Positions 1 to 64,000 of a DNA stretch of 64,000 bases are shown piece by piece (positions within the stretch are counted from its first letter, which is position 1; every line of letters starts with the position of its first letter). The stretch lies in NCBI RefSeq assembly GCF_008330225.1, contig NZ_CP042466.1, positions 1,188,501 through 1,252,500 of the forward strand, given 5' to 3'. The notes under the pieces were generated by a model. It did not search any database. It was given only the letters and a program-made list of their open reading frames with translations, and had not been told where the DNA came from. This DNA comes from Geobacter sp. FeAm09 (GTDB lineage: Bacteria; Desulfobacterota; Desulfuromonadia; Geobacterales; Pseudopelobacteraceae). Made by a program: the position numbers and the translations under genes.

Positions 1-2
1 CG

Positions 3-56
3 GTCGGCCACGGTACCCTGCGCTTCCTCACCAGAAAAAACCGGAAGGAGCACTGA
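3..56 (+). CDS. C-terminal end of an upstream gene (partial)
   Basis: An open frame runs in from the window edge and stops with TGA at 54-56, ending in the basic tail LTRKNRKEH. The next gene starts 3 bases later, so the two are probably co-transcribed. Too little is visible to name it; from the cytochrome b neighbour it may be another subunit of the same respiratory complex. Confidence 0.4.
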   Translation, partial: VGHGTLRFLTRKNRKEH

Positions 57-59
57 GCC

Positions 60-794
60 ATGAAACATACGGAACAGGTCTACCTCACCCCCATGCCGGT
101 CAGGATCTGGCACTGGCTGAACGCCTTCGGCATCGTGACCCTCTGCGTCACCGCCCTGCAGATCAGGTTCCCCGAATACGTGAACATCTTCGGCACCTAC
201 AAGGCGGCCATCAGGCTCCACAACACCGCCGGCGTCGTGGTCTCCATCTCCTACGCCCTCTGGCTCGTCTACTACATGTTCGTGGCCGGCACCCTGCTCA
301 AGCTCTACGTCCCGACCCTGGAGGACATCAAGCACGGGCTCTTCCGCCAGGCGTTCTTCTACTTCTTCTACTATTTCCTGGGGCGGCCCAACCCGCACCA
401 CAGCACCCCGGACTGCAAGTTCAACCCGATGCAGAAGGCCGCCTACCTGATGATCATGCTGGTGCTTTTGCCGCTGGTGATCCTTTCGGGGGTGATCCTG
501 ATGTACATCACCCCGCTGCGTGAGATCTTCATGGTGATCGGCGGGATCAAGACGCTGGTGAGCGCCCACTTCCTGATCGCCTGCTGTTTCTGCGCCTTCC
601 TCTTCGTGCACATCTACCTGGCGACCCTGGGTCACACCCCCTTCGCCCACTTCAAACCGATGTGGGACGGCTGGGAGGAAGAGGAGGTCGAGGACGAAAC
701 GGAACCGGCAACCCTGGCCGCGGCCGAAGCCGGGCCGACAACGCCGGCCGCCGCCGGCGAACCATCATCTCCAGGAGGACCCCATGCGTGGTAA
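60..794 (+). CDS. Membrane cytochrome b (hydrogenase/thiosulfate reductase type)
   Basis: A 244-residue integral membrane protein of the Ni-Fe hydrogenase/formate dehydrogenase cytochrome b superfamily. This family passes electrons between the quinone pool and periplasmic partners. Visible features are VRIWHWLNA near residue 14 (a typical first heme-ligand helix), hydrophobic helices near 20-36, 55-80, 125-150 and 165-190, and the heme-ligand candidates H18, H54, H170 and H182. The last 40 residues form an acidic Ala/Pro-rich tail not seen in the core family. An AAGGAG ribosome site lies before the ATG. The gene overlaps the 15-heme cytochrome gene by 11 bases, so the pair is translationally coupled and probably forms a b/c quinone-linked complex like the Geobacter Cbc complexes. 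The family call is firm, the exact complex is inferred. Confidence 0.8.
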   Translation: MKHTEQVYLTPMPVRIWHWLNAFGIVTLCVTALQIRFPEYVNIFGTYKAAIRLHNTAGVVVSISYALWLVYYMFVAGTLLKLYVPTLEDIKHGLFRQAFFYFFYYFLGRPNPHHSTPDCKFNPMQKAAYLMIMLVLLPLVILSGVILMYITPLREIFMVIGGIKTLVSAHFLIACCFCAFLFVHIYLATLGHTPFAHFKPMWDGWEEEEVEDETEPATLAAAEAGPTTPAAAGEPSSPGGPHAW

Positions 795-1998
795 CCGTAT
801 CGCAGCCATAATCCCTGCCGTGCTGCTCTGCAGCGTGATGGCCCATGCCGTGGAGGTCCGGGATGTCACCTTCACGACGAACAATGCCGGCAAGGTACTC
901 TTCAGCCACAGGAAGCACATCCAGCAGAAACAGACGGCCAACAACTGCAAGGCCTGTCACGACACCCTCTACCCGTTCAAGAAAAAGGCCAGCTACACCA
1001 TGGCCGACATGGAGAAGGGGAAATCGTGCGGGGCCTGCCATGACGGCAAAGGCGCCTTTGCCCTGAAGGAGTGCGCCCGCTGCCACCAGGTGAAGGAGAT
1101 CGCCTTTGCGGTGAAGGAGACCGGCACCACCCGGTTCAGCCACCAGAAGCACCTGGCCGCCAACCCTGATTGCACCGCGTGCCACCCGGCCCTGTTCGCG
1201 GCGGGCCACAACAAGCGGAGCACCATGGCGGAGATGAGGCAGGGGAGGTCGTGCGGGGCCTGTCATAACGGCAAGCGGGCCTTCGGCATCAGCGCCTGCA
1301 CCCGCTGCCACCCGGTGAAGGAGGTTGCCTTTGCAGTGAAGCAGACCGGTACCACCCGGTTCAGCCACCGCAAACATCTGGCCGCCAACCCGGCCTGCAC
1401 CGCGTGCCACCCGGCCCTGTTCTCGGCGGGCCACAACAAGCGGAGCACCATGGCAGAGATGAAACTGGGGAAATCATGCGGGGGGTGCCATAACGGCAAG
1501 CGGGCCTTCGGCATCGCCGCCTGCACCCGCTGCCATCCGGTGAAGGAGATCGCCTTTGCGGTGAAGCAGACCGGCACCACCCGGTTCAGTCATACCCGGC
1601 ATATCGCCAACTATTCGTGCGGCGAGTGTCATACCCGGCTCTATCCGGTCAAGGGGCGGCATACCCCCGTCACCATGGCACGGATGGAGAAGGGCGCGTC
1701 CTGCGGCGCCTGCCATAACGGTACCGATGCCTTCTCCCTGAAGGGGTGTACCTCCTGCCATCCCGTCAAGGAGGCCGCCTTCGAGGTCAAGGATGCCGGC
1801 AACGTCGCTTTCAGCCACAAAAAACACCTGGAGATGTATACCTGCGGCGACTGCCACCCGGCGCTGTACGCACCCGCCAGGAGCACCCGCCGGGTTGGCA
1901 TGAAGGAGATGGAGGCCGGCCGGTCGTGCGGCGCCTGCCATGACGCCAAGAGTGCCTTCAGCGTAAAAGACAAATGCGACGCCTGCCATAAGATGTAA
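784..1998 (+). CDS. Periplasmic 15-heme c-type cytochrome made of five triheme c7-like repeats
   Basis: A 404-residue exported cytochrome with a signal peptide (residues 1-22, ending AHA). It has fifteen CXXCH heme sites in five near-identical units of about 75 residues. Each unit carries CxxCH in the order (K/T)ACH, GACH, (T/A)RCH, and a FSHxKH motif supplies distal His ligands. This is the architecture of polymeric c7 triheme cytochromes (Geobacter GSU1996-type proteins carry four such units). It should act as a periplasmic electron wire or capacitor, fed by the overlapping cytochrome b gene. Repeats 2 and 3 are almost identical at the DNA level too, which suggests recent unit duplication. 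Two strong hairpins follow the stop codon. Confidence 0.9.
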   Translation: MRGNRIAAIIPAVLLCSVMAHAVEVRDVTFTTNNAGKVLFSHRKHIQQKQTANNCKACHDTLYPFKKKASYTMADMEKGKSCGACHDGKGAFALKECARCHQVKEIAFAVKETGTTRFSHQKHLAANPDCTACHPALFAAGHNKRSTMAEMRQGRSCGACHNGKRAFGISACTRCHPVKEVAFAVKQTGTTRFSHRKHLAANPACTACHPALFSAGHNKRSTMAEMKLGKSCGGCHNGKRAFGIAACTRCHPVKEIAFAVKQTGTTRFSHTRHIANYSCGECHTRLYPVKGRHTPVTMARMEKGASCGACHNGTDAFSLKGCTSCHPVKEAAFEVKDAGNVAFSHKKHLEMYTCGDCHPALYAPARSTRRVGMKEMEAGRSCGACHDAKSAFSVKDKCDACHKM

Positions 1999-2022
1999 CC
2001 GTCCGCGGTTGCCCGCGGACGG
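1999..2022 (+). terminator. Hairpin after the 15-heme cytochrome gene
   Basis: A perfect 10-bp stem CCGTCCGCGG/CCGCGGACGG with a 4-base loop starts right at the stop codon. There is no T-run, so it may protect the mRNA 3' end rather than terminate transcription. Confidence 0.5.
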
Positions 2023-2027
2023 CAGAT

Positions 2028-2083
2028 GGCTGTTCCGGCCGTTTCGTCCCGGCCAGGCGGGGGGTGAAACGGCCGGAACAGCC
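2028..2083. repeat. 18-bp perfect inverted repeat
   Basis: Arms at 2028-2045 and 2066-2083 are exact reverse complements, with a 20-base loop. It lies directly after the first hairpin and before the hemerythrin-like gene. It probably ends or stabilises the cytochrome transcript; no T-run is present. Confidence 0.55.
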
Positions 2084-2141
2084 GATCGCACTGGTGTGCC
2101 CGTAGCCGGGCCGCCGCATCGCTACGCCGAAAAGAGGTTAT

Positions 2142-2666
2142 ATGGAGGTTCTCAACCATCGTCAAGCTGGTCCCCACACGGCATGCGGGGATACGTCCGG
2201 CGCTCGTGCACCATTCGGCGCCGGCACCGGCGAAACGGGCAGGGAAAGACGACACAACAACTCGGGCGGGCCGCCGGAAGAGGGGCTCAATGGCGTGCCG
2301 CTGCCGGCCTCGGACCGGCTGGCCTGCGACAGCCGTTACCGGAACATCATCATGCTGCTGGATGCCATGTGCGAGCAGCGGGCCCGGCAGCCGAACGCGG
2401 ACCTTGGGGCGGATTTCGAACGGCTGTGGCTTACCACGGTAAAGCAGACCTGCGACGAGGAAGCGTATATGTGGATGGTGGGCTTTCCCGAGCAGGCCCA
2501 GCACAGCATCCATCACCAGTTCCTCTGCACCAAAACCGCCGAGGTGCACTACCGCTTTATCAAAGGTCACGGGGGCCAGCCCGACGATCTGGCCCATATC
2601 CGCCTGCTCTGGCTGGAACACATACAGGAGCATGACCGGGCTTTCGAAGCGTTCCTGGTATCTTAG
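2142..2666 (+). CDS. Degenerate hemerythrin-like protein (copy A)
   Basis: A 174-residue protein, paralogous to those at 22936 and 54534. The C-terminal 115 residues follow the bacteriohemerythrin four-helix pattern: DSRYRNII, ExxYMxMVxFPxxxxHxxxH, then HIxxHDxAFExFL. Of the seven di-iron ligands, E106, H121, H125, H160 and D165 are present. The first His is Tyr (Y66) and the second is Gln (Q102). Canonical oxygen carriers keep five His, so this copy may bind one metal or none. Its 60-residue N-terminal extension is low-complexity and absent from the other copies. The gene precedes an orphan sigma-54 activator, which suggests a sensory role; this is inference. Confidence 0.6.
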   Translation: MEVLNHRQAGPHTACGDTSGARAPFGAGTGETGRERRHNNSGGPPEEGLNGVPLPASDRLACDSRYRNIIMLLDAMCEQRARQPNADLGADFERLWLTTVKQTCDEEAYMWMVGFPEQAQHSIHHQFLCTKTAEVHYRFIKGHGGQPDDLAHIRLLWLEHIQEHDRAFEAFLVS

Positions 2667-2710
2667 GCATGAACGGCGCCCAATGGGCATGGTGTCGGCT
2701 GCCGTTTGCC

Positions 2711-2732
2711 GGGGGCTTTTGCGGAAGCCCCC
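2711..2732 (+). terminator. Hairpin between hemerythrin-like and activator genes
   Basis: Stem GGGGGCTT/AAGCCCCC with a 6-base loop is followed by only a weak T stretch. It could attenuate read-through into the activator gene. Confidence 0.4.
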
Positions 2733-2813
2733 CTTTACCTTGCCGAACAACGGAAAGGGGCACCGGCGGACCGGTCCGCTTTCAAAGGGGGCAAGCGTCA
2801 TCTGCGGGGCACT

Positions 2814-3818
2814 ATGTATAACCGTGTCGAACAATGGACAAGGATCAACAAAAACCATCTTCAGTATGCGGGTTCATCCACCCTCGCCTATAGCGGGGTG
2901 ATGCAGAACGCCATCGGTATCGCCTGGCGCGTGGCCAAGGCGGACTCTTCGGTGCTCATCACCGGCGAGAGCGGCGTCGGCAAGGAACTCATGGCCCACT
3001 TCGTCCATGACCAATCCGCCCGGGCGGACCAGCCGTTTGTGGCCGTCAACTGCGGCGCGCTCACGGAGTCGCTGCTGGAGAGCGAACTCTTCGGCCACGC
3101 CAAGGGCTCCTTCACCGGTGCGGGCAAGGACCGTCCGGGGTTGTTCGAGGCCGCAGCCGGCGGGACCCTGTTTCTGGACGAGATCGGCGAAGTGTCGTCC
3201 GCCATGCAGGTCAAGCTGTTGCGCGCTCTTCAGGAGCGGGAGGTCCGGCGGGTGGGAGAGAACAATTCCCGCACCGTGGATGTGCGGATCGTGGCCGCCA
3301 CGAACCGCAACCTGGCGGGGGAGATCGCCGCAGGGCGGTTCCGGCAGGATCTGTACTACCGTTTGCGGGTGGTGGAGTTGCAGATCCCGCCCCTGCGGGA
3401 ACGCCAGGAGGATATCCTGCCCCTGGCGCGTTTTTTTCTCAAAAAGATGGTGGGTGACCGGGAAAACCCCATAACCGGTTTCACCCAGGATGCCGCGGAC
3501 CTGATGGTGCGCTACGATTGGCCGGGAAACGTACGGGAGTTGCAGAACGCCGTGGAGTACGCGGTCACCATGTGTCAGGAAAGCCGGATCGACTACAGCG
3601 ACCTGCCGGGAGAGTTGCGCGCCATGTTCCTGAAGCCGCCCGCGATAACGGGCGATATCCGTCCCCTGGACGAGATCGAGCGCGACTATATCCTGGGGGT
3701 CCTGCACGCCGTTGCCGGCAACAAGTCCGTGGCGGCAAAGAAATTGAATATCGGCATAGCCACCCTTTATCGCAAGATCAGGAAGCACAAGCTGCTTGTC
3801 GATACCAGGCAGGCATAG
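2814..3818 (+). CDS. Orphan sigma-54 enhancer-binding ATPase (PspF-like), copy A
   Basis: A 334-residue transcription activator with a AAA+ domain and a C-terminal Fis-type helix-turn-helix but no receiver, GAF or PAS domain. Visible motifs are Walker A GESGVGKE, the sigma-54 loop as GSFTGA (Ser for Ala), Walker B LFLDEIGE, the arginine finger region [19 protein letters not shown], and the C-terminal helix pair [14 protein letters not shown]. The start at 2814 is chosen because the longer TTG start lies inside a hairpin. It is highly similar to the activator at 23855. Each sits next to a hemerythrin-like gene, so a partner protein may provide the missing sensory input, as PspA does for PspF (inference). 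Confidence 0.85.
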
Positions 3819-3945
3819 GCGCAAGGGGGCTGCCGGCCTGGGCGCCGGGCAGGGCAGGGGAGCATGGCTTCGCCAGGGCGGGGCTTCACGTGGAGGAAAC
3901 ACCGATTTCGGGATTCCGGGCCAGCGTTATGCTGGGGGAGGGTTC

Positions 3946-4275
3946 ATGGAGATGCATGAAGAGGCGCGAAAAAGGATTGTCGAACTTATCGCAACGGGCG
4001 ATGAGGTGCTTGCAACCAGGCGGAGCCCCGGTACACCAGCCATCGGTGATTTTCTCATCGATCCGCAATCGGCCTATCAATGGGCTACGGACGTCCAGAA
4101 CCTGCTGGTGAATCTCTTCGGCCTGGAGAGCTACTACTATAGGACCTTTTCCTATCTCATCGACAGGCATCTGACGTTTTCGCCGGCGTGCCGCGCCCTT
4201 GACCTCCTCATAGCCGCGAAAGAGGCGTACGAAAGCAACGGCGCCTGCGCTGACCCGCCGGCTTTTTCAAGCTGA
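3946..4275 (+). CDS. Small protein of unknown function
   Basis: A 109-residue soluble protein that I do not recognise. It has a strong GGGGGAGG ribosome site before the ATG. Its centre is rich in aromatic residues (FGLESYYYRTFSYLIDRH, about residues 60-77) and predicted helical, with no signal peptide and no metal-binding motif. It lies 127 bases after the orphan activator and is followed by a strong terminator, so it may be the last gene of that operon. Confidence 0.5.
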   Translation: MEMHEEARKRIVELIATGDEVLATRRSPGTPAIGDFLIDPQSAYQWATDVQNLLVNLFGLESYYYRTFSYLIDRHLTFSPACRALDLLIAAKEAYESNGACADPPAFSS

Positions 4276-4322
4276 CCGGCAGGGCAGGGGTATTCCTTCC
4301 CCGTTTTCCGGGTGGCATAACG

Positions 4323-4366
4323 AACGAGGACCTGGGCGATCAGACCCAGGTCCTCGTTGTCTTTTT
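4323..4366 (+). terminator. Rho-independent terminator
   Basis: A perfect 14-bp stem (4323-4336 with 4345-4358) has an 8-base loop and is followed by GTCTTTTT. It ends the activator transcript. Confidence 0.85.
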
Positions 4367-4448
4367 GGGGGAGCGGGGGCAGGCCTTGAAGGGAGCATGG
4401 TGGCGGCTTGGATTGTGTCCGCTGGCCGGATGCACAGAAACTGCAAAC

Positions 4449-4637
4449 CTACTGAGGGGAGTAGGGAACATACCGGTTTACGAAGACGGGCTTTCGCTCG
4501 GACGTTGCCGTGGCAAGTATTCCCTTCAGCAGGGGGCTGCGGCACAGGGAACGGGCAAACCTTTTTACCGGTGCCTCACATTCGATCCACAAGCCAAATG
4601 CCACGATCACGATTCCGCACAACGTAATGGGTTCCAT
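4449..4637 (-). CDS. Small membrane protein downstream of the LexA-type gene
   Basis: A 62-residue protein with one N-terminal hydrophobic helix (about residues 4-18, LCGIVIVAFGLWI) and a basic Cys-containing tail. GGAGGG stands 6 bases before the ATG. It begins 23 bases after the LexA-like stop codon on the same strand, with no terminator between, so it is probably co-transcribed with the repressor and therefore damage-inducible. It could act like the small SOS membrane proteins or division inhibitors found next to lexA in other bacteria, but no family is recognisable. Confidence 0.55.
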   Translation of the reverse strand: MEPITLCGIVIVAFGLWIECEAPVKRFARSLCRSPLLKGILATATSERKPVFVNRYVPYSPQ

Positions 4638-4660
4638 GATATCCCTCCTGGATTTTTCGC

Positions 4661-5287
4661 CTACAGTTGCCGAAAGACGCCAATCACCTTGCCGACGATG
4701 GTAACTTCGCCATCCTCCGGGCGAACGATGATCGGCTCCATGTCCGGGTTTTCCGGTTGCAGCCGGATGTGGCCGGACTCCCGAAAGAACCGCTTGACAG
4801 TCGCGTCGCCATCGACCATGGCGACCACGATCTCCCGGTTGCCGGCATCCTTTTGCGGGCGTACCAGGACAAGGTCGCCGTCAAAGATGCCGGCGGTAAT
4901 CATCGACTCGCCGCTGACCCGCAAAAAGAAACAGCCCTCTCCCCTGACCGCCACCTGATCGACTGAAAAGTATCCCTGTATATCCTCGATAGCCGTGGAG
5001 AGTTGTCCTGCCCGAACGGTGCCAACGATAGGCAGGGACACGTTTCTGCCATGGGGCGCCGTCAGGGTGATCCCCCGGTTCACGTTTTCCCGTTTGATAT
5101 AACCTTTGCGCTCCAACGCATCCAGGTGCCTCATGACGGGCAGTGTGCCGGACACGTTCAGGTGCCTGGCGATATCCCGCTGGCTGGGCGGGAAGCCTTT
5201 GCTGTCGGAATAGGACACGATGAACTGGAACACCTGGCGTTGGCGTTGCGTCAGTTCTTTCGGTGATTGTGCCGCATACGTAGTCAT
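4661..5287 (-). CDS. lexA: LexA-type SOS repressor
   Basis: A 208-residue repressor/autoprotease. The N-terminal winged helix begins LTQRQRQVFQFI and includes PPSQRDIARHL and the LExKGYI wing region. The linker carries the self-cleavage site VRAGQ (Ala-Gly). The S24 peptidase domain shows the catalytic Ser in SGESM and the Lys in ATVKRFF. The start at 5287 gives the normal LexA N-terminus; a longer frame from 5323 would place coding sequence over the -35 box. With the promoter seen here the mRNA would be leaderless or nearly so. A 22-bp palindrome covers the -10 end and start codon, consistent with autorepression. Bacteria of this group can carry two LexA proteins, so this may be a second paralogue. 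Confidence 0.9.
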   Translation of the reverse strand: MTTYAAQSPKELTQRQRQVFQFIVSYSDSKGFPPSQRDIARHLNVSGTLPVMRHLDALERKGYIKRENVNRGITLTAPHGRNVSLPIVGTVRAGQLSTAIEDIQGYFSVDQVAVRGEGCFFLRVSGESMITAGIFDGDLVLVRPQKDAGNREIVVAMVDGDATVKRFFRESGHIRLQPENPDMEPIIVRPEDGEVTIVGKVIGVFRQL

Positions 5288-5298
5288 ATGACTACGTA
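5277..5298. promoter_or_regulatory. 22-bp perfect palindrome, putative LexA operator
   Basis: The two 11-base arms TACGTAGTCAT and ATGACTACGTA are exact reverse complements. The palindrome overlaps the -10 box, the predicted transcription start and the ATG of the LexA-like gene, the position expected for an autoregulatory operator. It does not match the Escherichia coli SOS box. Confidence 0.65.
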
Positions 5299-5323
5299 TA
5301 GCGAATTCGGCCGGTACTGTCAA
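5295..5323 (-). promoter_or_regulatory. Sigma-70 promoter of the LexA-type gene
   Basis: On the minus strand TTGACA (5318-5323) and TATACG (5295-5300) are separated by exactly 17 bases. The expected start point is about 5288-5289, one or two bases before the ATG at 5287. Confidence 0.8.
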
Positions 5324-5886
5324 GAATAGAAATACCGGTTCGCGAGTGCTGCGATAAAAGAATGGAAGTGCGCGACAACCGATTCCGGTGAAGTGCTGGC
5401 TGTCAAGGCACAGGACACGTGAAAACGAAAGGGGCCGCTGACTGCGCTCCTTTCACCGGACTGCACATATGTGTGTTCTTCTTTGCTAATCAGGACGGAG
5501 GTTCCCCGGAGAGCTCATGGCCTTCCGGGCACGACGTTCGCAAGAGTGGGCTTTGGGATGGAAGATGTGTTTGGCGGCACTATCGGGAGAGGGGTTTGTG
5601 TTGGCGCAGGGACATGTTATCCCGCCGCGGCAGGGCCGATCACATTTAGTCACGTATATGGTAATGGGAATATTGCAACGGTGTGTGTTTGCATGGACAT
5701 ACGATAAACGCCGGGATGAATATGGTAGACTTCACCGGGGAGATGTATGCGCGGTTTGCGTGCCATGCTGGTCATGATAGATTGATTTTGAGAGTTGTCA
5801 GCTTGGGCGACCCGGGGAGGGGCTTACTGGGGCTTTCACCCGGCGGCAAAATTGCATGGCCTACCGGCAAACACCGGGAGGACACC
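5324..5886. other. Intergenic stretch without a supported gene
   Basis: About 560 bases between the divergent LexA promoter and the zinc-ribbon gene. Short open frames occur but none has a convincing ribosome site, domain or codon pattern. No repeat or RNA fold was recognised. Confidence 0.4.
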
Positions 5887-6294
5887 ATGGAACCACTGGA
5901 CAGGGAGACGGCGGCAAAGCTGTTCAACCACTACCGCAAACAACGAGACGGCATCAGGAACAGTCCAGAGATGGCCTCCGTCTGCCTCATTTGCGGCTCC
6001 ATCCACATCAGCCCCCATCCGGGCGACGGCCGCATGCTGGTCTGCCGCAACTGCGGTTTCGCCTTTTACCGCTATCCCTGTCCGGCATGCGGCGCCACCA
6101 TCGACGGGCGCGACCCGCGCAACCCCGGCTGCCGCGAGTGCGGGGAACGGATCTGCACCTGCGGGGCCTGCGACTGCCCAACCAACGCCCCCCCCCTGAG
6201 GAAAAAAGCGGCAGACCCGCCTCCCTTTTCCCCGCTTGTCCCCGCCGACCGGCGCACCTCGCCCCGTGCCCGCCTCCAGGCAATTAAACGCTGA
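5887..6294 (+). CDS. Zinc-ribbon protein of unknown function
   Basis: A 135-residue protein with a GGGAGGAC ribosome site. It carries CLICG...CRNCG (residues about 38-62), CPACG, and CRECGERICTCGACDC, so roughly three CxxC pairs for two or three zinc knuckles. A Pro/Arg-rich tail follows. It is probably a nucleic-acid or protein-binding adaptor. Flanking genes give no clue to its role, and the 3' neighbour is convergent. Confidence 0.6.
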   Translation: MEPLDRETAAKLFNHYRKQRDGIRNSPEMASVCLICGSIHISPHPGDGRMLVCRNCGFAFYRYPCPACGATIDGRDPRNPGCRECGERICTCGACDCPTNAPPLRKKAADPPPFSPLVPADRRTSPRARLQAIKR

Positions 6295-6445
6295 ACATAT
6301 TTGTCCGCCACCCGATAAGGGACGGTAACTATCACCAAGGCCGGAAAACTTTTTCCGGTATTTCTTCTGGTTCCAGATGGTCCCATTAAGGCAAAACCAC
6401 CCGAAGACAGAGTACAGGTATTCAAAACTCGATTGACACCGTTAC

Positions 6446-7159
6446 TTACTGGTGCCCCAGGTACGCTTCCTTCACCCGCGGGTCGTGGGCGAGCTCCTGC
6501 GAGGATCCGCCGAGAACAATGCGACCGTTTTCCAAGACGTAGCCGCGATGGGCTATTTTCAGGGCCATGTTGGCATTTTGCTCCACCAGCAGGATCGTGG
6601 TCCCCCGGGTGTTGATCTCCCTGATCACCTGGAAGACCTCCTTCACCAAAAGCGGCGAAAGACCCATGGACGGCTCGTCCAACAGCATGACCCGGCAGTC
6701 GGTCATCATGGCCCGCCCAAGGGCAAGCATCTGCTGCTCGCCTCCACTCAGCGTGCCGGCCAATTGCGACTTCCGCTCCTCCAACCGGGGGAAAATCCGG
6801 AACACCTCCCGGCGCAGATTGGGAAGGGCACTCTTCCTCTTGCAGGTCCAGCTACCCAGGTTCAGGTTTTCCAGCACGGTAAGGCTCGGGAAGATGCCCC
6901 TCCCTTCGGGTACGTGCGCGATACCCTGCGACACGACGTCATGCACCGGCACCTGGGTGATACTCTTCCCTTGAAAGAGGATATCCCCCCGGTCAATGGG
7001 GAGCAGGCGGGATATCGCCCGCAGCGCGGTGGTTTTACCGGCGCCGTTGGCGCCTAAAAGGGAAACGATTTCCCCCTCATCTATATGCAGGTCTATCTCC
7101 TCCAACGCCTTTATGGCGCCGTAGGAGACGCCGATACCCTTGATCTCCAACAGACTCAC
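6446..7159 (-). CDS. livF: Branched-chain amino acid ABC transporter ATPase LivF
   Basis: A 237-residue ATP-binding subunit. Motifs seen are Walker A GANGAGKT, the signature LSGGEQQM, Walker B VMLLDEPSMGLSP and the switch His region LLVEQN, which is typical of LivF. It overlaps livG by 4 bases. It energises high-affinity uptake of branched-chain amino acids or a related amide or amino acid through LivHM. Confidence 0.93.
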   Translation of the reverse strand: MSLLEIKGIGVSYGAIKALEEIDLHIDEGEIVSLLGANGAGKTTALRAISRLLPIDRGDILFQGKSITQVPVHDVVSQGIAHVPEGRGIFPSLTVLENLNLGSWTCKRKSALPNLRREVFRIFPRLEERKSQLAGTLSGGEQQMLALGRAMMTDCRVMLLDEPSMGLSPLLVKEVFQVIREINTRGTTILLVEQNANMALKIAHRGYVLENGRIVLGGSSQELAHDPRVKEAYLGHQ

Positions 7160-7923
7160 AGGCTGTCCTCCTCGTCGCCCAGGTAGGCCTTGATCACCAC
7201 CGGGTCGCCGGTTACCTCATGGGGGTTTCCACCTGCTATGGTCCTCCCGAAATCCATCACCTGGACATATTGACACAATTTCAGAACCACCGGCATATGG
7301 TGCTCTATCAGGAGGATGGAGAGGTCGAAATCCCGGTGGATGTCCCGGATGAGCCCGATCAGCCCATCCACCTCGGTGGGGTTCATGCCGGCCGCCGGTT
7401 CGTCTAAAAGTAGCACTCGCGGATCGGTCGCCAGGGCCCGGGCGATCTCCAGCCGCCGCTGCTCGCCATAGGGGAGGTTCTCGGCCAGCTCGTTGCGGCG
7501 CTCCGCAAGCCCAAAACGCTCGAGAAACGCCAAGCTCTCCCGTGCGACCTGCTGCTCCCGGCTCTTGAAGCGGGGGAGGTGGAATACCGCATCCCATAAC
7601 CCGTAGCCCATGCGCTGGTGGAACGCGGTAACGATGTTGTCCCAGACGCTCATCTTGCCGAAAAGACGTATGTTTTGAAAGGTGCGGGCGATGCCGCGGC
7701 GGGAGATCTCGTCGGAGGGGATCCCCGAAACCTCGTCGCCCGCGAGCACGACCCGGCCGGTGTCGGGGCGATAGATGCCGGTGATCAGGTTGAAGACGGT
7801 GGTTTTTCCCGCACCGTTGGGACCGATGATTCCCTGGATATCACCCGCTCCCAGATCGAGGGAGAAGCCGTCGACCGCCCTCAGACCGCCGAAAGACTTG
7901 GAGAGGTTCTCGATCTTAAGCAC
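7156..7923 (-). CDS. livG: Branched-chain amino acid ABC transporter ATPase LivG
   Basis: A 255-residue ATPase with Walker A GPNGAGKT, the LivG-type insert IARTFQNIRLF, the signature-region LPYGEQRRLEIARAL, Walker B LLLDEPAAGMNPTE and LLIEHHM. It overlaps livM by 8 bases and livF by 4, which shows a tight operon. Confidence 0.93.
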   Translation of the reverse strand: MLKIENLSKSFGGLRAVDGFSLDLGAGDIQGIIGPNGAGKTTVFNLITGIYRPDTGRVVLAGDEVSGIPSDEISRRGIARTFQNIRLFGKMSVWDNIVTAFHQRMGYGLWDAVFHLPRFKSREQQVARESLAFLERFGLAERRNELAENLPYGEQRRLEIARALATDPRVLLLDEPAAGMNPTEVDGLIGLIRDIHRDFDLSILLIEHHMPVVLKLCQYVQVMDFGRTIAGGNPHEVTGDPVVIKAYLGDEEDSL

Positions 7924-8911
7924 CTTCCCCTCCCGTCTGTTTCCGATCCGGCATGAGCCAGCGCCACTCGCGGTTTCCCATGAGGCCGTACTGGCGGGTC
8001 AGCATGATGAACACCAAGATCAAGGGGCTTAAGAGCATGCGCAGGTCCGCCAACTGCGGCGCGATGAGGCCGAGGATGTTGCGTAGCAGCTCCATGAGGA
8101 GGGTGTAAGCCACGACCCCCAGGATGGAGCCGGAAAGGCTTCCCATGCCTCCCAGGTAGAGCATGACCAGGATGTCCGTGGTCTTCAGGTAATCGAAGCT
8201 CTTCGGCGTGATGAACTGCTGGTACCCGGCGTAGAGCCCCCCGGCCAGACCGGCGAAGGTGGCGGCGACGGTGAAGGCTAAGTTCTTGACCCGGTTCACG
8301 TCGATCCCGATCAGCTCGCCGGCGATGGCGTTCTCCCGGATGCACAGCCACATCCGGCCGTAGACCGAATCTACCAGGTTGCGCAGGATCCAATAGCTGA
8401 GCACCGTGCATAGGGCCACCGTCGCCAAGTCGGTTCCCTTGGGAATCGCGGTTAGACCACGGGGTCCTCCCAGGTAGTCGATGTTCTGGATGGCATTCAC
8501 GATGATCATGTTGAAGCCGAGGGTGATGATGGCCAAGTAATCCCCCACGGTCTTAAAGGTGACCCGCCCTACCAGATAGCCGATGACTCCCGCCGCGAGG
8601 GCTCCGCCCGCCAAGGAAACCGGGATGCGCAACAGGACGGGCAGATGCAGCTTCAGGGCGATCAGCGCGGCGACGTAGGCGCCCACCGCCATGAAACCGG
8701 CATGTCCCAGGGCAAACTCGCCCAGATAGCCGTTGACCAGGTTGAGGCTCGCCACCAGGATGATGTTGATCCCGATCACGGTGAGAATGTGCAGGTAATA
8801 GTTGTTGAAGAGGCCGACACTGCCCAGAAACTGCACCAAAGCCGCGACAATGAACGTGGCGATGGCGACATTTCGGAAGTTGAGCGGCGTTTTCCCTTGG
8901 TGTTCTGCCAT
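7916..8911 (-). CDS. livM: Branched-chain amino acid ABC transporter permease LivM
   Basis: A 331-residue permease with eight to ten hydrophobic helices. It has the family motif NLVNGYLGEFALGHAGFMA near residue 55 and the cytoplasmic EAA-like loop IRENAIAGELIGI near residue 200. Its 3' end overlaps livG and its 5' end lies 2 bases after livH. Confidence 0.92.
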   Translation of the reverse strand: MAEHQGKTPLNFRNVAIATFIVAALVQFLGSVGLFNNYYLHILTVIGINIILVASLNLVNGYLGEFALGHAGFMAVGAYVAALIALKLHLPVLLRIPVSLAGGALAAGVIGYLVGRVTFKTVGDYLAIITLGFNMIIVNAIQNIDYLGGPRGLTAIPKGTDLATVALCTVLSYWILRNLVDSVYGRMWLCIRENAIAGELIGIDVNRVKNLAFTVAATFAGLAGGLYAGYQQFITPKSFDYLKTTDILVMLYLGGMGSLSGSILGVVAYTLLMELLRNILGLIAPQLADLRMLLSPLILVFIMLTRQYGLMGNREWRWLMPDRKQTGGEGA

Positions 8912-8913
8912 GT

Positions 8914-9798
8914 TTATACCTTTTTCAGCGCGGCCCTACCCATGATCCCGTTGGGCCGAATCAGAAGGAGGATGATCAGCAGGCCAAAGGCGATGCCGTT
9001 TTTCAAGTTGGAGGAAAGGTAGGCGACGGTGAGTACCTCGACGCCCGCAAGCAGAAAGGAGCCGATGACCGCTCCCTCGATGGAGCCAATCCCGCCGATG
9101 ACCGCGGCGATGAACGCCTTCCACCCCAGGTCGATCCCCATGTACGGGTCGATGGAGTAGGCCTGCCCGAAGAAAATGCCGCCGGCTGCGGCCAGGGCCG
9201 AGCCGACGGCAAAGGTGGTGGCGATGATGAGATTGAGGTTGACCCCCATGAGCTGGACCGCATCCCTGTTGTCGGCCACGGCCCGCATGGCCGTGCCGAG
9301 CAGGGTCTTGTTGACGAAGATCCAGAGGATTACCATGAGGGAGAGGGAGATCAGAATGACCAGAAGCTTGTCTTCGGTGATCACCACGCCGTTGGCGAGC
9401 CTCAACACCTTGTTGGGGAGCTGCGCCGGGATTTGGCGTGCCTGGGGCCCCACCAGTATCCGCACCAGGTTCTCAAGGAAGATCCCCACCCCAAGGGCCG
9501 TGATGACGAGCGACATCCGCTGGGCGTTGCGCAGCTTGCGGTAGGCGACCCGTTCGATCAGGACCCCGATCATGGCGGTCAGGAGCATGGCCAAGGGGAT
9601 CATGGCCGCCACCGGGAGCCCCGGGATGATGGCCACCAGGAGAAAGCCGATGAATCCGCCGAGCATGAAGATGTCGCCGTGGGCGAAGTTGATCAGCCGG
9701 ATGGTCCCGTAAACCATGGTGTAGCCGAGGGCGATCAAGGCATAGACCGCCCCCAGTTGCGCGGCATTGAGCAGTTGCTGAATTGCGGTAGCGAGCAC
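8914..9798 (-). CDS. livH: Branched-chain amino acid ABC transporter permease LivH
   Basis: A 294-residue permease. It has the LivH N-terminal pattern GAVYALIALGYTMVYGTIRLINFAH and the loop TLLGTAMRAVADNRDAVQLMGV. Its start codon abuts the livK stop, so translation is probably coupled. Confidence 0.93.
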   Translation of the reverse strand: MLATAIQQLLNAAQLGAVYALIALGYTMVYGTIRLINFAHGDIFMLGGFIGFLLVAIIPGLPVAAMIPLAMLLTAMIGVLIERVAYRKLRNAQRMSLVITALGVGIFLENLVRILVGPQARQIPAQLPNKVLRLANGVVITEDKLLVILISLSLMVILWIFVNKTLLGTAMRAVADNRDAVQLMGVNLNLIIATTFAVGSALAAAGGIFFGQAYSIDPYMGIDLGWKAFIAAVIGGIGSIEGAVIGSFLLAGVEVLTVAYLSSNLKNGIAFGLLIILLLIRPNGIMGRAALKKV

Positions 9799-10928
9799 TA
9801 ATTCACCGCGGAGTCAAAGACGAACTTGCCGTTTTCGACACGGATCATCACGGCACCCTTGATCGGGTCGCCGGAGCCGTTGTAGGTGATGACGCCGGTC
9901 ACGCCGTCGAAGTTCTTGGTGCCGGCGAGGGCGTCCCTGATCGCCTTCGAATCGAGTTTCCCCGCCTTCTCCATGGCATTGACGAGGAGGTAGACCGAGT
10001 CGTAGGTAAGGGCAGCAGCGGCATCGACTTGGGTGTTGTATTTCTTGGCGTAGCTGGCGATGAACTTTTTGGAGGCCGGGCGGTCCACATCCGGCGAGTA
10101 GTGGTTGGAGAAGTAGGTCCCCTCCATGTCCTTGCCGCCCATCTTGATCAGTTCCTGGTTATCCCAGCCGTCGCTTCCGATGAACTTGCAGGTCATGCCG
10201 AGTTTGCGGGCCTGCTGGACCTGGAGCGGCACGTCGTTGAAGTAGTTGGGGAGGAAGAGGACGTCCGGGGCGGCCCCCTTGATCTTGCTCAGCTGGGCCG
10301 AGAAATCCTTGTCGTTGGTGTTGTAGGTTTCGAAACCGACGATCTTGCCACCGGCCTTGGTGAACTCGTTCCGGAACACCTCGGCGATCCCCTTGTTGTA
10401 ATCGCTGGCCACGTCGTAGAGCACGGCCGCGGTGCCCGCTTTCATCTTGCCGCGGGCGAAGCCCGCCACCGCCTTGCCCTGGAAGGGGTCGATGAAGCAG
10501 GCGCGGAACACGAAGCGCTTGTCCTTGGTCACGTTGGGGTTGGTAGACCAAGGGGATATCTGGGGGATCCCGGCGGCCTCGGCGATGGGGGCGCCGGCGT
10601 TGGAGCATTTGCTGGACTGGGAACCGATGATCGCCGCAACCTTGTCCTGGTTGATCAGCTTCTGGAAGACGGTGGCAGCCGCTTCCGGTTTGTTCTCGTC
10701 ATCCTCGATGATGAAAGTTACCTTCTGCTTGGTGCCGCCGATGGTGATGCCCCCCTTGGCGTTGATCTCCTCCTGGGCTAGAAGAACCGCGTTCTTGGTG
10801 GACTGCCCCAGGGCGGCGATATCGCCGGAGATGGGGGCCGAGACCCCGATCTTCACCCCTTTGTCCTGACAGCCGGTAAGACAGACGAGAACAGACAGTG
10901 CCGATAGCAACCATACCGATTTTTTCAT
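9798..10928 (-). CDS. livK: Branched-chain amino acid ABC transporter binding lipoprotein LivK
   Basis: A 376-residue periplasmic-binding protein, first gene of the liv operon. It has a lipoprotein signal with lipobox LTGC (Cys at residue 20), then the Peripla_BP_6 pattern (IGVSAPISGDIAALGQ, IIEDDENKPEAA, IIGSQSS). It captures the substrate in the periplasm and hands it to LivHM. GGAGGGG precedes the ATG. Ligand specificity (Leu/Ile/Val or a related compound) cannot be read from sequence. Confidence 0.92.
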   Translation of the reverse strand: MKKSVWLLSALSVLVCLTGCQDKGVKIGVSAPISGDIAALGQSTKNAVLLAQEEINAKGGITIGGTKQKVTFIIEDDENKPEAAATVFQKLINQDKVAAIIGSQSSKCSNAGAPIAEAAGIPQISPWSTNPNVTKDKRFVFRACFIDPFQGKAVAGFARGKMKAGTAAVLYDVASDYNKGIAEVFRNEFTKAGGKIVGFETYNTNDKDFSAQLSKIKGAAPDVLFLPNYFNDVPLQVQQARKLGMTCKFIGSDGWDNQELIKMGGKDMEGTYFSNHYSPDVDRPASKKFIASYAKKYNTQVDAAAALTYDSVYLLVNAMEKAGKLDSKAIRDALAGTKNFDGVTGVITYNGSGDPIKGAVMIRVENGKFVFDSAVN

Positions 10929-11605
10929 CTTAGCCCCTCCTTGTAGTGTCCTTCATTGTTCTTTGCCAGAGGCAAACATCGCATGTTTGCAAGGTTGTAA
11001 GTGGAGGAGTATACAAGTACTTGGTGATGGAAAGCCACCTGAAGCGTTGGAAGCTCCTCTCAACAGCGGGTCCGCAACGCTCATTCATGAACGCGGTCTC
11101 TCAGGGGTGGAACAATGTAGGCCCGAAACCCCTTGAACTAGCAGCGTGGAGCGGCATGAAGTATTGTCCTTCTACACGGTCGCCCCTTTGCGGACAGGGT
11201 TTTTCAATACCACATGCCCGGTCGTAAATAAAGGTTTAACTTGCCTAAACGTGCCGCCGAGGGCCGGTCGTCCTCTGGTTATGTGAGAATGAGGGACTTA
11301 GGTGGTGTCCGTCCGGAAACGGCATTTTTCTGAACTTCGCAGTGGAAAGTTCGGCACAAGGCAGGCCAAACTCGTAGACGGGTACGGTCCCATCTCCAGA
11401 CGGGCGAAGGCTCTGAACCAGTTGGCAATCCTCAAGATGGAAGGTTTGCTGACTGATTTTCGCTTGCAAACGTTCAGCAGAATGCATAAATACTAAGCTT
11501 TTGGTCAAAGCATTGTCAAAGTCTTCGATCAAACAACGTGCTCGCATGCAAGCCGACATTCGCCGGGGTGGTTTTCTGTCAGCGGTCCCTGCATGTCGTT
11601 GCTCC
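10929..11605. other. Intergenic region, possible decayed sequence
   Basis: About 680 bases between livK and the next regulator gene, both on the minus strand. A 131-codon minus-strand frame (11245-11640) overlaps the regulator end and shows no domain. The stretch may include remains of an insertion sequence, but no terminal repeats or transposase motif could be identified. Confidence 0.3.
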
Positions 11606-13165
11606 CTATATCCAGTGCCTTTTTTTCCGGCCAAACTCAATCCCGAGTTTGTCCATCCGCGTCCTCAGGGTATTCGGGTTGATGCCCAATATCTCCGCCG
11701 CTCCGCCCGGACCATGGATTTTGCCCTTCGTCATGTTCAATGTTTTGGCGATGTGTAACGAGACTACTTCGTCAATGGTCAATGTGCTGGTGATTCCGTC
11801 AATGGCATGACTCGTAACGACGGACTCGATTTCTCTATTAAGCGGCAACGAGTCAAACATCAAAGCTCCTCCCCGGTATTTTATCAGTTCCCGTTCCACC
11901 AGGTTTTCCAGTTCCCGGATATTGCCCTGCCAATCATAGTCCAGTAAACGCTTGATGGCCCCAGGAGCGATGGGTGGCGGTTGCTTGATGTTCAAACTTG
12001 CGGATTTCTTTTCGACGAAATACCTGGCAAGGTCCGGAATGTCCTCCTTGCGGTGGCGCAGCGGGGGAATGATTATGGGAAAGACGTTGAGTCTGAACCA
12101 AAGGTCCTCCCGGAATTGGTTCTCGGATACCATTTGTTCCAGGTTGCGATGCGTGGCGGCAATGACCCGAATGTCGACCTTGATCGGATGGGTGCCCCCG
12201 ACCCGCTCAATCTCATGATATTGCAGTACGCGTAGCAGTCGCACCTGTGCCTGCGGCGGAAGTTCGCCTATTTCATCCAGAAAAATGGTGCCGCCGGAAG
12301 CGCGTTCGAAGCGGCCTTTCTTTTCCGTAATCGCTCCTGTGAACGCCCCTTTTTCATGGCCAAACAATTCGCTGTCGATGAGGTTTTCCGGTATTGCGCC
12401 ACAATTTATCTTGATAAACGGCCCGTTTTTCACCTTGGAAGAGAAGTGGATCGCATTGGCAATCATCTCCTTGCCGGTCCCGGTTTCGCCGAGGATCAGA
12501 ACCGGATTCTTCAGTGGTGCGACCTGCTGCACCATCTCCAATACGTTTTTCAGGCCGGAACTGGTGCCGACAATCTTGTCCAATGAGCTCTGAAACAGTT
12601 CGTTGCTGAGAAATTGGTTGTTATCCATGAGTTTGTCCCGATTGTTAAGGACTATTTCATGGCTGAGGGCATTGTAGAGGGCAATGGAGAACGGCTGGCG
12701 GACGGTTTCGAGTAGTTCCACATGGGATGAATTGTACTTGTTTTTGCCGGCAACCCGCAGGTGCAGCCAGCCCAACGGCTTTTCTCCATTGAACAACGGC
12801 AAGGAAATATCGGAATTGTTTCGTAGTTTGAAAAGAGGGTCAGCCAGGAGCATATGCTCTTCCGGGACTGCCAGGCTGGCGATGAATGTCTTTCTGTTTT
12901 GCCGTATGAATGCCTGCATCATATCCATGAGTTGCTTTGAAACGGGTATGAAGTCGTCGATCATGTCGGAATGCTCATTCCCTACGCGGCCGATCCTTCT
13001 GAGCGCTTTCTGGTTGGCATCGGGGATGGCATAGGTAAGGGCGTCCAGCGGAAAATATCTGCTCATGTACTCGAATACGCAGGCCAGTGCTGTCTTGGTA
13101 TCCAGGCTGCTGAAGATTCTGATCGTAACCTCTCTGAAAAAATCATCCTTTTTTACCAGCCCCAT
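11606..13165 (-). CDS. Sigma-54 transcription activator with GAF-like sensor (FhlA/NorR type)
   Basis: A 519-residue activator. Residues 1-180 form a GAF-like sensory region, then come a linker helix and a AAA+ domain with Walker A GETGTGKE, GAFTGA, Walker B IFLDEIGE and arginine finger FREDLWFRL. A C-terminal Fis-type HTH (AAEILGINPNTLRTRMDKLGI) ends it. The start at 13165 has GGGGGAAG in front of it. The gene is divergent from the porin/Mo-oxidoreductase operon, whose promoter region carries a -24/-12 element at 13314, so it most likely switches that operon on in response to a small ligand. The ligand is unknown. Confidence 0.88.
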   Translation of the reverse strand: MGLVKKDDFFREVTIRIFSSLDTKTALACVFEYMSRYFPLDALTYAIPDANQKALRRIGRVGNEHSDMIDDFIPVSKQLMDMMQAFIRQNRKTFIASLAVPEEHMLLADPLFKLRNNSDISLPLFNGEKPLGWLHLRVAGKNKYNSSHVELLETVRQPFSIALYNALSHEIVLNNRDKLMDNNQFLSNELFQSSLDKIVGTSSGLKNVLEMVQQVAPLKNPVLILGETGTGKEMIANAIHFSSKVKNGPFIKINCGAIPENLIDSELFGHEKGAFTGAITEKKGRFERASGGTIFLDEIGELPPQAQVRLLRVLQYHEIERVGGTHPIKVDIRVIAATHRNLEQMVSENQFREDLWFRLNVFPIIIPPLRHRKEDIPDLARYFVEKKSASLNIKQPPPIAPGAIKRLLDYDWQGNIRELENLVERELIKYRGGALMFDSLPLNREIESVVTSHAIDGITSTLTIDEVVSLHIAKTLNMTKGKIHGPGGAAEILGINPNTLRTRMDKLGIEFGRKKRHWI

Positions 13166-13313
13166 CGCTTCCCCCGTCCTCGCCCGGCAAAGATCCAAAT
13201 ACTGTATTTCACAATATTGCACAATCTACGGCATGCCACAATTGTAAACAACGGCATCCCGTAATTATCACTTTGATAAACGCTAACGCTATGAAATAAA
13301 ACGAAAAATTTGT

Positions 13314-13329
13314 TGGCACAATTGTGGCT
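13314..13329 (+). promoter_or_regulatory. Sigma-54 (-24/-12) promoter of the porin/Mo-oxidoreductase operon
   Basis: TGGCACAATTGTGGCT keeps GG at -24 and GC at -12 with correct 10-base spacing (consensus TGGCACG-N4-TTGCW). It stands 130 bases before the porin gene and next to the divergent sigma-54 activator. Confidence 0.65.
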
Positions 13330-13458
13330 ATTGTCAGCCATTTTTGTAGTCCTTGATGCAGCAGAAAGTGACGGTTTGTCATTTTCGTTGGCCCGCTGCG
13401 CGCGATGCATGGATCGGGTGATCCCCGATAACAATCAGAAAGTGCAAAGGAGGTAACA

Positions 13459-14913
13459 GTGCGCAATGTATTGGCGAGGTATGCGTTGGTTATGTGGTTG
13501 CTGTGCGGTTTGCTGCTTTTCGGTGGGGCAGTGGAATCGCGGGCATTCGAGAGCGGGGGGTACGTCACCCCTGAAAGCGTGAGCCAGCAGGTATCGCCGG
13601 GGCAACTGCAGGAGAGCTATGCCGGGGTTGGTCTGGGGGGGACAAAGGTGTATGCCACTCTGACCTCCCGCTACCGGCTTCGCGTCAACGACTACGCAAG
13701 CGACCAGGACTTTTACCAGTACCTCCGCATCCGCACGGATGCAATGAAGCTCGGCCAGGGCACGGTCCGCCTCTCCACCTATGCACGTTTTGCCCAGGAT
13801 CTGGATGGCGATTACCGTAAAAGCGATAATTACTACTTCTTCCGTGACGCCCTGGACGCGCAATTGCGCCATGACGACTGGGCGCCGCGATTGTACCTCG
13901 GCACTGCGACCCTGGACGGCGTCATCAAAAACACGACCCTCAATCTGGGACGGGTCAACCTGGCCCACCAGAATGCGTTCCTGCTCGACGGGGGCGACGC
14001 CACCGTGAAGCTGGGCGATGCCGTATCCGCCTATGTGTACGGCGGCAAGCCGGTCAGCTTTTACTATCACACGGGGGGCGACACCCTGGTGGGCGGCGGG
14101 GTCACGGTGAAGGCGGCCCGGCATACCAGCCTGGGAGCCGAATATGTCCGTCTGCACGTCAAGGGCGACAACAACGACTACACCAAGCTGCGGATCGACC
14201 AGGGCATCCCCAACGGCACCATCGCCCTTGCCTACACCATGCTGGACGATGCCGGCACGGTGAATGCCGATGTCGCCTATGAGATCGCCGCCACCAACAC
14301 GATCCTCACCGCCAAATACGAAGGTCTGTTGAAAGATGTCGGCAACCTCAACAACTATGTGGTCAATCCGTTGACGAACACCCTGCTTGACGAGAGCCGC
14401 TACAACAAATACGAGGCCGGCGTCTACCAAGCCTTCCTGAAGTACTTTGCCGTCGGCGCAACCTATGCGCAGCGAATCGTTTCGGGAAGCCAGAACCTGG
14501 ACAACCGCAGCTATGCACGGGTGGGCGGCAAGTTCGACATAATCGGCCTGCCCTCCGACAATACCTACATCTCCCTCAGCGCCGACTACTGGGGCGTGAA
14601 AGCCACGGCCACCACCGCCAAGAACGCCAGTGTCCAATACGGGGCGCAGGTCAACCAGAAAATTACCCCGAAAGTGGACGTCTGGGGCGGCACTTCCTAC
14701 AACCGTTACGACTATGACATCAACCCGAACCTGAGCGGGGAGCGCCGCATGTCCTGGGCGCGGTCGTACTATGTGGGCGCCCAGTACCAACCGACCAGAC
14801 ACATAAGCTTCATGGCCGACCTGAGCCTGGAGCACGGCAGCTTTTACAACGACATCAGCAACAGCCTCAACACGAACTACAAATCCGAGATTTGGGCGAA
14901 CCTAATATTCTAG
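13459..14913 (+). CDS. Outer-membrane beta-barrel protein of a porin-cytochrome module
   Basis: A 484-residue exported protein starting at GTG with AAAGGAGG just before it. It has a signal peptide to about residue 30 (ESRAFE), then alternating amphipathic strands rich in Tyr and Gly (for example YLRIRTDAMKL, VSAYVYGGKPVSFYYH, SISADYWGVK-like strands). It ends in the barrel-type terminal residue Phe (IWANLIF). It is followed at 14 bases by a hexaheme cytochrome, so it should sheath electron transfer through the outer membrane, in the manner of MtrB/DmsF or the Geobacter Omb/Ext porins. Sequence family is not assignable by eye. Confidence 0.75.
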   Translation: MRNVLARYALVMWLLCGLLLFGGAVESRAFESGGYVTPESVSQQVSPGQLQESYAGVGLGGTKVYATLTSRYRLRVNDYASDQDFYQYLRIRTDAMKLGQGTVRLSTYARFAQDLDGDYRKSDNYYFFRDALDAQLRHDDWAPRLYLGTATLDGVIKNTTLNLGRVNLAHQNAFLLDGGDATVKLGDAVSAYVYGGKPVSFYYHTGGDTLVGGGVTVKAARHTSLGAEYVRLHVKGDNNDYTKLRIDQGIPNGTIALAYTMLDDAGTVNADVAYEIAATNTILTAKYEGLLKDVGNLNNYVVNPLTNTLLDESRYNKYEAGVYQAFLKYFAVGATYAQRIVSGSQNLDNRSYARVGGKFDIIGLPSDNTYISLSADYWGVKATATTAKNASVQYGAQVNQKITPKVDVWGGTSYNRYDYDINPNLSGERRMSWARSYYVGAQYQPTRHISFMADLSLEHGSFYNDISNSLNTNYKSEIWANLIF

Positions 14914-14927
14914 CGAGAGGAGGACAA

Positions 14928-15398
14928 ATGAAAACGAACGTAACGGCAGTATCGGCGGTTCTTGCCATGCTTCTCGCGACAGCGCCGGTTGTTGTCTGTG
15001 CCGCAGCATCGAACAAACCGTCCAGCCACGACATTTCGTGGCTCCATCGTCACGGCCCGGCGAGCAAGGCGCACATTGAGGAGTGTCTGGAATGCCATAC
15101 GGACAGGGTGTCGTGCATCCAGTGCCACAAGGAGGTGGCGCCGCGCAACCATACGCCATCATGGGCCAAGACCGGGCACGGCCTGGAAGCGCGATGGGAC
15201 CGTTCGGCCTGCACCGCCTGCCACACGGAAGACAGCTGCATCGAGTGCCACCAGAGCACGCGCCCCTCAAGTCACCGTCGCGGCTGGGGCGGCTTGGGCA
15301 GCACGTTGCAGACCCACTGCGGCAGCTGTCACTACCCCGTGAAGGACACCACCTGCTTTGTGTGTCACAAGACGGCGCATGCACCCAATGCCCATTAA
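14928..15398 (+). CDS. Hexaheme periplasmic c-type cytochrome
   Basis: A 156-residue exported cytochrome (signal peptide to about residue 26, VCAAAS) with six CXXCH motifs: CLECH, CIQCH, CTACH, CIECH, CGSCH and CFVCH. They occur as pairs within repeats of the form H(T/R)xxWxxxGHG. GAGGAGG stands before the ATG. It lies between a barrel gene and a molybdopterin oxidoreductase gene. It should pass electrons across or near the outer membrane to the Mo enzyme. Confidence 0.85.
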   Translation: MKTNVTAVSAVLAMLLATAPVVVCAAASNKPSSHDISWLHRHGPASKAHIEECLECHTDRVSCIQCHKEVAPRNHTPSWAKTGHGLEARWDRSACTACHTEDSCIECHQSTRPSSHRRGWGGLGSTLQTHCGSCHYPVKDTTCFVCHKTAHAPNAH

Positions 15399-15454
15399 CC
15401 ATGTCTCGGCATCGTCAACAGACTAAATAACAGCTCGGATCAGGAGGGTCTATT

Positions 15455-18400
15455 ATGAAGATAATGGAGATATTTACCCAAAAGAAGGTTTCACGACGGA
15501 GTGTTTTGAAGGCCATGTCCGCCACCGCAGCCGCCGCAACCATACCCGGCTGCGGCGGTAGCGGCGGGAAAGCGTATGAGGGAACCGACCAGAACCTGGT
15601 GCCGCCGGAGATAACCGGCAGCTACGTCTTGGGCGCCGCACCCCATAACTGCGGTGGAGGGTGCGTCAGCAAGTTCTATGTGGAAAACGGCATCGTCAAA
15701 CGGATCGTGACCGACGAGGACCGGGACGATGGCGACGTCTTCGCGGGTAAATCGCAGATACGCTCCTGTGCCCGGTGCCGTTCGAAGGCGGATTGGTGGT
15801 ACCGTAACGACCGGCTGACCAAGCCGCTGAAACAGACAAAGCAGCGCGGCGACATCACGGGGTTCGTCGAGATCTCATGGGATCAGGCGGTCACCGAGAT
15901 TGCCGCGAAGATGAAGAATATCTACGCCACCTATGGCGGGACGTCGATTTTCAATCTTCTCGCCCCTTCGGACCGGTCGGACCAGAGCAACAACATTGCC
16001 CGGCTCACCCGGCTGTTCGGAGCGGACTCCGGCACCGTGCCGTGGGTCCTGGACTTCAGCTACGGGCAACATACCTATTCCTACTTCTTTGTCGATCACG
16101 ACGGTCTCGTCAACCGTCCGACGGCGACATGCGTGGCCCTCAGGTCCGCCAACTACCGGTCCGATGTGGTGAATTCCGACAACCTGGTGCTCTGGGGCTA
16201 CAACCCGGCAGAGACGAGGGCCGGGGCGCAAACCGCCTGGTTCGTTACCAACGCCCGGGAAAAGGGGGTCAACGTCACCGTCATCGACCCGCGTTATACG
16301 AGAACCGCCGAGGCAATGGCCGACGATTATGTGGGCATAACCGCCGGCACCGATGCCGCCCTCATGTTGAGCATGCTGTACTACATGATCGTCAATACCT
16401 GGGACGAGAACGGCAACCTGATGGCGAACCCCATGCTCGATGAGGCGTTTATCAGGAAATACGTGCACGGCTTCTTCGACGACACCTCCCCGAAACACTA
16501 TTACGCCGATATTGCCGCAAACCCGACGGCATATCAGGTGCCGGCCGGCGCCTCCCTGTCGGCGTATATCCTCGGCACGGACGACCGGCTGACGAAAGCG
16601 GCCATGTCTGCCGCCGCTGCGGCGTATACCGGCATGCCGGCAGGCACGAAGATCAACCAGGCGACCTCGGTCTACCCGAAAACCATCGGCTATAACGTGA
16701 ATGACTCCGACGCGTTATACAACAAGGTCGCTCCCATGTACGGCCAGACGCCCAAGACTCCCGAGTGGGCGTCTGCGATAACGGGGGTTCGCGTGGCCAA
16801 GATTCAGGCGCTGGCAACCATGTACGCCACCAAAAAGGTGACCACATGGGTCGGCGGGTCCATACAGCGGCATACCGAGGGGGAACAGCCGGTGAATCTG
16901 GGGCCGATCCTGGCCGCGGTGACGAAAAATTTCGGCCAGGCAGGCCGGAGTTACGGTTTCCCCTTCGAGGTCGAGTATAAATACCCCGGCACCATGTCGG
17001 ACAAGGTCGCGCTGAACGGCGGGGCCGCGAATGGTGCCAGCATCTCCGGCGATACGTACGATTTTTCGAAATTGACCCTGCAGGGGGGCGAGTTGGGCCC
17101 GTATGCCGGCAATACGGCGAGATACAGCCCGACCGGTGTCGCCGCCACCATGAACGGCATCGCCATTACCGTATGGCCCGACTATGTCAGGAACGCGGGG
17201 AAAACCGGCAAATCAAAATGGAACTACTCCAGAAGCATCAATTCAACAAAACCTGTTAAGGGGCTCATCTGCTTTGGTGGCAACTTCATGAGTCACTCAC
17301 CCAATCTGAAGGATATTACCGACCTTTTGACAACAAAAGGTTCCAACGGAACGTACGACATTGAATTGGTGTTGACCGGCGACATGTTTTTCACCGCGAG
17401 CTCCGCACTGTCCGATTACGTTCTTCCCTGTGCGGGACCAGGTGAAAAATGGGGCGAGACCTGCGGCTGGCTGACCGCTGAAGCGGTCGTCATGCCCAAG
17501 ATTACCGACCCGCCGGGCGAAGCGAAAAATGAATTCGAAATTGCCCGGCTGATTGCCGCAAAACTGGGGCTGGAAGGCACCTATAAAACGGTGGGCGACG
17601 GGACGGGCACCGTGGTCAACTCTGATTACGAATGGTCCAAATACAACTGGAACCAGGGCTATGCGGCAGGCCAGATCGACCAGGATTGGGATGCGATTCA
17701 GAAAGTAGGCGGTGTCAACATGTGGGACCAGCGGGCAAGCAAAGTTAAGGTGATTGCCAAGCAAAAGTATTATCAGGACCCCGCAGCCAACCCGCTGAAC
17801 ACCCTTTCGGGCAAAATAGAGGCGTATTGCCAAGCCATGACCGAAGACTATGAAGCATCGAAGATGAACAACATCGACACCAGAACGACGGATGCCGACG
17901 GCACGGCAAGCCTGTACAACGGCGGCCGCATATACACCGCCTCCACGGCGGCAAGTGCGGCCAATCGCAGGTTCGTCTATCCTATCCCGATGTATATCCC
18001 CCCGTGGAAGGGCTCCATGCCGATGGGTCCCATCCTGACCTGCTCGGCAGGTCGGCAGCCGGGTATACCTTCAGGAAACAGGTCAACCATTATCTGTATC
18101 GGGCACACTCGACCTTGAACAACGTCGGCCTTCTGGATGAACTGTACAAGCGGGATGCAAACGGCAACAGGGCCTACCTCAACCCCGCCAGGAGCGTTGC
18201 CGACGGTGTGTGGGACGATGGCGTCTATGAACCGGTCTATATCAACCCCGCCCACGCCAGCGGGCTCAACCTTGTGGAAGGGGACCGGGTGATAGTCTCC
18301 AGCGCGACCGGCTCAACCTACGGTTCCGTGAAGTTTACCAACAGAATAGCTCCCAACAATGTAGGCATCGGGGACGGCGCGTATTTCAAGCTCAACGCAT

Positions 18401-18513
18401 TTGGGGTTGATATCGGCGGGGCATCGAACGGCCTCACCTCCGGCAGGCCATCGCGTATCTGTTTCAGCATGGCAATGTGCAGCGATGACCGCGTAAAAAT
18501 TGTGAAAGCATAG
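15455..18513 (+). pseudogene. Tat-exported molybdopterin oxidoreductase (DMSO reductase family), frameshifted near its 3' end
   Basis: The catalytic subunit of a DmsA-like enzyme, about 1018 residues if repaired. The N-terminus has the twin-arginine motif SRRSVLK followed by IPGC, a possible lipobox for outer-membrane anchoring. The Fe-S site reads CGGGCVSKF...SCARCR. The molybdopterin domain shows LVLWGYNPAETRAG, and the position of the Mo ligand appears to be Ser (DFSYGQ, compare DYSSAQ in DmsA). The frame stops at 18118, but the expected C-terminal dinucleotide-binding domain (GYTFRKQVNHYLYRAH...) continues in another frame to 18513. One missing C in the six-C run near 18000 explains it. 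This is either a real mutation, phase variation or a sequencing error. Substrate unknown: DMSO, another oxyanion or S/N-oxide. Confidence 0.8.
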
Positions 18514-18526
18514 GGGGAAAGATACC

Positions 18527-19135
18527 ATGGAACAAAAAGGATTTTACCTGGATCAGACAAGGTGTGCTGCGTGCGACACGTGTTTGGTGGCCTGCAAGGG
18601 GTGGAACGGCATCAAGCCGGGCCCGGCATTCTGGCGGAAACGCATAGAAACGGAGGTCGGCGGCTACCCGAACCTCGTTATCTATCAACTGCCCATGAGC
18701 TGCAATCACTGTGCAAACCCGGCGTGCATCGCGGTGTGCCCCATGGGTACCATTTATAAGCGGGAAGAGGATGGCGTCGTCATTGTCAATCGCGATGGCT
18801 GCATCGGTTGCAAGGCTTGCCAGGCTGCATGCCCTTTTGGAGCGCCCCAGTTTGCCGACGACACCCAGGAACCTGCCAAGCAGTCGTCATGGCGGATTGA
18901 CCACCCGATGCAGAAGTGTACCGCCTGCTGGGACAGGACTGCAGCCAATAAAAAGCCCGCATGCGTTGCCAGCTGTCCTACAAGAGCCCTGGACTTCGAT
19001 ACCATCGACAACCTCAAGGCCACATACCCGAGTGCCACGACCAGTGCAGTCGGCTTGCCGAATACCAGCCACAATGCCGCCGGCACGGCCCTGGAAAAAG
19101 ATACGCTGCCCTCTATTTTGTTTAAGCGCAAGTAG
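18527..19135 (+). CDS. Four-cluster ferredoxin subunit (DmsB-like)
   Basis: A 202-residue electron-transfer subunit with sixteen Cys in four [4Fe-4S] sites: CAACDTCLVAC, CNHCANPACIAVCP, CIGCKACQAACPFG and CTACW...CVASCP. It follows the Mo subunit by 13 bases and would relay electrons to it. It lacks its own signal peptide, as usual for subunits that hitch-hike with a Tat-exported partner. No DmsC-type membrane anchor is encoded nearby, which fits electron delivery by the hexaheme cytochrome instead of directly from quinol. Confidence 0.92.
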   Translation: MEQKGFYLDQTRCAACDTCLVACKGWNGIKPGPAFWRKRIETEVGGYPNLVIYQLPMSCNHCANPACIAVCPMGTIYKREEDGVVIVNRDGCIGCKACQAACPFGAPQFADDTQEPAKQSSWRIDHPMQKCTACWDRTAANKKPACVASCPTRALDFDTIDNLKATYPSATTSAVGLPNTSHNAAGTALEKDTLPSILFKRK

Positions 19136-19168
19136 CCGGTTCTCGGACACTGCTCGGGTGCGCGAATT

Positions 19169-19203
19169 CAGGCAGGGGTGGCCAAGGGTGCCGCCCCTGC
19201 CTG
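19169..19203 (+). terminator. Hairpin between Fe-S subunit and chaperone genes
   Basis: Stem CAGGCAGGGG/CCCCTGCCTG with a 15-base loop and no T-run. It may lower expression of the downstream maturation genes relative to the enzyme subunits. Confidence 0.45.
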
Positions 19204-19277
19204 ATGGATGATCGGGCCGCAGCCTTTTAATGGCTCATAATAGCCAGATTGATGCGGCCAGCCAGAATGGGGGAGAC

Positions 19278-19961
19278 ATGTACCAGGAACAATTGAACTT
19301 TGAAGGATTCATGAGAGGACGTATTGCCATTTACTCGACGCTTTCGATGCTATTCGGCGAATTCATCACATATGACCGCATGGCACTTTTACATGAAATT
19401 GTCTGCAACTACCTACGCGTTATAGATATTCCAGAGGATCGGGATGAGCTCGCCTCTTCATCTGAAAAACTGGGATCGTGGCTTACTGTCAATAAAGATA
19501 GAAAGAATGACGAAGCGTTCAATCTTGATCTCGCGAGGGAGCATACGGCATTTTTTGCCTTGGGAAAATACAAGGTTCCGGATACCGCATCGGCTACCCT
19601 TTCCAATGACAGGCTGGTGAAACGTGAACAATGGGAAAAGTGCAGGAGATTTTATCAAAAATTCGGTTTTAAAATGAAAGATGGCTCAACAAAATACGAC
19701 GATTGTTTTGATGTGCAATGCTTATTTATGGAATCATTGATTGAGAAGACGCTATCAGATAAGGACGATCAAAATATTATGAAATTATTGAACGCTCAGG
19801 TCGAGTTTCTTGATGGACATGTACTTAACTGGATAGGCGTATTCGGTCGTAATCTTAAGAATAAGGCACAAGATGGAAGCATCTATCAAGCGATTGCCAT
19901 GATTCCGAAAGTGCTGGTCAAAATTGACCGGGAAAATATCTCGGAATTGATTGCGGCGTAA
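19278..19961 (+). CDS. TorD/DmsD-like Tat proofreading chaperone
   Basis: A 227-residue all-helical protein. It has the family features RIAIYSTLSMLFGEF near the N-terminus, then EHTAFFALGKYKVP (compare E(Y/H)xxLFxGPxxxxxPP) and the C-terminal helix FLDGHVLNWIGVFGRNL (compare FxxxHLxxWxxxF). Such chaperones bind the Tat signal of the Mo enzyme and help cofactor loading. ATG 19278 is preferred over 19230 because GGGGGAG precedes it. Its base composition is more A+T-rich than its neighbours. Confidence 0.8.
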   Translation: MYQEQLNFEGFMRGRIAIYSTLSMLFGEFITYDRMALLHEIVCNYLRVIDIPEDRDELASSSEKLGSWLTVNKDRKNDEAFNLDLAREHTAFFALGKYKVPDTASATLSNDRLVKREQWEKCRRFYQKFGFKMKDGSTKYDDCFDVQCLFMESLIEKTLSDKDDQNIMKLLNAQVEFLDGHVLNWIGVFGRNLKNKAQDGSIYQAIAMIPKVLVKIDRENISELIAA

Positions 19962-20070
19962 TCGCGCGTGCGGCACGAACGGTCAACCGGCGGTCACAAC
20001 GTGGCGTCAGGCCTCGGATCATACCGTGCCGGATTTGATGAGTGCCATTACCCAAGGAGCCAGACACCCT

Positions 20071-21381
20071 ATGGTTACGGATATCTCCAGAGCTACGCTG
20101 GGATTGATACAAGGCAGAAGATTCAAGCAGGATGCTGCCAGATACGTTGACTCCTATGAAAAATTCATGGCACGCGTCGTTGAGTTGGGAATAGGCGTGG
20201 ACGAGGAGCCTCCCACGAGCGGCCGCAACGAATACCGGCTCTCCGCCACGGAGGTGCACAAAGGGATCGGGGGAAAAAATTGGTACTACGGCACCGTGTC
20301 CCCTGCCTGCATCGATTGCCGGACGGGCGCGTGCTCTAAGACGGTCTTTCACACCCTAGCCTGCAACCGGGACTGTTTTTTCTGTGCGAACAGGAACCAG
20401 GCGGAGTACGGCCACTTCACCAAGAGTGTCAACGATGCCGAAAAAGAGCTGGAGCAAGCTGATTCCGGTTCGGGCTACACGTCACTGGCCCTTACCGGCG
20501 GTGAGCCCCTGCTGTTCCCGGAAAAGGCGCTCTCCTTTTTCCAATTTGCCGCCGAAAGATATCCGGGCGCCCATAAACGCCTCTACACCAACGGCGACCT
20601 CCTCACCGACGAACGTGCCGCGCAACTTGCAGAGGCGGGGTTGAACGAAATCCGCATCAGCGTCAAGATCGACGCTGGCGGGGAAGCAGCCATGGCCTCA
20701 ACCCTGGAAAAACTCTCCCTGGCAAAACGCCACATACCTTCTGTGCTGGTGGAGATGCCCGTCATCCCCGGTACGGTGGAGACCATGAAAAGGCTTTTTC
20801 TCAGCCTGGAGGACCGCGGCATAGACGGCATCAACATCCTGGAGTTCCTCTACCCCTGGACCAACGGGGCCGATTACGCGGCACAAGGCCACAAGCTGAA
20901 GAAAAAACCGTACCGCGTTCTGTATTCCTACAATTACGCGGGCGGCCTCCCCATTGCGGGAAGCGAAGATGCCTGCTTCGAACTCCTCGAATTTGCCGCC
21001 GCAAAGAGGCTGAAGCTGAATGTGCATTACTGCTCATTGGAAAATAAGCTCACCGCACAGATATACCATCAGAATGCGACCGCCAGGCTCATGCCGCACG
21101 AAGTGCTGTCGGACAAGGATTTCTTTATAAAAATAGCCCGGGCCTACAACACAAATGCCAAAAAAGTAAAAAAGTATCTCGACAAGGTGGCTCCCGGTTC
21201 CTATCAGCTCGCCGGCGATTACCTGGAATTTCACCCGCGGCACATTTCCGGGCTTACGGGAATCGACGAGATTGCCCTTACCTGCAATGTCGTGGAACGG
21301 ACAAACAACGGTTCCCAAATGAGGGAGATAAAGATAGATCTGGTCACCCCGGCTACCTTTGACTATGCCAGCGACATTTAG
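20071..21381 (+). CDS. Radical SAM protein in the Mo-oxidoreductase locus
   Basis: A protein of about 436 residues with the radical SAM cluster motif CNRDCFFC (CxxxCxxC), preceded by CIDCRTGACSKTVFHTLACN. ALTGGEPLLF matches the SAM-binding GGE motif. The region resembles activase- or PqqE-like radical SAM enzymes with extra N-terminal Cys. ATG 20071 has AAGGAG upstream; a longer form from 20038 is possible. It overlaps nothing and is followed by a ferredoxin gene that may donate electrons. A role in maturing the Mo enzyme or its cofactor is inferred from location only. Confidence 0.75.
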   Translation: MVTDISRATLGLIQGRRFKQDAARYVDSYEKFMARVVELGIGVDEEPPTSGRNEYRLSATEVHKGIGGKNWYYGTVSPACIDCRTGACSKTVFHTLACNRDCFFCANRNQAEYGHFTKSVNDAEKELEQADSGSGYTSLALTGGEPLLFPEKALSFFQFAAERYPGAHKRLYTNGDLLTDERAAQLAEAGLNEIRISVKIDAGGEAAMASTLEKLSLAKRHIPSVLVEMPVIPGTVETMKRLFLSLEDRGIDGINILEFLYPWTNGADYAAQGHKLKKKPYRVLYSYNYAGGLPIAGSEDACFELLEFAAAKRLKLNVHYCSLENKLTAQIYHQNATARLMPHEVLSDKDFFIKIARAYNTNAKKVKKYLDKVAPGSYQLAGDYLEFHPRHISGLTGIDEIALTCNVVERTNNGSQMREIKIDLVTPATFDYASDI

Positions 21382-21440
21382 GGCTGACCATTCATCTGGA
21401 ATTGCCTGATGTTTTGCAGGCAACGGCAAAGGCACCACAC

Positions 21441-22478
21441 ATGGCATTATATTCAAATATTGTCGGGGAGTTGCTCGGCCGGCTTTCGGAGTATTTCGTT
21501 ATAAACAGCTCCAGGTGCGTGCGGGTGCGCCATAAAGCCGCCCAATGCTCGGCATGCATGGACGTCTGTTCGGCAGATGCCATCACGATCACCGCTGCCG
21601 GAGGCCGTGTGCTTGTGGACTGGTCGCGGTGTTCCGACTGCGGCAAATGCCATGCTGCCTGCGGAAATGGCGTGTTTTCCCTGCGCAAGGCAGTAAGGGA
21701 CCAACTGTTCGCGTCCGCTGCCGCTCAAATTGGCCGACATGACAAGGTAGTACTGTCTTGCCGGCAATCGCCTCATGCACAACATGCCGCATATTCGGCA
21801 GTCACTCTTGCCTGTTTTAACCGGATGATTCTGGTGCGGCTGGTTGCAATGGGAGCTAAGAACATAGTTCTGCTCAAGGGGGAGTGCAGCACATGTGGTA
21901 CGCCGTGCGAGGATATCATTTGCAAAGAAATAGATACGGTCGTGAGCATAGTGAGCCTTGGCGCCAGGGAGACGTCCATCAGCCTGGCGGACACCTTCGA
22001 AGCTCCTCGCGAACGAAATGACGCCATCGGCAGGAACAGCAAGCAGGAAAATGGCAAACCGGCATCACGGAGAGAGTTTTTCGGCCTCATCAAAAACAGG
22101 GCACTGGCATCGATAGGCAGCGGCATCCATTACTTCACAGAAAGCAGTGTCGATAACAACAAAGACATACTCGATGCCGGCAATAGCAATGTCTCAAGAG
22201 AAGCGTACCTCTACGACTTGAAAACAATCGGCGGAGAAACGTTGCTCGGTAAAATGGTCACCGAAGGCTTGGTCAACGTCGTTGCCATTGACAGGGAAAA
22301 GTGCCGTTTATGCGGGATTTGCTCAAGGATGTGCCCGAATTGCGCTTTTACCCTGGATTATGAAACGGTTAAAGGGCGGGAAAAGGCTACGGATATTCAC
22401 ATGAACAACATCCTGTGCACCGGCTGCGGGCTCTGCCGTATCTCATGTCCGAGCAAGGCGATTACCGTCCGCCCCTAG
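21441..22478 (+). CDS. Multi-cluster ferredoxin-like protein
   Basis: A 345-residue protein with two ferredoxin modules. The N-terminal one has CSACMDVCSADAI and CSDCGKCHAAC; the C-terminal one has CRLCGICSRMCPNCAF and CTGCGLCRISCP. Between them is a region with CSTCGTPCEDIIC and the string SRREFFGLIK. It may hold four or more [4Fe-4S] clusters. It follows the radical SAM gene, so it may be its reductant or an electron carrier for the enzyme. Related proteins accompany NapF- or DmsB-type systems, but exact family assignment is not possible here. Confidence 0.7.
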   Translation: MALYSNIVGELLGRLSEYFVINSSRCVRVRHKAAQCSACMDVCSADAITITAAGGRVLVDWSRCSDCGKCHAACGNGVFSLRKAVRDQLFASAAAQIGRHDKVVLSCRQSPHAQHAAYSAVTLACFNRMILVRLVAMGAKNIVLLKGECSTCGTPCEDIICKEIDTVVSIVSLGARETSISLADTFEAPRERNDAIGRNSKQENGKPASRREFFGLIKNRALASIGSGIHYFTESSVDNNKDILDAGNSNVSREAYLYDLKTIGGETLLGKMVTEGLVNVVAIDREKCRLCGICSRMCPNCAFTLDYETVKGREKATDIHMNNILCTGCGLCRISCPSKAITVRP

Positions 22479-22542
22479 CGGCGGGCACCTGGGAACAAGA
22501 ACGTTTGCGGCTGGGCAACATCAAAACGTATGGAGGCATCAA

Positions 22543-22881
22543 ATGCTGAATATGGTTAACAAGATCAGGATCTATCGGATAATGGTAGCGGCAATGGTGA
22601 TTGTTGGGCTGGCATTGCCCGGATGCCATCGAAAACGGCCTGAAAAGAAAGCCCCGGCGCCGGCTGTATTGAAGGCGCAATATGATCAGTTGTTCCAGGT
22701 AAATGGGGATGGGTCCGTATCGGCAAAATTATCTTTGAACATCAACGGCGCTCTCGCCGCGCCCGGTACCAAATTCATACGCGGCGTGCAATTCTCGGGC
22801 GTGGACATTACGCAGTATATCGGTCATGACATTGATGTGCAGGAAGAGGATGGAGGGTTCAAGATAATAAAATTTTATTAG
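22543..22881 (+). CDS. Small lipoprotein of unknown function
   Basis: A 112-residue protein with a signal peptide ending in lipobox LPGC (Cys about residue 28). A Lys/Pro linker and a short folded region follow (GDGSVSAKLSLNINGALAAPG). ATGGAGGC precedes the start. It lies at the end of the Mo-oxidoreductase locus and may belong to it. Confidence 0.6.
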   Translation: MLNMVNKIRIYRIMVAAMVIVGLALPGCHRKRPEKKAPAPAVLKAQYDQLFQVNGDGSVSAKLSLNINGALAAPGTKFIRGVQFSGVDITQYIGHDIDVQEEDGGFKIIKFY

Positions 22882-22935
22882 ATGGGATCATAATTCATTC
22901 ACGCGATAGTACGGATAGAGGACGTGGCAAGTTGT

Positions 22936-23364
22936 ATGGATAATGGGGATTACAGGCAATTTGACCATCAGTTCGAGATTATGCGCAATGATCCCATTGC
23001 GCATAACACTGGCAGACCGGCCGATGACAGCCGTTATCGAAATATTATCAGGCAACTGGATGAGATGTTTGAGCAACTCCTGTACCAGCCAGACAAAGAC
23101 CTTGCGGCAGACTTTGATCAACTGCTGGAAACCATGATGGAACACGTTGGCAACGAGAACGGCTGCATGAGGATGGTTCGCTTTCCCCAAGCCGTACAAC
23201 ACTGCCTCCACCACCAGTTTATCTGTAGTAAAACGGCCGAACTGCGGCACCGGTTCGGCAAGCATAGGGAGGCGCTGCCTGAGGAGTTGGGCTACCTGCG
23301 CCTGCTTTGGCTGGTGCATATCCAGTTGTATGACCAACCCTTTGAAACGTTTCTCGCCTCCTGA
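22936..23364 (+). CDS. Degenerate hemerythrin-like protein (copy B)
   Basis: A 142-residue protein with the same length and ligand numbering as the copy at 54534. H70, E74, H89, H93, H128 and D133 match the bacteriohemerythrin HxxxE, HxxxH and HxxxxD set with the canonical 15-residue step from E74 to H89. The first ligand His is Tyr (Y34 in DSRYRNII). Six of seven ligands are therefore present. A di-iron site with a Tyr ligand, as in purple-acid-type or oxidase centres, is conceivable. A GTG start at 22924 is an alternative. A small Cys-rich gene, tatA and an orphan sigma-54 activator follow. Confidence 0.65.
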   Translation: MDNGDYRQFDHQFEIMRNDPIAHNTGRPADDSRYRNIIRQLDEMFEQLLYQPDKDLAADFDQLLETMMEHVGNENGCMRMVRFPQAVQHCLHHQFICSKTAELRHRFGKHREALPEELGYLRLLWLVHIQLYDQPFETFLAS

Positions 23365-23388
23365 GTTGGGACTGACGGGTGCACAACC

Positions 23389-23592
23389 ATGAAGACTGAT
23401 ACGAACTGCCCAGATGGTGCAAACCGGGATTTGATCCGGCCGGACATGTGCTGTTTTGTGGAAACTCCTTTTCCCGAGTGTTACTGCTACACCATATCAA
23501 GCAGAGTCATTTATAACATAGTCGCTTTTTGCGGAAATGATTTCGAGTTGTGCCCTGTTTATCGGCGAAGGGTCGAAAAAGACATGCCATAG
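23389..23592 (+). CDS. Small ECYC Cys-rich protein (copy B)
   Basis: A 67-residue protein with no known domain. It shares with two other genes in this window the pattern CxF-x3-PFxECYC, then about 16 residues to the next Cys, then CP(V/I)Y followed by Arg/Gln residues. Here: MCCFVETPFPECYC, FCGNDFELCPVYRRR. Four or five invariant Cys suggest an Fe-S or zinc site. It lies 24 bases after a hemerythrin-like gene, as does copy C1 (54973). Function unknown. Confidence 0.6.
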   Translation: MKTDTNCPDGANRDLIRPDMCCFVETPFPECYCYTISSRVIYNIVAFCGNDFELCPVYRRRVEKDMP

Positions 23593-23626
23593 GAGTGAAC
23601 AGGCGCGTACGAAAGGAGGTAATTAC

Positions 23627-23818
23627 ATGTTTGGTTTTGGTACCCCCGAATTGCTCGTGATAGGGGCAATTGTCATGTTGGTATTCGGCGCAGGAAAATT
23701 ACCCGAAATCGGCAGCTCATTCGGCAAGGCAATCGGTAATTTCAAAAAGGCCGTCGATGATAAGGACCAAATAGAGTTTAGCCCCAAAGATGGCGGCAAA
23801 TCGGGCGATGAAGCCTGA
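23627..23818 (+). CDS. tatA: Twin-arginine translocase subunit TatA/TatE
   Basis: A 63-residue TatA-type protein. It has the short N-terminal helix FGTPELLVIGAIVMLVFGAGKLPE, the conserved FG(A/P)GKLPEIG hinge and the amphipathic helix SSFGKAIGNFKKAV. AAAGGAGGT lies 6 bases before the ATG. It forms the translocation pore for folded proteins. The nearest Tat substrate is the molybdopterin oxidoreductase at 15455. Confidence 0.92.
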   Translation: MFGFGTPELLVIGAIVMLVFGAGKLPEIGSSFGKAIGNFKKAVDDKDQIEFSPKDGGKSGDEA

Positions 23819-23854
23819 TGGCGATGCGCCTTGAAAAGGAGGTCTGAACGACTG

Positions 23855-24865
23855 GTGTTTATGGAGATTTGTAAAAAAGCCGACTCACCGCCAATGGTAC
23901 ACAGTGTCTCGATGCAGAGTACTCTTGAGATTGTCTCGCGCATAGCCAAGGGCGACTCCACGGTCCTCATTACCGGGGAGAGCGGCGTCGGCAAGGAACT
24001 CATGGCGCGCGCCATCCACGACCAGTCCGTCCGGGCCACCAGACCTTTCGTTGCCGTGAACTGCGGTGCGCTCACGGAGACCCTCCTGGAGAGCGAGCTG
24101 TTCGGCCACGCCAAGGGTTCCTTTACCGGCGCGGACAAAGACCGCCCGGGGCTGTTCGAGGCGGCCATCGGCGGGATCCTGTTCCTGGACGAGATCGGCG
24201 AGGTGCCCCCCGGGATGCAGGTCAAGCTGCTGCGCGCCCTGCAGGAACGCGAGGTGCGAAGGGTGGGGGAGAACCGATTCCGTCCCACCGACGTACGGAT
24301 CGTAGCGGCCACCAACCGCAACCTGACGGACGAAATCGCCGCCGGCCGCTTCCGTCAGGATCTGTATTACCGCCTGCGGGTGATCGAGTTGCACGTACCC
24401 CCCCTGCGGGAACGTCACGAGGACATCCTGCCCTTGGCCATGTTGTTTCTCAACAAATTGGCCGGTAATCGAGAATGCCCCATAACGGGATTTACCCAGG
24501 ATGCTCTCGACCTCCTTCTCCGTTACAACTGGCCGGGCAATGTGCGCGAGTTGCAGAGCGCGGTCGAACATGCCGTCACCATGTGTCGGGATGGCCTGAT
24601 CGATTACAGTGATTTGCCGGGAGAATTGCGCGCCATGTTGCTCAAGCCGGCGCCTGTGGTAGTGGACGATATCCGCCCCCTTGAGGAGGTCGAACGTGAC
24701 TATATCCAGGGGGTTCTTCTCGCGGTTGGCGGCAACAAGGTCCTGGCTGCGAAAAAATTGAATATCGGAATAGCCACACTTTACCGGAAGATAAGGAGAA
24801 ATAATCACCACGCTTTTTGTCAAAGTGAGGTCAAATGCCTTGAGCCAGCAAATAAAATTTCCTGA
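23855..24865 (+). CDS. Orphan sigma-54 enhancer-binding ATPase (PspF-like), copy B
   Basis: About 336 residues, beginning at GTG 23855 (ATG 23861 is equally possible) after AAAAGGAGGT. It has a AAA+ domain with [14 protein letters not shown] and LFLDEIGE, then [10 protein letters not shown] and the HTH helix [14 protein letters not shown], with no N-terminal sensor domain. It is nearly colinear with the activator at 2814. The two diverge after LYRKI: this one ends in a 20-residue tail whose stop codon lies inside the duplicated segment that starts at 24857, so the 3' end was probably altered by the recombination there. Confidence 0.85.
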   Translation: MFMEICKKADSPPMVHSVSMQSTLEIVSRIAKGDSTVLITGESGVGKELMARAIHDQSVRATRPFVAVNCGALTETLLESELFGHAKGSFTGADKDRPGLFEAAIGGILFLDEIGEVPPGMQVKLLRALQEREVRRVGENRFRPTDVRIVAATNRNLTDEIAAGRFRQDLYYRLRVIELHVPPLRERHEDILPLAMLFLNKLAGNRECPITGFTQDALDLLLRYNWPGNVRELQSAVEHAVTMCRDGLIDYSDLPGELRAMLLKPAPVVVDDIRPLEEVERDYIQGVLLAVGGNKVLAAKKLNIGIATLYRKIRRNNHHAFCQSEVKCLEPANKIS

Positions 24866-24896
24866 TTAGCAGAAGGTAGACGCTAATCAGGTTTTT
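24861..24896 (+). terminator. Rho-independent terminator after the activator gene
   Basis: Stem CCTGATTAGC (24861-24870) with GCTAATCAGG (24882-24891), then TTTTT. The activator stop codon lies within its left arm. A nearly identical hairpin occurs at 25616-25646. Confidence 0.8.
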
Positions 24897-24938
24897 GAAT
24901 GACCGGATCGGCAGAGGATGCGGCCGGATGTGACAAAT

Positions 24939-24982
24939 CTAAAGCCCTGCGGGCATAGCGCCTGCGGGGCTTTAGTATTTTT
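24939..24982. terminator. Second strong hairpin terminator
   Basis: Stem CTAAAGCCC.. (24939-24954) pairs with ..GGGCTTTAG (24960-24975) with few mismatches and is followed by a T stretch. It is repeated in the second copy upstream of cas3. Confidence 0.65.
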
Positions 24983-25128
24983 ATCGGAATATCGCTAATA
25001 TCAGCATGTTCCCTGAGATTGTTTTTGTCTATTGGGCACGAAGGAATCGGAAGAAATTTAATGCTTGCATAATGGGTGGTATGGAGCAATTATGTGGCAT
25101 AACCTATTGAAATATGGTGTTAATATTT

Positions 25129-25275
25129 TTAACACTTTTGCGATGTATCATTTTGATGCAAAGAGGTGGAAGGACACAATGTCGCCCCAAGAGTTCCGAG
25201 GGAGTCCCTCTTCTGCTTGTTGCCGACGTAATACACTGCATAATAGATTTTGCCGCGTCTGATGAGTCCTGCCAT
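25129..25275 (-). pseudogene. Tyrosine integrase N-terminal remnant
   Basis: Reading from 25275 the peptide starts MAGLIRRGKIYYAVYYVGNK and matches the first 20-30 residues of the intact integrase at 62403-63656 (MASLKKRGKTYYAQYYVNGK). GGAGGTAAC precedes the ATG. After SLGT the sequence runs into the cas3-upstream duplicate and soon stops. It is therefore the stump of a second integrase, deleted beyond about codon 28. Confidence 0.75.
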
Positions 25276-25311
25276 TTGTTACCTCCGATGGCAGATCCCC
25301 TTAAAATTTTG

Positions 25312-25333
25312 GTGTACAGCTTGGTGTACAATG
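25312..25333. promoter_or_regulatory. Arm-type integrase sites beside the integrase remnant
   Basis: Two direct TTGGTGTACA copies are spaced 12 bases apart in the same position, relative to the tRNA fragment and the integrase start, as the TAGGGTACAA pairs at 25541 and 63696. They are probably binding sites of the lost integrase. Confidence 0.5.
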
Positions 25334-25377
25334 GCAATAAAAAAGGGACCTGCAGAGTCTGCAAGTCCCTAAAATTA

Positions 25378-25424
25378 TTTGGTTGCGGGGACAGGATTTG
25401 AACCTGTGACCTTCGGGTTATGAG
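25378..25424. mobile_element. attL: 3' end of tRNA-fMet duplicated at island left edge
   Basis: 47 bases identical to 63764-63810, covering the CCA end, acceptor strand, T arm, variable loop and anticodon arm of the initiator tRNA on the minus strand. The identity ends in the anticodon stem, so this copy is not a functional tRNA. It marks the left boundary of the island. Confidence 0.9.
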
Positions 25425-25540
25425 GGGCCACAAACGTCAAATTTATCCGCAACAAAAACAACATCTTGCTGTTATTTCGATGTGTTATCTAAAAGGCATA
25501 CTATCCCATATTTGCCATATTTGCCATATTTTTTGTTTCG

Positions 25541-25562
25541 TAGGGTACAAATTAGGGTACAA
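25541..25562. promoter_or_regulatory. Arm-type integrase sites, left end
   Basis: TAGGGTACAAATTAGGGTAC: two direct TAGGGTACAA copies spaced 12 bases apart. The right end has the same pair at 63696-63717 (one base different in the spacer). Confidence 0.6.
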
Positions 25563-25611
25563 CTTTTTATGGAATTCGAATTCACTTTGTGCGGTCATAA
25601 GCTGTAAATAT

Positions 25612-25938
25612 ATTTCCTGATTAGCAGAAGATAGACGCTAATCAAGTTTTTGAATGATCGGATCGACAGAGGATGCGGCAGGATGTGAAGTTATTGGCGA
25701 AATCTAAAGCCTCGCGGGCATAGCGCCTGCGGGGCTTTAGTATTTTTATCGGAATATCGCTAATATCACCATGTTTCCTGAGGTTGTTTTTACACATTGG
25801 ACGAGAAGAAATCGGAAGAAATTTAATGCTTGCATAATGGGTGATATGGAGCAATTATGCTGCATAACATATTGAAATAATGTGTTAATATTTTTAACAC
25901 TACTGTTGGAATGTATCGTTTTGAGACAATGAGGTGGA
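25612..25938. repeat. Direct repeat, copy 2 (promoter region of the cas operon)
   Basis: The intact version of the segment seen at 24857-25170. It ends at the ribosome site of cas3. It holds two hairpins and an A+T-rich stretch likely to contain the cas promoter. Confidence 0.8.
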
Positions 25939-25941
25939 TGT

Positions 25942-28416
25942 GTGAGAGAAAAGGCTACTCCAGAGTTCATTGCCCGTTATCGTCAATCGGACGGTACGCC
26001 ACAGAGCTTGGAAGAACACCTCGAAGGCGTCGCCAAGTTGGCCAAACGGTTTGCCGCCAAGATAGGGCTTCCGACATTTGGAAAACTTTTGGGGAGTAGT
26101 CACGATCTTGGAAAATATTCAAAAGTGTTTCAAGATTATTTAAAATCTTCCGAAGGCAGGTTGGAGCCGGATGATGATGACTATGTTGACCCGCACAGAT
26201 CAAAGGGAAAGATTGACCATTCCTCCGCTGGGGCACAGTTTGTCTGGCAGCACAAGAAAGGCTCGAACTTTCACCACCATCTTGCAGCAAATATCGTGGC
26301 CCTGTGTATTGCCTCTCACCACTCGGGGGTAATCGACTGCCTTGCTCCGAATGGTGTGGATGTGTTTAGCAGGCGGATGGGAAAGCCTGATGAGAAAACG
26401 CACTACACCGAGGCTCTGGATTCGCTGAATGAAGCCTTGAAGAACCGATCCATTGAGCTTTTGACATTACCGGAGCTTGAATATGAATTAAGACAACGAC
26501 TTGAAGGGCTCAAAGATGTTTTTACCTCTCCGGTAACCAGTCTGTTTGCACTTGGATTTCTAGTTCGTTTTCTTTTCAGCACCCTGATAGACGCTGACCG
26601 TCTGAACTCGGCAGAGCGAATGCCTTTGCCCGAGGTCGAGTGGCAGACCCTCATCTCATTTCTCGAACAGCACTTGACCAAGCTGGGAGGTGTTCACGCC
26701 ATTGACGCCATCAGGGCACAAATATCCCTGGCATGCTTGCAAAGCGCCGAACGGGAGAAGGGATTGTACCGACTTACCGTGCCGACCGGCGGCGGCAAGA
26801 CCCTCGCCAGCCTTCGTTTTGCCCTGCATCACGCAGCCAAGCATGGCATGGATCGAATCATCTATGTTGTTCCTTTTACCTCAATCATTGATCAGAACGC
26901 TCGTGTCGCCCGATCTGTATTTGCCCCACTGGAAAACGAAGATAAACGAGTTGTTCTGGAACATCATTCAAACCTCACCCCGGAACAGGACACCAGTACG
27001 AGCAAACTGTTGTCCGAAAATTGGGATGCCCCCATCGTCTATACAACTGCTGTACAATTTTTGGAAACTCTTTTCGCTGGGGGCACCCGTGGCGTACGCC
27101 GCTTGCACCAGCTTGCCAATGCAGTAATCATCTTCGACGAAATCCAAACCATTCCGATCCGTACCGTTCATCTCTTCAATAATGCCGTCAATTTTCTGGT
27201 CAGTCAGTGTGGTTCGACGGTGTTGTTCTGTACGGCCACGCAGCCTTTGCTGGACCGTGTTGATGTTAATAACGGTGCGGCCAAGCTCTCTAATGCCTCG
27301 GAGATGATGGGGGAAAATCTCAATGATCTTTTCCGCAATCTTCGCCGCGCCAGGATCGAAGACCACTGCAAGGATGGGGGGTGGACAGCAGATGAAGTTG
27401 CGACTGCTGCCTTGGGAGAACTGGCAGATAGTGGTAGCGTCCTGATCATCGTCAATAAAAAGTCCCAAGCTAAGGAATTGTTTGAGCGGCTACACGGTGA
27501 GACGGAGCATGTCTACCACCTAAGTACCAGCATGTGTCCGGCCCATCGCATGACGGTGCTTGATGAAATCAGAACCTGTCTTGATCCCAACAGGCAGCAA
27601 CCGGTCATCTGCGTCAGCACCCAATTGATTGAAGCCGGGGTTGATGTGGATTTCGGTTCGGTAATCCGGTATCTGGCCGGACTTGATTCCATCGCCCAGG
27701 CGGCCGGGCGCTGCAATCGGAACGGGCGACGGGCGATAGGGAGAGTTTTGGTTGTCAATCCTGCGCACGAAAATTTAGATAGGTTACCGGACATAAGAAT
27801 AGCACAAGGGGTCACCCGACGGGTGTTACATGAATTCAAAGGCGATCCTGAAACATTCGGCGGGGACTTGCAAAGCCCCCAGGTAATGGAACGTTATTTC
27901 TCCTATTATTTTTTCAGCCGCTCACAGGAAATGACTTTTCCTGTATCGAACAAGGATATCGATGGAATGGTGGTAAAAAGCGATTTGCTGACTCTGCTGT
28001 CAACCAATAACGATGCGGTTGAAATCTACAAGAACGAACAGCGGCAAGCTCCCCCAACACTGCTGCGTCAGGCATTCATGAGCGCAGCCGCAGCATTCAA
28101 GGTTATTGATTCACCTACGGAAGGAGTGATTGTCCCCTATGGTGACGGCGAGCGGCTCATAACCGCGCTGGTGAGTTGCGGTGGCGAAGACCGTTTGTCG
28201 CTGATGAAGAAGGCGCAACGTTATTCGGTGAACCTGTTTCCGTATGAAGCGGAGGAACTGAAAAGAAAGCGTCGGTTATACGAGGTTTGGCCAGACAGTA
28301 AAATCTGCTATCTCGACGAGCGTAATTACAGCGAAGAATTTGGTGCAAGTCTGGAAGAGGTTTCAGAAATGAAACTACTGCTTGTTTCAGGAGGTGACAA
28401 TGAGGAGCCGTATTGA
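25942..28416 (+). CDS. cas3: CRISPR-associated helicase/nuclease Cas3 (type I-C)
   Basis: An 824-residue protein starting at GTG after GAGGTGG. The N-terminal HD nuclease shows H26, H54-D55 (SSHDLGKYSK) and the later ASHHSG. The superfamily 2 helicase follows with Walker A TVPTGGGKTLAS near residue 280, box II IIFDEIQTIP and motif VI QAAGRCNRNGRR. It degrades DNA unwound by Cascade in the interference step. It is the first gene of a complete I-C operon and overlaps cas5 by 17 bases. Confidence 0.95.
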   Translation: MREKATPEFIARYRQSDGTPQSLEEHLEGVAKLAKRFAAKIGLPTFGKLLGSSHDLGKYSKVFQDYLKSSEGRLEPDDDDYVDPHRSKGKIDHSSAGAQFVWQHKKGSNFHHHLAANIVALCIASHHSGVIDCLAPNGVDVFSRRMGKPDEKTHYTEALDSLNEALKNRSIELLTLPELEYELRQRLEGLKDVFTSPVTSLFALGFLVRFLFSTLIDADRLNSAERMPLPEVEWQTLISFLEQHLTKLGGVHAIDAIRAQISLACLQSAEREKGLYRLTVPTGGGKTLASLRFALHHAAKHGMDRIIYVVPFTSIIDQNARVARSVFAPLENEDKRVVLEHHSNLTPEQDTSTSKLLSENWDAPIVYTTAVQFLETLFAGGTRGVRRLHQLANAVIIFDEIQTIPIRTVHLFNNAVNFLVSQCGSTVLFCTATQPLLDRVDVNNGAAKLSNASEMMGENLNDLFRNLRRARIEDHCKDGGWTADEVATAALGELADSGSVLIIVNKKSQAKELFERLHGETEHVYHLSTSMCPAHRMTVLDEIRTCLDPNRQQPVICVSTQLIEAGVDVDFGSVIRYLAGLDSIAQAAGRCNRNGRRAIGRVLVVNPAHENLDRLPDIRIAQGVTRRVLHEFKGDPETFGGDLQSPQVMERYFSYYFFSRSQEMTFPVSNKDIDGMVVKSDLLTLLSTNNDAVEIYKNEQRQAPPTLLRQAFMSAAAAFKVIDSPTEGVIVPYGDGERLITALVSCGGEDRLSLMKKAQRYSVNLFPYEAEELKRKRRLYEVWPDSKICYLDERNYSEEFGASLEEVSEMKLLLVSGGDNEEPY

Positions 28417-29101
28417 TTTTAACCTGACGGGACGCTTCGCCCTATTCACTGATCCGCTGACTAAGATTGGCGGAGAAAAGTGTTCGTATCATATCCCAAC
28501 ATACGAGGCATTGAAGGGTGTTGCCAAATCAATCTATTGGAAGCCGACGTTTGTCTGGGTGATCGACAAGGTGCGGGTCATGCGTCGTATTCGTACCCAG
28601 TCGAAGAGCATGAAACCACTTGTATTCAGCGGCGGCAACTCCTTGGCGATTTATACTTATCTCGCAGACGTTGAGTACCAAGTACAGGCCCATTTCGAAT
28701 GGAATGTACAACGTGATGATCTTGCATCAGACCGCAACGAAGACAAACACTGGCATGTGGCAAGGCGGATGTTGGAAAAAGGAGGGCGGCAGGACATTTT
28801 TCTGGGTACGCGGGAGTGCCAGGGATACGTGGAACCGTGCTCGTTCGGCGAAGGAAGAGGCGACTATGACAGCTACGGCGAGTTGGAATATGGACTTATG
28901 TTCCACGGGTTTGACTACCCCGACGAAACCGGCACAAACGAACTTCATAGCCGCTTCTGGCGACCAGTGATGAAGGACGGAGTAGTAGAGTTTATCCCGC
29001 CGCAATCGTGCCAGGTGCGTAAGTTTGTACGTGAGATGATCCCCAATCCGCCCAGTTCTGTGGGGCTGCAAGAGGAGGGACTTCTGAATGAGTTGGATTG
29101 A
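28400..29101 (+). CDS. cas5c: Cas5c (Cas5d), pre-crRNA endonuclease of type I-C
   Basis: A 233-residue RAMP protein. The N-terminal FNLTGRFALFTDPLTKIGGEKCSY matches the I-C Cas5 family, in which Cas5 replaces Cas6 and cuts the CRISPR transcript. KSIYWKPTFVWVIDKVRVM is typical. ATG 28400 has GGAGGTGA in front. It overlaps cas3 (17 bases) and cas8c (14 bases). Confidence 0.93.
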   Translation: MRSRIDFNLTGRFALFTDPLTKIGGEKCSYHIPTYEALKGVAKSIYWKPTFVWVIDKVRVMRRIRTQSKSMKPLVFSGGNSLAIYTYLADVEYQVQAHFEWNVQRDDLASDRNEDKHWHVARRMLEKGGRQDIFLGTRECQGYVEPCSFGEGRGDYDSYGELEYGLMFHGFDYPDETGTNELHSRFWRPVMKDGVVEFIPPQSCQVRKFVREMIPNPPSSVGLQEEGLLNELD

Positions 29102-30989
29102 GAGGCTGCACAGAACCTACGAAAATAATTTGGACAAAATCGCAAACCCGAACGACACGATTCCTTTGCTACCGTTGTTCCATACGACCCAGAATGCCCA
29201 GCTTCACATTGTACTGGATGGCGACGGCAACTTGGTTGCAGCCGATGTGGTGCCCAAGGATGATGCCCAAACGATTATTCCCGCGACAGAAGCATCCGCA
29301 GGCAGAGCAGGGGCAAAAATGGCCCCACATGCCCTGTGTGACACTTTGCAATATGTGGCCGGTGATTACCTCGATTTTGGGGGGAATCCTAATAAGAAGA
29401 AAAATGAATCCGGATTTGATCTGTACATCTTTGCCCTGGCAGGCTGGGTTGATAGCTCGAACAACCGTAAGTTGCGGTCAGTGCTAAACTATCTTGGAAA
29501 ACGGACATTGATTAAGGATCTGATTGCTAAACAAGTTTTGTTCGCAGGAAATGACGGCAAGCTTGCAGTCGACTGGCAAAACGAAGAAGAATCCCCACGG
29601 ATTTTCAAGGTGATTAAACAGGCAAATAAGAAAGGGCAGTTTGAGGCGTTTGTTCGTTTTTCCGTAGAAATTCCCGGTCTCGTTCCAAGCGAGTTGTGGA
29701 AGGATGTCGAATTGCGAGAATCCTGGGCACGATATTACCCTTCCTTGCAGTCGGTGCGCGATATTTGCATGGTAACGGGCGAGAGAAGCAATCTTGCCTG
29801 CAATCACCCGAAAAATATCCGCTATCCCGGCGATGGAGCCAAGCTGATTTCTTCAAACGATACGGAAGGATTTACCTATCTTGGCCGATTCACCTCCGAC
29901 CTGGAGGCATGCGGCATTGGCATTGAAGTAACTCAGAAAGCCCATAGCGCTTTACGTTGGTTGATTGAACGCCAGGGCAGAAGGGATGGTGAACAGGCTG
30001 TTGTGGCTTGGGCAGTTTCGGGGGTTGAAGTACCGGACCCACAAATGGACACGCTTGCCTTTCTGCTTGGCGATGAGCAGGTGACTTTGAAGCCAAAGAC
30101 TGGTTATACGGCTCCCGAAGTGGCAGAAGCATTGAGAAAAAAGATGGCTGGTTACACGGCAAGATTGAAAACGACGGATGGTGTTGTCGTTCTCGGCCTT
30201 GATTCTGCCTCGCCGGGACGAATGGCGATCAGTTATTACCGGGAGTTGACCGCCTCGGAATTCCTGCAGCGGATAGAAGCTTGGCACACCGATTGTTGCT
30301 GGCAGCAGTATTTCGGCAAGGATAAGATTTTCTACGGTGCCCCCGCACCGCGGGATATTGCCGAGGTGGCCTATGGCAGGCGTGTTGACGATAAATTGCG
30401 CAAAGCGACCATTGAGCGCTTGTTGCCGTGCATTGTCGATGCAGCGGTTATCCCACACGATCTGGTAGAATCCTGTGTCAGGCGGGCAAGCAACCGCAAC
30501 GGTATTGAATATTGGGAGTGGGAAAAGGCCCTTGGAATAGCATGTGCATTGTATAGAAAGCAGAATGGAAAGGAGGAGTACGGGATGGCATTGGATGAAG
30601 AACGAAAAAGCAGGGATTATTTGTACGGCCGGTTGTTGGCTTTGGCGGAACATCTTGAGGAACGGGCATTGTTTGTCGGCGGCGAGAAGCGGGCAACGAG
30701 TGCTGAGAAATTGCTACAGCGTTTTTCCGATCATCCGTATTCCACTTGGCGGATTATTGAGACCGGTTTGACTCCATATAAAGTCAGGCTTAATTCAAGG
30801 CGCTCCGGATTCCTCCATGCTGTGCAGCAGGAAATTGATGTTGTTTGCCAGAAATTTGAAACGGAGGAATTTATCTCCGATAGGCGGTTAAGCGGTGAAT
30901 TCCTTCTTGGGTATCATTGCCAGAGGGCAAAGCTGAAAATGTCGGGTGTCCAGGAAGTAACCGCAACAGAAGACGATTCTGAACAATAA
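29088..30989 (+). CDS. cas8c: Cas8c (Csd1) large subunit of type I-C Cascade
   Basis: A 633-residue protein with the Csd1 features PLLPLFHTTQNAQLHIVLD near the start, CDTLQYVAGDY, HSALRWLIERQG and the C-terminal FLLGYHCQR. In type I-C this subunit recognises the PAM, and its C-terminal part stands in for the small subunit through internal translation. An internal start near 30585 (ATGGCATTGGATGAAG) follows AAAGGAGGA and could give a Cas11c-like protein of about 134 residues in frame. Confidence 0.93.
   Translation: MSWIERLHRTYENNLDKIANPNDTIPLLPLFHTTQNAQLHIVLDGDGNLVAADVVPKDDAQTIIPATEASAGRAGAKMAPHALCDTLQYVAGDYLDFGGNPNKKKNESGFDLYIFALAGWVDSSNNRKLRSVLNYLGKRTLIKDLIAKQVLFAGNDGKLAVDWQNEEESPRIFKVIKQANKKGQFEAFVRFSVEIPGLVPSELWKDVELRESWARYYPSLQSVRDICMVTGERSNLACNHPKNIRYPGDGAKLISSNDTEGFTYLGRFTSDLEACGIGIEVTQKAHSALRWLIERQGRRDGEQAVVAWAVSGVEVPDPQMDTLAFLLGDEQVTLKPKTGYTAPEVAEALRKKMAGYTARLKTTDGVVVLGLDSASPGRMAISYYRELTASEFLQRIEAWHTDCCWQQYFGKDKIFYGAPAPRDIAEVAYGRRVDDKLRKATIERLLPCIVDAAVIPHDLVESCVRRASNRNGIEYWEWEKALGIACALYRKQNGKEEYGMALDEERKSRDYLYGRLLALAEHLEERALFVGGEKRATSAEKLLQRFSDHPYSTWRIIETGLTPYKVRLNSRRSGFLHAVQQEIDVVCQKFETEEFISDRRLSGEFLLGYHCQRAKLKMSGVQEVTATEDDSEQ
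30585..30989 (+). CDS. cas11c: Possible internally translated small subunit Cas11c
   Basis: Inside cas8c, ATG 30585 is in frame (29088 + 1497) and has AAAGGAGGA 6-7 bases upstream, an unusually strong ribosome site within a coding region. The product of 134 residues (MALDEERKSRDYLYGRLLAL...) would match the size and place of the Cas11 small subunit known to be made from within cas8 genes in type I-C, I-B and I-D systems. Expression here is inferred. Confidence 0.6.
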   Translation: MALDEERKSRDYLYGRLLALAEHLEERALFVGGEKRATSAEKLLQRFSDHPYSTWRIIETGLTPYKVRLNSRRSGFLHAVQQEIDVVCQKFETEEFISDRRLSGEFLLGYHCQRAKLKMSGVQEVTATEDDSEQ

Positions 30990-31026
30990 GAACATCCAAA
31001 ATCACAAAACAAAGGAGGCACCCATC

Positions 31027-31908
31027 ATGAGCCTGTCCAAGAAGATCGATTTTGCCGTGGTTTTTAAAGTCGTCAATGCTAACCCTAATGGTGACCCGCT
31101 TAACGGTAATCGCCCACGAACAATTTATGAAGGTAATGGTGAAGTCTCCGATGTCTGCGTCAAGCGTAAGATCCGCAACCGGCTGATAGAAACGGGACAA
31201 CGGATATTTGTACAGTCCGACGACAACAGAAACGATGACCACCCTAGCTTAAAAGCCCGGGCTGATGAAGTCTTGGCCGGCATCAAGAACCCAGAAGAGA
31301 TTACCAGGAAAGCCTGCGAAACTTGGTTTGATGTGCGGGCCTTCGGGCAGCTTTTCGCTTTCAAGGCTTCCGGCGGTAGAAAGGCCAAGGGCGAAGATAG
31401 CGGAGAAGATAAGGGAGTTTCCATTGGTATTCGCGGTCCGGTCAGCGTTCAGTCGGCGTTCAGCATTGCTCCGGTAAGTCTGACTAGTACTCAAATTACC
31501 AAAAGTGTCAGCAGCGAAGGCGACGGCACCAAGCGCGGTTCCGACACCATGGGGATGAAGCATCGTGTTGATCGGGGCATTTATTACTTCTATGGCAGCA
31601 TGAACCCGCAGTTGGCCGTCAAAACCGGGTTCAGCGACGATGATGCTGCTGCCATCAAGGCGGTGCTGCCGAAATTGTTTGAGAACGATGCATCATCGGC
31701 CCGCCCCGAGGGAAGTATGGAGGTCCTGAAGGTGATCTGGTGGGAGCATGCCAGCAAAAGTGGACAAGCATCATCGGCCAAGGTACATCGTAGCCTCATG
31801 GTTAATGACATCGAAGATCTTGCAAATATATTGTCATTCGAGCCAGGCAAGGGCCCGGACGATGCCGGTGAAAACTGGCCGAGGCCTGAAATAATTAATG
31901 GGTATTAA
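31027..31908 (+). CDS. cas7c: Cas7c (Csd2) backbone subunit
   Basis: A 293-residue RAMP protein with the Csd2 N-terminus KKIDFAVVFKVVNANPNGDPLNGNRPRT (split here as separate strings), then VCVKRKIRN and WFDVRAFGQLFAF. It polymerises along the crRNA. AAAGGAGG precedes the ATG. Confidence 0.95.
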   Translation: MSLSKKIDFAVVFKVVNANPNGDPLNGNRPRTIYEGNGEVSDVCVKRKIRNRLIETGQRIFVQSDDNRNDDHPSLKARADEVLAGIKNPEEITRKACETWFDVRAFGQLFAFKASGGRKAKGEDSGEDKGVSIGIRGPVSVQSAFSIAPVSLTSTQITKSVSSEGDGTKRGSDTMGMKHRVDRGIYYFYGSMNPQLAVKTGFSDDDAAAIKAVLPKLFENDASSARPEGSMEVLKVIWWEHASKSGQASSAKVHRSLMVNDIEDLANILSFEPGKGPDDAGENWPRPEIINGY

Positions 31909-32012
31909 AACATCATCTTGATGCTGGCAGCCCTCCGTGAGGGTATCAGCGAAGCAGACCGAGATGAAAAGAAAAAACGGACATGGCAAACGGCGTTCCT
32001 GCGAGGAGCCTT

Positions 32013-32633
32013 ATGAACAACACTTCCGACCCCATCCCCATCTCTGCGCTGGAGCATTACGCCTACTGCCCGCGCCAGTGCGCCCTGATCCATGTGGAGC
32101 GGGTCTGGGACGAAAACCTGTACACCATGCGGGGCAGGGACGTGCATGAACGCGTGCATGACGATTCGTCGCACGAGGCGGCGGGGATACGGATGGAACG
32201 TTCCCTGCCCGTATGGTGCCGCCGATTGAATCTGACCGGCAAGGCCGATTTGGTGGAATTTTGCGGCGATACCCCCTATCCCGTGGAGTACAAATCCGGC
32301 CATCGGCGGAGGGGCGTTCCTGAAACCGTCCAACTCTGCGCCCAAGCCATCTGCCTGGAAGAGATGCTCGGTCTTGCGGTCGGCAAGGGGGCCATCTTCT
32401 GGCATGGTTCACGGGAACGGCAGGAGATCGTTTTTACCGAGGCCATGCGTCGCCAGGTGGAGGAGGTGTCCGCCACCGTTTCAGATATGCTGGAGAAACG
32501 CATGGTGCCGCCGCCGGCGAATGACAAGCGTTGTGAAGGGTGCTCTCTCAAAGAATCCTGCCTCCCCTCAGTGGTGGCGGATAAAGACCGGGGCCGCCGG
32601 GCGGCGCGGGAATTATTCGAGGCCAAACCATGA
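32013..32633 (+). CDS. cas4: Cas4 PAM-selecting nuclease
   Basis: A 206-residue RecB-like nuclease. The iron-sulfur Cys are in YCPRQCAL (N-terminal) and CEGCSLKESC (C-terminal). The RecB motif is PVEYKSG, with the upstream D in GKADLVEF. It works with Cas1-Cas2 to choose and trim spacers with a correct PAM. It overlaps cas1 by 4 bases. Confidence 0.94.
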   Translation: MNNTSDPIPISALEHYAYCPRQCALIHVERVWDENLYTMRGRDVHERVHDDSSHEAAGIRMERSLPVWCRRLNLTGKADLVEFCGDTPYPVEYKSGHRRRGVPETVQLCAQAICLEEMLGLAVGKGAIFWHGSRERQEIVFTEAMRRQVEEVSATVSDMLEKRMVPPPANDKRCEGCSLKESCLPSVVADKDRGRRAARELFEAKP

Positions 32634-33664
32634 AACAGCTTCTCAACACGCTGTACGTCATGACCCAGGGAGCCTATCTGTCCCTTGATCACGAAACCGT
32701 GAGGGTGGAGGTGAATGGAGACTTGAAGCTCCAGGTGCCGCTCCATCATCTCGGTTCCATCGTCACCATGGGCAACGTCATGATCAGCCCGTTTTTTCTG
32801 GGTAAATGCGCTGATGACGGCCGTGCCGTGGTGATCCTGGACCGCAACGGCCGTTACAAATGCCGTATGGTAGGCAAGACAAACGGTAATGTCCTCTTGC
32901 GCCAGGCCCAGTATCAGGCAGGGCAGGATGACGACCACACAACGGCTATCGCCGCTGCCATGACTGCCGGAAAGGTGAAGAACGCCCGCAACGTGTTGCT
33001 GCGGAGCGCGCGGGAATCCGGCGACCCGGAAGAGGAAAGGCATCTGAGAAAATCGGCGGATATCCAGGCCGAAGCACTATTCCATCTCAAATCGGCCCGT
33101 GATACCGACCACGTGCGCGGTTTGGAGGGAGAGGCCGCTGCCGCGTATTTTGATGTTTTCACCCTTATGATGAAACCGGCGGAACGCGACAGCCTCCCCA
33201 TGAACGGCCGTAACCGCAGGCCACCGCTGGACCCGGTGAATGCGCTAATTTCATTTCTTTATACGCTGCTTTTAAATGACTGCATCAGCGCTGTAGAAGG
33301 GGTCGGGCTCGATCCCCAGATGGGATTTCTGCATGTCCCCCGACCGGGGCGACCTTCGCTGGGGCTTGATCTTATGGAAGAATTCCGGGCTTTTATGGCA
33401 GACAGACTGGCTGTCACGCTGATTAACCGCAAGCAGATTACGTTGGAACATTTTGAGCCGCGGCCCGGTGGGGCCGTTTACCTGAACGAGAAGGGCCGCA
33501 AGGAGGTGGTAGCGGCCTGGCAGAAACGCAAACAGGAGGAAACAGAGCATCCGCTGTTGGCCGAAAAAACTCTCATCGGCTTGGTGCCACATCTTCAGGC
33601 TCGTTTGCTGGCCCGGCATCTGCGTGGCGATTTGGAGTCATATGTTCCGTACATCCATCCATAA
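32630..33664 (+). CDS. cas1: Cas1 integrase
   Basis: A 344-residue spacer integrase with the metal-binding set E in LEGEAAAAYF, H in GFLHVPRPG and D in SLGLDLMEEF. It catalyses new spacer insertion at the leader end of the array, with Cas2 and Cas4. Confidence 0.96.
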   Translation: MKQLLNTLYVMTQGAYLSLDHETVRVEVNGDLKLQVPLHHLGSIVTMGNVMISPFFLGKCADDGRAVVILDRNGRYKCRMVGKTNGNVLLRQAQYQAGQDDDHTTAIAAAMTAGKVKNARNVLLRSARESGDPEEERHLRKSADIQAEALFHLKSARDTDHVRGLEGEAAAAYFDVFTLMMKPAERDSLPMNGRNRRPPLDPVNALISFLYTLLLNDCISAVEGVGLDPQMGFLHVPRPGRPSLGLDLMEEFRAFMADRLAVTLINRKQITLEHFEPRPGGAVYLNEKGRKEVVAAWQKRKQEETEHPLLAEKTLIGLVPHLQARLLARHLRGDLESYVPYIHP

Positions 33665-33704
33665 GTGTCCATCTGTGCCTGAGCGTTTTTAACGGAGATG
33701 CATA

Positions 33705-33998
33705 ATGTGGATTGTTGTCTGTTATGACGTCAATACCGAGACCAGAGAAGGAAGGCGGCGATTGCGGCGAGTGGCACAAGTTTGCAAGAACTTTGGTCAG
33801 CGGGTGCAGAAGTCGGTGTTTGAGTGCCAGGTGGATGAGATGAAATTTGAGCAACTTCGACGGTTATTATTGAAAGAGGTCAAATTGGAGTTGGACAACC
33901 TCCGTCTGTATCGTTTGACCGAACCGAGAGAGAAACGCGTTGAGGAATATGGTGCAACCAGAACGGTATTCTTTGATGAAGAAACGCTGGTGGTGTAA
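33705..33998 (+). CDS. cas2: Cas2
   Basis: A 97-residue ferredoxin-fold protein with VVCYDVNTETREGRRRL, the usual D near residue 8 and the dimer strand QKSVFECQV. It is the structural core of the adaptation complex. It ends 172 bases before the first repeat. Confidence 0.96.
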   Translation: MWIVVCYDVNTETREGRRRLRRVAQVCKNFGQRVQKSVFECQVDEMKFEQLRRLLLKEVKLELDNLRLYRLTEPREKRVEEYGATRTVFFDEETLVV

Positions 33999-34170
33999 GT
34001 CGCGCGAACCTGATGCTCGCGCAAAAATATGTGGGTGTTCGCGATCGTGGTAAATCAAATGGTTAGGACAGAACATATGGGAAATTTTTATCGGCCTGGG
34101 GGCAAAATTTCCCGGGTTCGCAAAACCGATTGCATAACATGTTGGAAACTGTCCCTATTTTGAGGGGGCA
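33999..34170 (+). promoter_or_regulatory. CRISPR leader
   Basis: 172 bases between cas2 and the first repeat, with A+T-rich tracts (AAATTTTTAT, AAAATTTC). The repeats next to it are uniform while those at the far end are degenerate, which places the leader on this side. Confidence 0.75.
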
Positions 34171-37100
34171 GAGCACCAGCCCAATCCGGGCTGGTGTGGA
34201 TTGAAACGTAGGTAAGGGTCAGGCTGTCGTGGCGGGCCTTGGAGCACCAGCCCAATCCGGGCTGGTGTGGATTGAAACTGGCTAGATGAGACAAATGTTG
34301 TGAGGGTAGGAGAGCACCAGCCCAATCCGGGCTGGTGTGGATTGAAACAAGCAGGTAAAATTATCTGCTCCTGCCCTACATGCGAGCACCAGCCCAATCC
34401 GGGCTGGTGTGGATTGAAACCCCAAGTAGCACGAGCCAATGTGAAAGGTATTTGGTGAGCACCAGCCCAATCCGGGCTGGTGTGGATTGAAACCAGGGGA
34501 CCGCTGACGTTGGCCAGATGGGTACGCAGAGCACCAGCCCAATCCGGGCTGGTGTGGATTGAAACAGCGAGGCCGATGTGCGCACCACGGCCGCCGTGTA
34601 CGAGCACCAGCCCAATCCGGGCTGGTGTGGATTGAAACTGCACCACGACGCCGTCGGTGTAGAGGACGTTGCCGAGCACCAGCCCAATCCGGGCTGGTGT
34701 GGATTGAAACTGGAGGAGGCCCGCGTCAAGCGCGGGCAGGGCCGCCGAGCACCAGCCCAATCCGGGCTGGTGTGGATTGAAACAATCAGCCGGGCCACTT
34801 GGGGTTGCCGATCGGCAACCGAGCACCAGCCCAATCCGGGCTGGTGTGGATTGAAACATGATCGGGATGCCAGTTGCGCCGATGCCCAGCGGGAGCACCA
34901 GCCCAATCCGGGCTGGTGTGGATTGAAACCCGTCCAAGGGTGGTAGCAAAAGACCGTCCAAGGGGAGCACCAGCCCAATCCGGGCTGGTGTGGATTGAAA
35001 CCGCTGGTGGCCAACAAGATCAGCTACACAATTGGGAGCACCAGCCCAATCCGGGCTGGTGTGGATTGAAACCATTCCGGCGCCATCGCCACCCCGGCGG
35101 CGGAGGCGAGCACCAGCCCAATCCGGGCTGGTGTGGATTGAAACGGAATAGCTAAATACCTGTAAAAACAACCGAAAGGCGAGCACCAGCCCAATCCGGG
35201 CTGGTGTGGATTGAAACCAGTATGGCTCTCTTACCGGCGGATCACAGGGGGGAGCACCAGCCCAATCCGGGCTGGTGTGGATTGAAACCATCGGGGCGGC
35301 CGTATCGGCCAAGGACGTCCTCGAGCACCAGCCCAATCCGGGCTGGTGTGGATTGAAACTTGATGACGGTGAACGCTTTGGTCAGGGGCAGACGAGCACC
35401 AGCCCAATCCGGGCTGGTGTGGATTGAAACACGTTGTGCCCATGACTTCGGTCAAGGCCTACGACGAGCACCAGCCCAATCCGGGCTGGTGTGGATTGAA
35501 ACAACCACCCGTGGTACGGAAATAGCGACCAGCGCCACGAGCACCAGCCCAATCCGGGCTGGTGTGGATTGAAACACGAGTCAGGAGCACGGCCGGGACT
35601 TCGTCGGCGGCGAGCACCAGCCCAATCCGGGCTGGTGTGGATTGAAACTTGTCCCCGATCAGTGCCAGAACGGGGTCCCCCTTGAGCACCAGCCCAATCC
35701 GGGCTGGTGTGGATTGAAACATGACCTGGGTGCGGGGCCAGCTTTACCCCTTTATCGAGCACCAGCCCAATCCGGGCTGGTGTGGATTGAAACCACATCC
35801 TCAATCGACAATAGCGCGTTGAGCGACGTGAGCACCAGCCCAATCCGGGCTGGTGTGGATTGAAACCTTCAAGAGAACACCGTCCGCATCGACCTGATCT
35901 GAGCACCAGCCCAATCCGGGCTGGTGTGGATTGAAACACTGGGTATGAACTGCATATATCCGCTGTCCCTAAAAGAGCACCAGCCCAATCCGGGCTGGTG
36001 TGGATTGAAACGCGGGAGCTTTATGACTGGCACGGCGAAATTATGAGCACCAGCCCAATCCGGGCTGGTGTGGATTGAAACAGCAGCCCGGCCTTGACGG
36101 CGGCGCTCTTCGGGGAGCACCAGCCCAATCCGGGCTGGTGTGGATTGAAACATGAAATGGCAGAAATGGCAGGCGCGAGCCATCAGGAGCACCAGCCCAA
36201 TCCGGGCTGGTGTGGATTGAAACTTGGGGTCGGCCACCACTTCGGCGGGGAGGCTGAGAGCACCAGCCCAATCCGGGCTGGTGTGGATTGAAACCATGTT
36301 CACCTCGGAGTAATCGTTATCTGTTGCGGGAGCACCAGCCCAATCCGGGCTGGTGTGGATTGAAACGTATTCCCTCGAGGGTGAAGCGGTATTCCTGGCC
36401 GGAGCACCAGCCCAATCCGGGCTGGTGTGGATTGAAACCCAAAAAAGACCATTTGATACGGCATGCCACGGCCCGAGCACCAGCCCAATCCGGGCTGGTG
36501 TGGATTGAAACGGAATTAGACAATGAAGCTGCTACCAACACTGTGATCAGGAGCACCAGCCCAATCCGGGCTGGTGTGGATTGAAACACCCGCGCCTACA
36601 CCTATTCCGGAAGCACCACGAGCACCAGCCCAATCCGGGCTGGTGTGGATTGAAACGTGGTAGGTGCCCTGTGACGATTCAATCGTTTGCGAGCACCAGC
36701 CCAATCCGGGCTGGTGTGGATTGAAACCGCCATTGCCCCCAGCGAATACGTCGGGATCACCAGAGCACCAGCCCAATCCGGGCTGGTGTGGATTGAAACC
36801 GGCTATCCCGGCCGGGCCGTGATCGCCATCGCGAGCACCAGCCCAATCCGGGCTGGTGTGGATTGAAACAATCTGAGCAACGGCAATACCATTGACTTCG
36901 GCACGAGCACCAGCCCAATCCGGGCTGGTGTGGATTGAAACAGGGTGGTGGTAATCGGCGTGGCACTGGTGGTGGTGAGCACCAGCCCAATCCGGGCTGG
37001 TGTGGATTGAAACAGCAGATCCTCCTCGGAGCAGTTGCCGAGAGCAGAGCACCAGCCCAATCCGGGCTGGTGTGGATTGAAACATGAAAAGCCAGATCCC

Positions 37101-38153
37101 GGGCACCGGCAACATGGCGAGCACCAGCCCAATCCGGGCTGGTGTGGATTGAAACAGTTCCTCCATGTGGGCCTGGAGCATGCGGGTCAGAGCACCAGCC
37201 CAATCCGGGCTGGTGTGGATTGAAACCATGGGCCGGGCTGGGCATCGACGGCGGTGACCACAGAGCACCAGCCCAATCCGGGCTGGTGTGGATTGAAACT
37301 GAGCCGGGGCACAGTGAAAGGTTAAGAACCAGCGGAGCACCAGCCCAATCCGGGCTGGTGTGGATTGAAACATACCACACAGCTTGACGGCGCGAATGCA
37401 GCAGTGAGCACCAGCCCAATCCGGGCTGGTGTGGATTGAAACAGTTTCGAGGGCGGGTACAAGATGCACCTCCGCGGGAGCACCAGCCCAATCCGGGCTG
37501 GTGTGGATTGAAACGGGATCGGAAAGGACAAAGAGCTTGTCTCTTTCGAGCACCAGCCCAATCCGGGCTGGTGTGGATTGAAACATGGCATCGACGTTGG
37601 CGGCGGCCGCATCCTTGTGAGCACCAGCCCAATCCGGGCTGGTGTGGATTGAAACATGGCATCGACGTTGGCGGCGGCCGCATCCTTGTGAGCACCAGCC
37701 CAATCCGGGCTGGTGTGGATTGAAACAAGTGGAAGAACAGCGGGACCGACGCGGTCACGCAGAGCACCAGCCCAATTCGGGCTGGTGTGGATTGAAACAC
37801 AACCGGCTCGTCGGCGTAGCTGTTGATGGTGGAGCACCAGCCCAATTCGGGCTGGTATGGATTGAAACTAACGAAGTGAGTAACTGAAATTACACTTCGC
37901 CGGGCACCAGCCCAATCCGGGTTGGTGTGGATTGAAACGTGACCTCGGACAGGGCCGTACCGAGGCCGGTGAGGGGCACCAGCCCAACCCGGGCTGGTGT
38001 GGATTGAAACAGGAGGGCGAAGACCTGTGGGGTGATCTCATAACGAGCACCAGCCCAATTCGGGCTGGTGTGGATTGAAACAACGATCAAGCGGCGTGGG
38101 ACGCACTGCGGGACAGGAGCACCAGCCCAATTCGGGCTGGTGTGGATTGAAAC
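34171..38153 (+). CRISPR. Type I-C CRISPR array, 56 repeats and 55 spacers
   Basis: The 37-base repeat starts GAGCACCAGCCC and ends TGTGGATTGAAAC. CACCAGCCC and GGGCTGGTG form a 9-bp stem around AATCC. By hand I count 56 repeats; spacers are 32-39 bases, mostly 34-36. Repeats 51, 52, 55 and 56 carry AATTC for AATCC, 53 and 54 begin GGG, and 53 and 54 have further changes, so the 3' end is the old, decaying end. Two neighbouring spacers (37585-37618 and 37656-37689) are identical, a segmental duplication. Confidence 0.98.
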
Positions 38154-38220
38154 CCGATGTTGCTCGCGGCAGAAATCATCATCGGCTAGCGAGAATGAGC
38201 GGTGACCCAAGCTATACAAG

Positions 38221-39822
38221 CTATCCCCCCTCATATCTCTTGAGCTTCTGGTAAAGCGACGAAAGACTGATGCCGAGTTTCCGGGCGGCAAGCGCTTTGT
38301 CTCCATTGACGATTTGAATTGCCGACAGAATGAGCTCTCGCTCAACATCGTCGATTGGGCGGATCGTGCCGGCAGACGTTACCAAAGACTCCGATTGGCG
38401 TACTATTTTAGGAAGATCGTTGAGGCTTATCCGCTTGCCGTTGCAGAGTGCGACAGCGTGCTCGATCGTGTTCTGAAGCTGCCTGACATTTCCCGGCCAA
38501 TCATACTGGGCGAGCAAGTCAGCCACCTGGGGGGTGAACCCTATTACTTGCCGCTTCATTGTTTGCGAGGCTTTATCCAGAAAAAATTGGGCCAGGGAGA
38601 AAATATCATCCGGTCGCTCCCGAAGCGGCGGCACGATGATCTCGAAGATGCACAGTCGATAATAAAGGTCCTTCCGGAAGCGGCCCGCGGCTACTTCATC
38701 GGCCAAGTTGCGATTCGTCGCGGCAATGATGCGCACATCCACCGGCCGGGAACAGTTTTCGCCCACCCGCCGTATTTCCTTTTCCTGCAATACCCGCAAA
38801 AGCTTTACTTGCATACCCAAAGATATCTCGCCAACTTCATCGAGAAACAACGTGCCGCCGTTGGCTGCTTCAAAAAGGCCTAAGCGCTCCTTGTCCGCCC
38901 CGGTAAAAGCGCCCTTTGTGTGCCCAAAAAATTCGCTTTCCAGCAGTGTCTCCGCAACGGCACCGCAGTTAACGGCGAGAAATGGCTGAGCGGCACGCAG
39001 GGACTCCTTGTGGATGAACCGTGCGATCATCTCCTTGCCAACACCGCTTTCCCCGGTGACGACAACCGATGAATCAACTTTTGCGATACGCTTCGCGAGA
39101 TTCAGGGTTTGGCGCATAATCTTGCTGCTGGCTATGATTCCCGATGACTGTACATCGTTGCCGATGAGTTGTTGGAGTTTGCGGACCCGCTGTTCCGAAC
39201 GCTGCAGTTTGGTTGTCACATCCTTCAGCAGCACATCGATGGTTTCCGTATGGAAAAACGGCAGGTGGGGCTCGATGGCGGCACCCCAGTCCTCCTTGAG
39301 ACGCGTTTCATTGTGGCAGCGGGCATCCCCTTTGGCGCAACACTGGTCTTCAATGCAATAGACCTCCTGGCCAAGCATCCGGGAACAGTAACCGCTGACG
39401 TAACCGGTCATTGTCCAGCATACCGGTTCGTGTGTCAGCCCCAGATGAAGGATATGCTGTTCTGCTTCATACGAGTCTTCCCAGATAGTGGACATGCGGA
39501 ATGTCGGGATAAAACTCATATTACACGTCGGAATGTTGGTCATACCTTGCAGCATATGGAGCGTCGGGCCGCAAGCCCCATCCTGGAGCAGGTCCGGGTA
39601 TTCACTGTCCAAGTTGTCAGCCGTACGCCAACCATGGGCGTAGCCCATGCGTGTCAGGATGTTGCGTGCCGCAAAAATGCCGAGGTTATCTATAAGTTCC
39701 TTGCGTAGCAACCCCAGTGCCACCGCATCGAAAAGCAGGGCTCGGTGCCCCATAAACTGAATGATCCCACCCTTTGGATTGAATGAAAGTAATTTTCTCA
39801 GATCAAGCTCCCGTGCCTTCAT
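38221..39822 (-). CDS. XylR/DmpR-like sigma-54 activator with aromatic-sensor domain (copy 1)
   Basis: A 533-residue activator. Residues 10-115 are XylR_N-like (PKGGIIQFMGHRALLFD), followed by a V4R region, then a AAA+ domain ([22 protein letters not shown]) and a C-terminal HTH (ARKLGISLSSLYQKL). A zinc site with the spacing of MopR/DmpR is visible: C135, E158, C161, C169. The Trp of the phenol pocket seems kept (W114). ATG 39822 has AAAGGAGAGG. The gene is divergent from the cytochrome/flavoprotein operon at 40310, which has a -24/-12 promoter. It probably activates it on binding a phenol-like or other aromatic ligand. Confidence 0.88.
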   Translation of the reverse strand: MKARELDLRKLLSFNPKGGIIQFMGHRALLFDAVALGLLRKELIDNLGIFAARNILTRMGYAHGWRTADNLDSEYPDLLQDGACGPTLHMLQGMTNIPTCNMSFIPTFRMSTIWEDSYEAEQHILHLGLTHEPVCWTMTGYVSGYCSRMLGQEVYCIEDQCCAKGDARCHNETRLKEDWGAAIEPHLPFFHTETIDVLLKDVTTKLQRSEQRVRKLQQLIGNDVQSSGIIASSKIMRQTLNLAKRIAKVDSSVVVTGESGVGKEMIARFIHKESLRAAQPFLAVNCGAVAETLLESEFFGHTKGAFTGADKERLGLFEAANGGTLFLDEVGEISLGMQVKLLRVLQEKEIRRVGENCSRPVDVRIIAATNRNLADEVAAGRFRKDLYYRLCIFEIIVPPLRERPDDIFSLAQFFLDKASQTMKRQVIGFTPQVADLLAQYDWPGNVRQLQNTIEHAVALCNGKRISLNDLPKIVRQSESLVTSAGTIRPIDDVERELILSAIQIVNGDKALAARKLGISLSSLYQKLKRYEGG

Positions 39823-39927
39823 CTCCTCTCCTTTCAGCTGAAATCCCTTTCGATGACAACGGCCTGCCGCTCCTGCTCCTGCCCATGTGTGCTTTGCCGA
39901 TGCTTGTGGTTGTTGAATAGCATGCAA

Positions 39928-39955
39928 TTGCAAAAAATGGAAAAATTTTTTGCAA
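39928..39955. promoter_or_regulatory. Putative upstream activator site
   Basis: A perfect inverted repeat TTGCAAAAAA (39928-39937) and TTTTTTGCAA (39946-39955) lies in an A+T-rich tract about 100 bases before the -24/-12 promoter, between the divergent regulator and operon. Confidence 0.5.
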
Positions 39956-40049
39956 AAATTGCAATAACGCGCGCGTATACAAAAGGCATGAGGTTTCAAA
40001 AAGCTGGAAAATCTAACGGTCGCAGTCGGTTACGCAAAATAGCCATGGC

Positions 40050-40065
40050 TGGCATGGTAGGTGCT
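40050..40065 (+). promoter_or_regulatory. Sigma-54 promoter of the first cytochrome/flavoprotein operon
   Basis: TGGCATGGTAGGTGCT matches TGGCACG-N4-TTGCW with intact GG and GC at correct spacing. It implies a leader of about 235 bases before the cytochrome start. Confidence 0.65.
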
Positions 40066-40309
40066 TAAACATTAAAGATTTTAATATTATCAGGTGGTTG
40101 GATAAGAGACTGTTGCCTCACGTCATGCTTTGGGACATCCGAGGTCTTTGGTATCGGGGCACAACAACCACACCGCGCAGGCCAGAGGAGGTGATGGGGA
40201 AGAGGCCATGAGCGCCGGAAACAGTGTGGGGGGGGCAATATGTCTGGCTGATCTTGAAGGATTTTTGAATTTACTAGGTGCAACACCAATCCCGTAAGGA
40301 GGTCGTTTG

Positions 40310-40660
40310 ATGAAAAAGATGTTATCAGCAAGTTTGGTTGCAGCCGTAGCTGCGCTGTCTTTTAGCATTAACTTGTATGCGGGCGACAGCGGCCAGTTTA
40401 TGGCGGACAAGCACAAAGCCATCGGGGCGCAATGCTCTTCCTGCCACGGAGGAGACACCAAGAGTGTTGTCGCAAACGGAAAATGTCTCGCATGCCACGG
40501 AAGTTATGACCAGTTGGCCGAAAAAACGAAGGATATGCATCTCAACCCTCACAAAAACCCGCATTTCTTGGATATAGAATGTGCCGCCTGCCATTCAGGG
40601 CACAAACCGCTGGACGCCTTCTGCCAAAACTGCCATGGCCCCCTCACGCGCCATAAGTAG
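40310..40660 (+). CDS. Tetraheme periplasmic cytochrome c (reductase partner, copy 1)
   Basis: A 116-residue cytochrome with a signal peptide (residues 1-25, ending YAGD). Four CXXCH sites are present: CSSCH, CLACH, CAACH and CQNCH, arranged like the tetraheme domain of flavocytochrome c3/CctA proteins. TAAGGAGGT precedes the ATG. It should pass electrons from membrane carriers to the flavoprotein encoded 82 bases downstream. Confidence 0.9.
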   Translation: MKKMLSASLVAAVAALSFSINLYAGDSGQFMADKHKAIGAQCSSCHGGDTKSVVANGKCLACHGSYDQLAEKTKDMHLNPHKNPHFLDIECAACHSGHKPLDAFCQNCHGPLTRHK

Positions 40661-40742
40661 AATGGGTGCCATATTGCAGCGATCATGTCGATCCGCATTG
40701 TGATGATCCGAGAACATAATTTCAAAAGGAGAATCTAAAGCT

Positions 40743-42263
40743 ATGAGATTTGCCAAGACAATGAAGAGTGCGATGCTGCTGCTTGTGATAGCGGTGTCGA
40801 GCGGCGCCTATGCGGCTGATAAAACCATGAGCACCGATATAGTCGTGGTCGGAGGTGGCTCCGCCGGTATGTCCGCCGCCCTGGAAGCCGCATACGGCGG
40901 AGCGAAGGTGATTGTACTCGAGAAAAACCCGTACCTTGGTGGAAGCTCCAACTTTGCAGAGGGGCCTTTCGGCGTAGAATCAGACCTTCAACGCAAAAAA
41001 TCCTATGGATTATCCAAAGACGAAGCCTACAAACACATTATCGAATTCAATCACTATTTGAACAATGCCCCGATCATCAGAAAGTTTGTCGAAAACTCTG
41101 CCTCAAATATTGAATGGCTGACCAATCAGGGCGTTGGCCTCGACCCCATTCACATTTCCGTAACCGAGCCGATGGTGTGGCACGTAATCCTGAACAAGGG
41201 GCAATATATCCACGGGGGGGCTCTTATCACCACCTTGCAGGCCAAGGCCAAGGAACAGGGCGTCACGTTCATGCTCAGGACGCCTGCGAAGAAGCTGATC
41301 TACGATGGTTCCAAGGTGGCTGGAGTTGAAGCTGTTGACGCCCTTGGGAACACCATTGCCATCAAGGCCAAAGCGGTCATTATCACGACTGGCGGGTTTG
41401 GCAACAGCAAGGAACTGGTACGGAAATGGACCAAGTTCGATCCTGAAAAATTCAAACCAACGCTTCCTCTCAACAAAACCGGTGACGGCATCCTGATGGC
41501 CCAGAAGGTTGGCGCTGAAACCGAAGGACTTAACCTGATGCTCCATCCCGGGACCGAAGGCAAAGGCATTATCCCGCTTGGCAACCTCTATACCATGACG
41601 TGGCAGCCGTTTCTGTGGGTGAACAAATATGGCGAGCGTTTCATAGACGAATCCGTGGCATTCAGCTTTGCCCAGTCTGGTAACGCGATTTCCCGGCAGC
41701 GCGACGCCTTTGCATGGACAGTCTTTACCGATGAAGAGGTGAAGTATGTGATGGAAAAAGGTGTGGACAACGGTATTGGGGTACTGGTGCCGGTCACTAC
41801 CAAGTTGACTAACCTGCAAAACGAAATCAACGGGGCTCTTGCAGCAGGCAGTGAAAGCTTCAAGGCAGCCGATTCGATAGAAGGCCTTGCCCGTCAGATA
41901 GGTGTTTCTCCCGAAAAACTGGAGAAGACGATTGGTGCGTACAACAAATATGCTGAAAACAAATATGACGAGCAATTTGTCAAAGATCCCCGGTGGATGA
42001 AGCCGGTTAAATCAGGCAAGTACTATGCGCTCAAGATATTCCCTTATCATTTCGTTTCCATTGGCGGCATCAGGGTAAACACCGACATGGAGGTCACTGA
42101 CAAGAAAGACCAAGCTATCCCGGGACTCTATGCGGGTGGCTGTGACGTCGGCGGGCTCTATGGCGACACCTATACTCTTTGGGCTTCAGGCCATGCCTAC
42201 GGCTTTGCAGTATTCTCCGGCCGCGAAGCGGCTAAGAGCGCCGTCAAGTATCTCAAGAATTGA
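40743..42263 (+). CDS. Periplasmic FAD-dependent reductase, flavocytochrome c/fumarate reductase family (copy 1)
   Basis: A 506-residue flavoprotein with signal peptide (SSGAYA). The FAD-binding Rossmann motif is IVVVGGGSAGMSAALEAAYGGAKVIVLEK, and C-terminal WASGHAYGFAVFSGREAA closes the FAD site. It belongs with fumarate, urocanate, acrylate and methacrylate reductases, which pair with a separate tetraheme cytochrome as here. By eye, the fumarate-binding His and Arg and the proton-donor Arg are not conserved: the stretch after GERFIDE lacks Arg and GDTYTLWASG replaces the Arg-bearing loop. The substrate is therefore probably not fumarate. From its regulator it may be an aromatic enoate or other aromatic compound. 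Confidence 0.85.
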   Translation: MRFAKTMKSAMLLLVIAVSSGAYAADKTMSTDIVVVGGGSAGMSAALEAAYGGAKVIVLEKNPYLGGSSNFAEGPFGVESDLQRKKSYGLSKDEAYKHIIEFNHYLNNAPIIRKFVENSASNIEWLTNQGVGLDPIHISVTEPMVWHVILNKGQYIHGGALITTLQAKAKEQGVTFMLRTPAKKLIYDGSKVAGVEAVDALGNTIAIKAKAVIITTGGFGNSKELVRKWTKFDPEKFKPTLPLNKTGDGILMAQKVGAETEGLNLMLHPGTEGKGIIPLGNLYTMTWQPFLWVNKYGERFIDESVAFSFAQSGNAISRQRDAFAWTVFTDEEVKYVMEKGVDNGIGVLVPVTTKLTNLQNEINGALAAGSESFKAADSIEGLARQIGVSPEKLEKTIGAYNKYAENKYDEQFVKDPRWMKPVKSGKYYALKIFPYHFVSIGGIRVNTDMEVTDKKDQAIPGLYAGGCDVGGLYGDTYTLWASGHAYGFAVFSGREAAKSAVKYLKN

Positions 42264-42268
42264 TGTAG

Positions 42269-42303
42269 AAGCGGCGTAGGCATGACGTCTACGCCGCTTT
42301 CTG
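42269..42303. terminator. Terminator after flavoprotein copy 1
   Basis: Stem AAGCGGCGTAG/CTACGCCGCTT (42269-42279, 42289-42299) with TTTCTGT after it. It lies between convergent genes. Confidence 0.75.
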
Positions 42304-42418
42304 TGCACAAATGCGTGAGAGCTGTACAGAGTTGCACCCTACTTGGGGCCAGTTCTTTGACAATTTTGTCATTACCAACGGTTTTATACCGACACAAGTT
42401 TGCCAGCGAATGGCAGGT

Positions 42419-44020
42419 CTATGTAATTTCGTATCGTTTTATTTTCTGATAAAGAGAAGATCTGCTTATTCCTAACCGTTTCGCTGCCTCAGTTTTATCT
42501 CCATCAAGCAGTTTTATTGCTGAAAGTATCTGCTCTCGCTCAAATTCTTCCATAGGCCTGATCATGTCGGCGTGGGCGTTGCCGGAACTCTTGAAACGGA
42601 CGCTCTTGGGCAGGTCGCTCAGTTCGATGCGCTTGCCCTGACAAAGTACCACAGCATGCTCTATCGTATTCTCCAATTGCCGGACATTTCCCGGCCAGTT
42701 GTACTGTGCCAACCGGTCGGTCACCTCGGGCATGAATCCGATAACTTCCTTGCCGATCTTGGCCGTTGCCGTATTTAAAAAATTACGTGCCAGCAAAAGT
42801 ATATCCTCCTGCCTGTCGCGCAGGGGAGGCACTAAAAGCTCAAAGATGCAGAGGCGGTAATAGAGGTCTTCGCGGAAACGACCGGCAGCGACCTCGTCGG
42901 AAAGGTCACGGTTGGTGGCTGCTATGATCCGGACATCCACCGGCCGGGAGATGTTTTCACCAACTCTTCTGATTTCTCTTTCCTGCAAAGCTCGAAGCAG
43001 TTTTGCCTGCATATTTGCAGAAATCTCACCGACCTCGTCAAGAAACAGAGTGCCGCCACTTGCTGCCTCGAACAAACCAAAGCGGTCCTTGTTTGCGCCA
43101 GTGAAAGATCCCTTCGCATGCCCAAAAAATTCGCTTTCCAGAAGCGTTTCAGTAACAGCGCTGCAGTTGATTGCAACAAACGGCCGCAGGGCACGCGCCG
43201 ACTCGCTGTGTATTATCCTGGCAATTCGCTCCTTGCCTACGCCGCTCTCACCAGTAATCACAACCGACGATTCGACTTTTGCAATGCGTTTGGCAAGGTC
43301 AAGAGTGTTTCGCATGGTCTTGCTTTTCACCGTAAGGCCACAGCAGTCATAATCATCTTCCATCAGAGAGCGTTTCAATTTCATCTGCTTCTCTGATTTC
43401 ATCAGCTTGGCTGTTACTTCATGGAGCATGGAACCAATTGTTTCGGCTTGAAAATAAGGCAGGTATGGGTCAATCAGGCTCCCCCATCCTTCACGCGTTC
43501 GGGTTTCGTTGTGGCACAAAGGATCGCCCTTGGCGCAACATTGGCTTTCAATACAGTAAATATCCTCCCCCAGCATTCGTGAACAGTACCCGCTAACGTA
43601 GCCGGTAAGCATCCAGCACACGGGTTCATGGGCAATGCCCATATGCAACAGATGCTGCTCTGCTTCATATGATTGCTGCCAGGTATTGAACATCCTGAAA
43701 CTGGGCTCAAAAACGATTTCACACTTTGCCACATTTACCGCGCCTTGCAGCATATGCAAGGTGGGGCCGCATTGGGGGTCTTGCAAGAGGTCCGAGTACT
43801 CGGTATCGAGGTTGTCTGCAGTCGTCCAACCATGGGCATAGCCCAGCCTGGTCAAAATGTTTCTGGCAGAAAATGCTCCCAGATTTTCAATAAGCTCTTT
43901 TCGCAGGAGCCCCATCGCCATTGCGTCGATAATAAGGGTGCGATGCCCCATGAAATTCATTATTCCACCCTTCGGACTAAAAGAAAGTATCTGCCTCAGG
44001 TCGAGCTCGCTTGCCTTCAT
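42419..44020 (-). CDS. XylR/DmpR-like sigma-54 activator with aromatic-sensor domain (copy 2)
   Basis: A 533-residue paralogue of the regulator at 38221, with the same length and domain order: XylR_N (FSPKGGIMNFMGHRTLI), V4R (HEPVCW, GYVSGYC, IESQCCAKGDPLC), AAA+ ([22 protein letters not shown]) and HTH (AKRLGISRSSLYQKIKRY). Zinc ligand candidates are C135, E158, C161 and C169, and W114 is kept. The sigma-54 loop here is GSFTGA, not GAFTGA. GGAGG precedes ATG 44020. It is divergent from the second cytochrome/flavoprotein operon. Confidence 0.88.
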   Translation of the reverse strand: MKASELDLRQILSFSPKGGIMNFMGHRTLIIDAMAMGLLRKELIENLGAFSARNILTRLGYAHGWTTADNLDTEYSDLLQDPQCGPTLHMLQGAVNVAKCEIVFEPSFRMFNTWQQSYEAEQHLLHMGIAHEPVCWMLTGYVSGYCSRMLGEDIYCIESQCCAKGDPLCHNETRTREGWGSLIDPYLPYFQAETIGSMLHEVTAKLMKSEKQMKLKRSLMEDDYDCCGLTVKSKTMRNTLDLAKRIAKVESSVVITGESGVGKERIARIIHSESARALRPFVAINCSAVTETLLESEFFGHAKGSFTGANKDRFGLFEAASGGTLFLDEVGEISANMQAKLLRALQEREIRRVGENISRPVDVRIIAATNRDLSDEVAAGRFREDLYYRLCIFELLVPPLRDRQEDILLLARNFLNTATAKIGKEVIGFMPEVTDRLAQYNWPGNVRQLENTIEHAVVLCQGKRIELSDLPKSVRFKSSGNAHADMIRPMEEFEREQILSAIKLLDGDKTEAAKRLGISRSSLYQKIKRYEIT

Positions 44021-44200
44021 GTACTGCCTCCATTGTATACAATGCGTTGATAATTCGAGCTTTTTCAAAATTATCACACAGTCCATATTTTGTACATAAA
44101 AAATCCATAAAAAAGACAAACGGGCGTCGCTCAAGGCTGGCGGCGCGGGGCTGCAAAAATAAATAATAATAATTTCAATATGTTATTTAATATTTCTCGA

Positions 44201-44216
44201 TTGGCACGGTACGAGC
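44201..44216 (+). promoter_or_regulatory. Sigma-54 promoter of the second cytochrome/flavoprotein operon
   Basis: TGGCACGGTACGAGCA matches the -24 half perfectly, keeps GC at -12 and lies 57 bases before the cytochrome GTG. Confidence 0.75.
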
Positions 44217-44272
44217 AAATACCTGAGCGCCACACAGTCGATTAAATTCTCAAGCGCCAAAGGAGCAGTATT

Positions 44273-44611
44273 GTGAAAAGTCTAGGTAAAGCATGCATTC
44301 TAATACTGGTTTATGCCCTGTTTTATGGGGCAAGCCAGGTATGTGCCGAATCGAATAAACCATTTACTGCCGACAGGCACAAAACATACGGTGTCACATG
44401 TAAAGACTGTCACGGAGACCAAGATAAAAAGAACTTCAATTACAAGCAATGTCTGGCATGTCATGACTCGTACCAGAAGGTTGCTGAACGCACCAAAAAG
44501 AGAGAGTTCAATCCGCATAAGAGCCACTACGATGATGTTGAGTGTAATGCGTGCCACCATGGTCACAAGGTAGACGAAAATTTTTGTGCTACCTGCCACT
44601 CGCAGCACTAA
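44273..44611 (+). CDS. Tetraheme periplasmic cytochrome c (reductase partner, copy 2)
   Basis: A 112-residue cytochrome, GTG start after AAAGGAGC, with signal peptide ending VCAES. Four hemes: CKDCH, CLACH, CNACH and CATCH. It is a paralogue of the protein at 40310, with the shared FTADRHKTYGVTCKDCHG / FMADKHKAIGAQCSSCHG region. It should serve the flavoprotein encoded 76 bases downstream. Confidence 0.9.
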   Translation: MKSLGKACILILVYALFYGASQVCAESNKPFTADRHKTYGVTCKDCHGDQDKKNFNYKQCLACHDSYQKVAERTKKREFNPHKSHYDDVECNACHHGHKVDENFCATCHSQH

Positions 44612-44687
44612 CAACGATGAAAGGAGACAAGCAAGCATACTTGGATCACTATGACCGATGGACAAACCACAACGAAAGGAAAGATTC

Positions 44688-46220
44688 ATGAAAATTAGTG
44701 TTTCATTCTTGTCCAAGACAGCATGTCTCGTAGCTGTGCTTGTAGCTACGATCTGCGTGAATGGCGTATTTGCCGCTGAGAAATATTCTGCCGACGTTGT
44801 TGTTATTGGGGCCGGCGGTGCGGGCTTAAGCGCGGCACTCACCGCTGCACAAGGCGGCGCAAAGGTCATTTTGCTGGAAAAAGACAAGATGGTCGGTGGC
44901 ACTGGCAACTTTGCTGAAGGTGTGTTTGGCGTTGAAACCGAGATGCAGCGGCTCAAGCAAATCGGGCTGACCAAGGATCATGTTTTCAACGAGGAAATGG
45001 CGGACACGCGTTGGAATGCCAATGCCGCTCTCGTTCGGCGTTTTCATAATGAATCGGCCAAGACCATTGACTGGCTGGTGGCCCAAGGTGTCAAGTTCGA
45101 AGGCCCTTCAAGGAACCATTTTACCAACAACCCGACGTGGCACCTGATTGAAGGTAGGGGCGCGGCATTAATACGGGCCTTGTACGCAAGGATCAAAGAA
45201 AATCCGAATGTTACCCTGCTGCTTGAGACCCCCGGCAAGAGCCTGATCGTCAGGGACGGCCGCGCTGTTGGCGTCAAGGCCCAGAACAAAGCGGGTGAAG
45301 AGGTCATTGCCGAAGCGCGTGGCGGCGTCATCATCGCTACGGGAGGTTTTGCCAACAGTCCTGAAATGATCAAGAAGTATACGGGCATGGAGAATGTCCT
45401 CAATGTGGCTCCTTTGAAAAAGACCGGAGACGGCATCAATATGGCCATATCGCTTGGCGCCGACGTGGAAGGCATGAATATCCTGCAGTTCGTCGCCCTT
45501 ATGGATGCCGTGCCTGGGGGGCGTCCCGACCTTGCTATCGGTTGTATGGGCATAGAGCCGCGTAACATATGGGTAAACAAGTTCGGTAAGCGGTTTACCA
45601 ACGAATATGTCGCTGTTGACTTCCCCTTTGCCGCAAACGCCATCAAGCGCCAGAAACTGGCGTGGGGTATTTTTGATGAAAAGCAGAAGCAGCGTTTAAA
45701 GGAAACAGGGCTTGAAGCTGGTCTTGGTGTCGTTGTGCCGCCCGGAAAGAAATTCCCCAACTTCGATGAAATCTGGGACAAGGCGATTGCCGCCGGTAAC
45801 CCGTTTGTCGTAAAGGCTTCCAGTCTTGAGGAATTGGCTGCAAAAACCAAGCTGCCCCTTGACGCCCTGAAACAAACCATCGCCGAATATAATAAAGACG
45901 TTGCCGTGAACAAGGACCATGCTTTTGCAAAGGATGAGCGCTATTTGCAGGCAATTGATGCAAATGGCCCGCTGTATGCCGTCAAAATCAAGGAGGTGCT
46001 GCTGACAACGGTTGGTGGGGTGAAGGTTGATGAGTATTTACACCCCTTGGACAAGAACGACAACGTGGTCGTATCCGCCCTGTACGTGACAGGTAATGAC
46101 GTGGGTGGGATGTATTCCGGCGATTATACGCTTACCTCCGCATCAGGTTCTTCATATGGATTTGCAGTCAATAGCGGACGTTTTGCCGCCAAAAGCATTC
46201 TCGAGGAATTGGGGAAATAA
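44688..46220 (+). CDS. Periplasmic FAD-dependent reductase, flavocytochrome c/fumarate reductase family (copy 2)
   Basis: A 510-residue flavoprotein, signal peptide to about residue 27 (GVFAAE). The FAD motif is VVVIGAGGAGLSAALTAAQGGAKVILLEK and the C-terminal motif is SASGSSYGFAVNSGRFAA. It is about half identical to copy 1 by eye. In the active-site stretch after GKRFTNE there is no Arg, and the LLTTVGG region lacks the fumarate-binding His, so fumarate is an unlikely substrate. The two copies differ around these positions (SVAFSF versus YVAVDF), which suggests different substrates. AAAGGA precedes the ATG. Confidence 0.85.
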   Translation: MKISVSFLSKTACLVAVLVATICVNGVFAAEKYSADVVVIGAGGAGLSAALTAAQGGAKVILLEKDKMVGGTGNFAEGVFGVETEMQRLKQIGLTKDHVFNEEMADTRWNANAALVRRFHNESAKTIDWLVAQGVKFEGPSRNHFTNNPTWHLIEGRGAALIRALYARIKENPNVTLLLETPGKSLIVRDGRAVGVKAQNKAGEEVIAEARGGVIIATGGFANSPEMIKKYTGMENVLNVAPLKKTGDGINMAISLGADVEGMNILQFVALMDAVPGGRPDLAIGCMGIEPRNIWVNKFGKRFTNEYVAVDFPFAANAIKRQKLAWGIFDEKQKQRLKETGLEAGLGVVVPPGKKFPNFDEIWDKAIAAGNPFVVKASSLEELAAKTKLPLDALKQTIAEYNKDVAVNKDHAFAKDERYLQAIDANGPLYAVKIKEVLLTTVGGVKVDEYLHPLDKNDNVVVSALYVTGNDVGGMYSGDYTLTSASGSSYGFAVNSGRFAAKSILEELGK

Positions 46221-46278
46221 GGGGCCTCTTCGCCAAATATTGCATACGTGACGGGACTATGTGGCTATAGATGCTTCA

Positions 46279-46299
46279 GGGGGCGTCGCTGACGCCCCC
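46279..46299 (+). terminator. Intra-operon hairpin
   Basis: Perfect 9-bp stem GGGGGCGTC/GACGCCCCC with a 3-base loop, without a T-run. It probably limits read-through from the reductase genes into the outer-membrane protein gene. Confidence 0.5.
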
Positions 46300-46340
46300 G
46301 TTAATCGACAATTCACTGAATATAAGGAAGGGAACTTTCA

Positions 46341-47258
46341 ATGAAGATACGTGTGAAATCTGTCAGGTGCTTGGCTGGGCTGGCTCTGTGTGCTCTAATA
46401 ACCCTGTCTGCGGCAACCGCTGGGGCCACCGAAGGAGGTGGCGGTACCTATCCGAATGGTGCTGAAGGCGTCATGGCGGGGGCACTTCCCCCACCGGGCC
46501 TGTACTACCTCAACTACCTCACCCATTATTCAGCCGACCAACTTAACGACAAAAATGGCAACAAACAGCCAGTTGATTTCCACGTCAACGTCACCGCCAA
46601 CGTGTCTCGTTTCGTCTATATGACCAACTATCAACTGCTGGGCGCCAACTATGGTATGTATGCGCTCGTCCCTCTGATCAATGGCAGTGGCACGCTCGGC
46701 ACTCCCGGCGGCAACTCAAGCAGCACCAAGAGTGGCGTGGGCGACATTTCCTTTTCGCCGTTCGTGCTGGCATGGCACTCCAAGAATTGGCACGCGGCTA
46801 CTGGTTTTGAGATTACCGCGCCTACGGGGCAGTACGACAAAAACAGGCTTGTCAATCTTGGCAGGAACTATTGGACCATCCAGCCGATTTTCACCGGCAC
46901 CCTGCTGAGTGATAACGGCCTGGAACTGTCCGGAAAGTTCATGTACGACTTCAATACCGAGAACACGGATACCAAGTACACCTCCGGCCAGGAATTCCAC
47001 TTCGACTACGCGGCCGCCTACCATACCGGTCCCTGGACGATGGGTGCCACCGGCTATTTCTACAAGCAGGTGTCCGATGACCATGGCGCGGGTGCTGCCG
47101 CCAACGACGGCAACAAGGGGCAGGTCTTCGCCATCGGCCCCACGGTCAAGTACGACTACAAGAACATGAGCATCGAGGCCAAATACCAGAAAGAAATGCT
47201 GGTGGAGAACAAGCCGGAAGGCGACAAGTACTGGGTCAAGGTGATCTGGGCGTTCTAA
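46341..47258 (+). CDS. Outer-membrane channel, Phenol_MetA_deg/SphA-like family
   Basis: A 305-residue exported barrel protein, signal peptide to about residue 30 (GATEGG). It has the pattern GxxxxPPGLYYLNYLTHYSAD, then GDISFSPFVLAWHSKNWHAATGFEITAPTGQYD and the terminal VKVIWAF. These are typical of the family annotated as putative MetA-pathway phenol degradation or SphA-like proteins, which aid passage of aromatic compounds. It fits with aromatic-sensing regulators on both nearby operons. Confidence 0.75.
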   Translation: MKIRVKSVRCLAGLALCALITLSAATAGATEGGGGTYPNGAEGVMAGALPPPGLYYLNYLTHYSADQLNDKNGNKQPVDFHVNVTANVSRFVYMTNYQLLGANYGMYALVPLINGSGTLGTPGGNSSSTKSGVGDISFSPFVLAWHSKNWHAATGFEITAPTGQYDKNRLVNLGRNYWTIQPIFTGTLLSDNGLELSGKFMYDFNTENTDTKYTSGQEFHFDYAAAYHTGPWTMGATGYFYKQVSDDHGAGAAANDGNKGQVFAIGPTVKYDYKNMSIEAKYQKEMLVENKPEGDKYWVKVIWAF

Positions 47259-47371
47259 TTTCCCACCACGGCGGCATGGTTCTGAACAGTGCGGGCCATG
47301 TCGCCGCATGGGTGGACTGTATCGACCTACCAGGATAGACCATACCAGCAAAGAGGCCAGGGTGCTGATAA

Positions 47372-49009
47372 ATGAATAAGCTTCGCAATATATCGATTCG
47401 TGCAAAGATCTGGTTGACGTTTTCCGTCCTGCTGGTTCTCACTTTTATCCTCGGTGCCATGTCGCTTAAAGAGATGGCCGGTCTGAATCGGATTTCATGT
47501 GAAATACAATCCCGGTGGCTCCCGTCAGTCCAGTGTGTTGCCAATATGACCCGTGAATCAAACTCGTTCAAGGTGTTGGAGTTGCGGCATATCCTTTCGC
47601 CATCGCCAGACGAGAAGAAGCAGTTTGAGAAGACGATGAACAATCAGTATGCCATTTATCTGGAAAATGAAGAACGCCTTGCCAAACTTCTGGTCACGGA
47701 CACGGGGAAACGGCTCCTGGCCGATTTGAAAGCATCCCAGGAAGCTTACGCGGAGAAAGCCCATGCCAGGGCCATGGAACTGTCGAACCAGGGGCAACAG
47801 GCGGCCGCCCGGCAAATCCTGGAGGTGGACGCGATCAAGGAGGACACCAAGTCCCATGAGAATATGGCGGCCCTGGTGAGCTACTGCAACCAGGAAAGCG
47901 AAACGGCGGTAGCGCGTGCGGCCCAGTTGTATGAATCCTCGCGTCGGATGATTTTGGCCACGATGGTGTTGGCCCTTTCCTTGGGGGTAGTGTTTGCTCT
48001 CCTGATTTCAAATTTGCTGCACAGGAACATCACCTCGTTGATGGCAGGTGCCCGGCAGATTGCCGCTGGCAAACTGTATATGAGGGTGGCGCGACGTTCG
48101 GGCGATGAAATGGGGCAACTCGCCGAGGCCTTCAACCAGATGGCCGACGACCTGTGCGACCTGATCGGGCAGGTCTCCACTACCTCTTCGAGTATTGCCG
48201 CTTCGTCAGGGCAGTTGCATGCCTCATCAGAAATTATGGCAACAGCCGTGGGCGGGGTTCTCGAGCAAGCGCTGATCGCCGCGACGTCGAGTGAGGAAAT
48301 GGCATCGACTTCCGGCGAAATTTCGCAAAATTGCCATCAGGCAGCCGAAGCGGCAACCTTGGCGAACCATTCGGCGGCTGAAGGCGTGGAAGTGGTCAAG
48401 GAGAGTATTACGGTGATGGGGCGCATTGCCGAGCGGTTCAGAGAGACGTCCATAACGGTTGAGCAGTTGGGTGGCCGTTCCGACCAGATCGGCACGATTG
48501 TCGGCACCATTGAAGACATTGCCGATCAGACCAACCTTTTGGCGCTGAATGCAGCTATCGAGGCAGCCCGCGCCGGAGATCAGGGGCGCGGGTTTGCCGT
48601 GGTGGCCGATGAGGTGCGCGCCCTGGCGGAGCGGACCACCAATGCAACCCGTGAAATCGGCAGCATGATCAAAACGATTCAGACGGAAACGTACGCTGCC
48701 GTCGCCTCCATGAAGGAAGGGGCAATGGAGGTTGAGCAGGGAACAAGCGGTGCCGATCGTTCAGGCAAAGCCCTTGACGATATTTTGCAGCAAGTTGGGG
48801 CGGTAACCGTGCAGGTCAATCAGATTGCCGTGGCTGCGGCGGAGCAGACCGCCACCACGCAGGAGATAAGCAACAATATTCATGGCATAAGTAGTGTTGT
48901 GCGGGAACGGGAGTATGCCATCAAGGATTCGCTGAGTGCCGCCCAAAACCTGGATGCCAGCGCTGAAAAACTGCAGGCGCTGGTCAACCGCTTCAGGCTT
49001 TCGGCGTGA
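47372..49009 (+). CDS. Methyl-accepting chemotaxis protein
   Basis: A 545-residue chemoreceptor. Membrane helices lie near residues 13-33 and 190-212 and enclose a periplasmic four-helix-bundle sensor. HAMP (residues about 212-265) and the signalling hairpin follow, with the invariant stretch [20 protein letters not shown] and [18 protein letters not shown]. The C-terminus lacks the NWETF-type pentapeptide. Located after the outer-membrane channel, it may direct cells to the substrate of the reductases. Confidence 0.92.
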
Positions 49010-49053
49010 TGGCAGGCATATACAACTGAGCAAAACCAGAGAAAGGACCGGTT

Positions 49054-49251
49054 ATGTGCAAAGCAGGCGGCGGACTTGAAAGGGACATTCTTATCGCTCA
49101 GTTGACCACGCTTGTCAACGAGTGGGACAAAATCATCAATTCATCTGATGCGGATGAATCGGATCATGTCATGAAGCACGGCATCATGATGTGCCGCAAC
49201 CATGTCGCCGCTCTTATCGGCCAGCAACTGCTGGAGCACCACCACCATTGA
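49054..49251 (+). CDS. Small protein of unknown function
   Basis: A 65-residue helical protein, AAAGGACC before the ATG, with two Cys (C2 and MMCRNH) and a His-rich end (LEHHHH). It lies between the chemoreceptor and the dehydratase-like genes. The repeated helical content and the CxxH-like end could bind metal. No family recognised. Confidence 0.5.
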   Translation: MCKAGGGLERDILIAQLTTLVNEWDKIINSSDADESDHVMKHGIMMCRNHVAALIGQQLLEHHHH

Positions 49252-49302
49252 TGGCCGCTCCGGGAGATTACCCATCAGTTAAAAGAAGAGAGGGTCATTA
49301 CC

Positions 49303-50460
49303 ATGCCTAATACATTGAAATCCATAGCGCTGCAGCAGCTGCAGGAAGCGGCCGGCACACTTGCCGGTCCGGCGGTAAAGGAGTGGAAACAGCAGGGGGG
49401 CAAGGTTCTGGGATGCATGTACAACTATATCCCGGAGGAACTGATCACCGCAGCAGGGCTCTTGCCGTATCGCATGCGAGCGACCGGCAGTACCGGTTCA
49501 GAACTCTCGGAAACCTGCTTTACCCAGGTGAACTGCAGCCTTGTCCGGCACTTCTTCGATTCCGGCCTGCGCGGGGATCTGGGGTTTTTGGATGGCGTTG
49601 TTTCAGTCAACAACTGTGACCATATGCGCAGGCTCTATGACAACTGGGTTGCCAAGATCAAGGTCGGTTACCAGCACTTCATGCCGTTTCCGAAAAAGAG
49701 CGGGCTTGAGCAGGTTGAGGCATACCGGCTGCAGCTGGAGCGCTTCAAAGCAGAACTGGAGGAGCATTTCGGGGTCGAGATCACGGACGAGAAGCTGTGC
49801 GATGCGATCACTCTGCACAATGAGACCCGAGGTCTCCAGCGACGGCTCCATGAACTGAGAAAAGGCGAGGCCCCTCCCATAACGGGTGCCGAGGCAATGG
49901 CCGTCATGGTTGCCGGGGGCAGCATGCCGAGAAAGCAGTACAATGCCATCCTCAAACAGCTGCTGGACGACTGTGCCAATGCTGAGGGTATCAGTGATTA
50001 CAAAGCCCGCTTGATGGTAATTGGCGGAGAACTCGATGATCCGAAACTTATCGAGATAATCGAAAGCCAGGGCGGTCTTGTTGTTGCGGACTCCCTTGGC
50101 TACGGCTCCAGGGGCTGCGCCTGTGATGTGGATACCACGGGTGATCTGCTGACGGCACTGTCACGCTATCAGTTGATGCAGCATCCGGCCGACCCGCGCA
50201 TTAATGGCACTTCTGCCGCCAGGAACGCCTATGCCAGCGATATGGCAACGTCCGGCAGGGTTGACGGCGTGGTTGCGGTCCGCCTGCCACAGTGCGATTT
50301 GTGGGGGCTGGAACTGCTCAACCTGTCGAGACATTTCAAAAGGGATAACATCCCGTATCTGTCACTGGAGGTGGAATATGTTCTCGGCAGCATCGGCCAG
50401 CTTAAAACAAGGGTTCAGGCGTTTACGGAAAGCATTGTGGAGGCGAAACATGTCAAATGA
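49303..50460 (+). CDS. 2-hydroxyacyl-CoA dehydratase/benzoyl-CoA reductase family subunit (HgdB/BcrC-like)
   Basis: A 385-residue subunit. Conserved cluster-ligand Cys are in GCMYNYIPEEL, SETCFTQVNCS and SVNNCDH, and a Rossmann-like part follows (RLMVIGGELDDPKLIEIIE, GSRGCACD). The family holds [4Fe-4S] or double-cubane clusters and does ATP-driven low-potential reductions or dehydrations, for example hydroxyglutaryl-CoA dehydratase, class I benzoyl-CoA reductase and the double-cubane protein. It overlaps the next subunit gene by 11 bases. Substrate unknown. Confidence 0.85.
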   Translation: MPNTLKSIALQQLQEAAGTLAGPAVKEWKQQGGKVLGCMYNYIPEELITAAGLLPYRMRATGSTGSELSETCFTQVNCSLVRHFFDSGLRGDLGFLDGVVSVNNCDHMRRLYDNWVAKIKVGYQHFMPFPKKSGLEQVEAYRLQLERFKAELEEHFGVEITDEKLCDAITLHNETRGLQRRLHELRKGEAPPITGAEAMAVMVAGGSMPRKQYNAILKQLLDDCANAEGISDYKARLMVIGGELDDPKLIEIIESQGGLVVADSLGYGSRGCACDVDTTGDLLTALSRYQLMQHPADPRINGTSAARNAYASDMATSGRVDGVVAVRLPQCDLWGLELLNLSRHFKRDNIPYLSLEVEYVLGSIGQLKTRVQAFTESIVEAKHVK

Positions 50461-51730
50461 GAAGAGAGGCTTGCAGCGGTTTTGCGAGTATCGTGACCGT
50501 ATTCAGAGCTTCATTGACGGCATCAGCTCATCACCGGAACCGAATCCGGTTCTGTTGAAGTTCTTCGGTATCATCTTGGAAAACGACAAGAAAACGATCG
50601 ATTGCATCGAAAACAATAAGCCGTTGCTTTCCGGCTGGTACGGTAATGCGCCGGAAATTTTTGCCGCCATGGACGTGCACTATTTCTGCGCTGTCGACAA
50701 CATCCTGGCCCATCAGCCGTTTACCAGTGACCTGGAGGGGATGGATGCCTCGGCCGTTCCGTCCGATATGTGTGGGCTGATCAAGTTGGGCGTATATGGG
50801 GTGGAGGCTGGCCTGGTGCCCGTTCCTACCGCCATGATCACCATGCTGGAGCCGTGCGACGCCCAGTCGGCCATCCATGAGGCGTGGGAGAACACCGATG
50901 CCTGGAAAGGCGTACCTACTTTTATCCTCGACCCTGCCTACGGCAACGACAAGGAGGATTACGTCTACTTTGCCGGTGAATTGAAAAGGATGATCGCGTT
51001 CCTGGAGGACCATCTGGGGAGAAAGATGGATTACAACAAGCTGCGCGAGGTGGTCGAACGAACCAACGAGCAGTATGCTGCCTGGGCGGAATACAACGAA
51101 CTGCGCCGCGCCATCCCGTGTCCGCATGATTCGTTTGTCGGCTCAAAACTGGGGTGGGGAGCAACGCAGCATGTTACCGCCGGGCTCCCGGAAACGACGG
51201 AGATGTTCAAGATGCTGGCCTATGACGCCGAACAGAAGGTCAAACAGGGAATCGGAGCGCTGCCGAAGGAGAAGGTCAGGGTGCTTTGGGCCGACCTGGT
51301 GCCGACCTGGGCCGATCCGTTGGCGGCCTGGCTGGCCGAAGAGTGTGGCGCCAATATCGTCATGGATTTCCAGGGGTATACCCCCTACGAGCATATCGAT
51401 ACGTCCAGCGTGGAAAGCATGCTGCTCGGGCTTGCCAAGCGCAACATGGCCGAGGTGCCGATGATTCGGCAGGCCAGGGGGACCGTGGATGTCATGATCG
51501 AAGACATAACGCGGATCGTCAGGGACTACAAATGCGATTGTGTTTTCTTCCCGGGGCACGTAGGTCACAAGGACCAGTCCGCTTCCATCGCTTTCATCAA
51601 AGAAGCCTGCCGCGACCTGAAGATCCCCTTGCTGATTTTGACGGTGGATAACTTTGACCCGCGCTACACGCCGTTTGATGTGCTCAAGCGCCAGATTACG
51701 GAGTTTTTCAACGCACACGGCTTGTTGTAG
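50450..51730 (+). CDS. 2-hydroxyacyl-CoA dehydratase/benzoyl-CoA reductase family subunit (HgdA/BcrB-like)
   Basis: A 426-residue second subunit with Cys at PSDMCGLIKLG, MLEPCDAQS and RAIPCPHDS as likely cluster ligands. The C-terminal half has DCVFFPGHVGHKDQS and the family ending IPLLILTVDNFDPRYTPFDVLKRQI, similar to HgdA/BcrB. GGAGG precedes ATG 50450, inside the previous gene. Together with the 49303 product and the activator at 51930 it would make a two-component, ATP-dependent reductase. Confidence 0.85.
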   Translation: MSNEKRGLQRFCEYRDRIQSFIDGISSSPEPNPVLLKFFGIILENDKKTIDCIENNKPLLSGWYGNAPEIFAAMDVHYFCAVDNILAHQPFTSDLEGMDASAVPSDMCGLIKLGVYGVEAGLVPVPTAMITMLEPCDAQSAIHEAWENTDAWKGVPTFILDPAYGNDKEDYVYFAGELKRMIAFLEDHLGRKMDYNKLREVVERTNEQYAAWAEYNELRRAIPCPHDSFVGSKLGWGATQHVTAGLPETTEMFKMLAYDAEQKVKQGIGALPKEKVRVLWADLVPTWADPLAAWLAEECGANIVMDFQGYTPYEHIDTSSVESMLLGLAKRNMAEVPMIRQARGTVDVMIEDITRIVRDYKCDCVFFPGHVGHKDQSASIAFIKEACRDLKIPLLILTVDNFDPRYTPFDVLKRQITEFFNAHGLL

Positions 51731-51929
51731 AAAAATTGAAAAAAGCAGGGAAGGGTTGCAGAAAATGCGGCAGGCGGTCTTTGCCACTAAAAAATCAAGC
51801 AAGCATTCCGGCACAAGCTCGATGAGTTCGTTGGCTTCTGTACGACATGCGCCATGTGATGTCGAAGTGCTCATGCTCTCTTGGGTGCCAAAGGTCGTCT
51901 GCCGCAGAAAATGACTATGGAGAGGTTTT

Positions 51930-52715
51930 ATGCTCGTTGCTGGTTGTGATCTCGGGTCTGCTGCCGGGAAAGCGGTCATCATGGCCGATGGAGAAATCCG
52001 TGCCTGGGCGGTTGTACAGGCCACCACAAGTCCGGAGAAAACGGCTTTTCTGGTTTTGGGCGAGGCGGCTAAGCTGGCAGGACTGAATACGATTGAAGAC
52101 CTGCAGTACATCATGGGTACCGGTTATGGCCGTGCGACGGTTTCCCTTACCCATGACAACATGTCAGAAATCAGTTGTCATGCCCGTGGCGCCCACTGGC
52201 TGCACCCGGCTGCGCGTACGGTTGTCGATGTGGGCGGGCAGGATTGCAAGGTGATTTCTATTGATGATGAAGGCAGGGTGCTGGATTTCCAGATGAACGA
52301 CAAGTGCGCCGCTGGAACGGGGAGGTTCTTCGAGGCCATGTCCAGGGTGTTGCACTGCTCGCTGGAAAAGTTTTCCGAACTCTCCATGCAGTCGGACAAC
52401 CCGGCCAACATCACCAAACAGTGCAGCGTGTTCGCAGAATCCGAGGTGGTCACGCTGATAAATAACGGGGTGCCGGTGCACCACATCGCCGCCGGGCTGA
52501 CCGACTCCATAGCCCGCAGGTTGCTTGCCATGGTGTACCGTCTTGGCGCCGTCGAGGATATCGTGGTCACGGGTGGGTGTGCCAAGAATGAGGGCATGGT
52601 CAGGTCACTGGAAAGCAGGCTGGGGCATACGATAGTCAGGCTGGCCCAAAATCCGCAGACCGTCGGCGCCCTGGGGGCGGCCCTGTTCGCGCGTGAAAAG
52701 CTTATGCAAAAGTGA
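51930..52715 (+). CDS. ATPase activator of the dehydratase/reductase (HgdC/BadF/BcrA-like)
   Basis: A 261-residue ASKHA-fold ATPase. Motifs are GCDLGSAAGKAVI (phosphate 1), GTGYGRA, VDVGGQDCKVI and MNDKCAAGTGRFFE, and CSVFAESEV supplies the second cluster Cys. VTGGCAKNEGMV is the adenosine motif. The homodimer bridges one [4Fe-4S] cluster and injects an electron into the dehydratase component on ATP hydrolysis. It begins 200 bases after the HgdA-like gene. Confidence 0.92.
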   Translation: MLVAGCDLGSAAGKAVIMADGEIRAWAVVQATTSPEKTAFLVLGEAAKLAGLNTIEDLQYIMGTGYGRATVSLTHDNMSEISCHARGAHWLHPAARTVVDVGGQDCKVISIDDEGRVLDFQMNDKCAAGTGRFFEAMSRVLHCSLEKFSELSMQSDNPANITKQCSVFAESEVVTLINNGVPVHHIAAGLTDSIARRLLAMVYRLGAVEDIVVTGGCAKNEGMVRSLESRLGHTIVRLAQNPQTVGALGAALFAREKLMQK

Positions 52716-52778
52716 CCTCGGTCCGAACAGTAGTCTGAAACTGCCGTATCGCAGTCAAAACAGTGCCATTGGGGTGAT

Positions 52779-53603
52779 ATGTCTTTATTTGATGAACAGA
52801 TTCGACAGGTCTTCCGTTACCAGGAACATATGGCGGACAAAGGGAATTACGTTAGAGAGGTGCAATGTCCCTGGCCTGTGGTCAACGGGCGGGAAGAATT
52901 CCCGTTCAAAGTCGGTCCAGGTGCCGGTTCCGGCCTTGTGCTGAAATCCGAGACTTTTCTGGAACTGGGTAGCCCGACGGCAGGTTCCTGTGCCTTTGCC
53001 CTCTTCTCCGACCAGACATCTGCCGTGCATGACGGGAGAGTGCGATTGATTGGCCCGGATATCCATGAGTCCGACGAAAAGACGTATCCGTTCGGGCAGG
53101 TAATCATGGCAGCCGGTGCAGACTTGACCGAAGCTGATTACCATAGCCTGTGCCAGAGCCAGTATGTCGGAGACCAGGTCGAGGGATTCATGGTCAAGAG
53201 TACTCCAGGTCATATTTGGGGCAGGGTCAGCCGCCAGGCAGCGCAGAAAGGCTTTAACTTTGCCTTCCTGGGAGGAGCGCTGATTGCGTTGGTCAAGGCC
53301 CAGATTCCTCATGTCACCCACATGGAGGTATTGTTTGTAACCTCCGACAAGGCAGACTTGCAGCCTTTGGTTGAGATTGGGGGTGCTGTTGCACAGATTG
53401 CCAAAGCGATCAAGGAACGGCACTGGAAGGAGCGGGGGATAGACATTGACGAGTGTGCCTTTGGCGGACACTGTGGAAATTGCAGTGACAAGTCTGTTTG
53501 TGACGAGGTCAAAAAGCACCTGCACAGCCGCAAGCACAAGATTGAAGAACTTGACTACCACGGAACCAGCATGGTTTTGCAGCCATCCGAGAAGAGGAAT
53601 TGA
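52779..53603 (+). CDS. Acetyl-CoA synthase/CO dehydrogenase beta-subunit-like protein
   Basis: A 274-residue protein that resembles part of the acetyl-CoA synthase/CdhC family (RLIGPDIHESDEKTYPFGQVIM, EGFMVKSTPGHIWGRVS). Its C-terminal Cys group GGHCGNCSDKSVCDEV may bind an Fe-S cluster. It is much shorter than catalytic ACS, and I see no full A-cluster set. In this cluster it may be an accessory or corrinoid/Ni-type partner of the HgdB-like enzyme; role unknown. The next gene, CooC-like, starts 5 bases later. Confidence 0.6.
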   Translation: MSLFDEQIRQVFRYQEHMADKGNYVREVQCPWPVVNGREEFPFKVGPGAGSGLVLKSETFLELGSPTAGSCAFALFSDQTSAVHDGRVRLIGPDIHESDEKTYPFGQVIMAAGADLTEADYHSLCQSQYVGDQVEGFMVKSTPGHIWGRVSRQAAQKGFNFAFLGGALIALVKAQIPHVTHMEVLFVTSDKADLQPLVEIGGAVAQIAKAIKERHWKERGIDIDECAFGGHCGNCSDKSVCDEVKKHLHSRKHKIEELDYHGTSMVLQPSEKRN

Positions 53604-53608
53604 TAACG

Positions 53609-54400
53609 ATGAGCAGTATGGCCAATCAGGGGAATAACACCAGAATCTATGCTGTCTGCGGTAAAGGCGGGGTTGGAAAGACCGCCTTCACTGCCATGCT
53701 GACCAGGGCTTTGCTGGATAGCGGGCGGGCCGGCCGGCTGCTGGTGATCGATGCGGACCCGGCGCAGGGGGTGACCAACGCCTTGGGGATGCAGGTCGAA
53801 AAGACCATGGGGCAGGTCCGGGAATCCATTATCACAGCAGCCAGGGATGGTCGCACCAGCGAACTGGCTGAAATCACCAATGCGATCGACTATCTTGTGA
53901 TGGAAGCGCTGGTTGAGTCGGATAGTCTGGCTTTGCTGGCCATGGGGCGTACCGAGTCTTTGGGCTGTTTCTGCCCCGTTAATGATCTCTTGCGGGATGC
54001 CGTCACGGCAGTGGCCGGGAAGTTCGATACCATCCTGATTGATGGTGAGGCCGGCCTTGAACAGATAAACCGCCAGGTTGTGGAAGCGTTGGACTGCCTG
54101 ATCATGATGACGGACTCTTCGGCGCGGGGGCTCCGGACCGTCGCCATCCTTAAAGAGATGATCGAAGAGAAAAAGGTCATACGGTGTAACAGGACGGGAG
54201 TTGTTTTCAACAGGGGTGACATTGACGAGAATTATTTGGCTCAAGCCGCTGTGAAGGTCGGAGTCAACGTCTTTGGTTTCGTCCCGCAGGACCCGAATGT
54301 GGCAGATTACGACTTGGTCGGCCGCCCCCTGCTGGAACTTCCCTCCGATTCTGAAGCTCTCGCGGCTGTGCGCAGGATTGCGGCAATTCTGGAACCATGA
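53609..54400 (+). CDS. CooC-like P-loop ATPase (CO dehydrogenase/ACS maturation factor type)
   Basis: A 263-residue SIMIBI ATPase with the deviant Walker A GKGGVGKT, switch I region DADPAQGVTNALG, CFCPVNDLLR (the CxC pair that binds nickel in CooC dimers) and a Walker B region FDTILIDGEAG. CooC proteins insert Ni into CO dehydrogenase or ACS. Its linkage to the ACS-like gene suggests a Ni- or Fe-S-containing partner in this cluster. Confidence 0.85.
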   Translation: MSSMANQGNNTRIYAVCGKGGVGKTAFTAMLTRALLDSGRAGRLLVIDADPAQGVTNALGMQVEKTMGQVRESIITAARDGRTSELAEITNAIDYLVMEALVESDSLALLAMGRTESLGCFCPVNDLLRDAVTAVAGKFDTILIDGEAGLEQINRQVVEALDCLIMMTDSSARGLRTVAILKEMIEEKKVIRCNRTGVVFNRGDIDENYLAQAAVKVGVNVFGFVPQDPNVADYDLVGRPLLELPSDSEALAAVRRIAAILEP

Positions 54401-54465
54401 AAGAGATTGCATCGAGCGTTGCCATGCGCAGACCGGGGCCGCCGCCCCCGGCCTGCGCAGTTGGA

Positions 54466-54504
54466 GCCCGTGGAGTTCTCCTCCTTCCTCCACGGGCCTT
54501 CTTT
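54466..54504 (+). terminator. Terminator after the CooC-like gene
   Basis: Stem GCCCGTGGAG/CTCCACGGGC (54466-54475, 54488-54497), loop of 12, followed by CTTCTTT. Confidence 0.75.
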
Positions 54505-54533
54505 CCACCGATGAAAACAAAAGGACTGAGAGT

Positions 54534-54962
54534 ATGCAACTACACACTTACGGGCAATATCCCCCCTCGTGGCATGGCATGGTGATCGAGCAACAACGCT
54601 TGACCGAGCGGAAGCCCACCTGCGACAGCCGCTACCAGAACATCATCGGCCCGCTGGACACCATGATCGAACTGCTCCGCAAAAAACCGGACGTGAATCT
54701 CGCCAGAGAACTGGACCGGCTCCTGGATACCATCATGGAGCACATCGGTTTGGAAAATAGCTACATGGAAATGGTCGCCTTTCCCCAGGCAGCCCGGCAC
54801 CGTCTGGACCACCAGATCCTGTGGGTTGACACTGCCGGATTGGCCCACCGCTTCGACAAGCGCCTTGACGTACTGTACGGCGAGTTGGTTTCGATCCGTG
54901 TGCGCTGGATGGACCATATCAGTGTCCATGACCGGGCCTTTGAGGCATACTTGGTGTGCTAG
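54534..54962 (+). CDS. Degenerate hemerythrin-like protein (copy C)
   Basis: A 142-residue paralogue of the proteins at 2142 and 22936. H70, E74, H89, H93, H128 and D133 match the hemerythrin ligands; the first His is Tyr (Y34, in CDSRYQNII). AAGGACTGAG precedes the ATG. Two ECYC Cys-rich genes follow, then an MFS transporter gene. It may bind oxygen, NO or another small ligand with an altered centre. Confidence 0.65.
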   Translation: MQLHTYGQYPPSWHGMVIEQQRLTERKPTCDSRYQNIIGPLDTMIELLRKKPDVNLARELDRLLDTIMEHIGLENSYMEMVAFPQAARHRLDHQILWVDTAGLAHRFDKRLDVLYGELVSIRVRWMDHISVHDRAFEAYLVC

Positions 54963-54972
54963 GAGGATACTT

Positions 54973-55188
54973 GTGGGAAATGGTGCAGATGACAGGCATG
55001 AAGAACAAGGTGGCAGTGGCTCCCTGTGTTGTTTTGTAAAGCATCCTTTTCCCGAGTGCTACTGTCTCGATATTACCAGCAGGAATGTTCCCAGCATAAT
55101 AACATATTGCATTGATGACAGTATTTCTTGCCCGATATACCAGCGGAGGGCCGGAAAAAGCGAAGCGGGTGACAAGCAGCCTTTATGA
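54973..55188 (+). CDS. Small ECYC Cys-rich protein (copy C1)
   Basis: A 71-residue protein from GTG 54973, 5 bases after AGGAGGA. The pattern is LCCFVKHPFPECYC, YCIDDSISCPIYQRR. It is closely similar to copy B at 23389 and starts 11 bases after the hemerythrin-like stop, so the two are very likely co-translated. Unknown function. Confidence 0.6.
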   Translation: MGNGADDRHEEQGGSGSLCCFVKHPFPECYCLDITSRNVPSIITYCIDDSISCPIYQRRAGKSEAGDKQPL

Positions 55189-55255
55189 TGTTGGGGCAGC
55201 GTTAGGCTGGCGTGGCGCGTTTGCATAGTTCCTGTATGTTTGCTGTCAACGGAAC

Positions 55256-55438
55256 ATGGGGGATTATGGCGAGGATAGCGATTTGATCAGTCAGGATATG
55301 TGCCGTTTTGCTCAAAAACCTTTTCGGGAATGTTACTGCATGGATTTCAGAGATATCTCCAAAGTTATAGCTCTGTGCCGCAATGATTTTGCTTCGTGTC
55401 CGGTATATCGCCAAAGAACAGCGGAACATGATTCCTGA
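55256..55438 (+). CDS. Small ECYC Cys-rich protein (copy C2)
   Basis: A 60-residue protein with MCRFAQKPFRECYC and LCRNDFASCPVYRQR, the same Cys order as copies B and C1 but lacking the doubled first Cys. Its end overlaps the MFS transporter start by 11 bases, so translation may be coupled. Function unknown. Confidence 0.6.
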   Translation: MGDYGEDSDLISQDMCRFAQKPFRECYCMDFRDISKVIALCRNDFASCPVYRQRTAEHDS

Positions 55439-56714
55439 CCGGCCAAAAGCGGCGCATGCGGAGAACCGGAGCCTGTTCCGGGGGCTGTTCCTGGTTAACT
55501 TCGCCATCACTCTGGGTTTCGGCATCGCCGACGCCTTCTTCTCTCTCTACGTTTTCAGCCTAGGGGCAAGGGGCATGCTCCTGGGCCTGCCGCTCGTCTT
55601 CTACTCCCTCTCCAAGATCATCCTCAGCCCCTTCATGGGCGCCTGGGCCGACCGGATCGGCCGGAGAAAGGTAGCTGCCGTTAGCCTTGGCCTCTACCTG
55701 TTCGTCTCGGTCTCATATCTCTTCACTACCAGCCTCACCCTCATTACCCTCCTGCGCCTGCTCCAGGGGATAGGCTGCGCCATGTTCCGGCCGATGGTGG
55801 TCTCCTTGGTGAGCGAATGCACCTGCGACAAGCGGCGGGCCACGGTTATGGGGACCTTCGACATCTCCTTCTACGGCGCCCTGAGCCTGGGGCCGCTTGT
55901 CGGCGGCATTCTCAAAGACCTGTGGGGCTTCCGGGGGATCTTCGCCACCCTCGCGCTCCTGTGTATCACCGCCTTGGCAGTAGCCTTTATCTCCATCCCC
56001 AGCCACAAGGACGCTTCCTCACAACCGACACACTATGAAACGGAACACCTTTGGGGCCTCCTGAACATCACCCGCCACAGTTCCCTGCGTGGCCTTCTGG
56101 CCTTCATCTTCGGCCGGGCCTGCGGCATTTCCTTGCTGGGTGCCTTCCTCCCCATCATGCTCACGGCCCGGCTGGGGCTGAACGGTACCCGGGCCGGGCT
56201 GGTCATGGCCTCCTCCACCCTGGTGATGACCCTCTTGCTCCGCCCCATGGGCATGCTCTCGGACCGGGCGCCGCGCAAATCCCTGGTGGTTGCCGGGGGC
56301 ACCGCGGTCTCGCTGCTCTACTTCCTGATCCCGGTGGCGGCGGGTTTTAGCCAGATCCTGGCGCTGGCGGTGGGTATCGGTCTGTTCAGCGTGTTGTCCC
56401 AGCCTGCGAGCACGGCACTTTTGGTGGAGGAGGGGAGCCGCCATGGCATGGGTGCGACGGTGGGAACCTTCAACTCGGTGCTGAACTTGGGGTTCGTCTC
56501 CGGCCCACTTTTGGGTGCGGGATTGCAGACTACCCTGGGACTGACGGCGGTGTTTTACGCCGCCGGGGTTATGGGATTGGGGGCGGTGGTGCTGTTCATG
56601 GTCAATGTGTTTTATGAAGAAGGTGGGCAGACGTGGAAGCAGCCAATGACGGTGTATGTGTCGATGAGTAAAAAGTTGCAGTGGAGTGAAAGAATGGATA
56701 TTGAAGGCCAATGA
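55428..56714 (+). CDS. MFS transporter
   Basis: A 428-residue major facilitator with twelve predicted helices. The first cytoplasmic loop motif is GAWADRIGRRKVAA (between helices 2 and 3), and the mirror motif is GMLSDRAPRKSL near residue 280. ATG 55428 is chosen because it overlaps the Cys-rich gene; a 15-residue longer form is less likely. Substrate unknown; its C-terminal 40 residues are a soluble tail. Confidence 0.85.
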   Translation: MIPDRPKAAHAENRSLFRGLFLVNFAITLGFGIADAFFSLYVFSLGARGMLLGLPLVFYSLSKIILSPFMGAWADRIGRRKVAAVSLGLYLFVSVSYLFTTSLTLITLLRLLQGIGCAMFRPMVVSLVSECTCDKRRATVMGTFDISFYGALSLGPLVGGILKDLWGFRGIFATLALLCITALAVAFISIPSHKDASSQPTHYETEHLWGLLNITRHSSLRGLLAFIFGRACGISLLGAFLPIMLTARLGLNGTRAGLVMASSTLVMTLLLRPMGMLSDRAPRKSLVVAGGTAVSLLYFLIPVAAGFSQILALAVGIGLFSVLSQPASTALLVEEGSRHGMGATVGTFNSVLNLGFVSGPLLGAGLQTTLGLTAVFYAAGVMGLGAVVLFMVNVFYEEGGQTWKQPMTVYVSMSKKLQWSERMDIEGQ

Positions 56715-56877
56715 ATGAAAATGATACCGTAAGCGCAGTGCGATTGAACCTCAAAAAAAGCAGCACTAAATTGGCATAGTACGTCGCTGACGCATTCCCA
56801 TACCGTGGGGAGTTCGTATAGACTCTACTCAGTCGGCGTAATCCCATGCATCCATCGCGGGCACTCCATAGCAAGCT

Positions 56878-57195
56878 CTATTCGAGGCTCTTTCTGACGA
56901 ATGCCTTGACCTCCTGGGACTTCAATCTCCGGTATCCCTGCAAAAGGCCTTTTTCCTCGGCAGTCAAGGTCGCTTCGGTCTCCTCTTCCCCAAAAAAGGA
57001 GCCGACGGGTACCGACAGGGCCTGAGCGATGGCCTGTAGCCTATCCGCGTTAAGCCGTGAGGAACCGCTTTCATACTGCTGCACTTGCTGAAACGTAACG
57101 TCGATCTTTTCCGCAAGTTGTTCCTGGGTAAGTCCCTGCCTTTTACGCAGATCCCGCAGCCTCGCCCCGATTTCCTCATTCGACAATATACCCAT
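56878..57195 (-). CDS. XRE-family DNA-binding protein
   Basis: A 105-residue repressor-type protein with an N-terminal HTH: IGARLRDLRKRQGLTQEQLAEKI then TFQQVQQYESGSSRLNADRL. The C-terminal helix region resembles Cro/CI-like repressors of mobile elements (ATLTAEEKGLLQGYRRL). ATG 57195 follows GAGGTG. It may control the divergent lipoprotein genes or the island. Confidence 0.85.
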   Translation of the reverse strand: MGILSNEEIGARLRDLRKRQGLTQEQLAEKIDVTFQQVQQYESGSSRLNADRLQAIAQALSVPVGSFFGEEETEATLTAEEKGLLQGYRRLKSQEVKAFVRKSLE

Positions 57196-57261
57196 AGTCA
57201 GCACCTCTCTGTGCAGATTACAGTCAGTCGAAATACCGGTACACCATGCCACACTTGATTT

Positions 57262-57642
57262 GTGTTGATTTATACAAGTGGTGCTTCTCTGGCCATTGTG
57301 AGGTTTGCCGATTGCGACAAGGCCAAGGAAGGAAGTGATTGCGTGGGCTCCGGGGAAAAGGTTTCCAGAATTTATGGTGAGGTTTTCGGCGCACCAGTCA
57401 TAGATCAGGACAACGCACGCAATTTCGACGTTCTGATCACGGGTAATGTACGCGCCTATAACGAAGCGACGCCGTTGTTGTTCCGTCCGAACCTTGTAGC
57501 GGTACGGCTCTCCGTTCTGAATCGAGACGGGGATATCCTGGCGACGCAGGACAAAATGGAAACCGCCAATAACCTGACCGGCTCCACAATAAGGATCGCA
57601 AAAGGCCTTGCTTCAACGCTGAAAAATGAAATTGGGAGGTAA
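57262..57642 (+). pseudogene. N-terminally truncated lipoprotein-like fragment
   Basis: An open frame of 126 codons that would need a GTG start. It begins directly inside a domain (GASLAIVRFADCDKAKEGSDCVGSGEKVSRIYGEV) with no signal peptide, although this type of protein is normally exported. It is followed by an intact lipoprotein gene 5 bases later. Either it is a 5'-deleted gene, or the start lies in sequence lost near the XRE gene. Confidence 0.45.
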
Positions 57643-57646
57643 TCGA

Positions 57647-58534
57647 ATGCGTTACATAGAGGCCCCTTTGAAACGGCTAATTGTTCTTCTGATCCTGACA
57701 GTAGTAACAATGACCGGTTGCGGAGGCGGCGGCAGCACTGTCAGCGGCACCTCGTCTTCCACAGTAACCCCGGCCGCCAAATTCACCACAAACGAGCTGT
57801 CCGGCAACACGATTTACACGACAACGCCAGCCAATTCGGCAGGGACGTTCAACGCCATTACCTTCAACGCCAACGGCACAGTAAGCGAGTCCTTGAATAT
57901 GACCACCACCAGCACGTCATCGGCAACAGCCACCCTGACGGGCACGTATTCCATCGACAGTGCCGGCGTGTTGACCATCACGCTGACCGGTAAAACAGCT
58001 ATGCTGGCGTGGAAAATCTCTGCCAGCGCCGACGGTTACAATTCCTACAGTGTACAGACCAGCGACAGCAGCACCCTGACGCAAAGGTGGTTCTATAACC
58101 AGACAATCGGCGCAAGCCAAGCGCTTGCGTGCGCCACGGGCACAACCATTCCGACAGCGGACACCTCGTCTGCATCATTTACGGCGAGCGGTATTGCTGG
58201 AAAAACCCTCGGCGTCGCCGAACCAGGATACACATACGCATATGCTGTAAAATTCAACAATGACGGGACCATTTCGACCGGACAAACCGTTGCAGCACTG
58301 ACTCAAATCAACGCCACATGGAGCGTATCTGGTAACGTGCTCACAACCAATCTGCCGGATAACACCTATAAAGTGCTTACGTACACCCTGATTAGCGACG
58401 ACACGGTCAATAGGGTGTGGAAGACCTTACGCACCTATCCTGATAACGCCACCGAATATGTCTGGTTTTTCTACGACCAGACGACCGGCCTGACGCAGGC
58501 GCAGGCATTCGTTGCAGCTGGCGGCACCAAATGA
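57647..58534 (+). CDS. Lipoprotein of unknown function
   Basis: A 295-residue lipoprotein with lipobox MTGC (Cys about residue 25), a Ser/Thr/Gly linker and a beta-rich body with repeated FNANGT and SGNxL patterns, such as TFNAITFNANGTVSES and YAVKFNNDGTISTG. GGGAGG precedes the ATG. It ends at a strong terminator. Confidence 0.7.
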   Translation: MRYIEAPLKRLIVLLILTVVTMTGCGGGGSTVSGTSSSTVTPAAKFTTNELSGNTIYTTTPANSAGTFNAITFNANGTVSESLNMTTTSTSSATATLTGTYSIDSAGVLTITLTGKTAMLAWKISASADGYNSYSVQTSDSSTLTQRWFYNQTIGASQALACATGTTIPTADTSSASFTASGIAGKTLGVAEPGYTYAYAVKFNNDGTISTGQTVAALTQINATWSVSGNVLTTNLPDNTYKVLTYTLISDDTVNRVWKTLRTYPDNATEYVWFFYDQTTGLTQAQAFVAAGGTK

Positions 58535-58540
58535 ATCGCC

Positions 58541-58588
58541 AGCGCCCCGACTCCGGTGATATTACCGGAATCGGGGCGCTGCGTTTTT
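58541..58588 (+). terminator. Rho-independent terminator
   Basis: Stem of about 16 bp (58541-58557 with 58564-58580, one mismatch) closed by a short loop and followed by GCGTTTTTTC. Confidence 0.9.
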
Positions 58589-58869
58589 TCCGTATTATTT
58601 TTTCTAAAATTTCGCTTGTCTTCAGCAATTTAATTCGGGTACGCTGAAGTTATAAAGATTTTTAACGGGTTTACGGTTTTTTCCTACCCCATCGGGGATC
58701 GCCTCTGGCGACCAGTCCTACGGATTTTGATAACAGCAACGCACTGCGCGTATGCTCTCTCAGAATGAGTCCTTGTGGATGCATAGTTTTTCTTCATCTG
58801 TTCCGCTCCCGGCGGACACCTCTTTTTTACTATCCAACCGACATTCACCTGCAATGTGCAAGCTGAACC

Positions 58870-59160
58870 ATGCCTTCGGGGCGGTATTTACCCCGCCCCG
58901 TGGGGCATGGAGTGAAATCTTTTTGAACGTAATGCCCCATGAGCTTCGCGTCTGATTGAAGACACTGCAATCAGACGCGAAGCGTCCACAGCATCTCATC
59001 TTTGTGCGGATCCGCACAAACACTGCGTTTATACCCAACCTACCACACTGCTACAAAATCCATTCATTGGACGACCGTAAATTGCAGAACCACATCTCCC
59101 GCCAGCAACACCATTCCGCAACGGAATGGACACCGGCTCCAGTGCGCGCACTGGAGTATG
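58870..59160. repeat. Cluster of palindromes upstream of an integrase-like gene
   Basis: Six inverted repeats in about 290 bases. The clearest are GCTTCGCGTCTGATTG (58943-58958) with its reverse complement at 58968-58983, a perfect 20-bp palindrome at 59001-59020 (TTTGTGCGGA centre), CCATTCCG/CGGAATGG at 59111-59129, and a 20-bp palindrome at 59137-59156 (CTCCAGTGCG centre). No gene is visible between 58590 and 59324. Confidence 0.7.
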
Positions 59161-59324
59161 GGCCGCCTCGTATTTTCCCGTCAGGGCTCCGTCGGCAACG
59201 ACGGATGGAGGTAAAGTCTGGGCACCCGGCTTGAGTAACCGGGAACGCTGACTTTCAGGTCTGCATACACTCATCGCTTCATCGCCATTCCGGCGTGGCA
59301 CCACAACCAGAAAGGAGATATCAA

Positions 59325-60203
59325 ATGAGCAAATCGCATGAGCGCAAACTGGTCCGCGAAACCCTCGACCGGGTCGGTAAAAACTGGTCGAAGGCCAGCA
59401 GCACCAACGCAAAACTGATCAGCCGCCTGAAAAATATTGCCCAGTATATGGCGACCAATCAAGGCTTGAATTCCATTACCCACATGAAAACCAGACACGT
59501 CGATGCATATGTGGCGCATTTGCGAGACGAGCGGCATCTGGCGCCGTCGTCCCTACAGGGCTATGCCACGGCAATGCGGCAACTGGCAAACACCATCGGC
59601 AAATCGAATATCATCAGATCAAACATCGAACTGGGGGCCAATCGCTCCAACGCGGACAGGTACAAAAACGCCAACACCCCCAGCGACACCGCCAAACTGA
59701 CGGAAATCCGGGACGGCCTCTATGCCCGAGCCGAATGGCAGGGGCTGGCCCATGAGATGCAGCAGCTGTTTGGGTTGCGAATCAAGGAAAGCCTTGGCTC
59801 GGTGAACACTATCGAGCGGGACGGTCGGTTTTTTCTGCACGTGCCGCGCGGATTTGCCAAAAATGGGCTCGAGAGACTCGTTCCGGTCGAATCGGGTGCG
59901 CAGCGAGACTTGCTGGACCGGGTCCAGGCCCATTGCCACAACGAGGGCCAGCGGTCGCTGATCCCTGCCGCCAAATCTCTGAAACAGGGGTATTGGCAAC
60001 AGGTCAATGCCATCCGCGACCTCGGCGGCACGAAGAAAAATAATGCCAATTCCCACAGCCTGCGGCGCGAATATATCCGGGAACGGTATGCCGAGATCAG
60101 GGAGATCCCGGATAGGGAACAACGCCAGGAAGCTGAACAGGGGCTGATTGAACAGGTCGGCCATTTCGATACGGAGAAACTGCGGCACTATACGCCGAAG
60201 TGA
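59325..60203 (+). CDS. Integrase-domain protein (Integrase_1-like recombinase)
   Basis: A 292-residue protein with an N-terminal SAM-like core-binding domain (residues 1-100, LISRLKNIAQYMATNQGLN) and a catalytic-like domain. LFGLRIKESL is the RI motif; SHSLRREYIRERYAEI is an altered HxxR box. It resembles the integrase-domain proteins of ICEs rather than the classical phage type, and the final Tyr (LRHYTPK) could be the nucleophile. AAAGGAGAT precedes the ATG. Confidence 0.7.
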   Translation: MSKSHERKLVRETLDRVGKNWSKASSTNAKLISRLKNIAQYMATNQGLNSITHMKTRHVDAYVAHLRDERHLAPSSLQGYATAMRQLANTIGKSNIIRSNIELGANRSNADRYKNANTPSDTAKLTEIRDGLYARAEWQGLAHEMQQLFGLRIKESLGSVNTIERDGRFFLHVPRGFAKNGLERLVPVESGAQRDLLDRVQAHCHNEGQRSLIPAAKSLKQGYWQQVNAIRDLGGTKKNNANSHSLRREYIRERYAEIREIPDREQRQEAEQGLIEQVGHFDTEKLRHYTPK

Positions 60204-60221
60204 TGCCGTTACTACCAAAGC

Positions 60222-60257
60222 AAAGAGGGGGCTGTCGTTGTGGACAGCCCCCTCTTT
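60222..60257. terminator. Bidirectional terminator
   Basis: A perfect 15-bp stem AAAGAGGGGGCTGTC (60222-60236) with GACAGCCCCCTCTTT (60243-60257), loop of 6. It lies between the integrase-like gene and the minus-strand small ORF. Confidence 0.9.
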
Positions 60258-60260
60258 GCG

Positions 60261-60551
60261 TTATGCCGCTGTCCATTCCGTGACCGGACAGTGTGTCGCC
60301 CCGGCGAATATCTGACCGGTCACGGAGTCCACCAGCGTAATGCACGGGTGGACATTGTCCACAGGTGCCGTGCTGCCACTGATTCGCATGTCTGTGGCAC
60401 GTGTTTTAAAAGCGACCTCCATGCCCGGCGTGAGCCGGGCCGCCGCTTTTCGGGACGGGATTGCCCCGCCCCGTCTGTCCGGTCACATCAGCCCGGATTC
60501 CGCGAACGACCGGGCGTCTCCGCTGTCCGTATCAACAATAGCGTAGTCCAT
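60261..60551 (-). pseudogene. Small minus-strand gene with an in-frame TGA
   Basis: From ATG 60551 the frame reads MDYAIVDTDSGDARSFAESGLM, stops at TGA (60483-60485) and then continues open in the same frame to TAA at 60261, 73 further codons (ATG 60422 is an internal restart, MEVAFKTRATDMRISG). Because it ends 3 bases before a strong bidirectional terminator, it was probably one gene of about 96 codons with a nonsense change. No family recognised. Confidence 0.4.
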
Positions 60552-60606
60552 CCAGCACCCGGCCAGGGGGCGCTCCCCCTGCCGGTTTCCTGTAAATGTG
60601 GTTTGC

Positions 60607-60858
60607 TCAGTGTTCGCCGTTCCCGTGGGCTGCGATATGCACCACGTGCTCAGCCGCCTCGCTGCCGCCGTGGATATGCAGTTTCTCCAGAATCTGGCCG
60701 AGGAGCATATACAGCCCCAGTGCCGTCTGGCCGTGGCTAATCAGTTCGTGGACAATGACCAGCGACAGGCAGAACAGGGCAACAGAGCCCGTTCTCCCAA
60801 TGAAGTACATAGGTTTAATTCCGCGGATGGCCTGGGTTAATTCGATTGCGATTTTCAT
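60607..60858 (-). CDS. Small membrane protein
   Basis: An 83-residue protein with a hydrophobic segment (residues about 25-55, SVALFCLSLVIVHELISHGQ) and a His-rich end. AAGGGAATC precedes the ATG. It is likely a mobile-element accessory protein or toxin-like peptide; function unknown. Confidence 0.5.
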   Translation of the reverse strand: MKIAIELTQAIRGIKPMYFIGRTGSVALFCLSLVIVHELISHGQTALGLYMLLGQILEKLHIHGGSEAAEHVVHIAAHGNGEH

Positions 60859-60918
60859 TTGGCTGATTCCCTTCTTGTTCCCTAGATTTCCCGAGCCCTT
60901 CTCGGCTCTGAGTGATTC

Positions 60919-61035
60919 GTTTTTGTCCGTGCGTGCTGTTGGGTCGTGCCCTGTTCCCTGAGTTTCCGTCGCCCCCTCACATGACGATGGGGGGCACGAA
61001 ACTCAGGGTTGGGCACGACCGGCACGGACAAAAAC
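60919..61035. repeat. 117-base imperfect inverted repeat
   Basis: Matching blocks: 60919-60932 with 61022-61035 (GTTTTTGTCCGTGC), 60942-60951 with 61011-61020 (GGTCGTGCCC), 60957-60966 with 60998-61007 (CCTGAGTTTC) and 60971-60976 with 60990-60995 (GCCCCC). Small bulges separate them. No gene is visible from 61036 to 61531, which is A+T-rich towards its end. Confidence 0.8.
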
Positions 61036-61531
61036 CAAGGGAAACAGCGACGTAGCGCCGATTGACCGACTGAACGGACCAGGGCGGCATGACAAAGTGA
61101 AACGGTCGTTGAGACAGAGTGGAGAAATTTGGGGGCGACCTTCAGGGGGAACCAAATTTTGGAGCGAATGGCGAAAACGATTGGCGTGACGCTATGGGAC
61201 GGGAAGGATGGAGAGAGGAAGCAAGGTAGAACAAACAAAAATCGCCCGATGGGGCGCAATGTGCAGATCGGCATGTCAGATCAGCATTTTTATTGAGGCC
61301 TGGGCCGGAATTTTTCTCAAGCGCAACCGAAAAATCGAAAAAAAGAGTCAAATTTTTATTCGGAACTCATTTTTTTCTGAAACCGGCCGTACCGGATCGA
61401 AATCGTATTGCATTGTTATTGCTGAGATTTTGCTGTCTTTTTTGACATTTTGTAAAAATTAGGAAGGATTCACAAACCTGAAAAATCGTGCTCCAATCAG
61501 GCATCGAGAATTTTTTTGAGGGGGGACCGAC

Positions 61532-61975
61532 ATGGGCTGTGATGATTATTCTGCCTGGTACACCCGCGAGGAGACTGCAAGGTATCTGGAGCGGAGCGTG
61601 AAAACCATTGACCGGCTGCGGAAAAAGGGCGTGCTGGTTGACCTCGACGCCGGCGGCCTGGTGCGGATCACCAGAACGTCAATTGAGGAGTACCTGCGTC
61701 GTCCTGTCGAGGTACAGGTTGATCCTGCTGGAATGATGACAGTAGAGCAGGCCCATTACGATAGCCTGCTGCGGCAGCTCCACCACTGTCAGGCGGAAAT
61801 AGATCATGCCGTAGAGATTGCCAGGGAGCTCGAGGCGAGCCGGGCTGAATGCGCGCGTTTGCGTAAAACGATTTCGACCATACAGGCAGACCAAGCGAGG
61901 CCGCTAACGCTGATCCGGGAGATCTGCGGCAGGCAGGTGATACTGGTGAAAAAGGATTCAAGTAGAAAGAGGTGA
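61532..61975 (+). CDS. HTH (MerR/excisionase-like) protein with coiled coil
   Basis: A 147-residue protein. Residues 7-55 form a helix-turn-helix of the helix_turn_helix_17/excisionase type (WYTREETARYLERSVKTIDRLRKKGVL, then VRITRTSIEEYL). Residues 70-125 form a Glu/Arg/Leu-rich coiled coil. GGGGGG precedes the ATG. It probably binds DNA of the element, as control or excision factor. Confidence 0.75.
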   Translation: MGCDDYSAWYTREETARYLERSVKTIDRLRKKGVLVDLDAGGLVRITRTSIEEYLRRPVEVQVDPAGMMTVEQAHYDSLLRQLHHCQAEIDHAVEIARELEASRAECARLRKTISTIQADQARPLTLIREICGRQVILVKKDSSRKR

Positions 61976-62098
61976 TGCCGATTTCCCAGCTATCTCGAAG
62001 GGAGGCTGCAGGGGATACCTGCTGTAAGAGGCGGGCACCAAGACGACGTAATTAGTATGTCGCCTTATACGGAATGTAGATGTTTTTTGTGATCGTTT

Positions 62099-62329
62099 TT
62101 GCACAGGACTCATAATTTGGCCAAGGCTAACAATATAAATGAATCTGTATATTTATCGCCAAACGAGTTGGCTGAACGTTGGCGCTGTGGCAGATCATCG
62201 GTTGACCGGATAGCCCGGCGAGCCGGGCTTACGCGCCTCTGTCTGGGTGAAGGCAGAAACGGCTTAATCCGGTATGTGCGAAAGGAGGTGGTAGAATATG
62301 AATCATCACGCCTGATCGTGATGAAATAA
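62099..62329 (+). CDS. Excisionase-like HTH protein
   Basis: A 76-residue protein from TTG 62099 (or TTG 62117; no ATG is in frame). Its HTH pattern is YLSPNELAERWRCGRSSVDRIARRAGLTRL, then IRYVRKEVVEYE, as in AlpA/Xis proteins. It is convergent with the integrase and likely to direct excision. Confidence 0.6.
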   Translation: MHRTHNLAKANNINESVYLSPNELAERWRCGRSSVDRIARRAGLTRLCLGEGRNGLIRYVRKEVVEYESSRLIVMK

Positions 62330-62357
62330 CGCACAGACATAAAAATATGTTCCACAA

Positions 62358-62391
62358 TGCGCCCAAGGTACCGCAAGTCCCCTTGGGCGCA
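62358..62391. terminator. Terminator between excisionase-like gene and integrase
   Basis: An 11-bp perfect stem TGCGCCCAAGG/CCTTGGGCGCA with a 12-base loop, between two convergent genes. Confidence 0.7.
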
Positions 62392-62402
62392 CCCGTTTCT
62401 AA

Positions 62403-63656
62403 CTATCTGTTATTGACAACCAGACGCAATGCCGGCCTTTTTTCTCCATCATTCCTCTGAATATCTGGTTTCTCTTTTTTGATCAGTTCCAGCCTCTGTC
62501 GCTGCGATTGCTCAACCGCATTTGGCCCAGAAAACTCCACCGTCTCAAATAGCGACTCCGGCAGGAGGGCTGCATAGTGTTTCTCGCAGATTTGCGGTGA
62601 GTTGCCCATCAGCTTGCTGATTTTATAGAGACTTTCACCCCGCATTGCCAGGTGGGAACCAAAGCTGTGCCGGAAGTCCAGGCAGGTCCATTGCAGCCTG
62701 GCATCTTCATTGGCGGAACGCAGATGTGCGGAGAAATTATCCGGGTCCCAGCGGTAGCCGTCAGGGGAGGGGAAGAACCAATCGACCAGGGTATATTTTT
62801 GCAGATAGGTGTCCAGGTAGCCGCGAAGGGTTCTGCTGATCGGTACTGTCCTGTTTGACCGTGTCTTCGGAACCCAGGATTTACCGTTGAAGCTTTTGTC
62901 CCTGATTCTGATAGCTCCGTAGTTCCCGGCCTCCAGATCGATGTCGCTGGGCATCAGCCAGAGGGCTTCCTCGCGACGCAGGCCCGCGTAAATATAGAAC
63001 GCCACCATGGTCTGCAGCATCAGATTGCCGGCCAGGACTTGCAACTGCTCATCGATCTGGGGCATCTTCAGGAAGCGGATATCGCTTTTGATTTCCCGGT
63101 AGCGCTTTACCGCCTCAACAGGGTTTTTGCCGCCCGGGAATTTCACGCCGCCCTCCGTCATGGCCCAGTTGCACATGGTAAGCAGAATCTGGCGATAGTG
63201 GTTGACGGTTTTCGCGGAAACGCCTTTGTAGACGACAAGATTAGCAAGAAAGCCGGAAACCTGGACCGTTGCCAGCTGTTCCAGGCATCCGAGCTCAATC
63301 AGGTCGAATTTTCCCGAAGCTGGTCGCTTTACGGCTTTTGCGGCGATGATGTCGTTTTTGATCTTGAGGCCTTCGCACACCTGGCCGAAGGTGCCCCTGA
63401 GATAGCTGACGACCTTCTGGACATTGCGTTCGGAAGAGTGGGCTTTCAGGTGGAAGACGTACTTATCGACAATATCGGGGAGAGGGGTTTTCGTTGGTAG
63501 GGGAATATCATCCTGCCGCAGCTGGGCCGATTCGATCTGCCTGATTTTTTCCTTGGCAATCTGTAACGAGGTTGTTTCCAGGTTGGCCCGCACCTGCTTG
63601 CCGTTCACGTAGTACTGCGCATAATAGGTTTTGCCACGCTTCTTGAGACTTGCCAT
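62403..63656 (-). CDS. int: Tyrosine integrase of the island
   Basis: A 417-residue recombinase. It has the arm-binding N-terminal domain (KRGKTYYAQYYVNGKQ), a core-binding SAM-like domain (residues 60-180) and a catalytic domain with YAGLRREEALWL (catalytic Arg), LDFRHSFGSHL (HxxR-type box with RH order), MGNSPQ and the nucleophile region CEKHYAALLP (Tyr). Its start lies 110 bases from the tRNA-fMet 3' end. A truncated relative lies at 25129-25275. GGAGG precedes the ATG. Confidence 0.93.
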   Translation of the reverse strand: MASLKKRGKTYYAQYYVNGKQVRANLETTSLQIAKEKIRQIESAQLRQDDIPLPTKTPLPDIVDKYVFHLKAHSSERNVQKVVSYLRGTFGQVCEGLKIKNDIIAAKAVKRPASGKFDLIELGCLEQLATVQVSGFLANLVVYKGVSAKTVNHYRQILLTMCNWAMTEGGVKFPGGKNPVEAVKRYREIKSDIRFLKMPQIDEQLQVLAGNLMLQTMVAFYIYAGLRREEALWLMPSDIDLEAGNYGAIRIRDKSFNGKSWVPKTRSNRTVPISRTLRGYLDTYLQKYTLVDWFFPSPDGYRWDPDNFSAHLRSANEDARLQWTCLDFRHSFGSHLAMRGESLYKISKLMGNSPQICEKHYAALLPESLFETVEFSGPNAVEQSQRQRLELIKKEKPDIQRNDGEKRPALRLVVNNR

Positions 63657-63695
63657 TGCACACCTCCTTGGTTTGGCGGCAAGTCCTTCGAACCC

Positions 63696-63717
63696 TAGGG
63701 TACAATTTAGGGTACAA
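63696..63717. promoter_or_regulatory. Arm-type integrase sites, right end
   Basis: Two TAGGGTACAA copies spaced 12 bases apart between the integrase start and the tRNA, matching the left pair at 25541-25562. Confidence 0.6.
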
Positions 63718-63729
63718 TGGCAATAAAAA

Positions 63730-63756
63730 AAGGACTTGCCGGTTACGCAAGTCCTT
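63730..63756 (-). terminator. tRNA terminator
   Basis: Stem AAGGACTTGC/GCAAGTCCTT with TTTTTTT on the minus strand, just after the tRNA 3' end. A variant of it, with another sequence, lies at the same place in the left remnant (about 25345-25369). Confidence 0.8.
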
Positions 63757-63765
63757 GTTTTTGTT

Positions 63766-63842
<77 letters not shown>

Positions 63843-63859
63843 TCAATTGAAGAATCCCA

Positions 63860-63888
63860 TTTATAGTCCAAATGTTTTTTGTTGTCAA
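63860..63888 (-). promoter_or_regulatory. tRNA-fMet promoter
   Basis: TTGACA (63883-63888) and TATAAA (63860-63865) on the minus strand are separated by exactly 17 bases, 18 bases ahead of the mature tRNA. Confidence 0.85.
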
Positions 63889-63944
63889 TAAAAAATTAAC
63901 ATTTTTTTGTTCCGGCCTCTGAACGGGCGGCGTAACAAGGAAAA

Positions 63945-63977
63945 GGGGGCGCTACGCCCCGGCGGCGCAGCGCCCCC
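63945..63977. other. Hairpin near window end
   Basis: Stem GGGGGCGCT/AGCGCCCCC (63945-63953, 63969-63977), G+C-rich loop, lying before a GGAGGA ribosome site and an ATG at 63997. It may be an attenuator or leader hairpin of the gene that starts there. Confidence 0.4.
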
Positions 63978-63996
63978 TCCTCTGGAGGAACATACA

Positions 63997-64000
63997 ATGA
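63997..64000 (+). CDS. Possible start of the next gene (cut by window end)
   Basis: ATG preceded by TGGAGGAACATACA. Only the first codon is in the window. Confidence 0.35.

Follow-up and report, generated by a model that had tools for sequence, protein, structure and literature searches.

A recurrent gene module linking HgdB/BcrC-type subunits with a truncated acetyl-CoA synthase-like protein and a CooC-like ATPase: a candidate ATP-dependent low-potential reductase in Geobacter sp. FeAm09

Few reductions in biology are as hard as those carried out by benzoyl-CoA reductases and DCCPs. For DCCP, the reduction of acetylene, azide and hydrazine is given in the available part of PMC11971306. A literature search, with most subscription journals outside its coverage, found no description of a gene set that combines HgdB/BcrC-type subunits with an ACS-like and a CooC-like protein. 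Further candidates for a described counterpart were considered and set aside: the anaerobic benzene 'Magic' cluster, considered as an unknown anaerobic cluster of recent date, has a different gene set according to the accessible portions of PMC13101534 and PMC13416013, and the isoprene reductase operon of Acetobacterium, with its HypA/HypB partners, encodes a different enzyme as presented in the available text of PMC10134865.

The preliminary description of the window (the whole stretch of 64,000 nucleotides that was analyzed) had named a cluster of five genes, all of which were confirmed on the plus strand, with Pfam and PDB matches agreeing with the families proposed. The genes, referred to below as A to E, and one preceding ORF are:

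49054..49251, plus strand: 65-aa ORF with a C-terminal HHHH, directly 5′ of A; doubtful member (sequence, tblastn)
49303..50460, plus strand: A, HgdB/BcrC/BzdN-type subunit, 385 aa (PF06050, 7.5e-78; best solved relative BzdN, 1.7e-42)
50450..51730, plus strand: B, second HgdB/BzdO-type subunit, 426 aa (PF06050, 1.5e-45; profile alignment; AF2 model)
51930..52715, plus strand: C, ASKHA-type activator ATPase (HgdC/BcrAD/BzdQ-like), 261 aa (PF01869, 6.5e-55; TIGR00241 CoA_E_activ)
52779..53603, plus strand: D, truncated ACS-like protein, 274 aa (PF03598/CdhC, residues 42-191, 5.4e-16)
53600..54400, plus strand: E, CooC-like MinD-family ATPase, 266 aa (CbiA/MinD-type, 7.3e-14; CooC1 3kje, 7.1e-10)

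B was taken to start at the ATG at 50450, the listed ORF start at 50204 being over-extended, and E at the TTG at 53600, with the ATG at 53609 also possible. A tblastn search of the fetched loci returned no relative of the 65-aa His-tailed ORF. Starting from direct observations on gene content, motifs, co-inheritance and the absence of a CODH/ACS client in the six genomes searched, we lean towards the view that the five genes form one module, an ATP-dependent very-low-potential reductase with D as a metallo-subunit and E as its maturase.

BzdNOPQ, the class I benzoyl-CoA reductase of the Azoarcus type, is one of the closest described systems. Both large subunits score well above the PF06050 gathering score of 28.4 (262.9 bits for A and 156.7 for B), A is nearest to BzdN, the B profile is most like BzdO among solved proteins (3.4e-38), and C passes TIGR00241 as an acyl-CoA dehydratase activase (242.8 bits, cut-off 125.4). 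Cys126 and Cys165 of C, both present in 10/10 of the C proteins listed, stand where HgdC has the cysteines of its subunit-bridging [4Fe-4S] cluster. Unlike in BzdNOPQ, however, a single activase lies beside the window genes, A and B remain below the cut-offs of the NCBIfam equivalogs for Bzd subunits N (144.2 of 453.8 bits) and O (35.6 of 448.6 bits), and, to our knowledge, D and E are not among the parts of Bzd systems. Fold and activator type are shared with DCCP/DCCP-R as well, but DCCP is a homodimer whereas A and B differ, and A of the window lacks the distal ligands at their usual places and scores under the NF040772 cut-off (179.3 bits, cut-off 350).

As in BzdN, all six double-cubane ligands are present in 35 of the 36 other full-length A proteins, whereas A of the window keeps the proximal-cluster cysteines (78, 105 and 331 in the ligand tables) and has Tyr40, Gly266 and Asp297 at the distal positions occupied in BzdN by Cys 36, 263 and 293. 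Its Cys38, Cys272 and Cys274 are close to two of the three distal places and could hold a shifted cluster. Nearly all related A proteins differ from it at the distal-cluster positions, so the enzyme encoded in the window may be less active or act differently. An argument built on A/B pairs with no nearby D (L084-L087), which keep the six cysteines, was dropped because D is found elsewhere in those genomes.

B keeps two cluster cysteines (108 and 136), and at the third ligand position, Cys380 in BzdO, it has His373 within the motif GHVGHKD (profile alignment with BzdO, HadB, DCCP and MbdO). This position is His (Asn once) in a clade of 17 and Cys in 28 others, and the shift to His maps to a single change on the tree with 100/100 support. 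According to the same alignment, His131 of the BzdO acid/base pair is not conserved by position in B; the placement of its partner Glu65 is uncertain. The AF2 model of B has a pLDDT of 90, with HadB (3o3m_A, TM 0.79) as best fold match. Beside the change in B stands one in D, where Cys71 is found in 9/9 cases with His or Asn in the linked B and in 1/13 with a tabulated linked B carrying Cys; the Helarchaeota D (L015) has Cys71, yet Cys is the residue in those B homologues of its genome that were read. The Cys71 of D and the His of B may go back to one shared old ancestor. Because the window clade combines the loss of this cysteine from B with the extra cysteine in D, its B probably works by a chemistry other than that of benzoyl-CoA reductase.

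The ACS-like character attributed to D held for ACS domain 2 (approximately residues 39-201) and the start of the A-cluster cysteine motif, and for nothing beyond these. All 23 Foldseek matches at E ≤ 0.001 were CODH/ACS, and Cys226-x5-Cys232-x2-Cys235-x5-Cys241 falls where the A-cluster has its cubane ligands, with the profile match reaching ACS residue 517, stopping at the third A-cluster Cys, and the protein ending about 30 residues past the motif. Three of these cysteines are invariant (29/29) and the fourth is present in 22/29. Judged from its sequence, D thus carries the cubane-ligand motif of the A-cluster, including its first Cys position, and lacks the Cys-Gly-Cys nickel site. The latter, the distal-nickel motif, was found in 0/29 D proteins, which counts against a nickel centre; the missing counterpart of the fourth A-cluster Cys and the poor prediction of the cysteine region (pLDDT < 50 for residues 224-230) count against the reading of D as a metallo-subunit. 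Unlike the acetyl-CoA synthase/CdhC beta subunit, D has no domain 3, and it scores below the cut-offs of all ACS equivalogs (e.g., 65 of 356 bits); a full ACS was ruled out by length and motif.

For E, CooC1 is the closest solved structure, and both the deviant Walker A motif (GKGGVGKT) and the Cys-x-Cys pair (GCFC, Cys123/Cys125) were present in 23/23 proteins. In CooC1 the corresponding Cys-x-Cys pair binds Zn, with which Ni competes, as described in the available part of PMC6006190. By these two motifs E fits a CooC-type nickel metallochaperone and might bind and insert nickel. On the other side, no CooC model was matched in the NCBIfam scan, where the best match, archaeal MinD, stayed below its cut-off (a point against the maturase role) and ApbC and MrpORP matched weakly. 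In the E tree, a single group (100/99) unites the 23 module proteins and three solitary E of genomes that carry D; the copies linked to CODH/ACS fall outside it, a difference from the CooC/AcsF nickel insertases. A role as CODH/ACS helper was rejected on the basis of this grouping and of the window genome, where neither ACS nor CO dehydrogenase nor another CooC-like gene was found; five further genomes gave the same result.

The five-gene order in other genomes was among the checks proposed in the preliminary description, which would have been refuted had the genes not been co-conserved. The set recurs across phyla and is inherited together, so the combination is not a product of chance. Across 29 D loci, the fetched stretch also contained B in 24, C in 24, A in 23 and E in 21. 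D-linked sets occur in the phylum of Geobacter and in Myxococcota, Elusimicrobiota, Ignavibacteriota and Bacteroidota, and in pieces in Chloroflexota, Actinomycetota and Helarchaeota. Against a single module count the 8/29 D loci with E missing from the fetched stretch, the distance of 9 kb to E in L015, and the two loci (L015, L067) with D but no A or B within about 20 kb. Given the co-inheritance, the failure to find ACS/CODH or a second CooC-like gene in the six genomes searched and the separate grouping of E, D and E most likely serve the A-B-C module rather than CODH/ACS.

Such a module, which looks like an oxygen-sensitive enzyme system, would extend the benzoyl-CoA reductase/2-hydroxyacyl-CoA dehydratase/DCCP superfamily by an added metallo-subunit. 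By homology, ATP hydrolysis by C would drive single low-potential electrons into A, which would hand them on to the cluster at the active site of B. D would be a partner of A/B whose putative [4Fe-4S]-type centre derives from the cubane part of the A-cluster in ACS. E would be its dedicated CooC-type maturase and would supply a metal, most likely Ni, either to D or to the interface between D and B. The idea that an ATP-driven HgdB/BcrC-type enzyme of low potential goes together with a CooC-type ATPase and a Cys protein resembling ACS is thereby supported, the enzyme type by homology; nickel itself and the contact between D and B are guesses. So is the substrate, which might be an unsaturated or aromatic carbon compound, or isoprenoid-like in the subtype linked to linalool-dehydratase-family genes. 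The CoA or C1 intermediates considered in the preliminary description are likewise conjectural. The label 'CrtC-like' for a secreted-looking 431-aa protein in L007 was dropped, as neither Pfam nor NCBIfam supported it.

D and E could instead help to assemble the Fe-S clusters of A/B (double-cubane or active-site) without being working parts of the enzyme, with E moving Fe-S or Fe and D acting as scaffold. Fe-S carriers do exist among MinD-family ATPases, in line with the weak ApbC and MrpORP matches of E, and the A proteins co-occurring with D nearly all have the six double-cubane ligands. We nevertheless regard this as rather unlikely, as the D and E motifs of the window are intact though A has no Cys at any of the three distal positions (an objection weakened if Cys38/272/274 hold a shifted cluster), and the sister of this A (L080) misses 2/3 distal ligands in a genome that contains E together with the end of a D gene. 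Moreover, we know of no D- or E-like assembly factors in printed treatments of BzdNO and DCCP. That D is a ferredoxin-like redox donor to C, with E only maturing its Fe-S cluster and no nickel involved, would suit its position next to A/B/C, its three invariant cysteines plus a fourth in most proteins, as expected for a [4Fe-4S] cluster, and the lacking Cys-Gly-Cys. It is unlikely, however, since simple electron transfer leaves the retained ACS domain 2 (about 150 residues) unexplained, separate ferredoxin- or flavodoxin-domain genes are present at L062, L052 and L058, and ordinary [4Fe-4S] ferredoxins, as far as we know, need no CooC-type ATPase.

Quite improbable is a window copy working like a CoA dehydratase of the HAD type, with one cluster each in A and B and the electron used catalytically rather than consumptively. 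The (R)-2-hydroxyisocaproyl-CoA dehydratase HadBCI likewise has two subunits plus an activator, HadB tops the fold matches of B, and the three proximal ligands left at their usual places in A come near the HAD-type cluster inventory in the available part of PMC11971306. Yet A (133.2 of 700 bits, HadC) and B (39.4 of 750 bits, HadB) are far under the NCBIfam cut-offs, the third Cys of HadB is replaced by His in B, and no HAD operon with D and E was found in the literature searched. As for a decaying, non-functional import, the tree neighbour of B comes from an actinobacterial MAG, so the module was probably acquired; D was not found in four congeners searched, and conserved ligands are missing from A. 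Decay is nonetheless very improbable, with all five reading frames intact, the D and E motifs complete and the GC3 of the module genes within the range of their neighbours.

If the reductase reading with D as metallo-subunit is right, the superfamily has gained, in a widely shared offshoot, a second metal centre that may contain nickel, in the form of a captive ACS-derived subunit with its own metallochaperone. Natural variants, in which A has six or three of the known cluster cysteines and B has Cys or His, would then serve as tests of cluster roles, and the module would be a new candidate for attacking unsaturated hydrocarbons and isoprenoids under anaerobic conditions. More tentatively, it might represent a new class of ATP-driven nickel-iron-sulfur reductases, in which a miniature A-cluster on D with nickel inserted by E and a rearranged, His-ligated B cluster would pass ATP-energized electrons via Ni to a carbon substrate, the linalool-dehydratase-linked subtype acting on isoprenoids, e.g., in anoxic lakes.

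Scans of the window for sigma-70 promoters and terminators gave no more than shuffled sequences, and the sigma-54 scan with one mismatch allowed found 5 sites against 6.8 expected. The single exact -24/-12 match (39708-39722, minus strand) lies far from A, so a sigma-54 promoter for the module was rejected and co-regulation by aromatic activators is not supported. What stands of the suggested island with aromatic-sensing operons is its gene content: two XylR_N/V4R sigma-54 activators are encoded about 5 and 9 kb upstream of the module.

The five open reading frames that the preliminary description had placed at 49303-54400 are all present there on the same strand (+). Subunits A and B are PF06050 proteins (Pfam), and neither reached the NCBIfam equivalog cut-offs for benzoyl-CoA reductase, 2-hydroxyacyl-CoA dehydratase (HAD) or double-cubane cluster protein (DCCP). 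C exceeds the NCBIfam cut-off for a BcrAD/HgdC-type activase, and by homology it would very probably inject electrons into A/B in an ATP-driven manner. E is a MinD-family ATPase with CooC1 as nearest solved structure; no CooC model of NCBIfam gave a match, and the best NCBIfam match, archaeal MinD, was under cut-off. D, introduced as acetyl-CoA synthase (ACS)-like, does match ACS/CdhC, but at 274 aa it covers only part of these proteins. The features of the window considered here are:

25942-33664, CRISPR-Cas genes (Cas3, Csd1, Cas7, Cas1), which we take to be type I-C, upstream of the module
40743-42263, FAD_binding_2 flavoprotein, near a XylR/DmpR-type sigma-54 activator
44658-46220, second FAD_binding_2 flavoprotein, likewise near such an activator
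49303-54400 (+), module A-B-C-D-E
54534-56714, hemerythrin-like gene, then an MFS transporter gene

Three D sequences were used as queries against 84,980 species (one genome apiece), which yielded 49 pattern-matching stretches and D relatives encoded at 9 loci, from Chloroflexi, Deltaproteobacteria (Myxococcota in the tree listing), Elusimicrobia, Ignavibacteriae, Bacteroidetes, two Geobacter (G111, G121), Helarchaeota and an actinobacterial MAG. A D profile search of the phylum gave a match at 1e-12 in 257/395 genomes; among the matches listed, most were frames of ~400-800 aa, as expected for true ACS/CdhC, and 36 besides the window were short frames (E up to 1.4e-27), of which 20, hand-picked mostly from the upper part of the list, were examined. 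The resulting 29 D loci comprise the window, 8 loci from the species and congener searches and the 20 short-frame loci (L017 was omitted, as its contig carries just the end of D). On the fetched stretches, A accompanied D in 23/29, B in 24/29, C in 24/29 and E in 21/29; since the loci were selected via D, these counts describe the neighbours of D. L084-L087 show that A/B pairs can also stand on a stretch without D. Among the five loci lacking B, D lies close to a contig end in three (L009, L053, L055), and neither A nor B was found in ~20 kb in the other two, where C and E lie 8-9 kb from D (L015) or an E-like gene lies ~15 kb away on the same contig (L067, G277:C21). The search of other genomes showed the five genes to be co-conserved; they occur together as C-A-B-D-E in L010 and as A-B-C-D-E in the window.

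The part of ACS covered by the profile of the 29 D sequences begins where domain 2 begins and extends to residue 517 of ACS, and window D terminates ~30 residues after this part. In the profile alignment its Cys226, 232 and 241 correspond to the three leading cysteines of the A-cluster motif (presumably Cys506, 509 and 518 of Moorella) and Cys235 has no ACS counterpart. Unlike ACS, D has no equivalent of Cys528 or of the Cys-Gly-Cys nickel site, the CGC motif occurring in 0/29 sequences. Cys232, 235 and 241 are invariant (29/29), and the Cys226 column holds Cys in 22/29. Significant structure matches of the predicted D model (pLDDT 85) were all CODH/ACS, with the Cys region itself poorly predicted.

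A CooC1-type Cys pair and a deviant Walker A motif were found in 23/23 E proteins. In CooC1 this pair sits at the dimer interface and binds Zn, with Ni as a competitor (PMC6006190); the same review calls it uncertain whether certain CooC proteins bind nickel. We infer that E may handle nickel.

No other client of D and E is in sight in the window genome or in five drafts. In the window genome D is the sole PF03598 match, the sole Prismane-family match is a hydroxylamine reductase (820 bits), and no E paralogue was found at 1e-3. Among 12 other module genomes, larger ACS-type matches occurred in 7, and D was the sole PF03598 match in 5 (G111, G121, G577, G578, G579); in these five no match exceeded the CODH cut-off (3 weak matches, frames of 547-556 aa) and there was one E-like gene apiece at 1e-15; as these genomes are drafts, absence carries less weight in them than in the window genome, which is closed. 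A tree was built from 35 E-like proteins, taking in just 12 of the further E-like copies and dropping fragments <200 aa; in it, 23 module E and 3 solitary copies (G195, G277, G269, where the D loci examined had no adjacent E) formed one group (100/99). Nine fell outside it, 7 of them sharing a contig with an ACS gene (6 by similarity, L103 by an A-cluster motif read by eye).

The double-cubane ligands of BzdN are given as Cys36/73/100/263/293/327 and the catalytic cluster ligands of BzdO as Cys95/128/380 (PMC11971306). Since 73/100/327 match the BzdO ligands positionally, Cys36/263/293 were taken as the putative distal set. All six ligands are kept in 35/37 full-length A proteins, a count that leaves out a truncated (L058), a frame-split (L060) and a partial A (L012). 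The distal positions are occupied by Tyr40, Gly266 and Asp297 in window A and, in its nearest relative (L080), by Tyr, Trp and Cys. We consider it slightly favoured that D works as a metallo-subunit and is matured by E, with nickel a tentative choice of metal. That D and E would instead build the double-cubane cluster seems unlikely, being weakened by the window, where the D and E motifs are intact despite an A without distal ligands at the usual places; its odds are slightly raised by Cys38, two residues ahead of the first distal position, and Cys272/Cys274, a few residues past the second, which make a shifted cluster in window A conceivable (L080 A has no such nearby Cys).

Across 45 B proteins (over-extended frames L050 and L057 left out), the members of one clade (17 proteins) have His (16) or Asn (1) as third cluster ligand, and the remaining 28 have Cys; a single change on the tree (100/100 support) accounts for the shift. 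In the profile alignment this position falls on the third cysteine ligand of BzdO, HadB, MbdO and DCCP, the proteins that the predicted B model (pLDDT 90) also matches in structure, and a Cys-Cys-His cluster site is predicted. The position of window D residue 71 holds Cys in 9/9 D with a linked B His/Asn and in 1/13 with a tabulated linked B Cys, possibly reflecting contact between both sites or common descent.

D was not found in four congeners searched, window B and E cluster with an actinobacterial MAG in trees, and module GC3 is within the neighbours' range; the module was likely gained horizontally.

Neighbouring genes vary between subtypes, and therefore the substrate probably differs as well. 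A linalool dehydratase/isomerase family protein, assigned by PF18566 (9e-73) in L007 and by similarity to the L007 protein in the others, adjoins the module at four D loci, two from Geobacter and one each from Elusimicrobia and Bacteroidetes:

L007, 13130-14914
L008, 13016-14794
L011, 13310-15094
L013, 4124-5794

The A/B pair is doubled in L007 and L011. All four proteins look secreted by eye and stand beside an unassigned ~430-aa protein; some of the source MAGs bear lake names. PF18566 had no match in the window genome, and the same search matched no control genome either. The L062 module adjoins a gene with sub-cut-off acyl-CoA dehydrogenase matches and flavodoxin/ferredoxin-domain genes, and L063 and L064 resemble it by eye. 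The window module neighbours two flavoproteins, a Phenol_MetA_deg outer-membrane protein, a chemoreceptor and two XylR-type regulators. The flavoprotein at 44658-46220, the one of the two tested, is nearest to vinyl phenol reductase VprA (337/600 bits, well under cut-off), and its N-terminus looks signal-like by eye. As a mere first guess, the substrate of the window module may be phenylpropanoid-like.

The MFS protein of the gene pair at 54534-56714 recurs at 83-86% identity at five further places in the window genome (one split in two frames) and hemerythrin adjoins the MFS gene in three congeners too, so that the pair looks like a repeated cassette outside the module. In Helarchaeota G575 (L084, L085), arrays of A/B/C homologues stand beside proteins that by eye resemble GlcD/GlcF-type FAD and Fe-S subunits, and L049 has similar neighbours.
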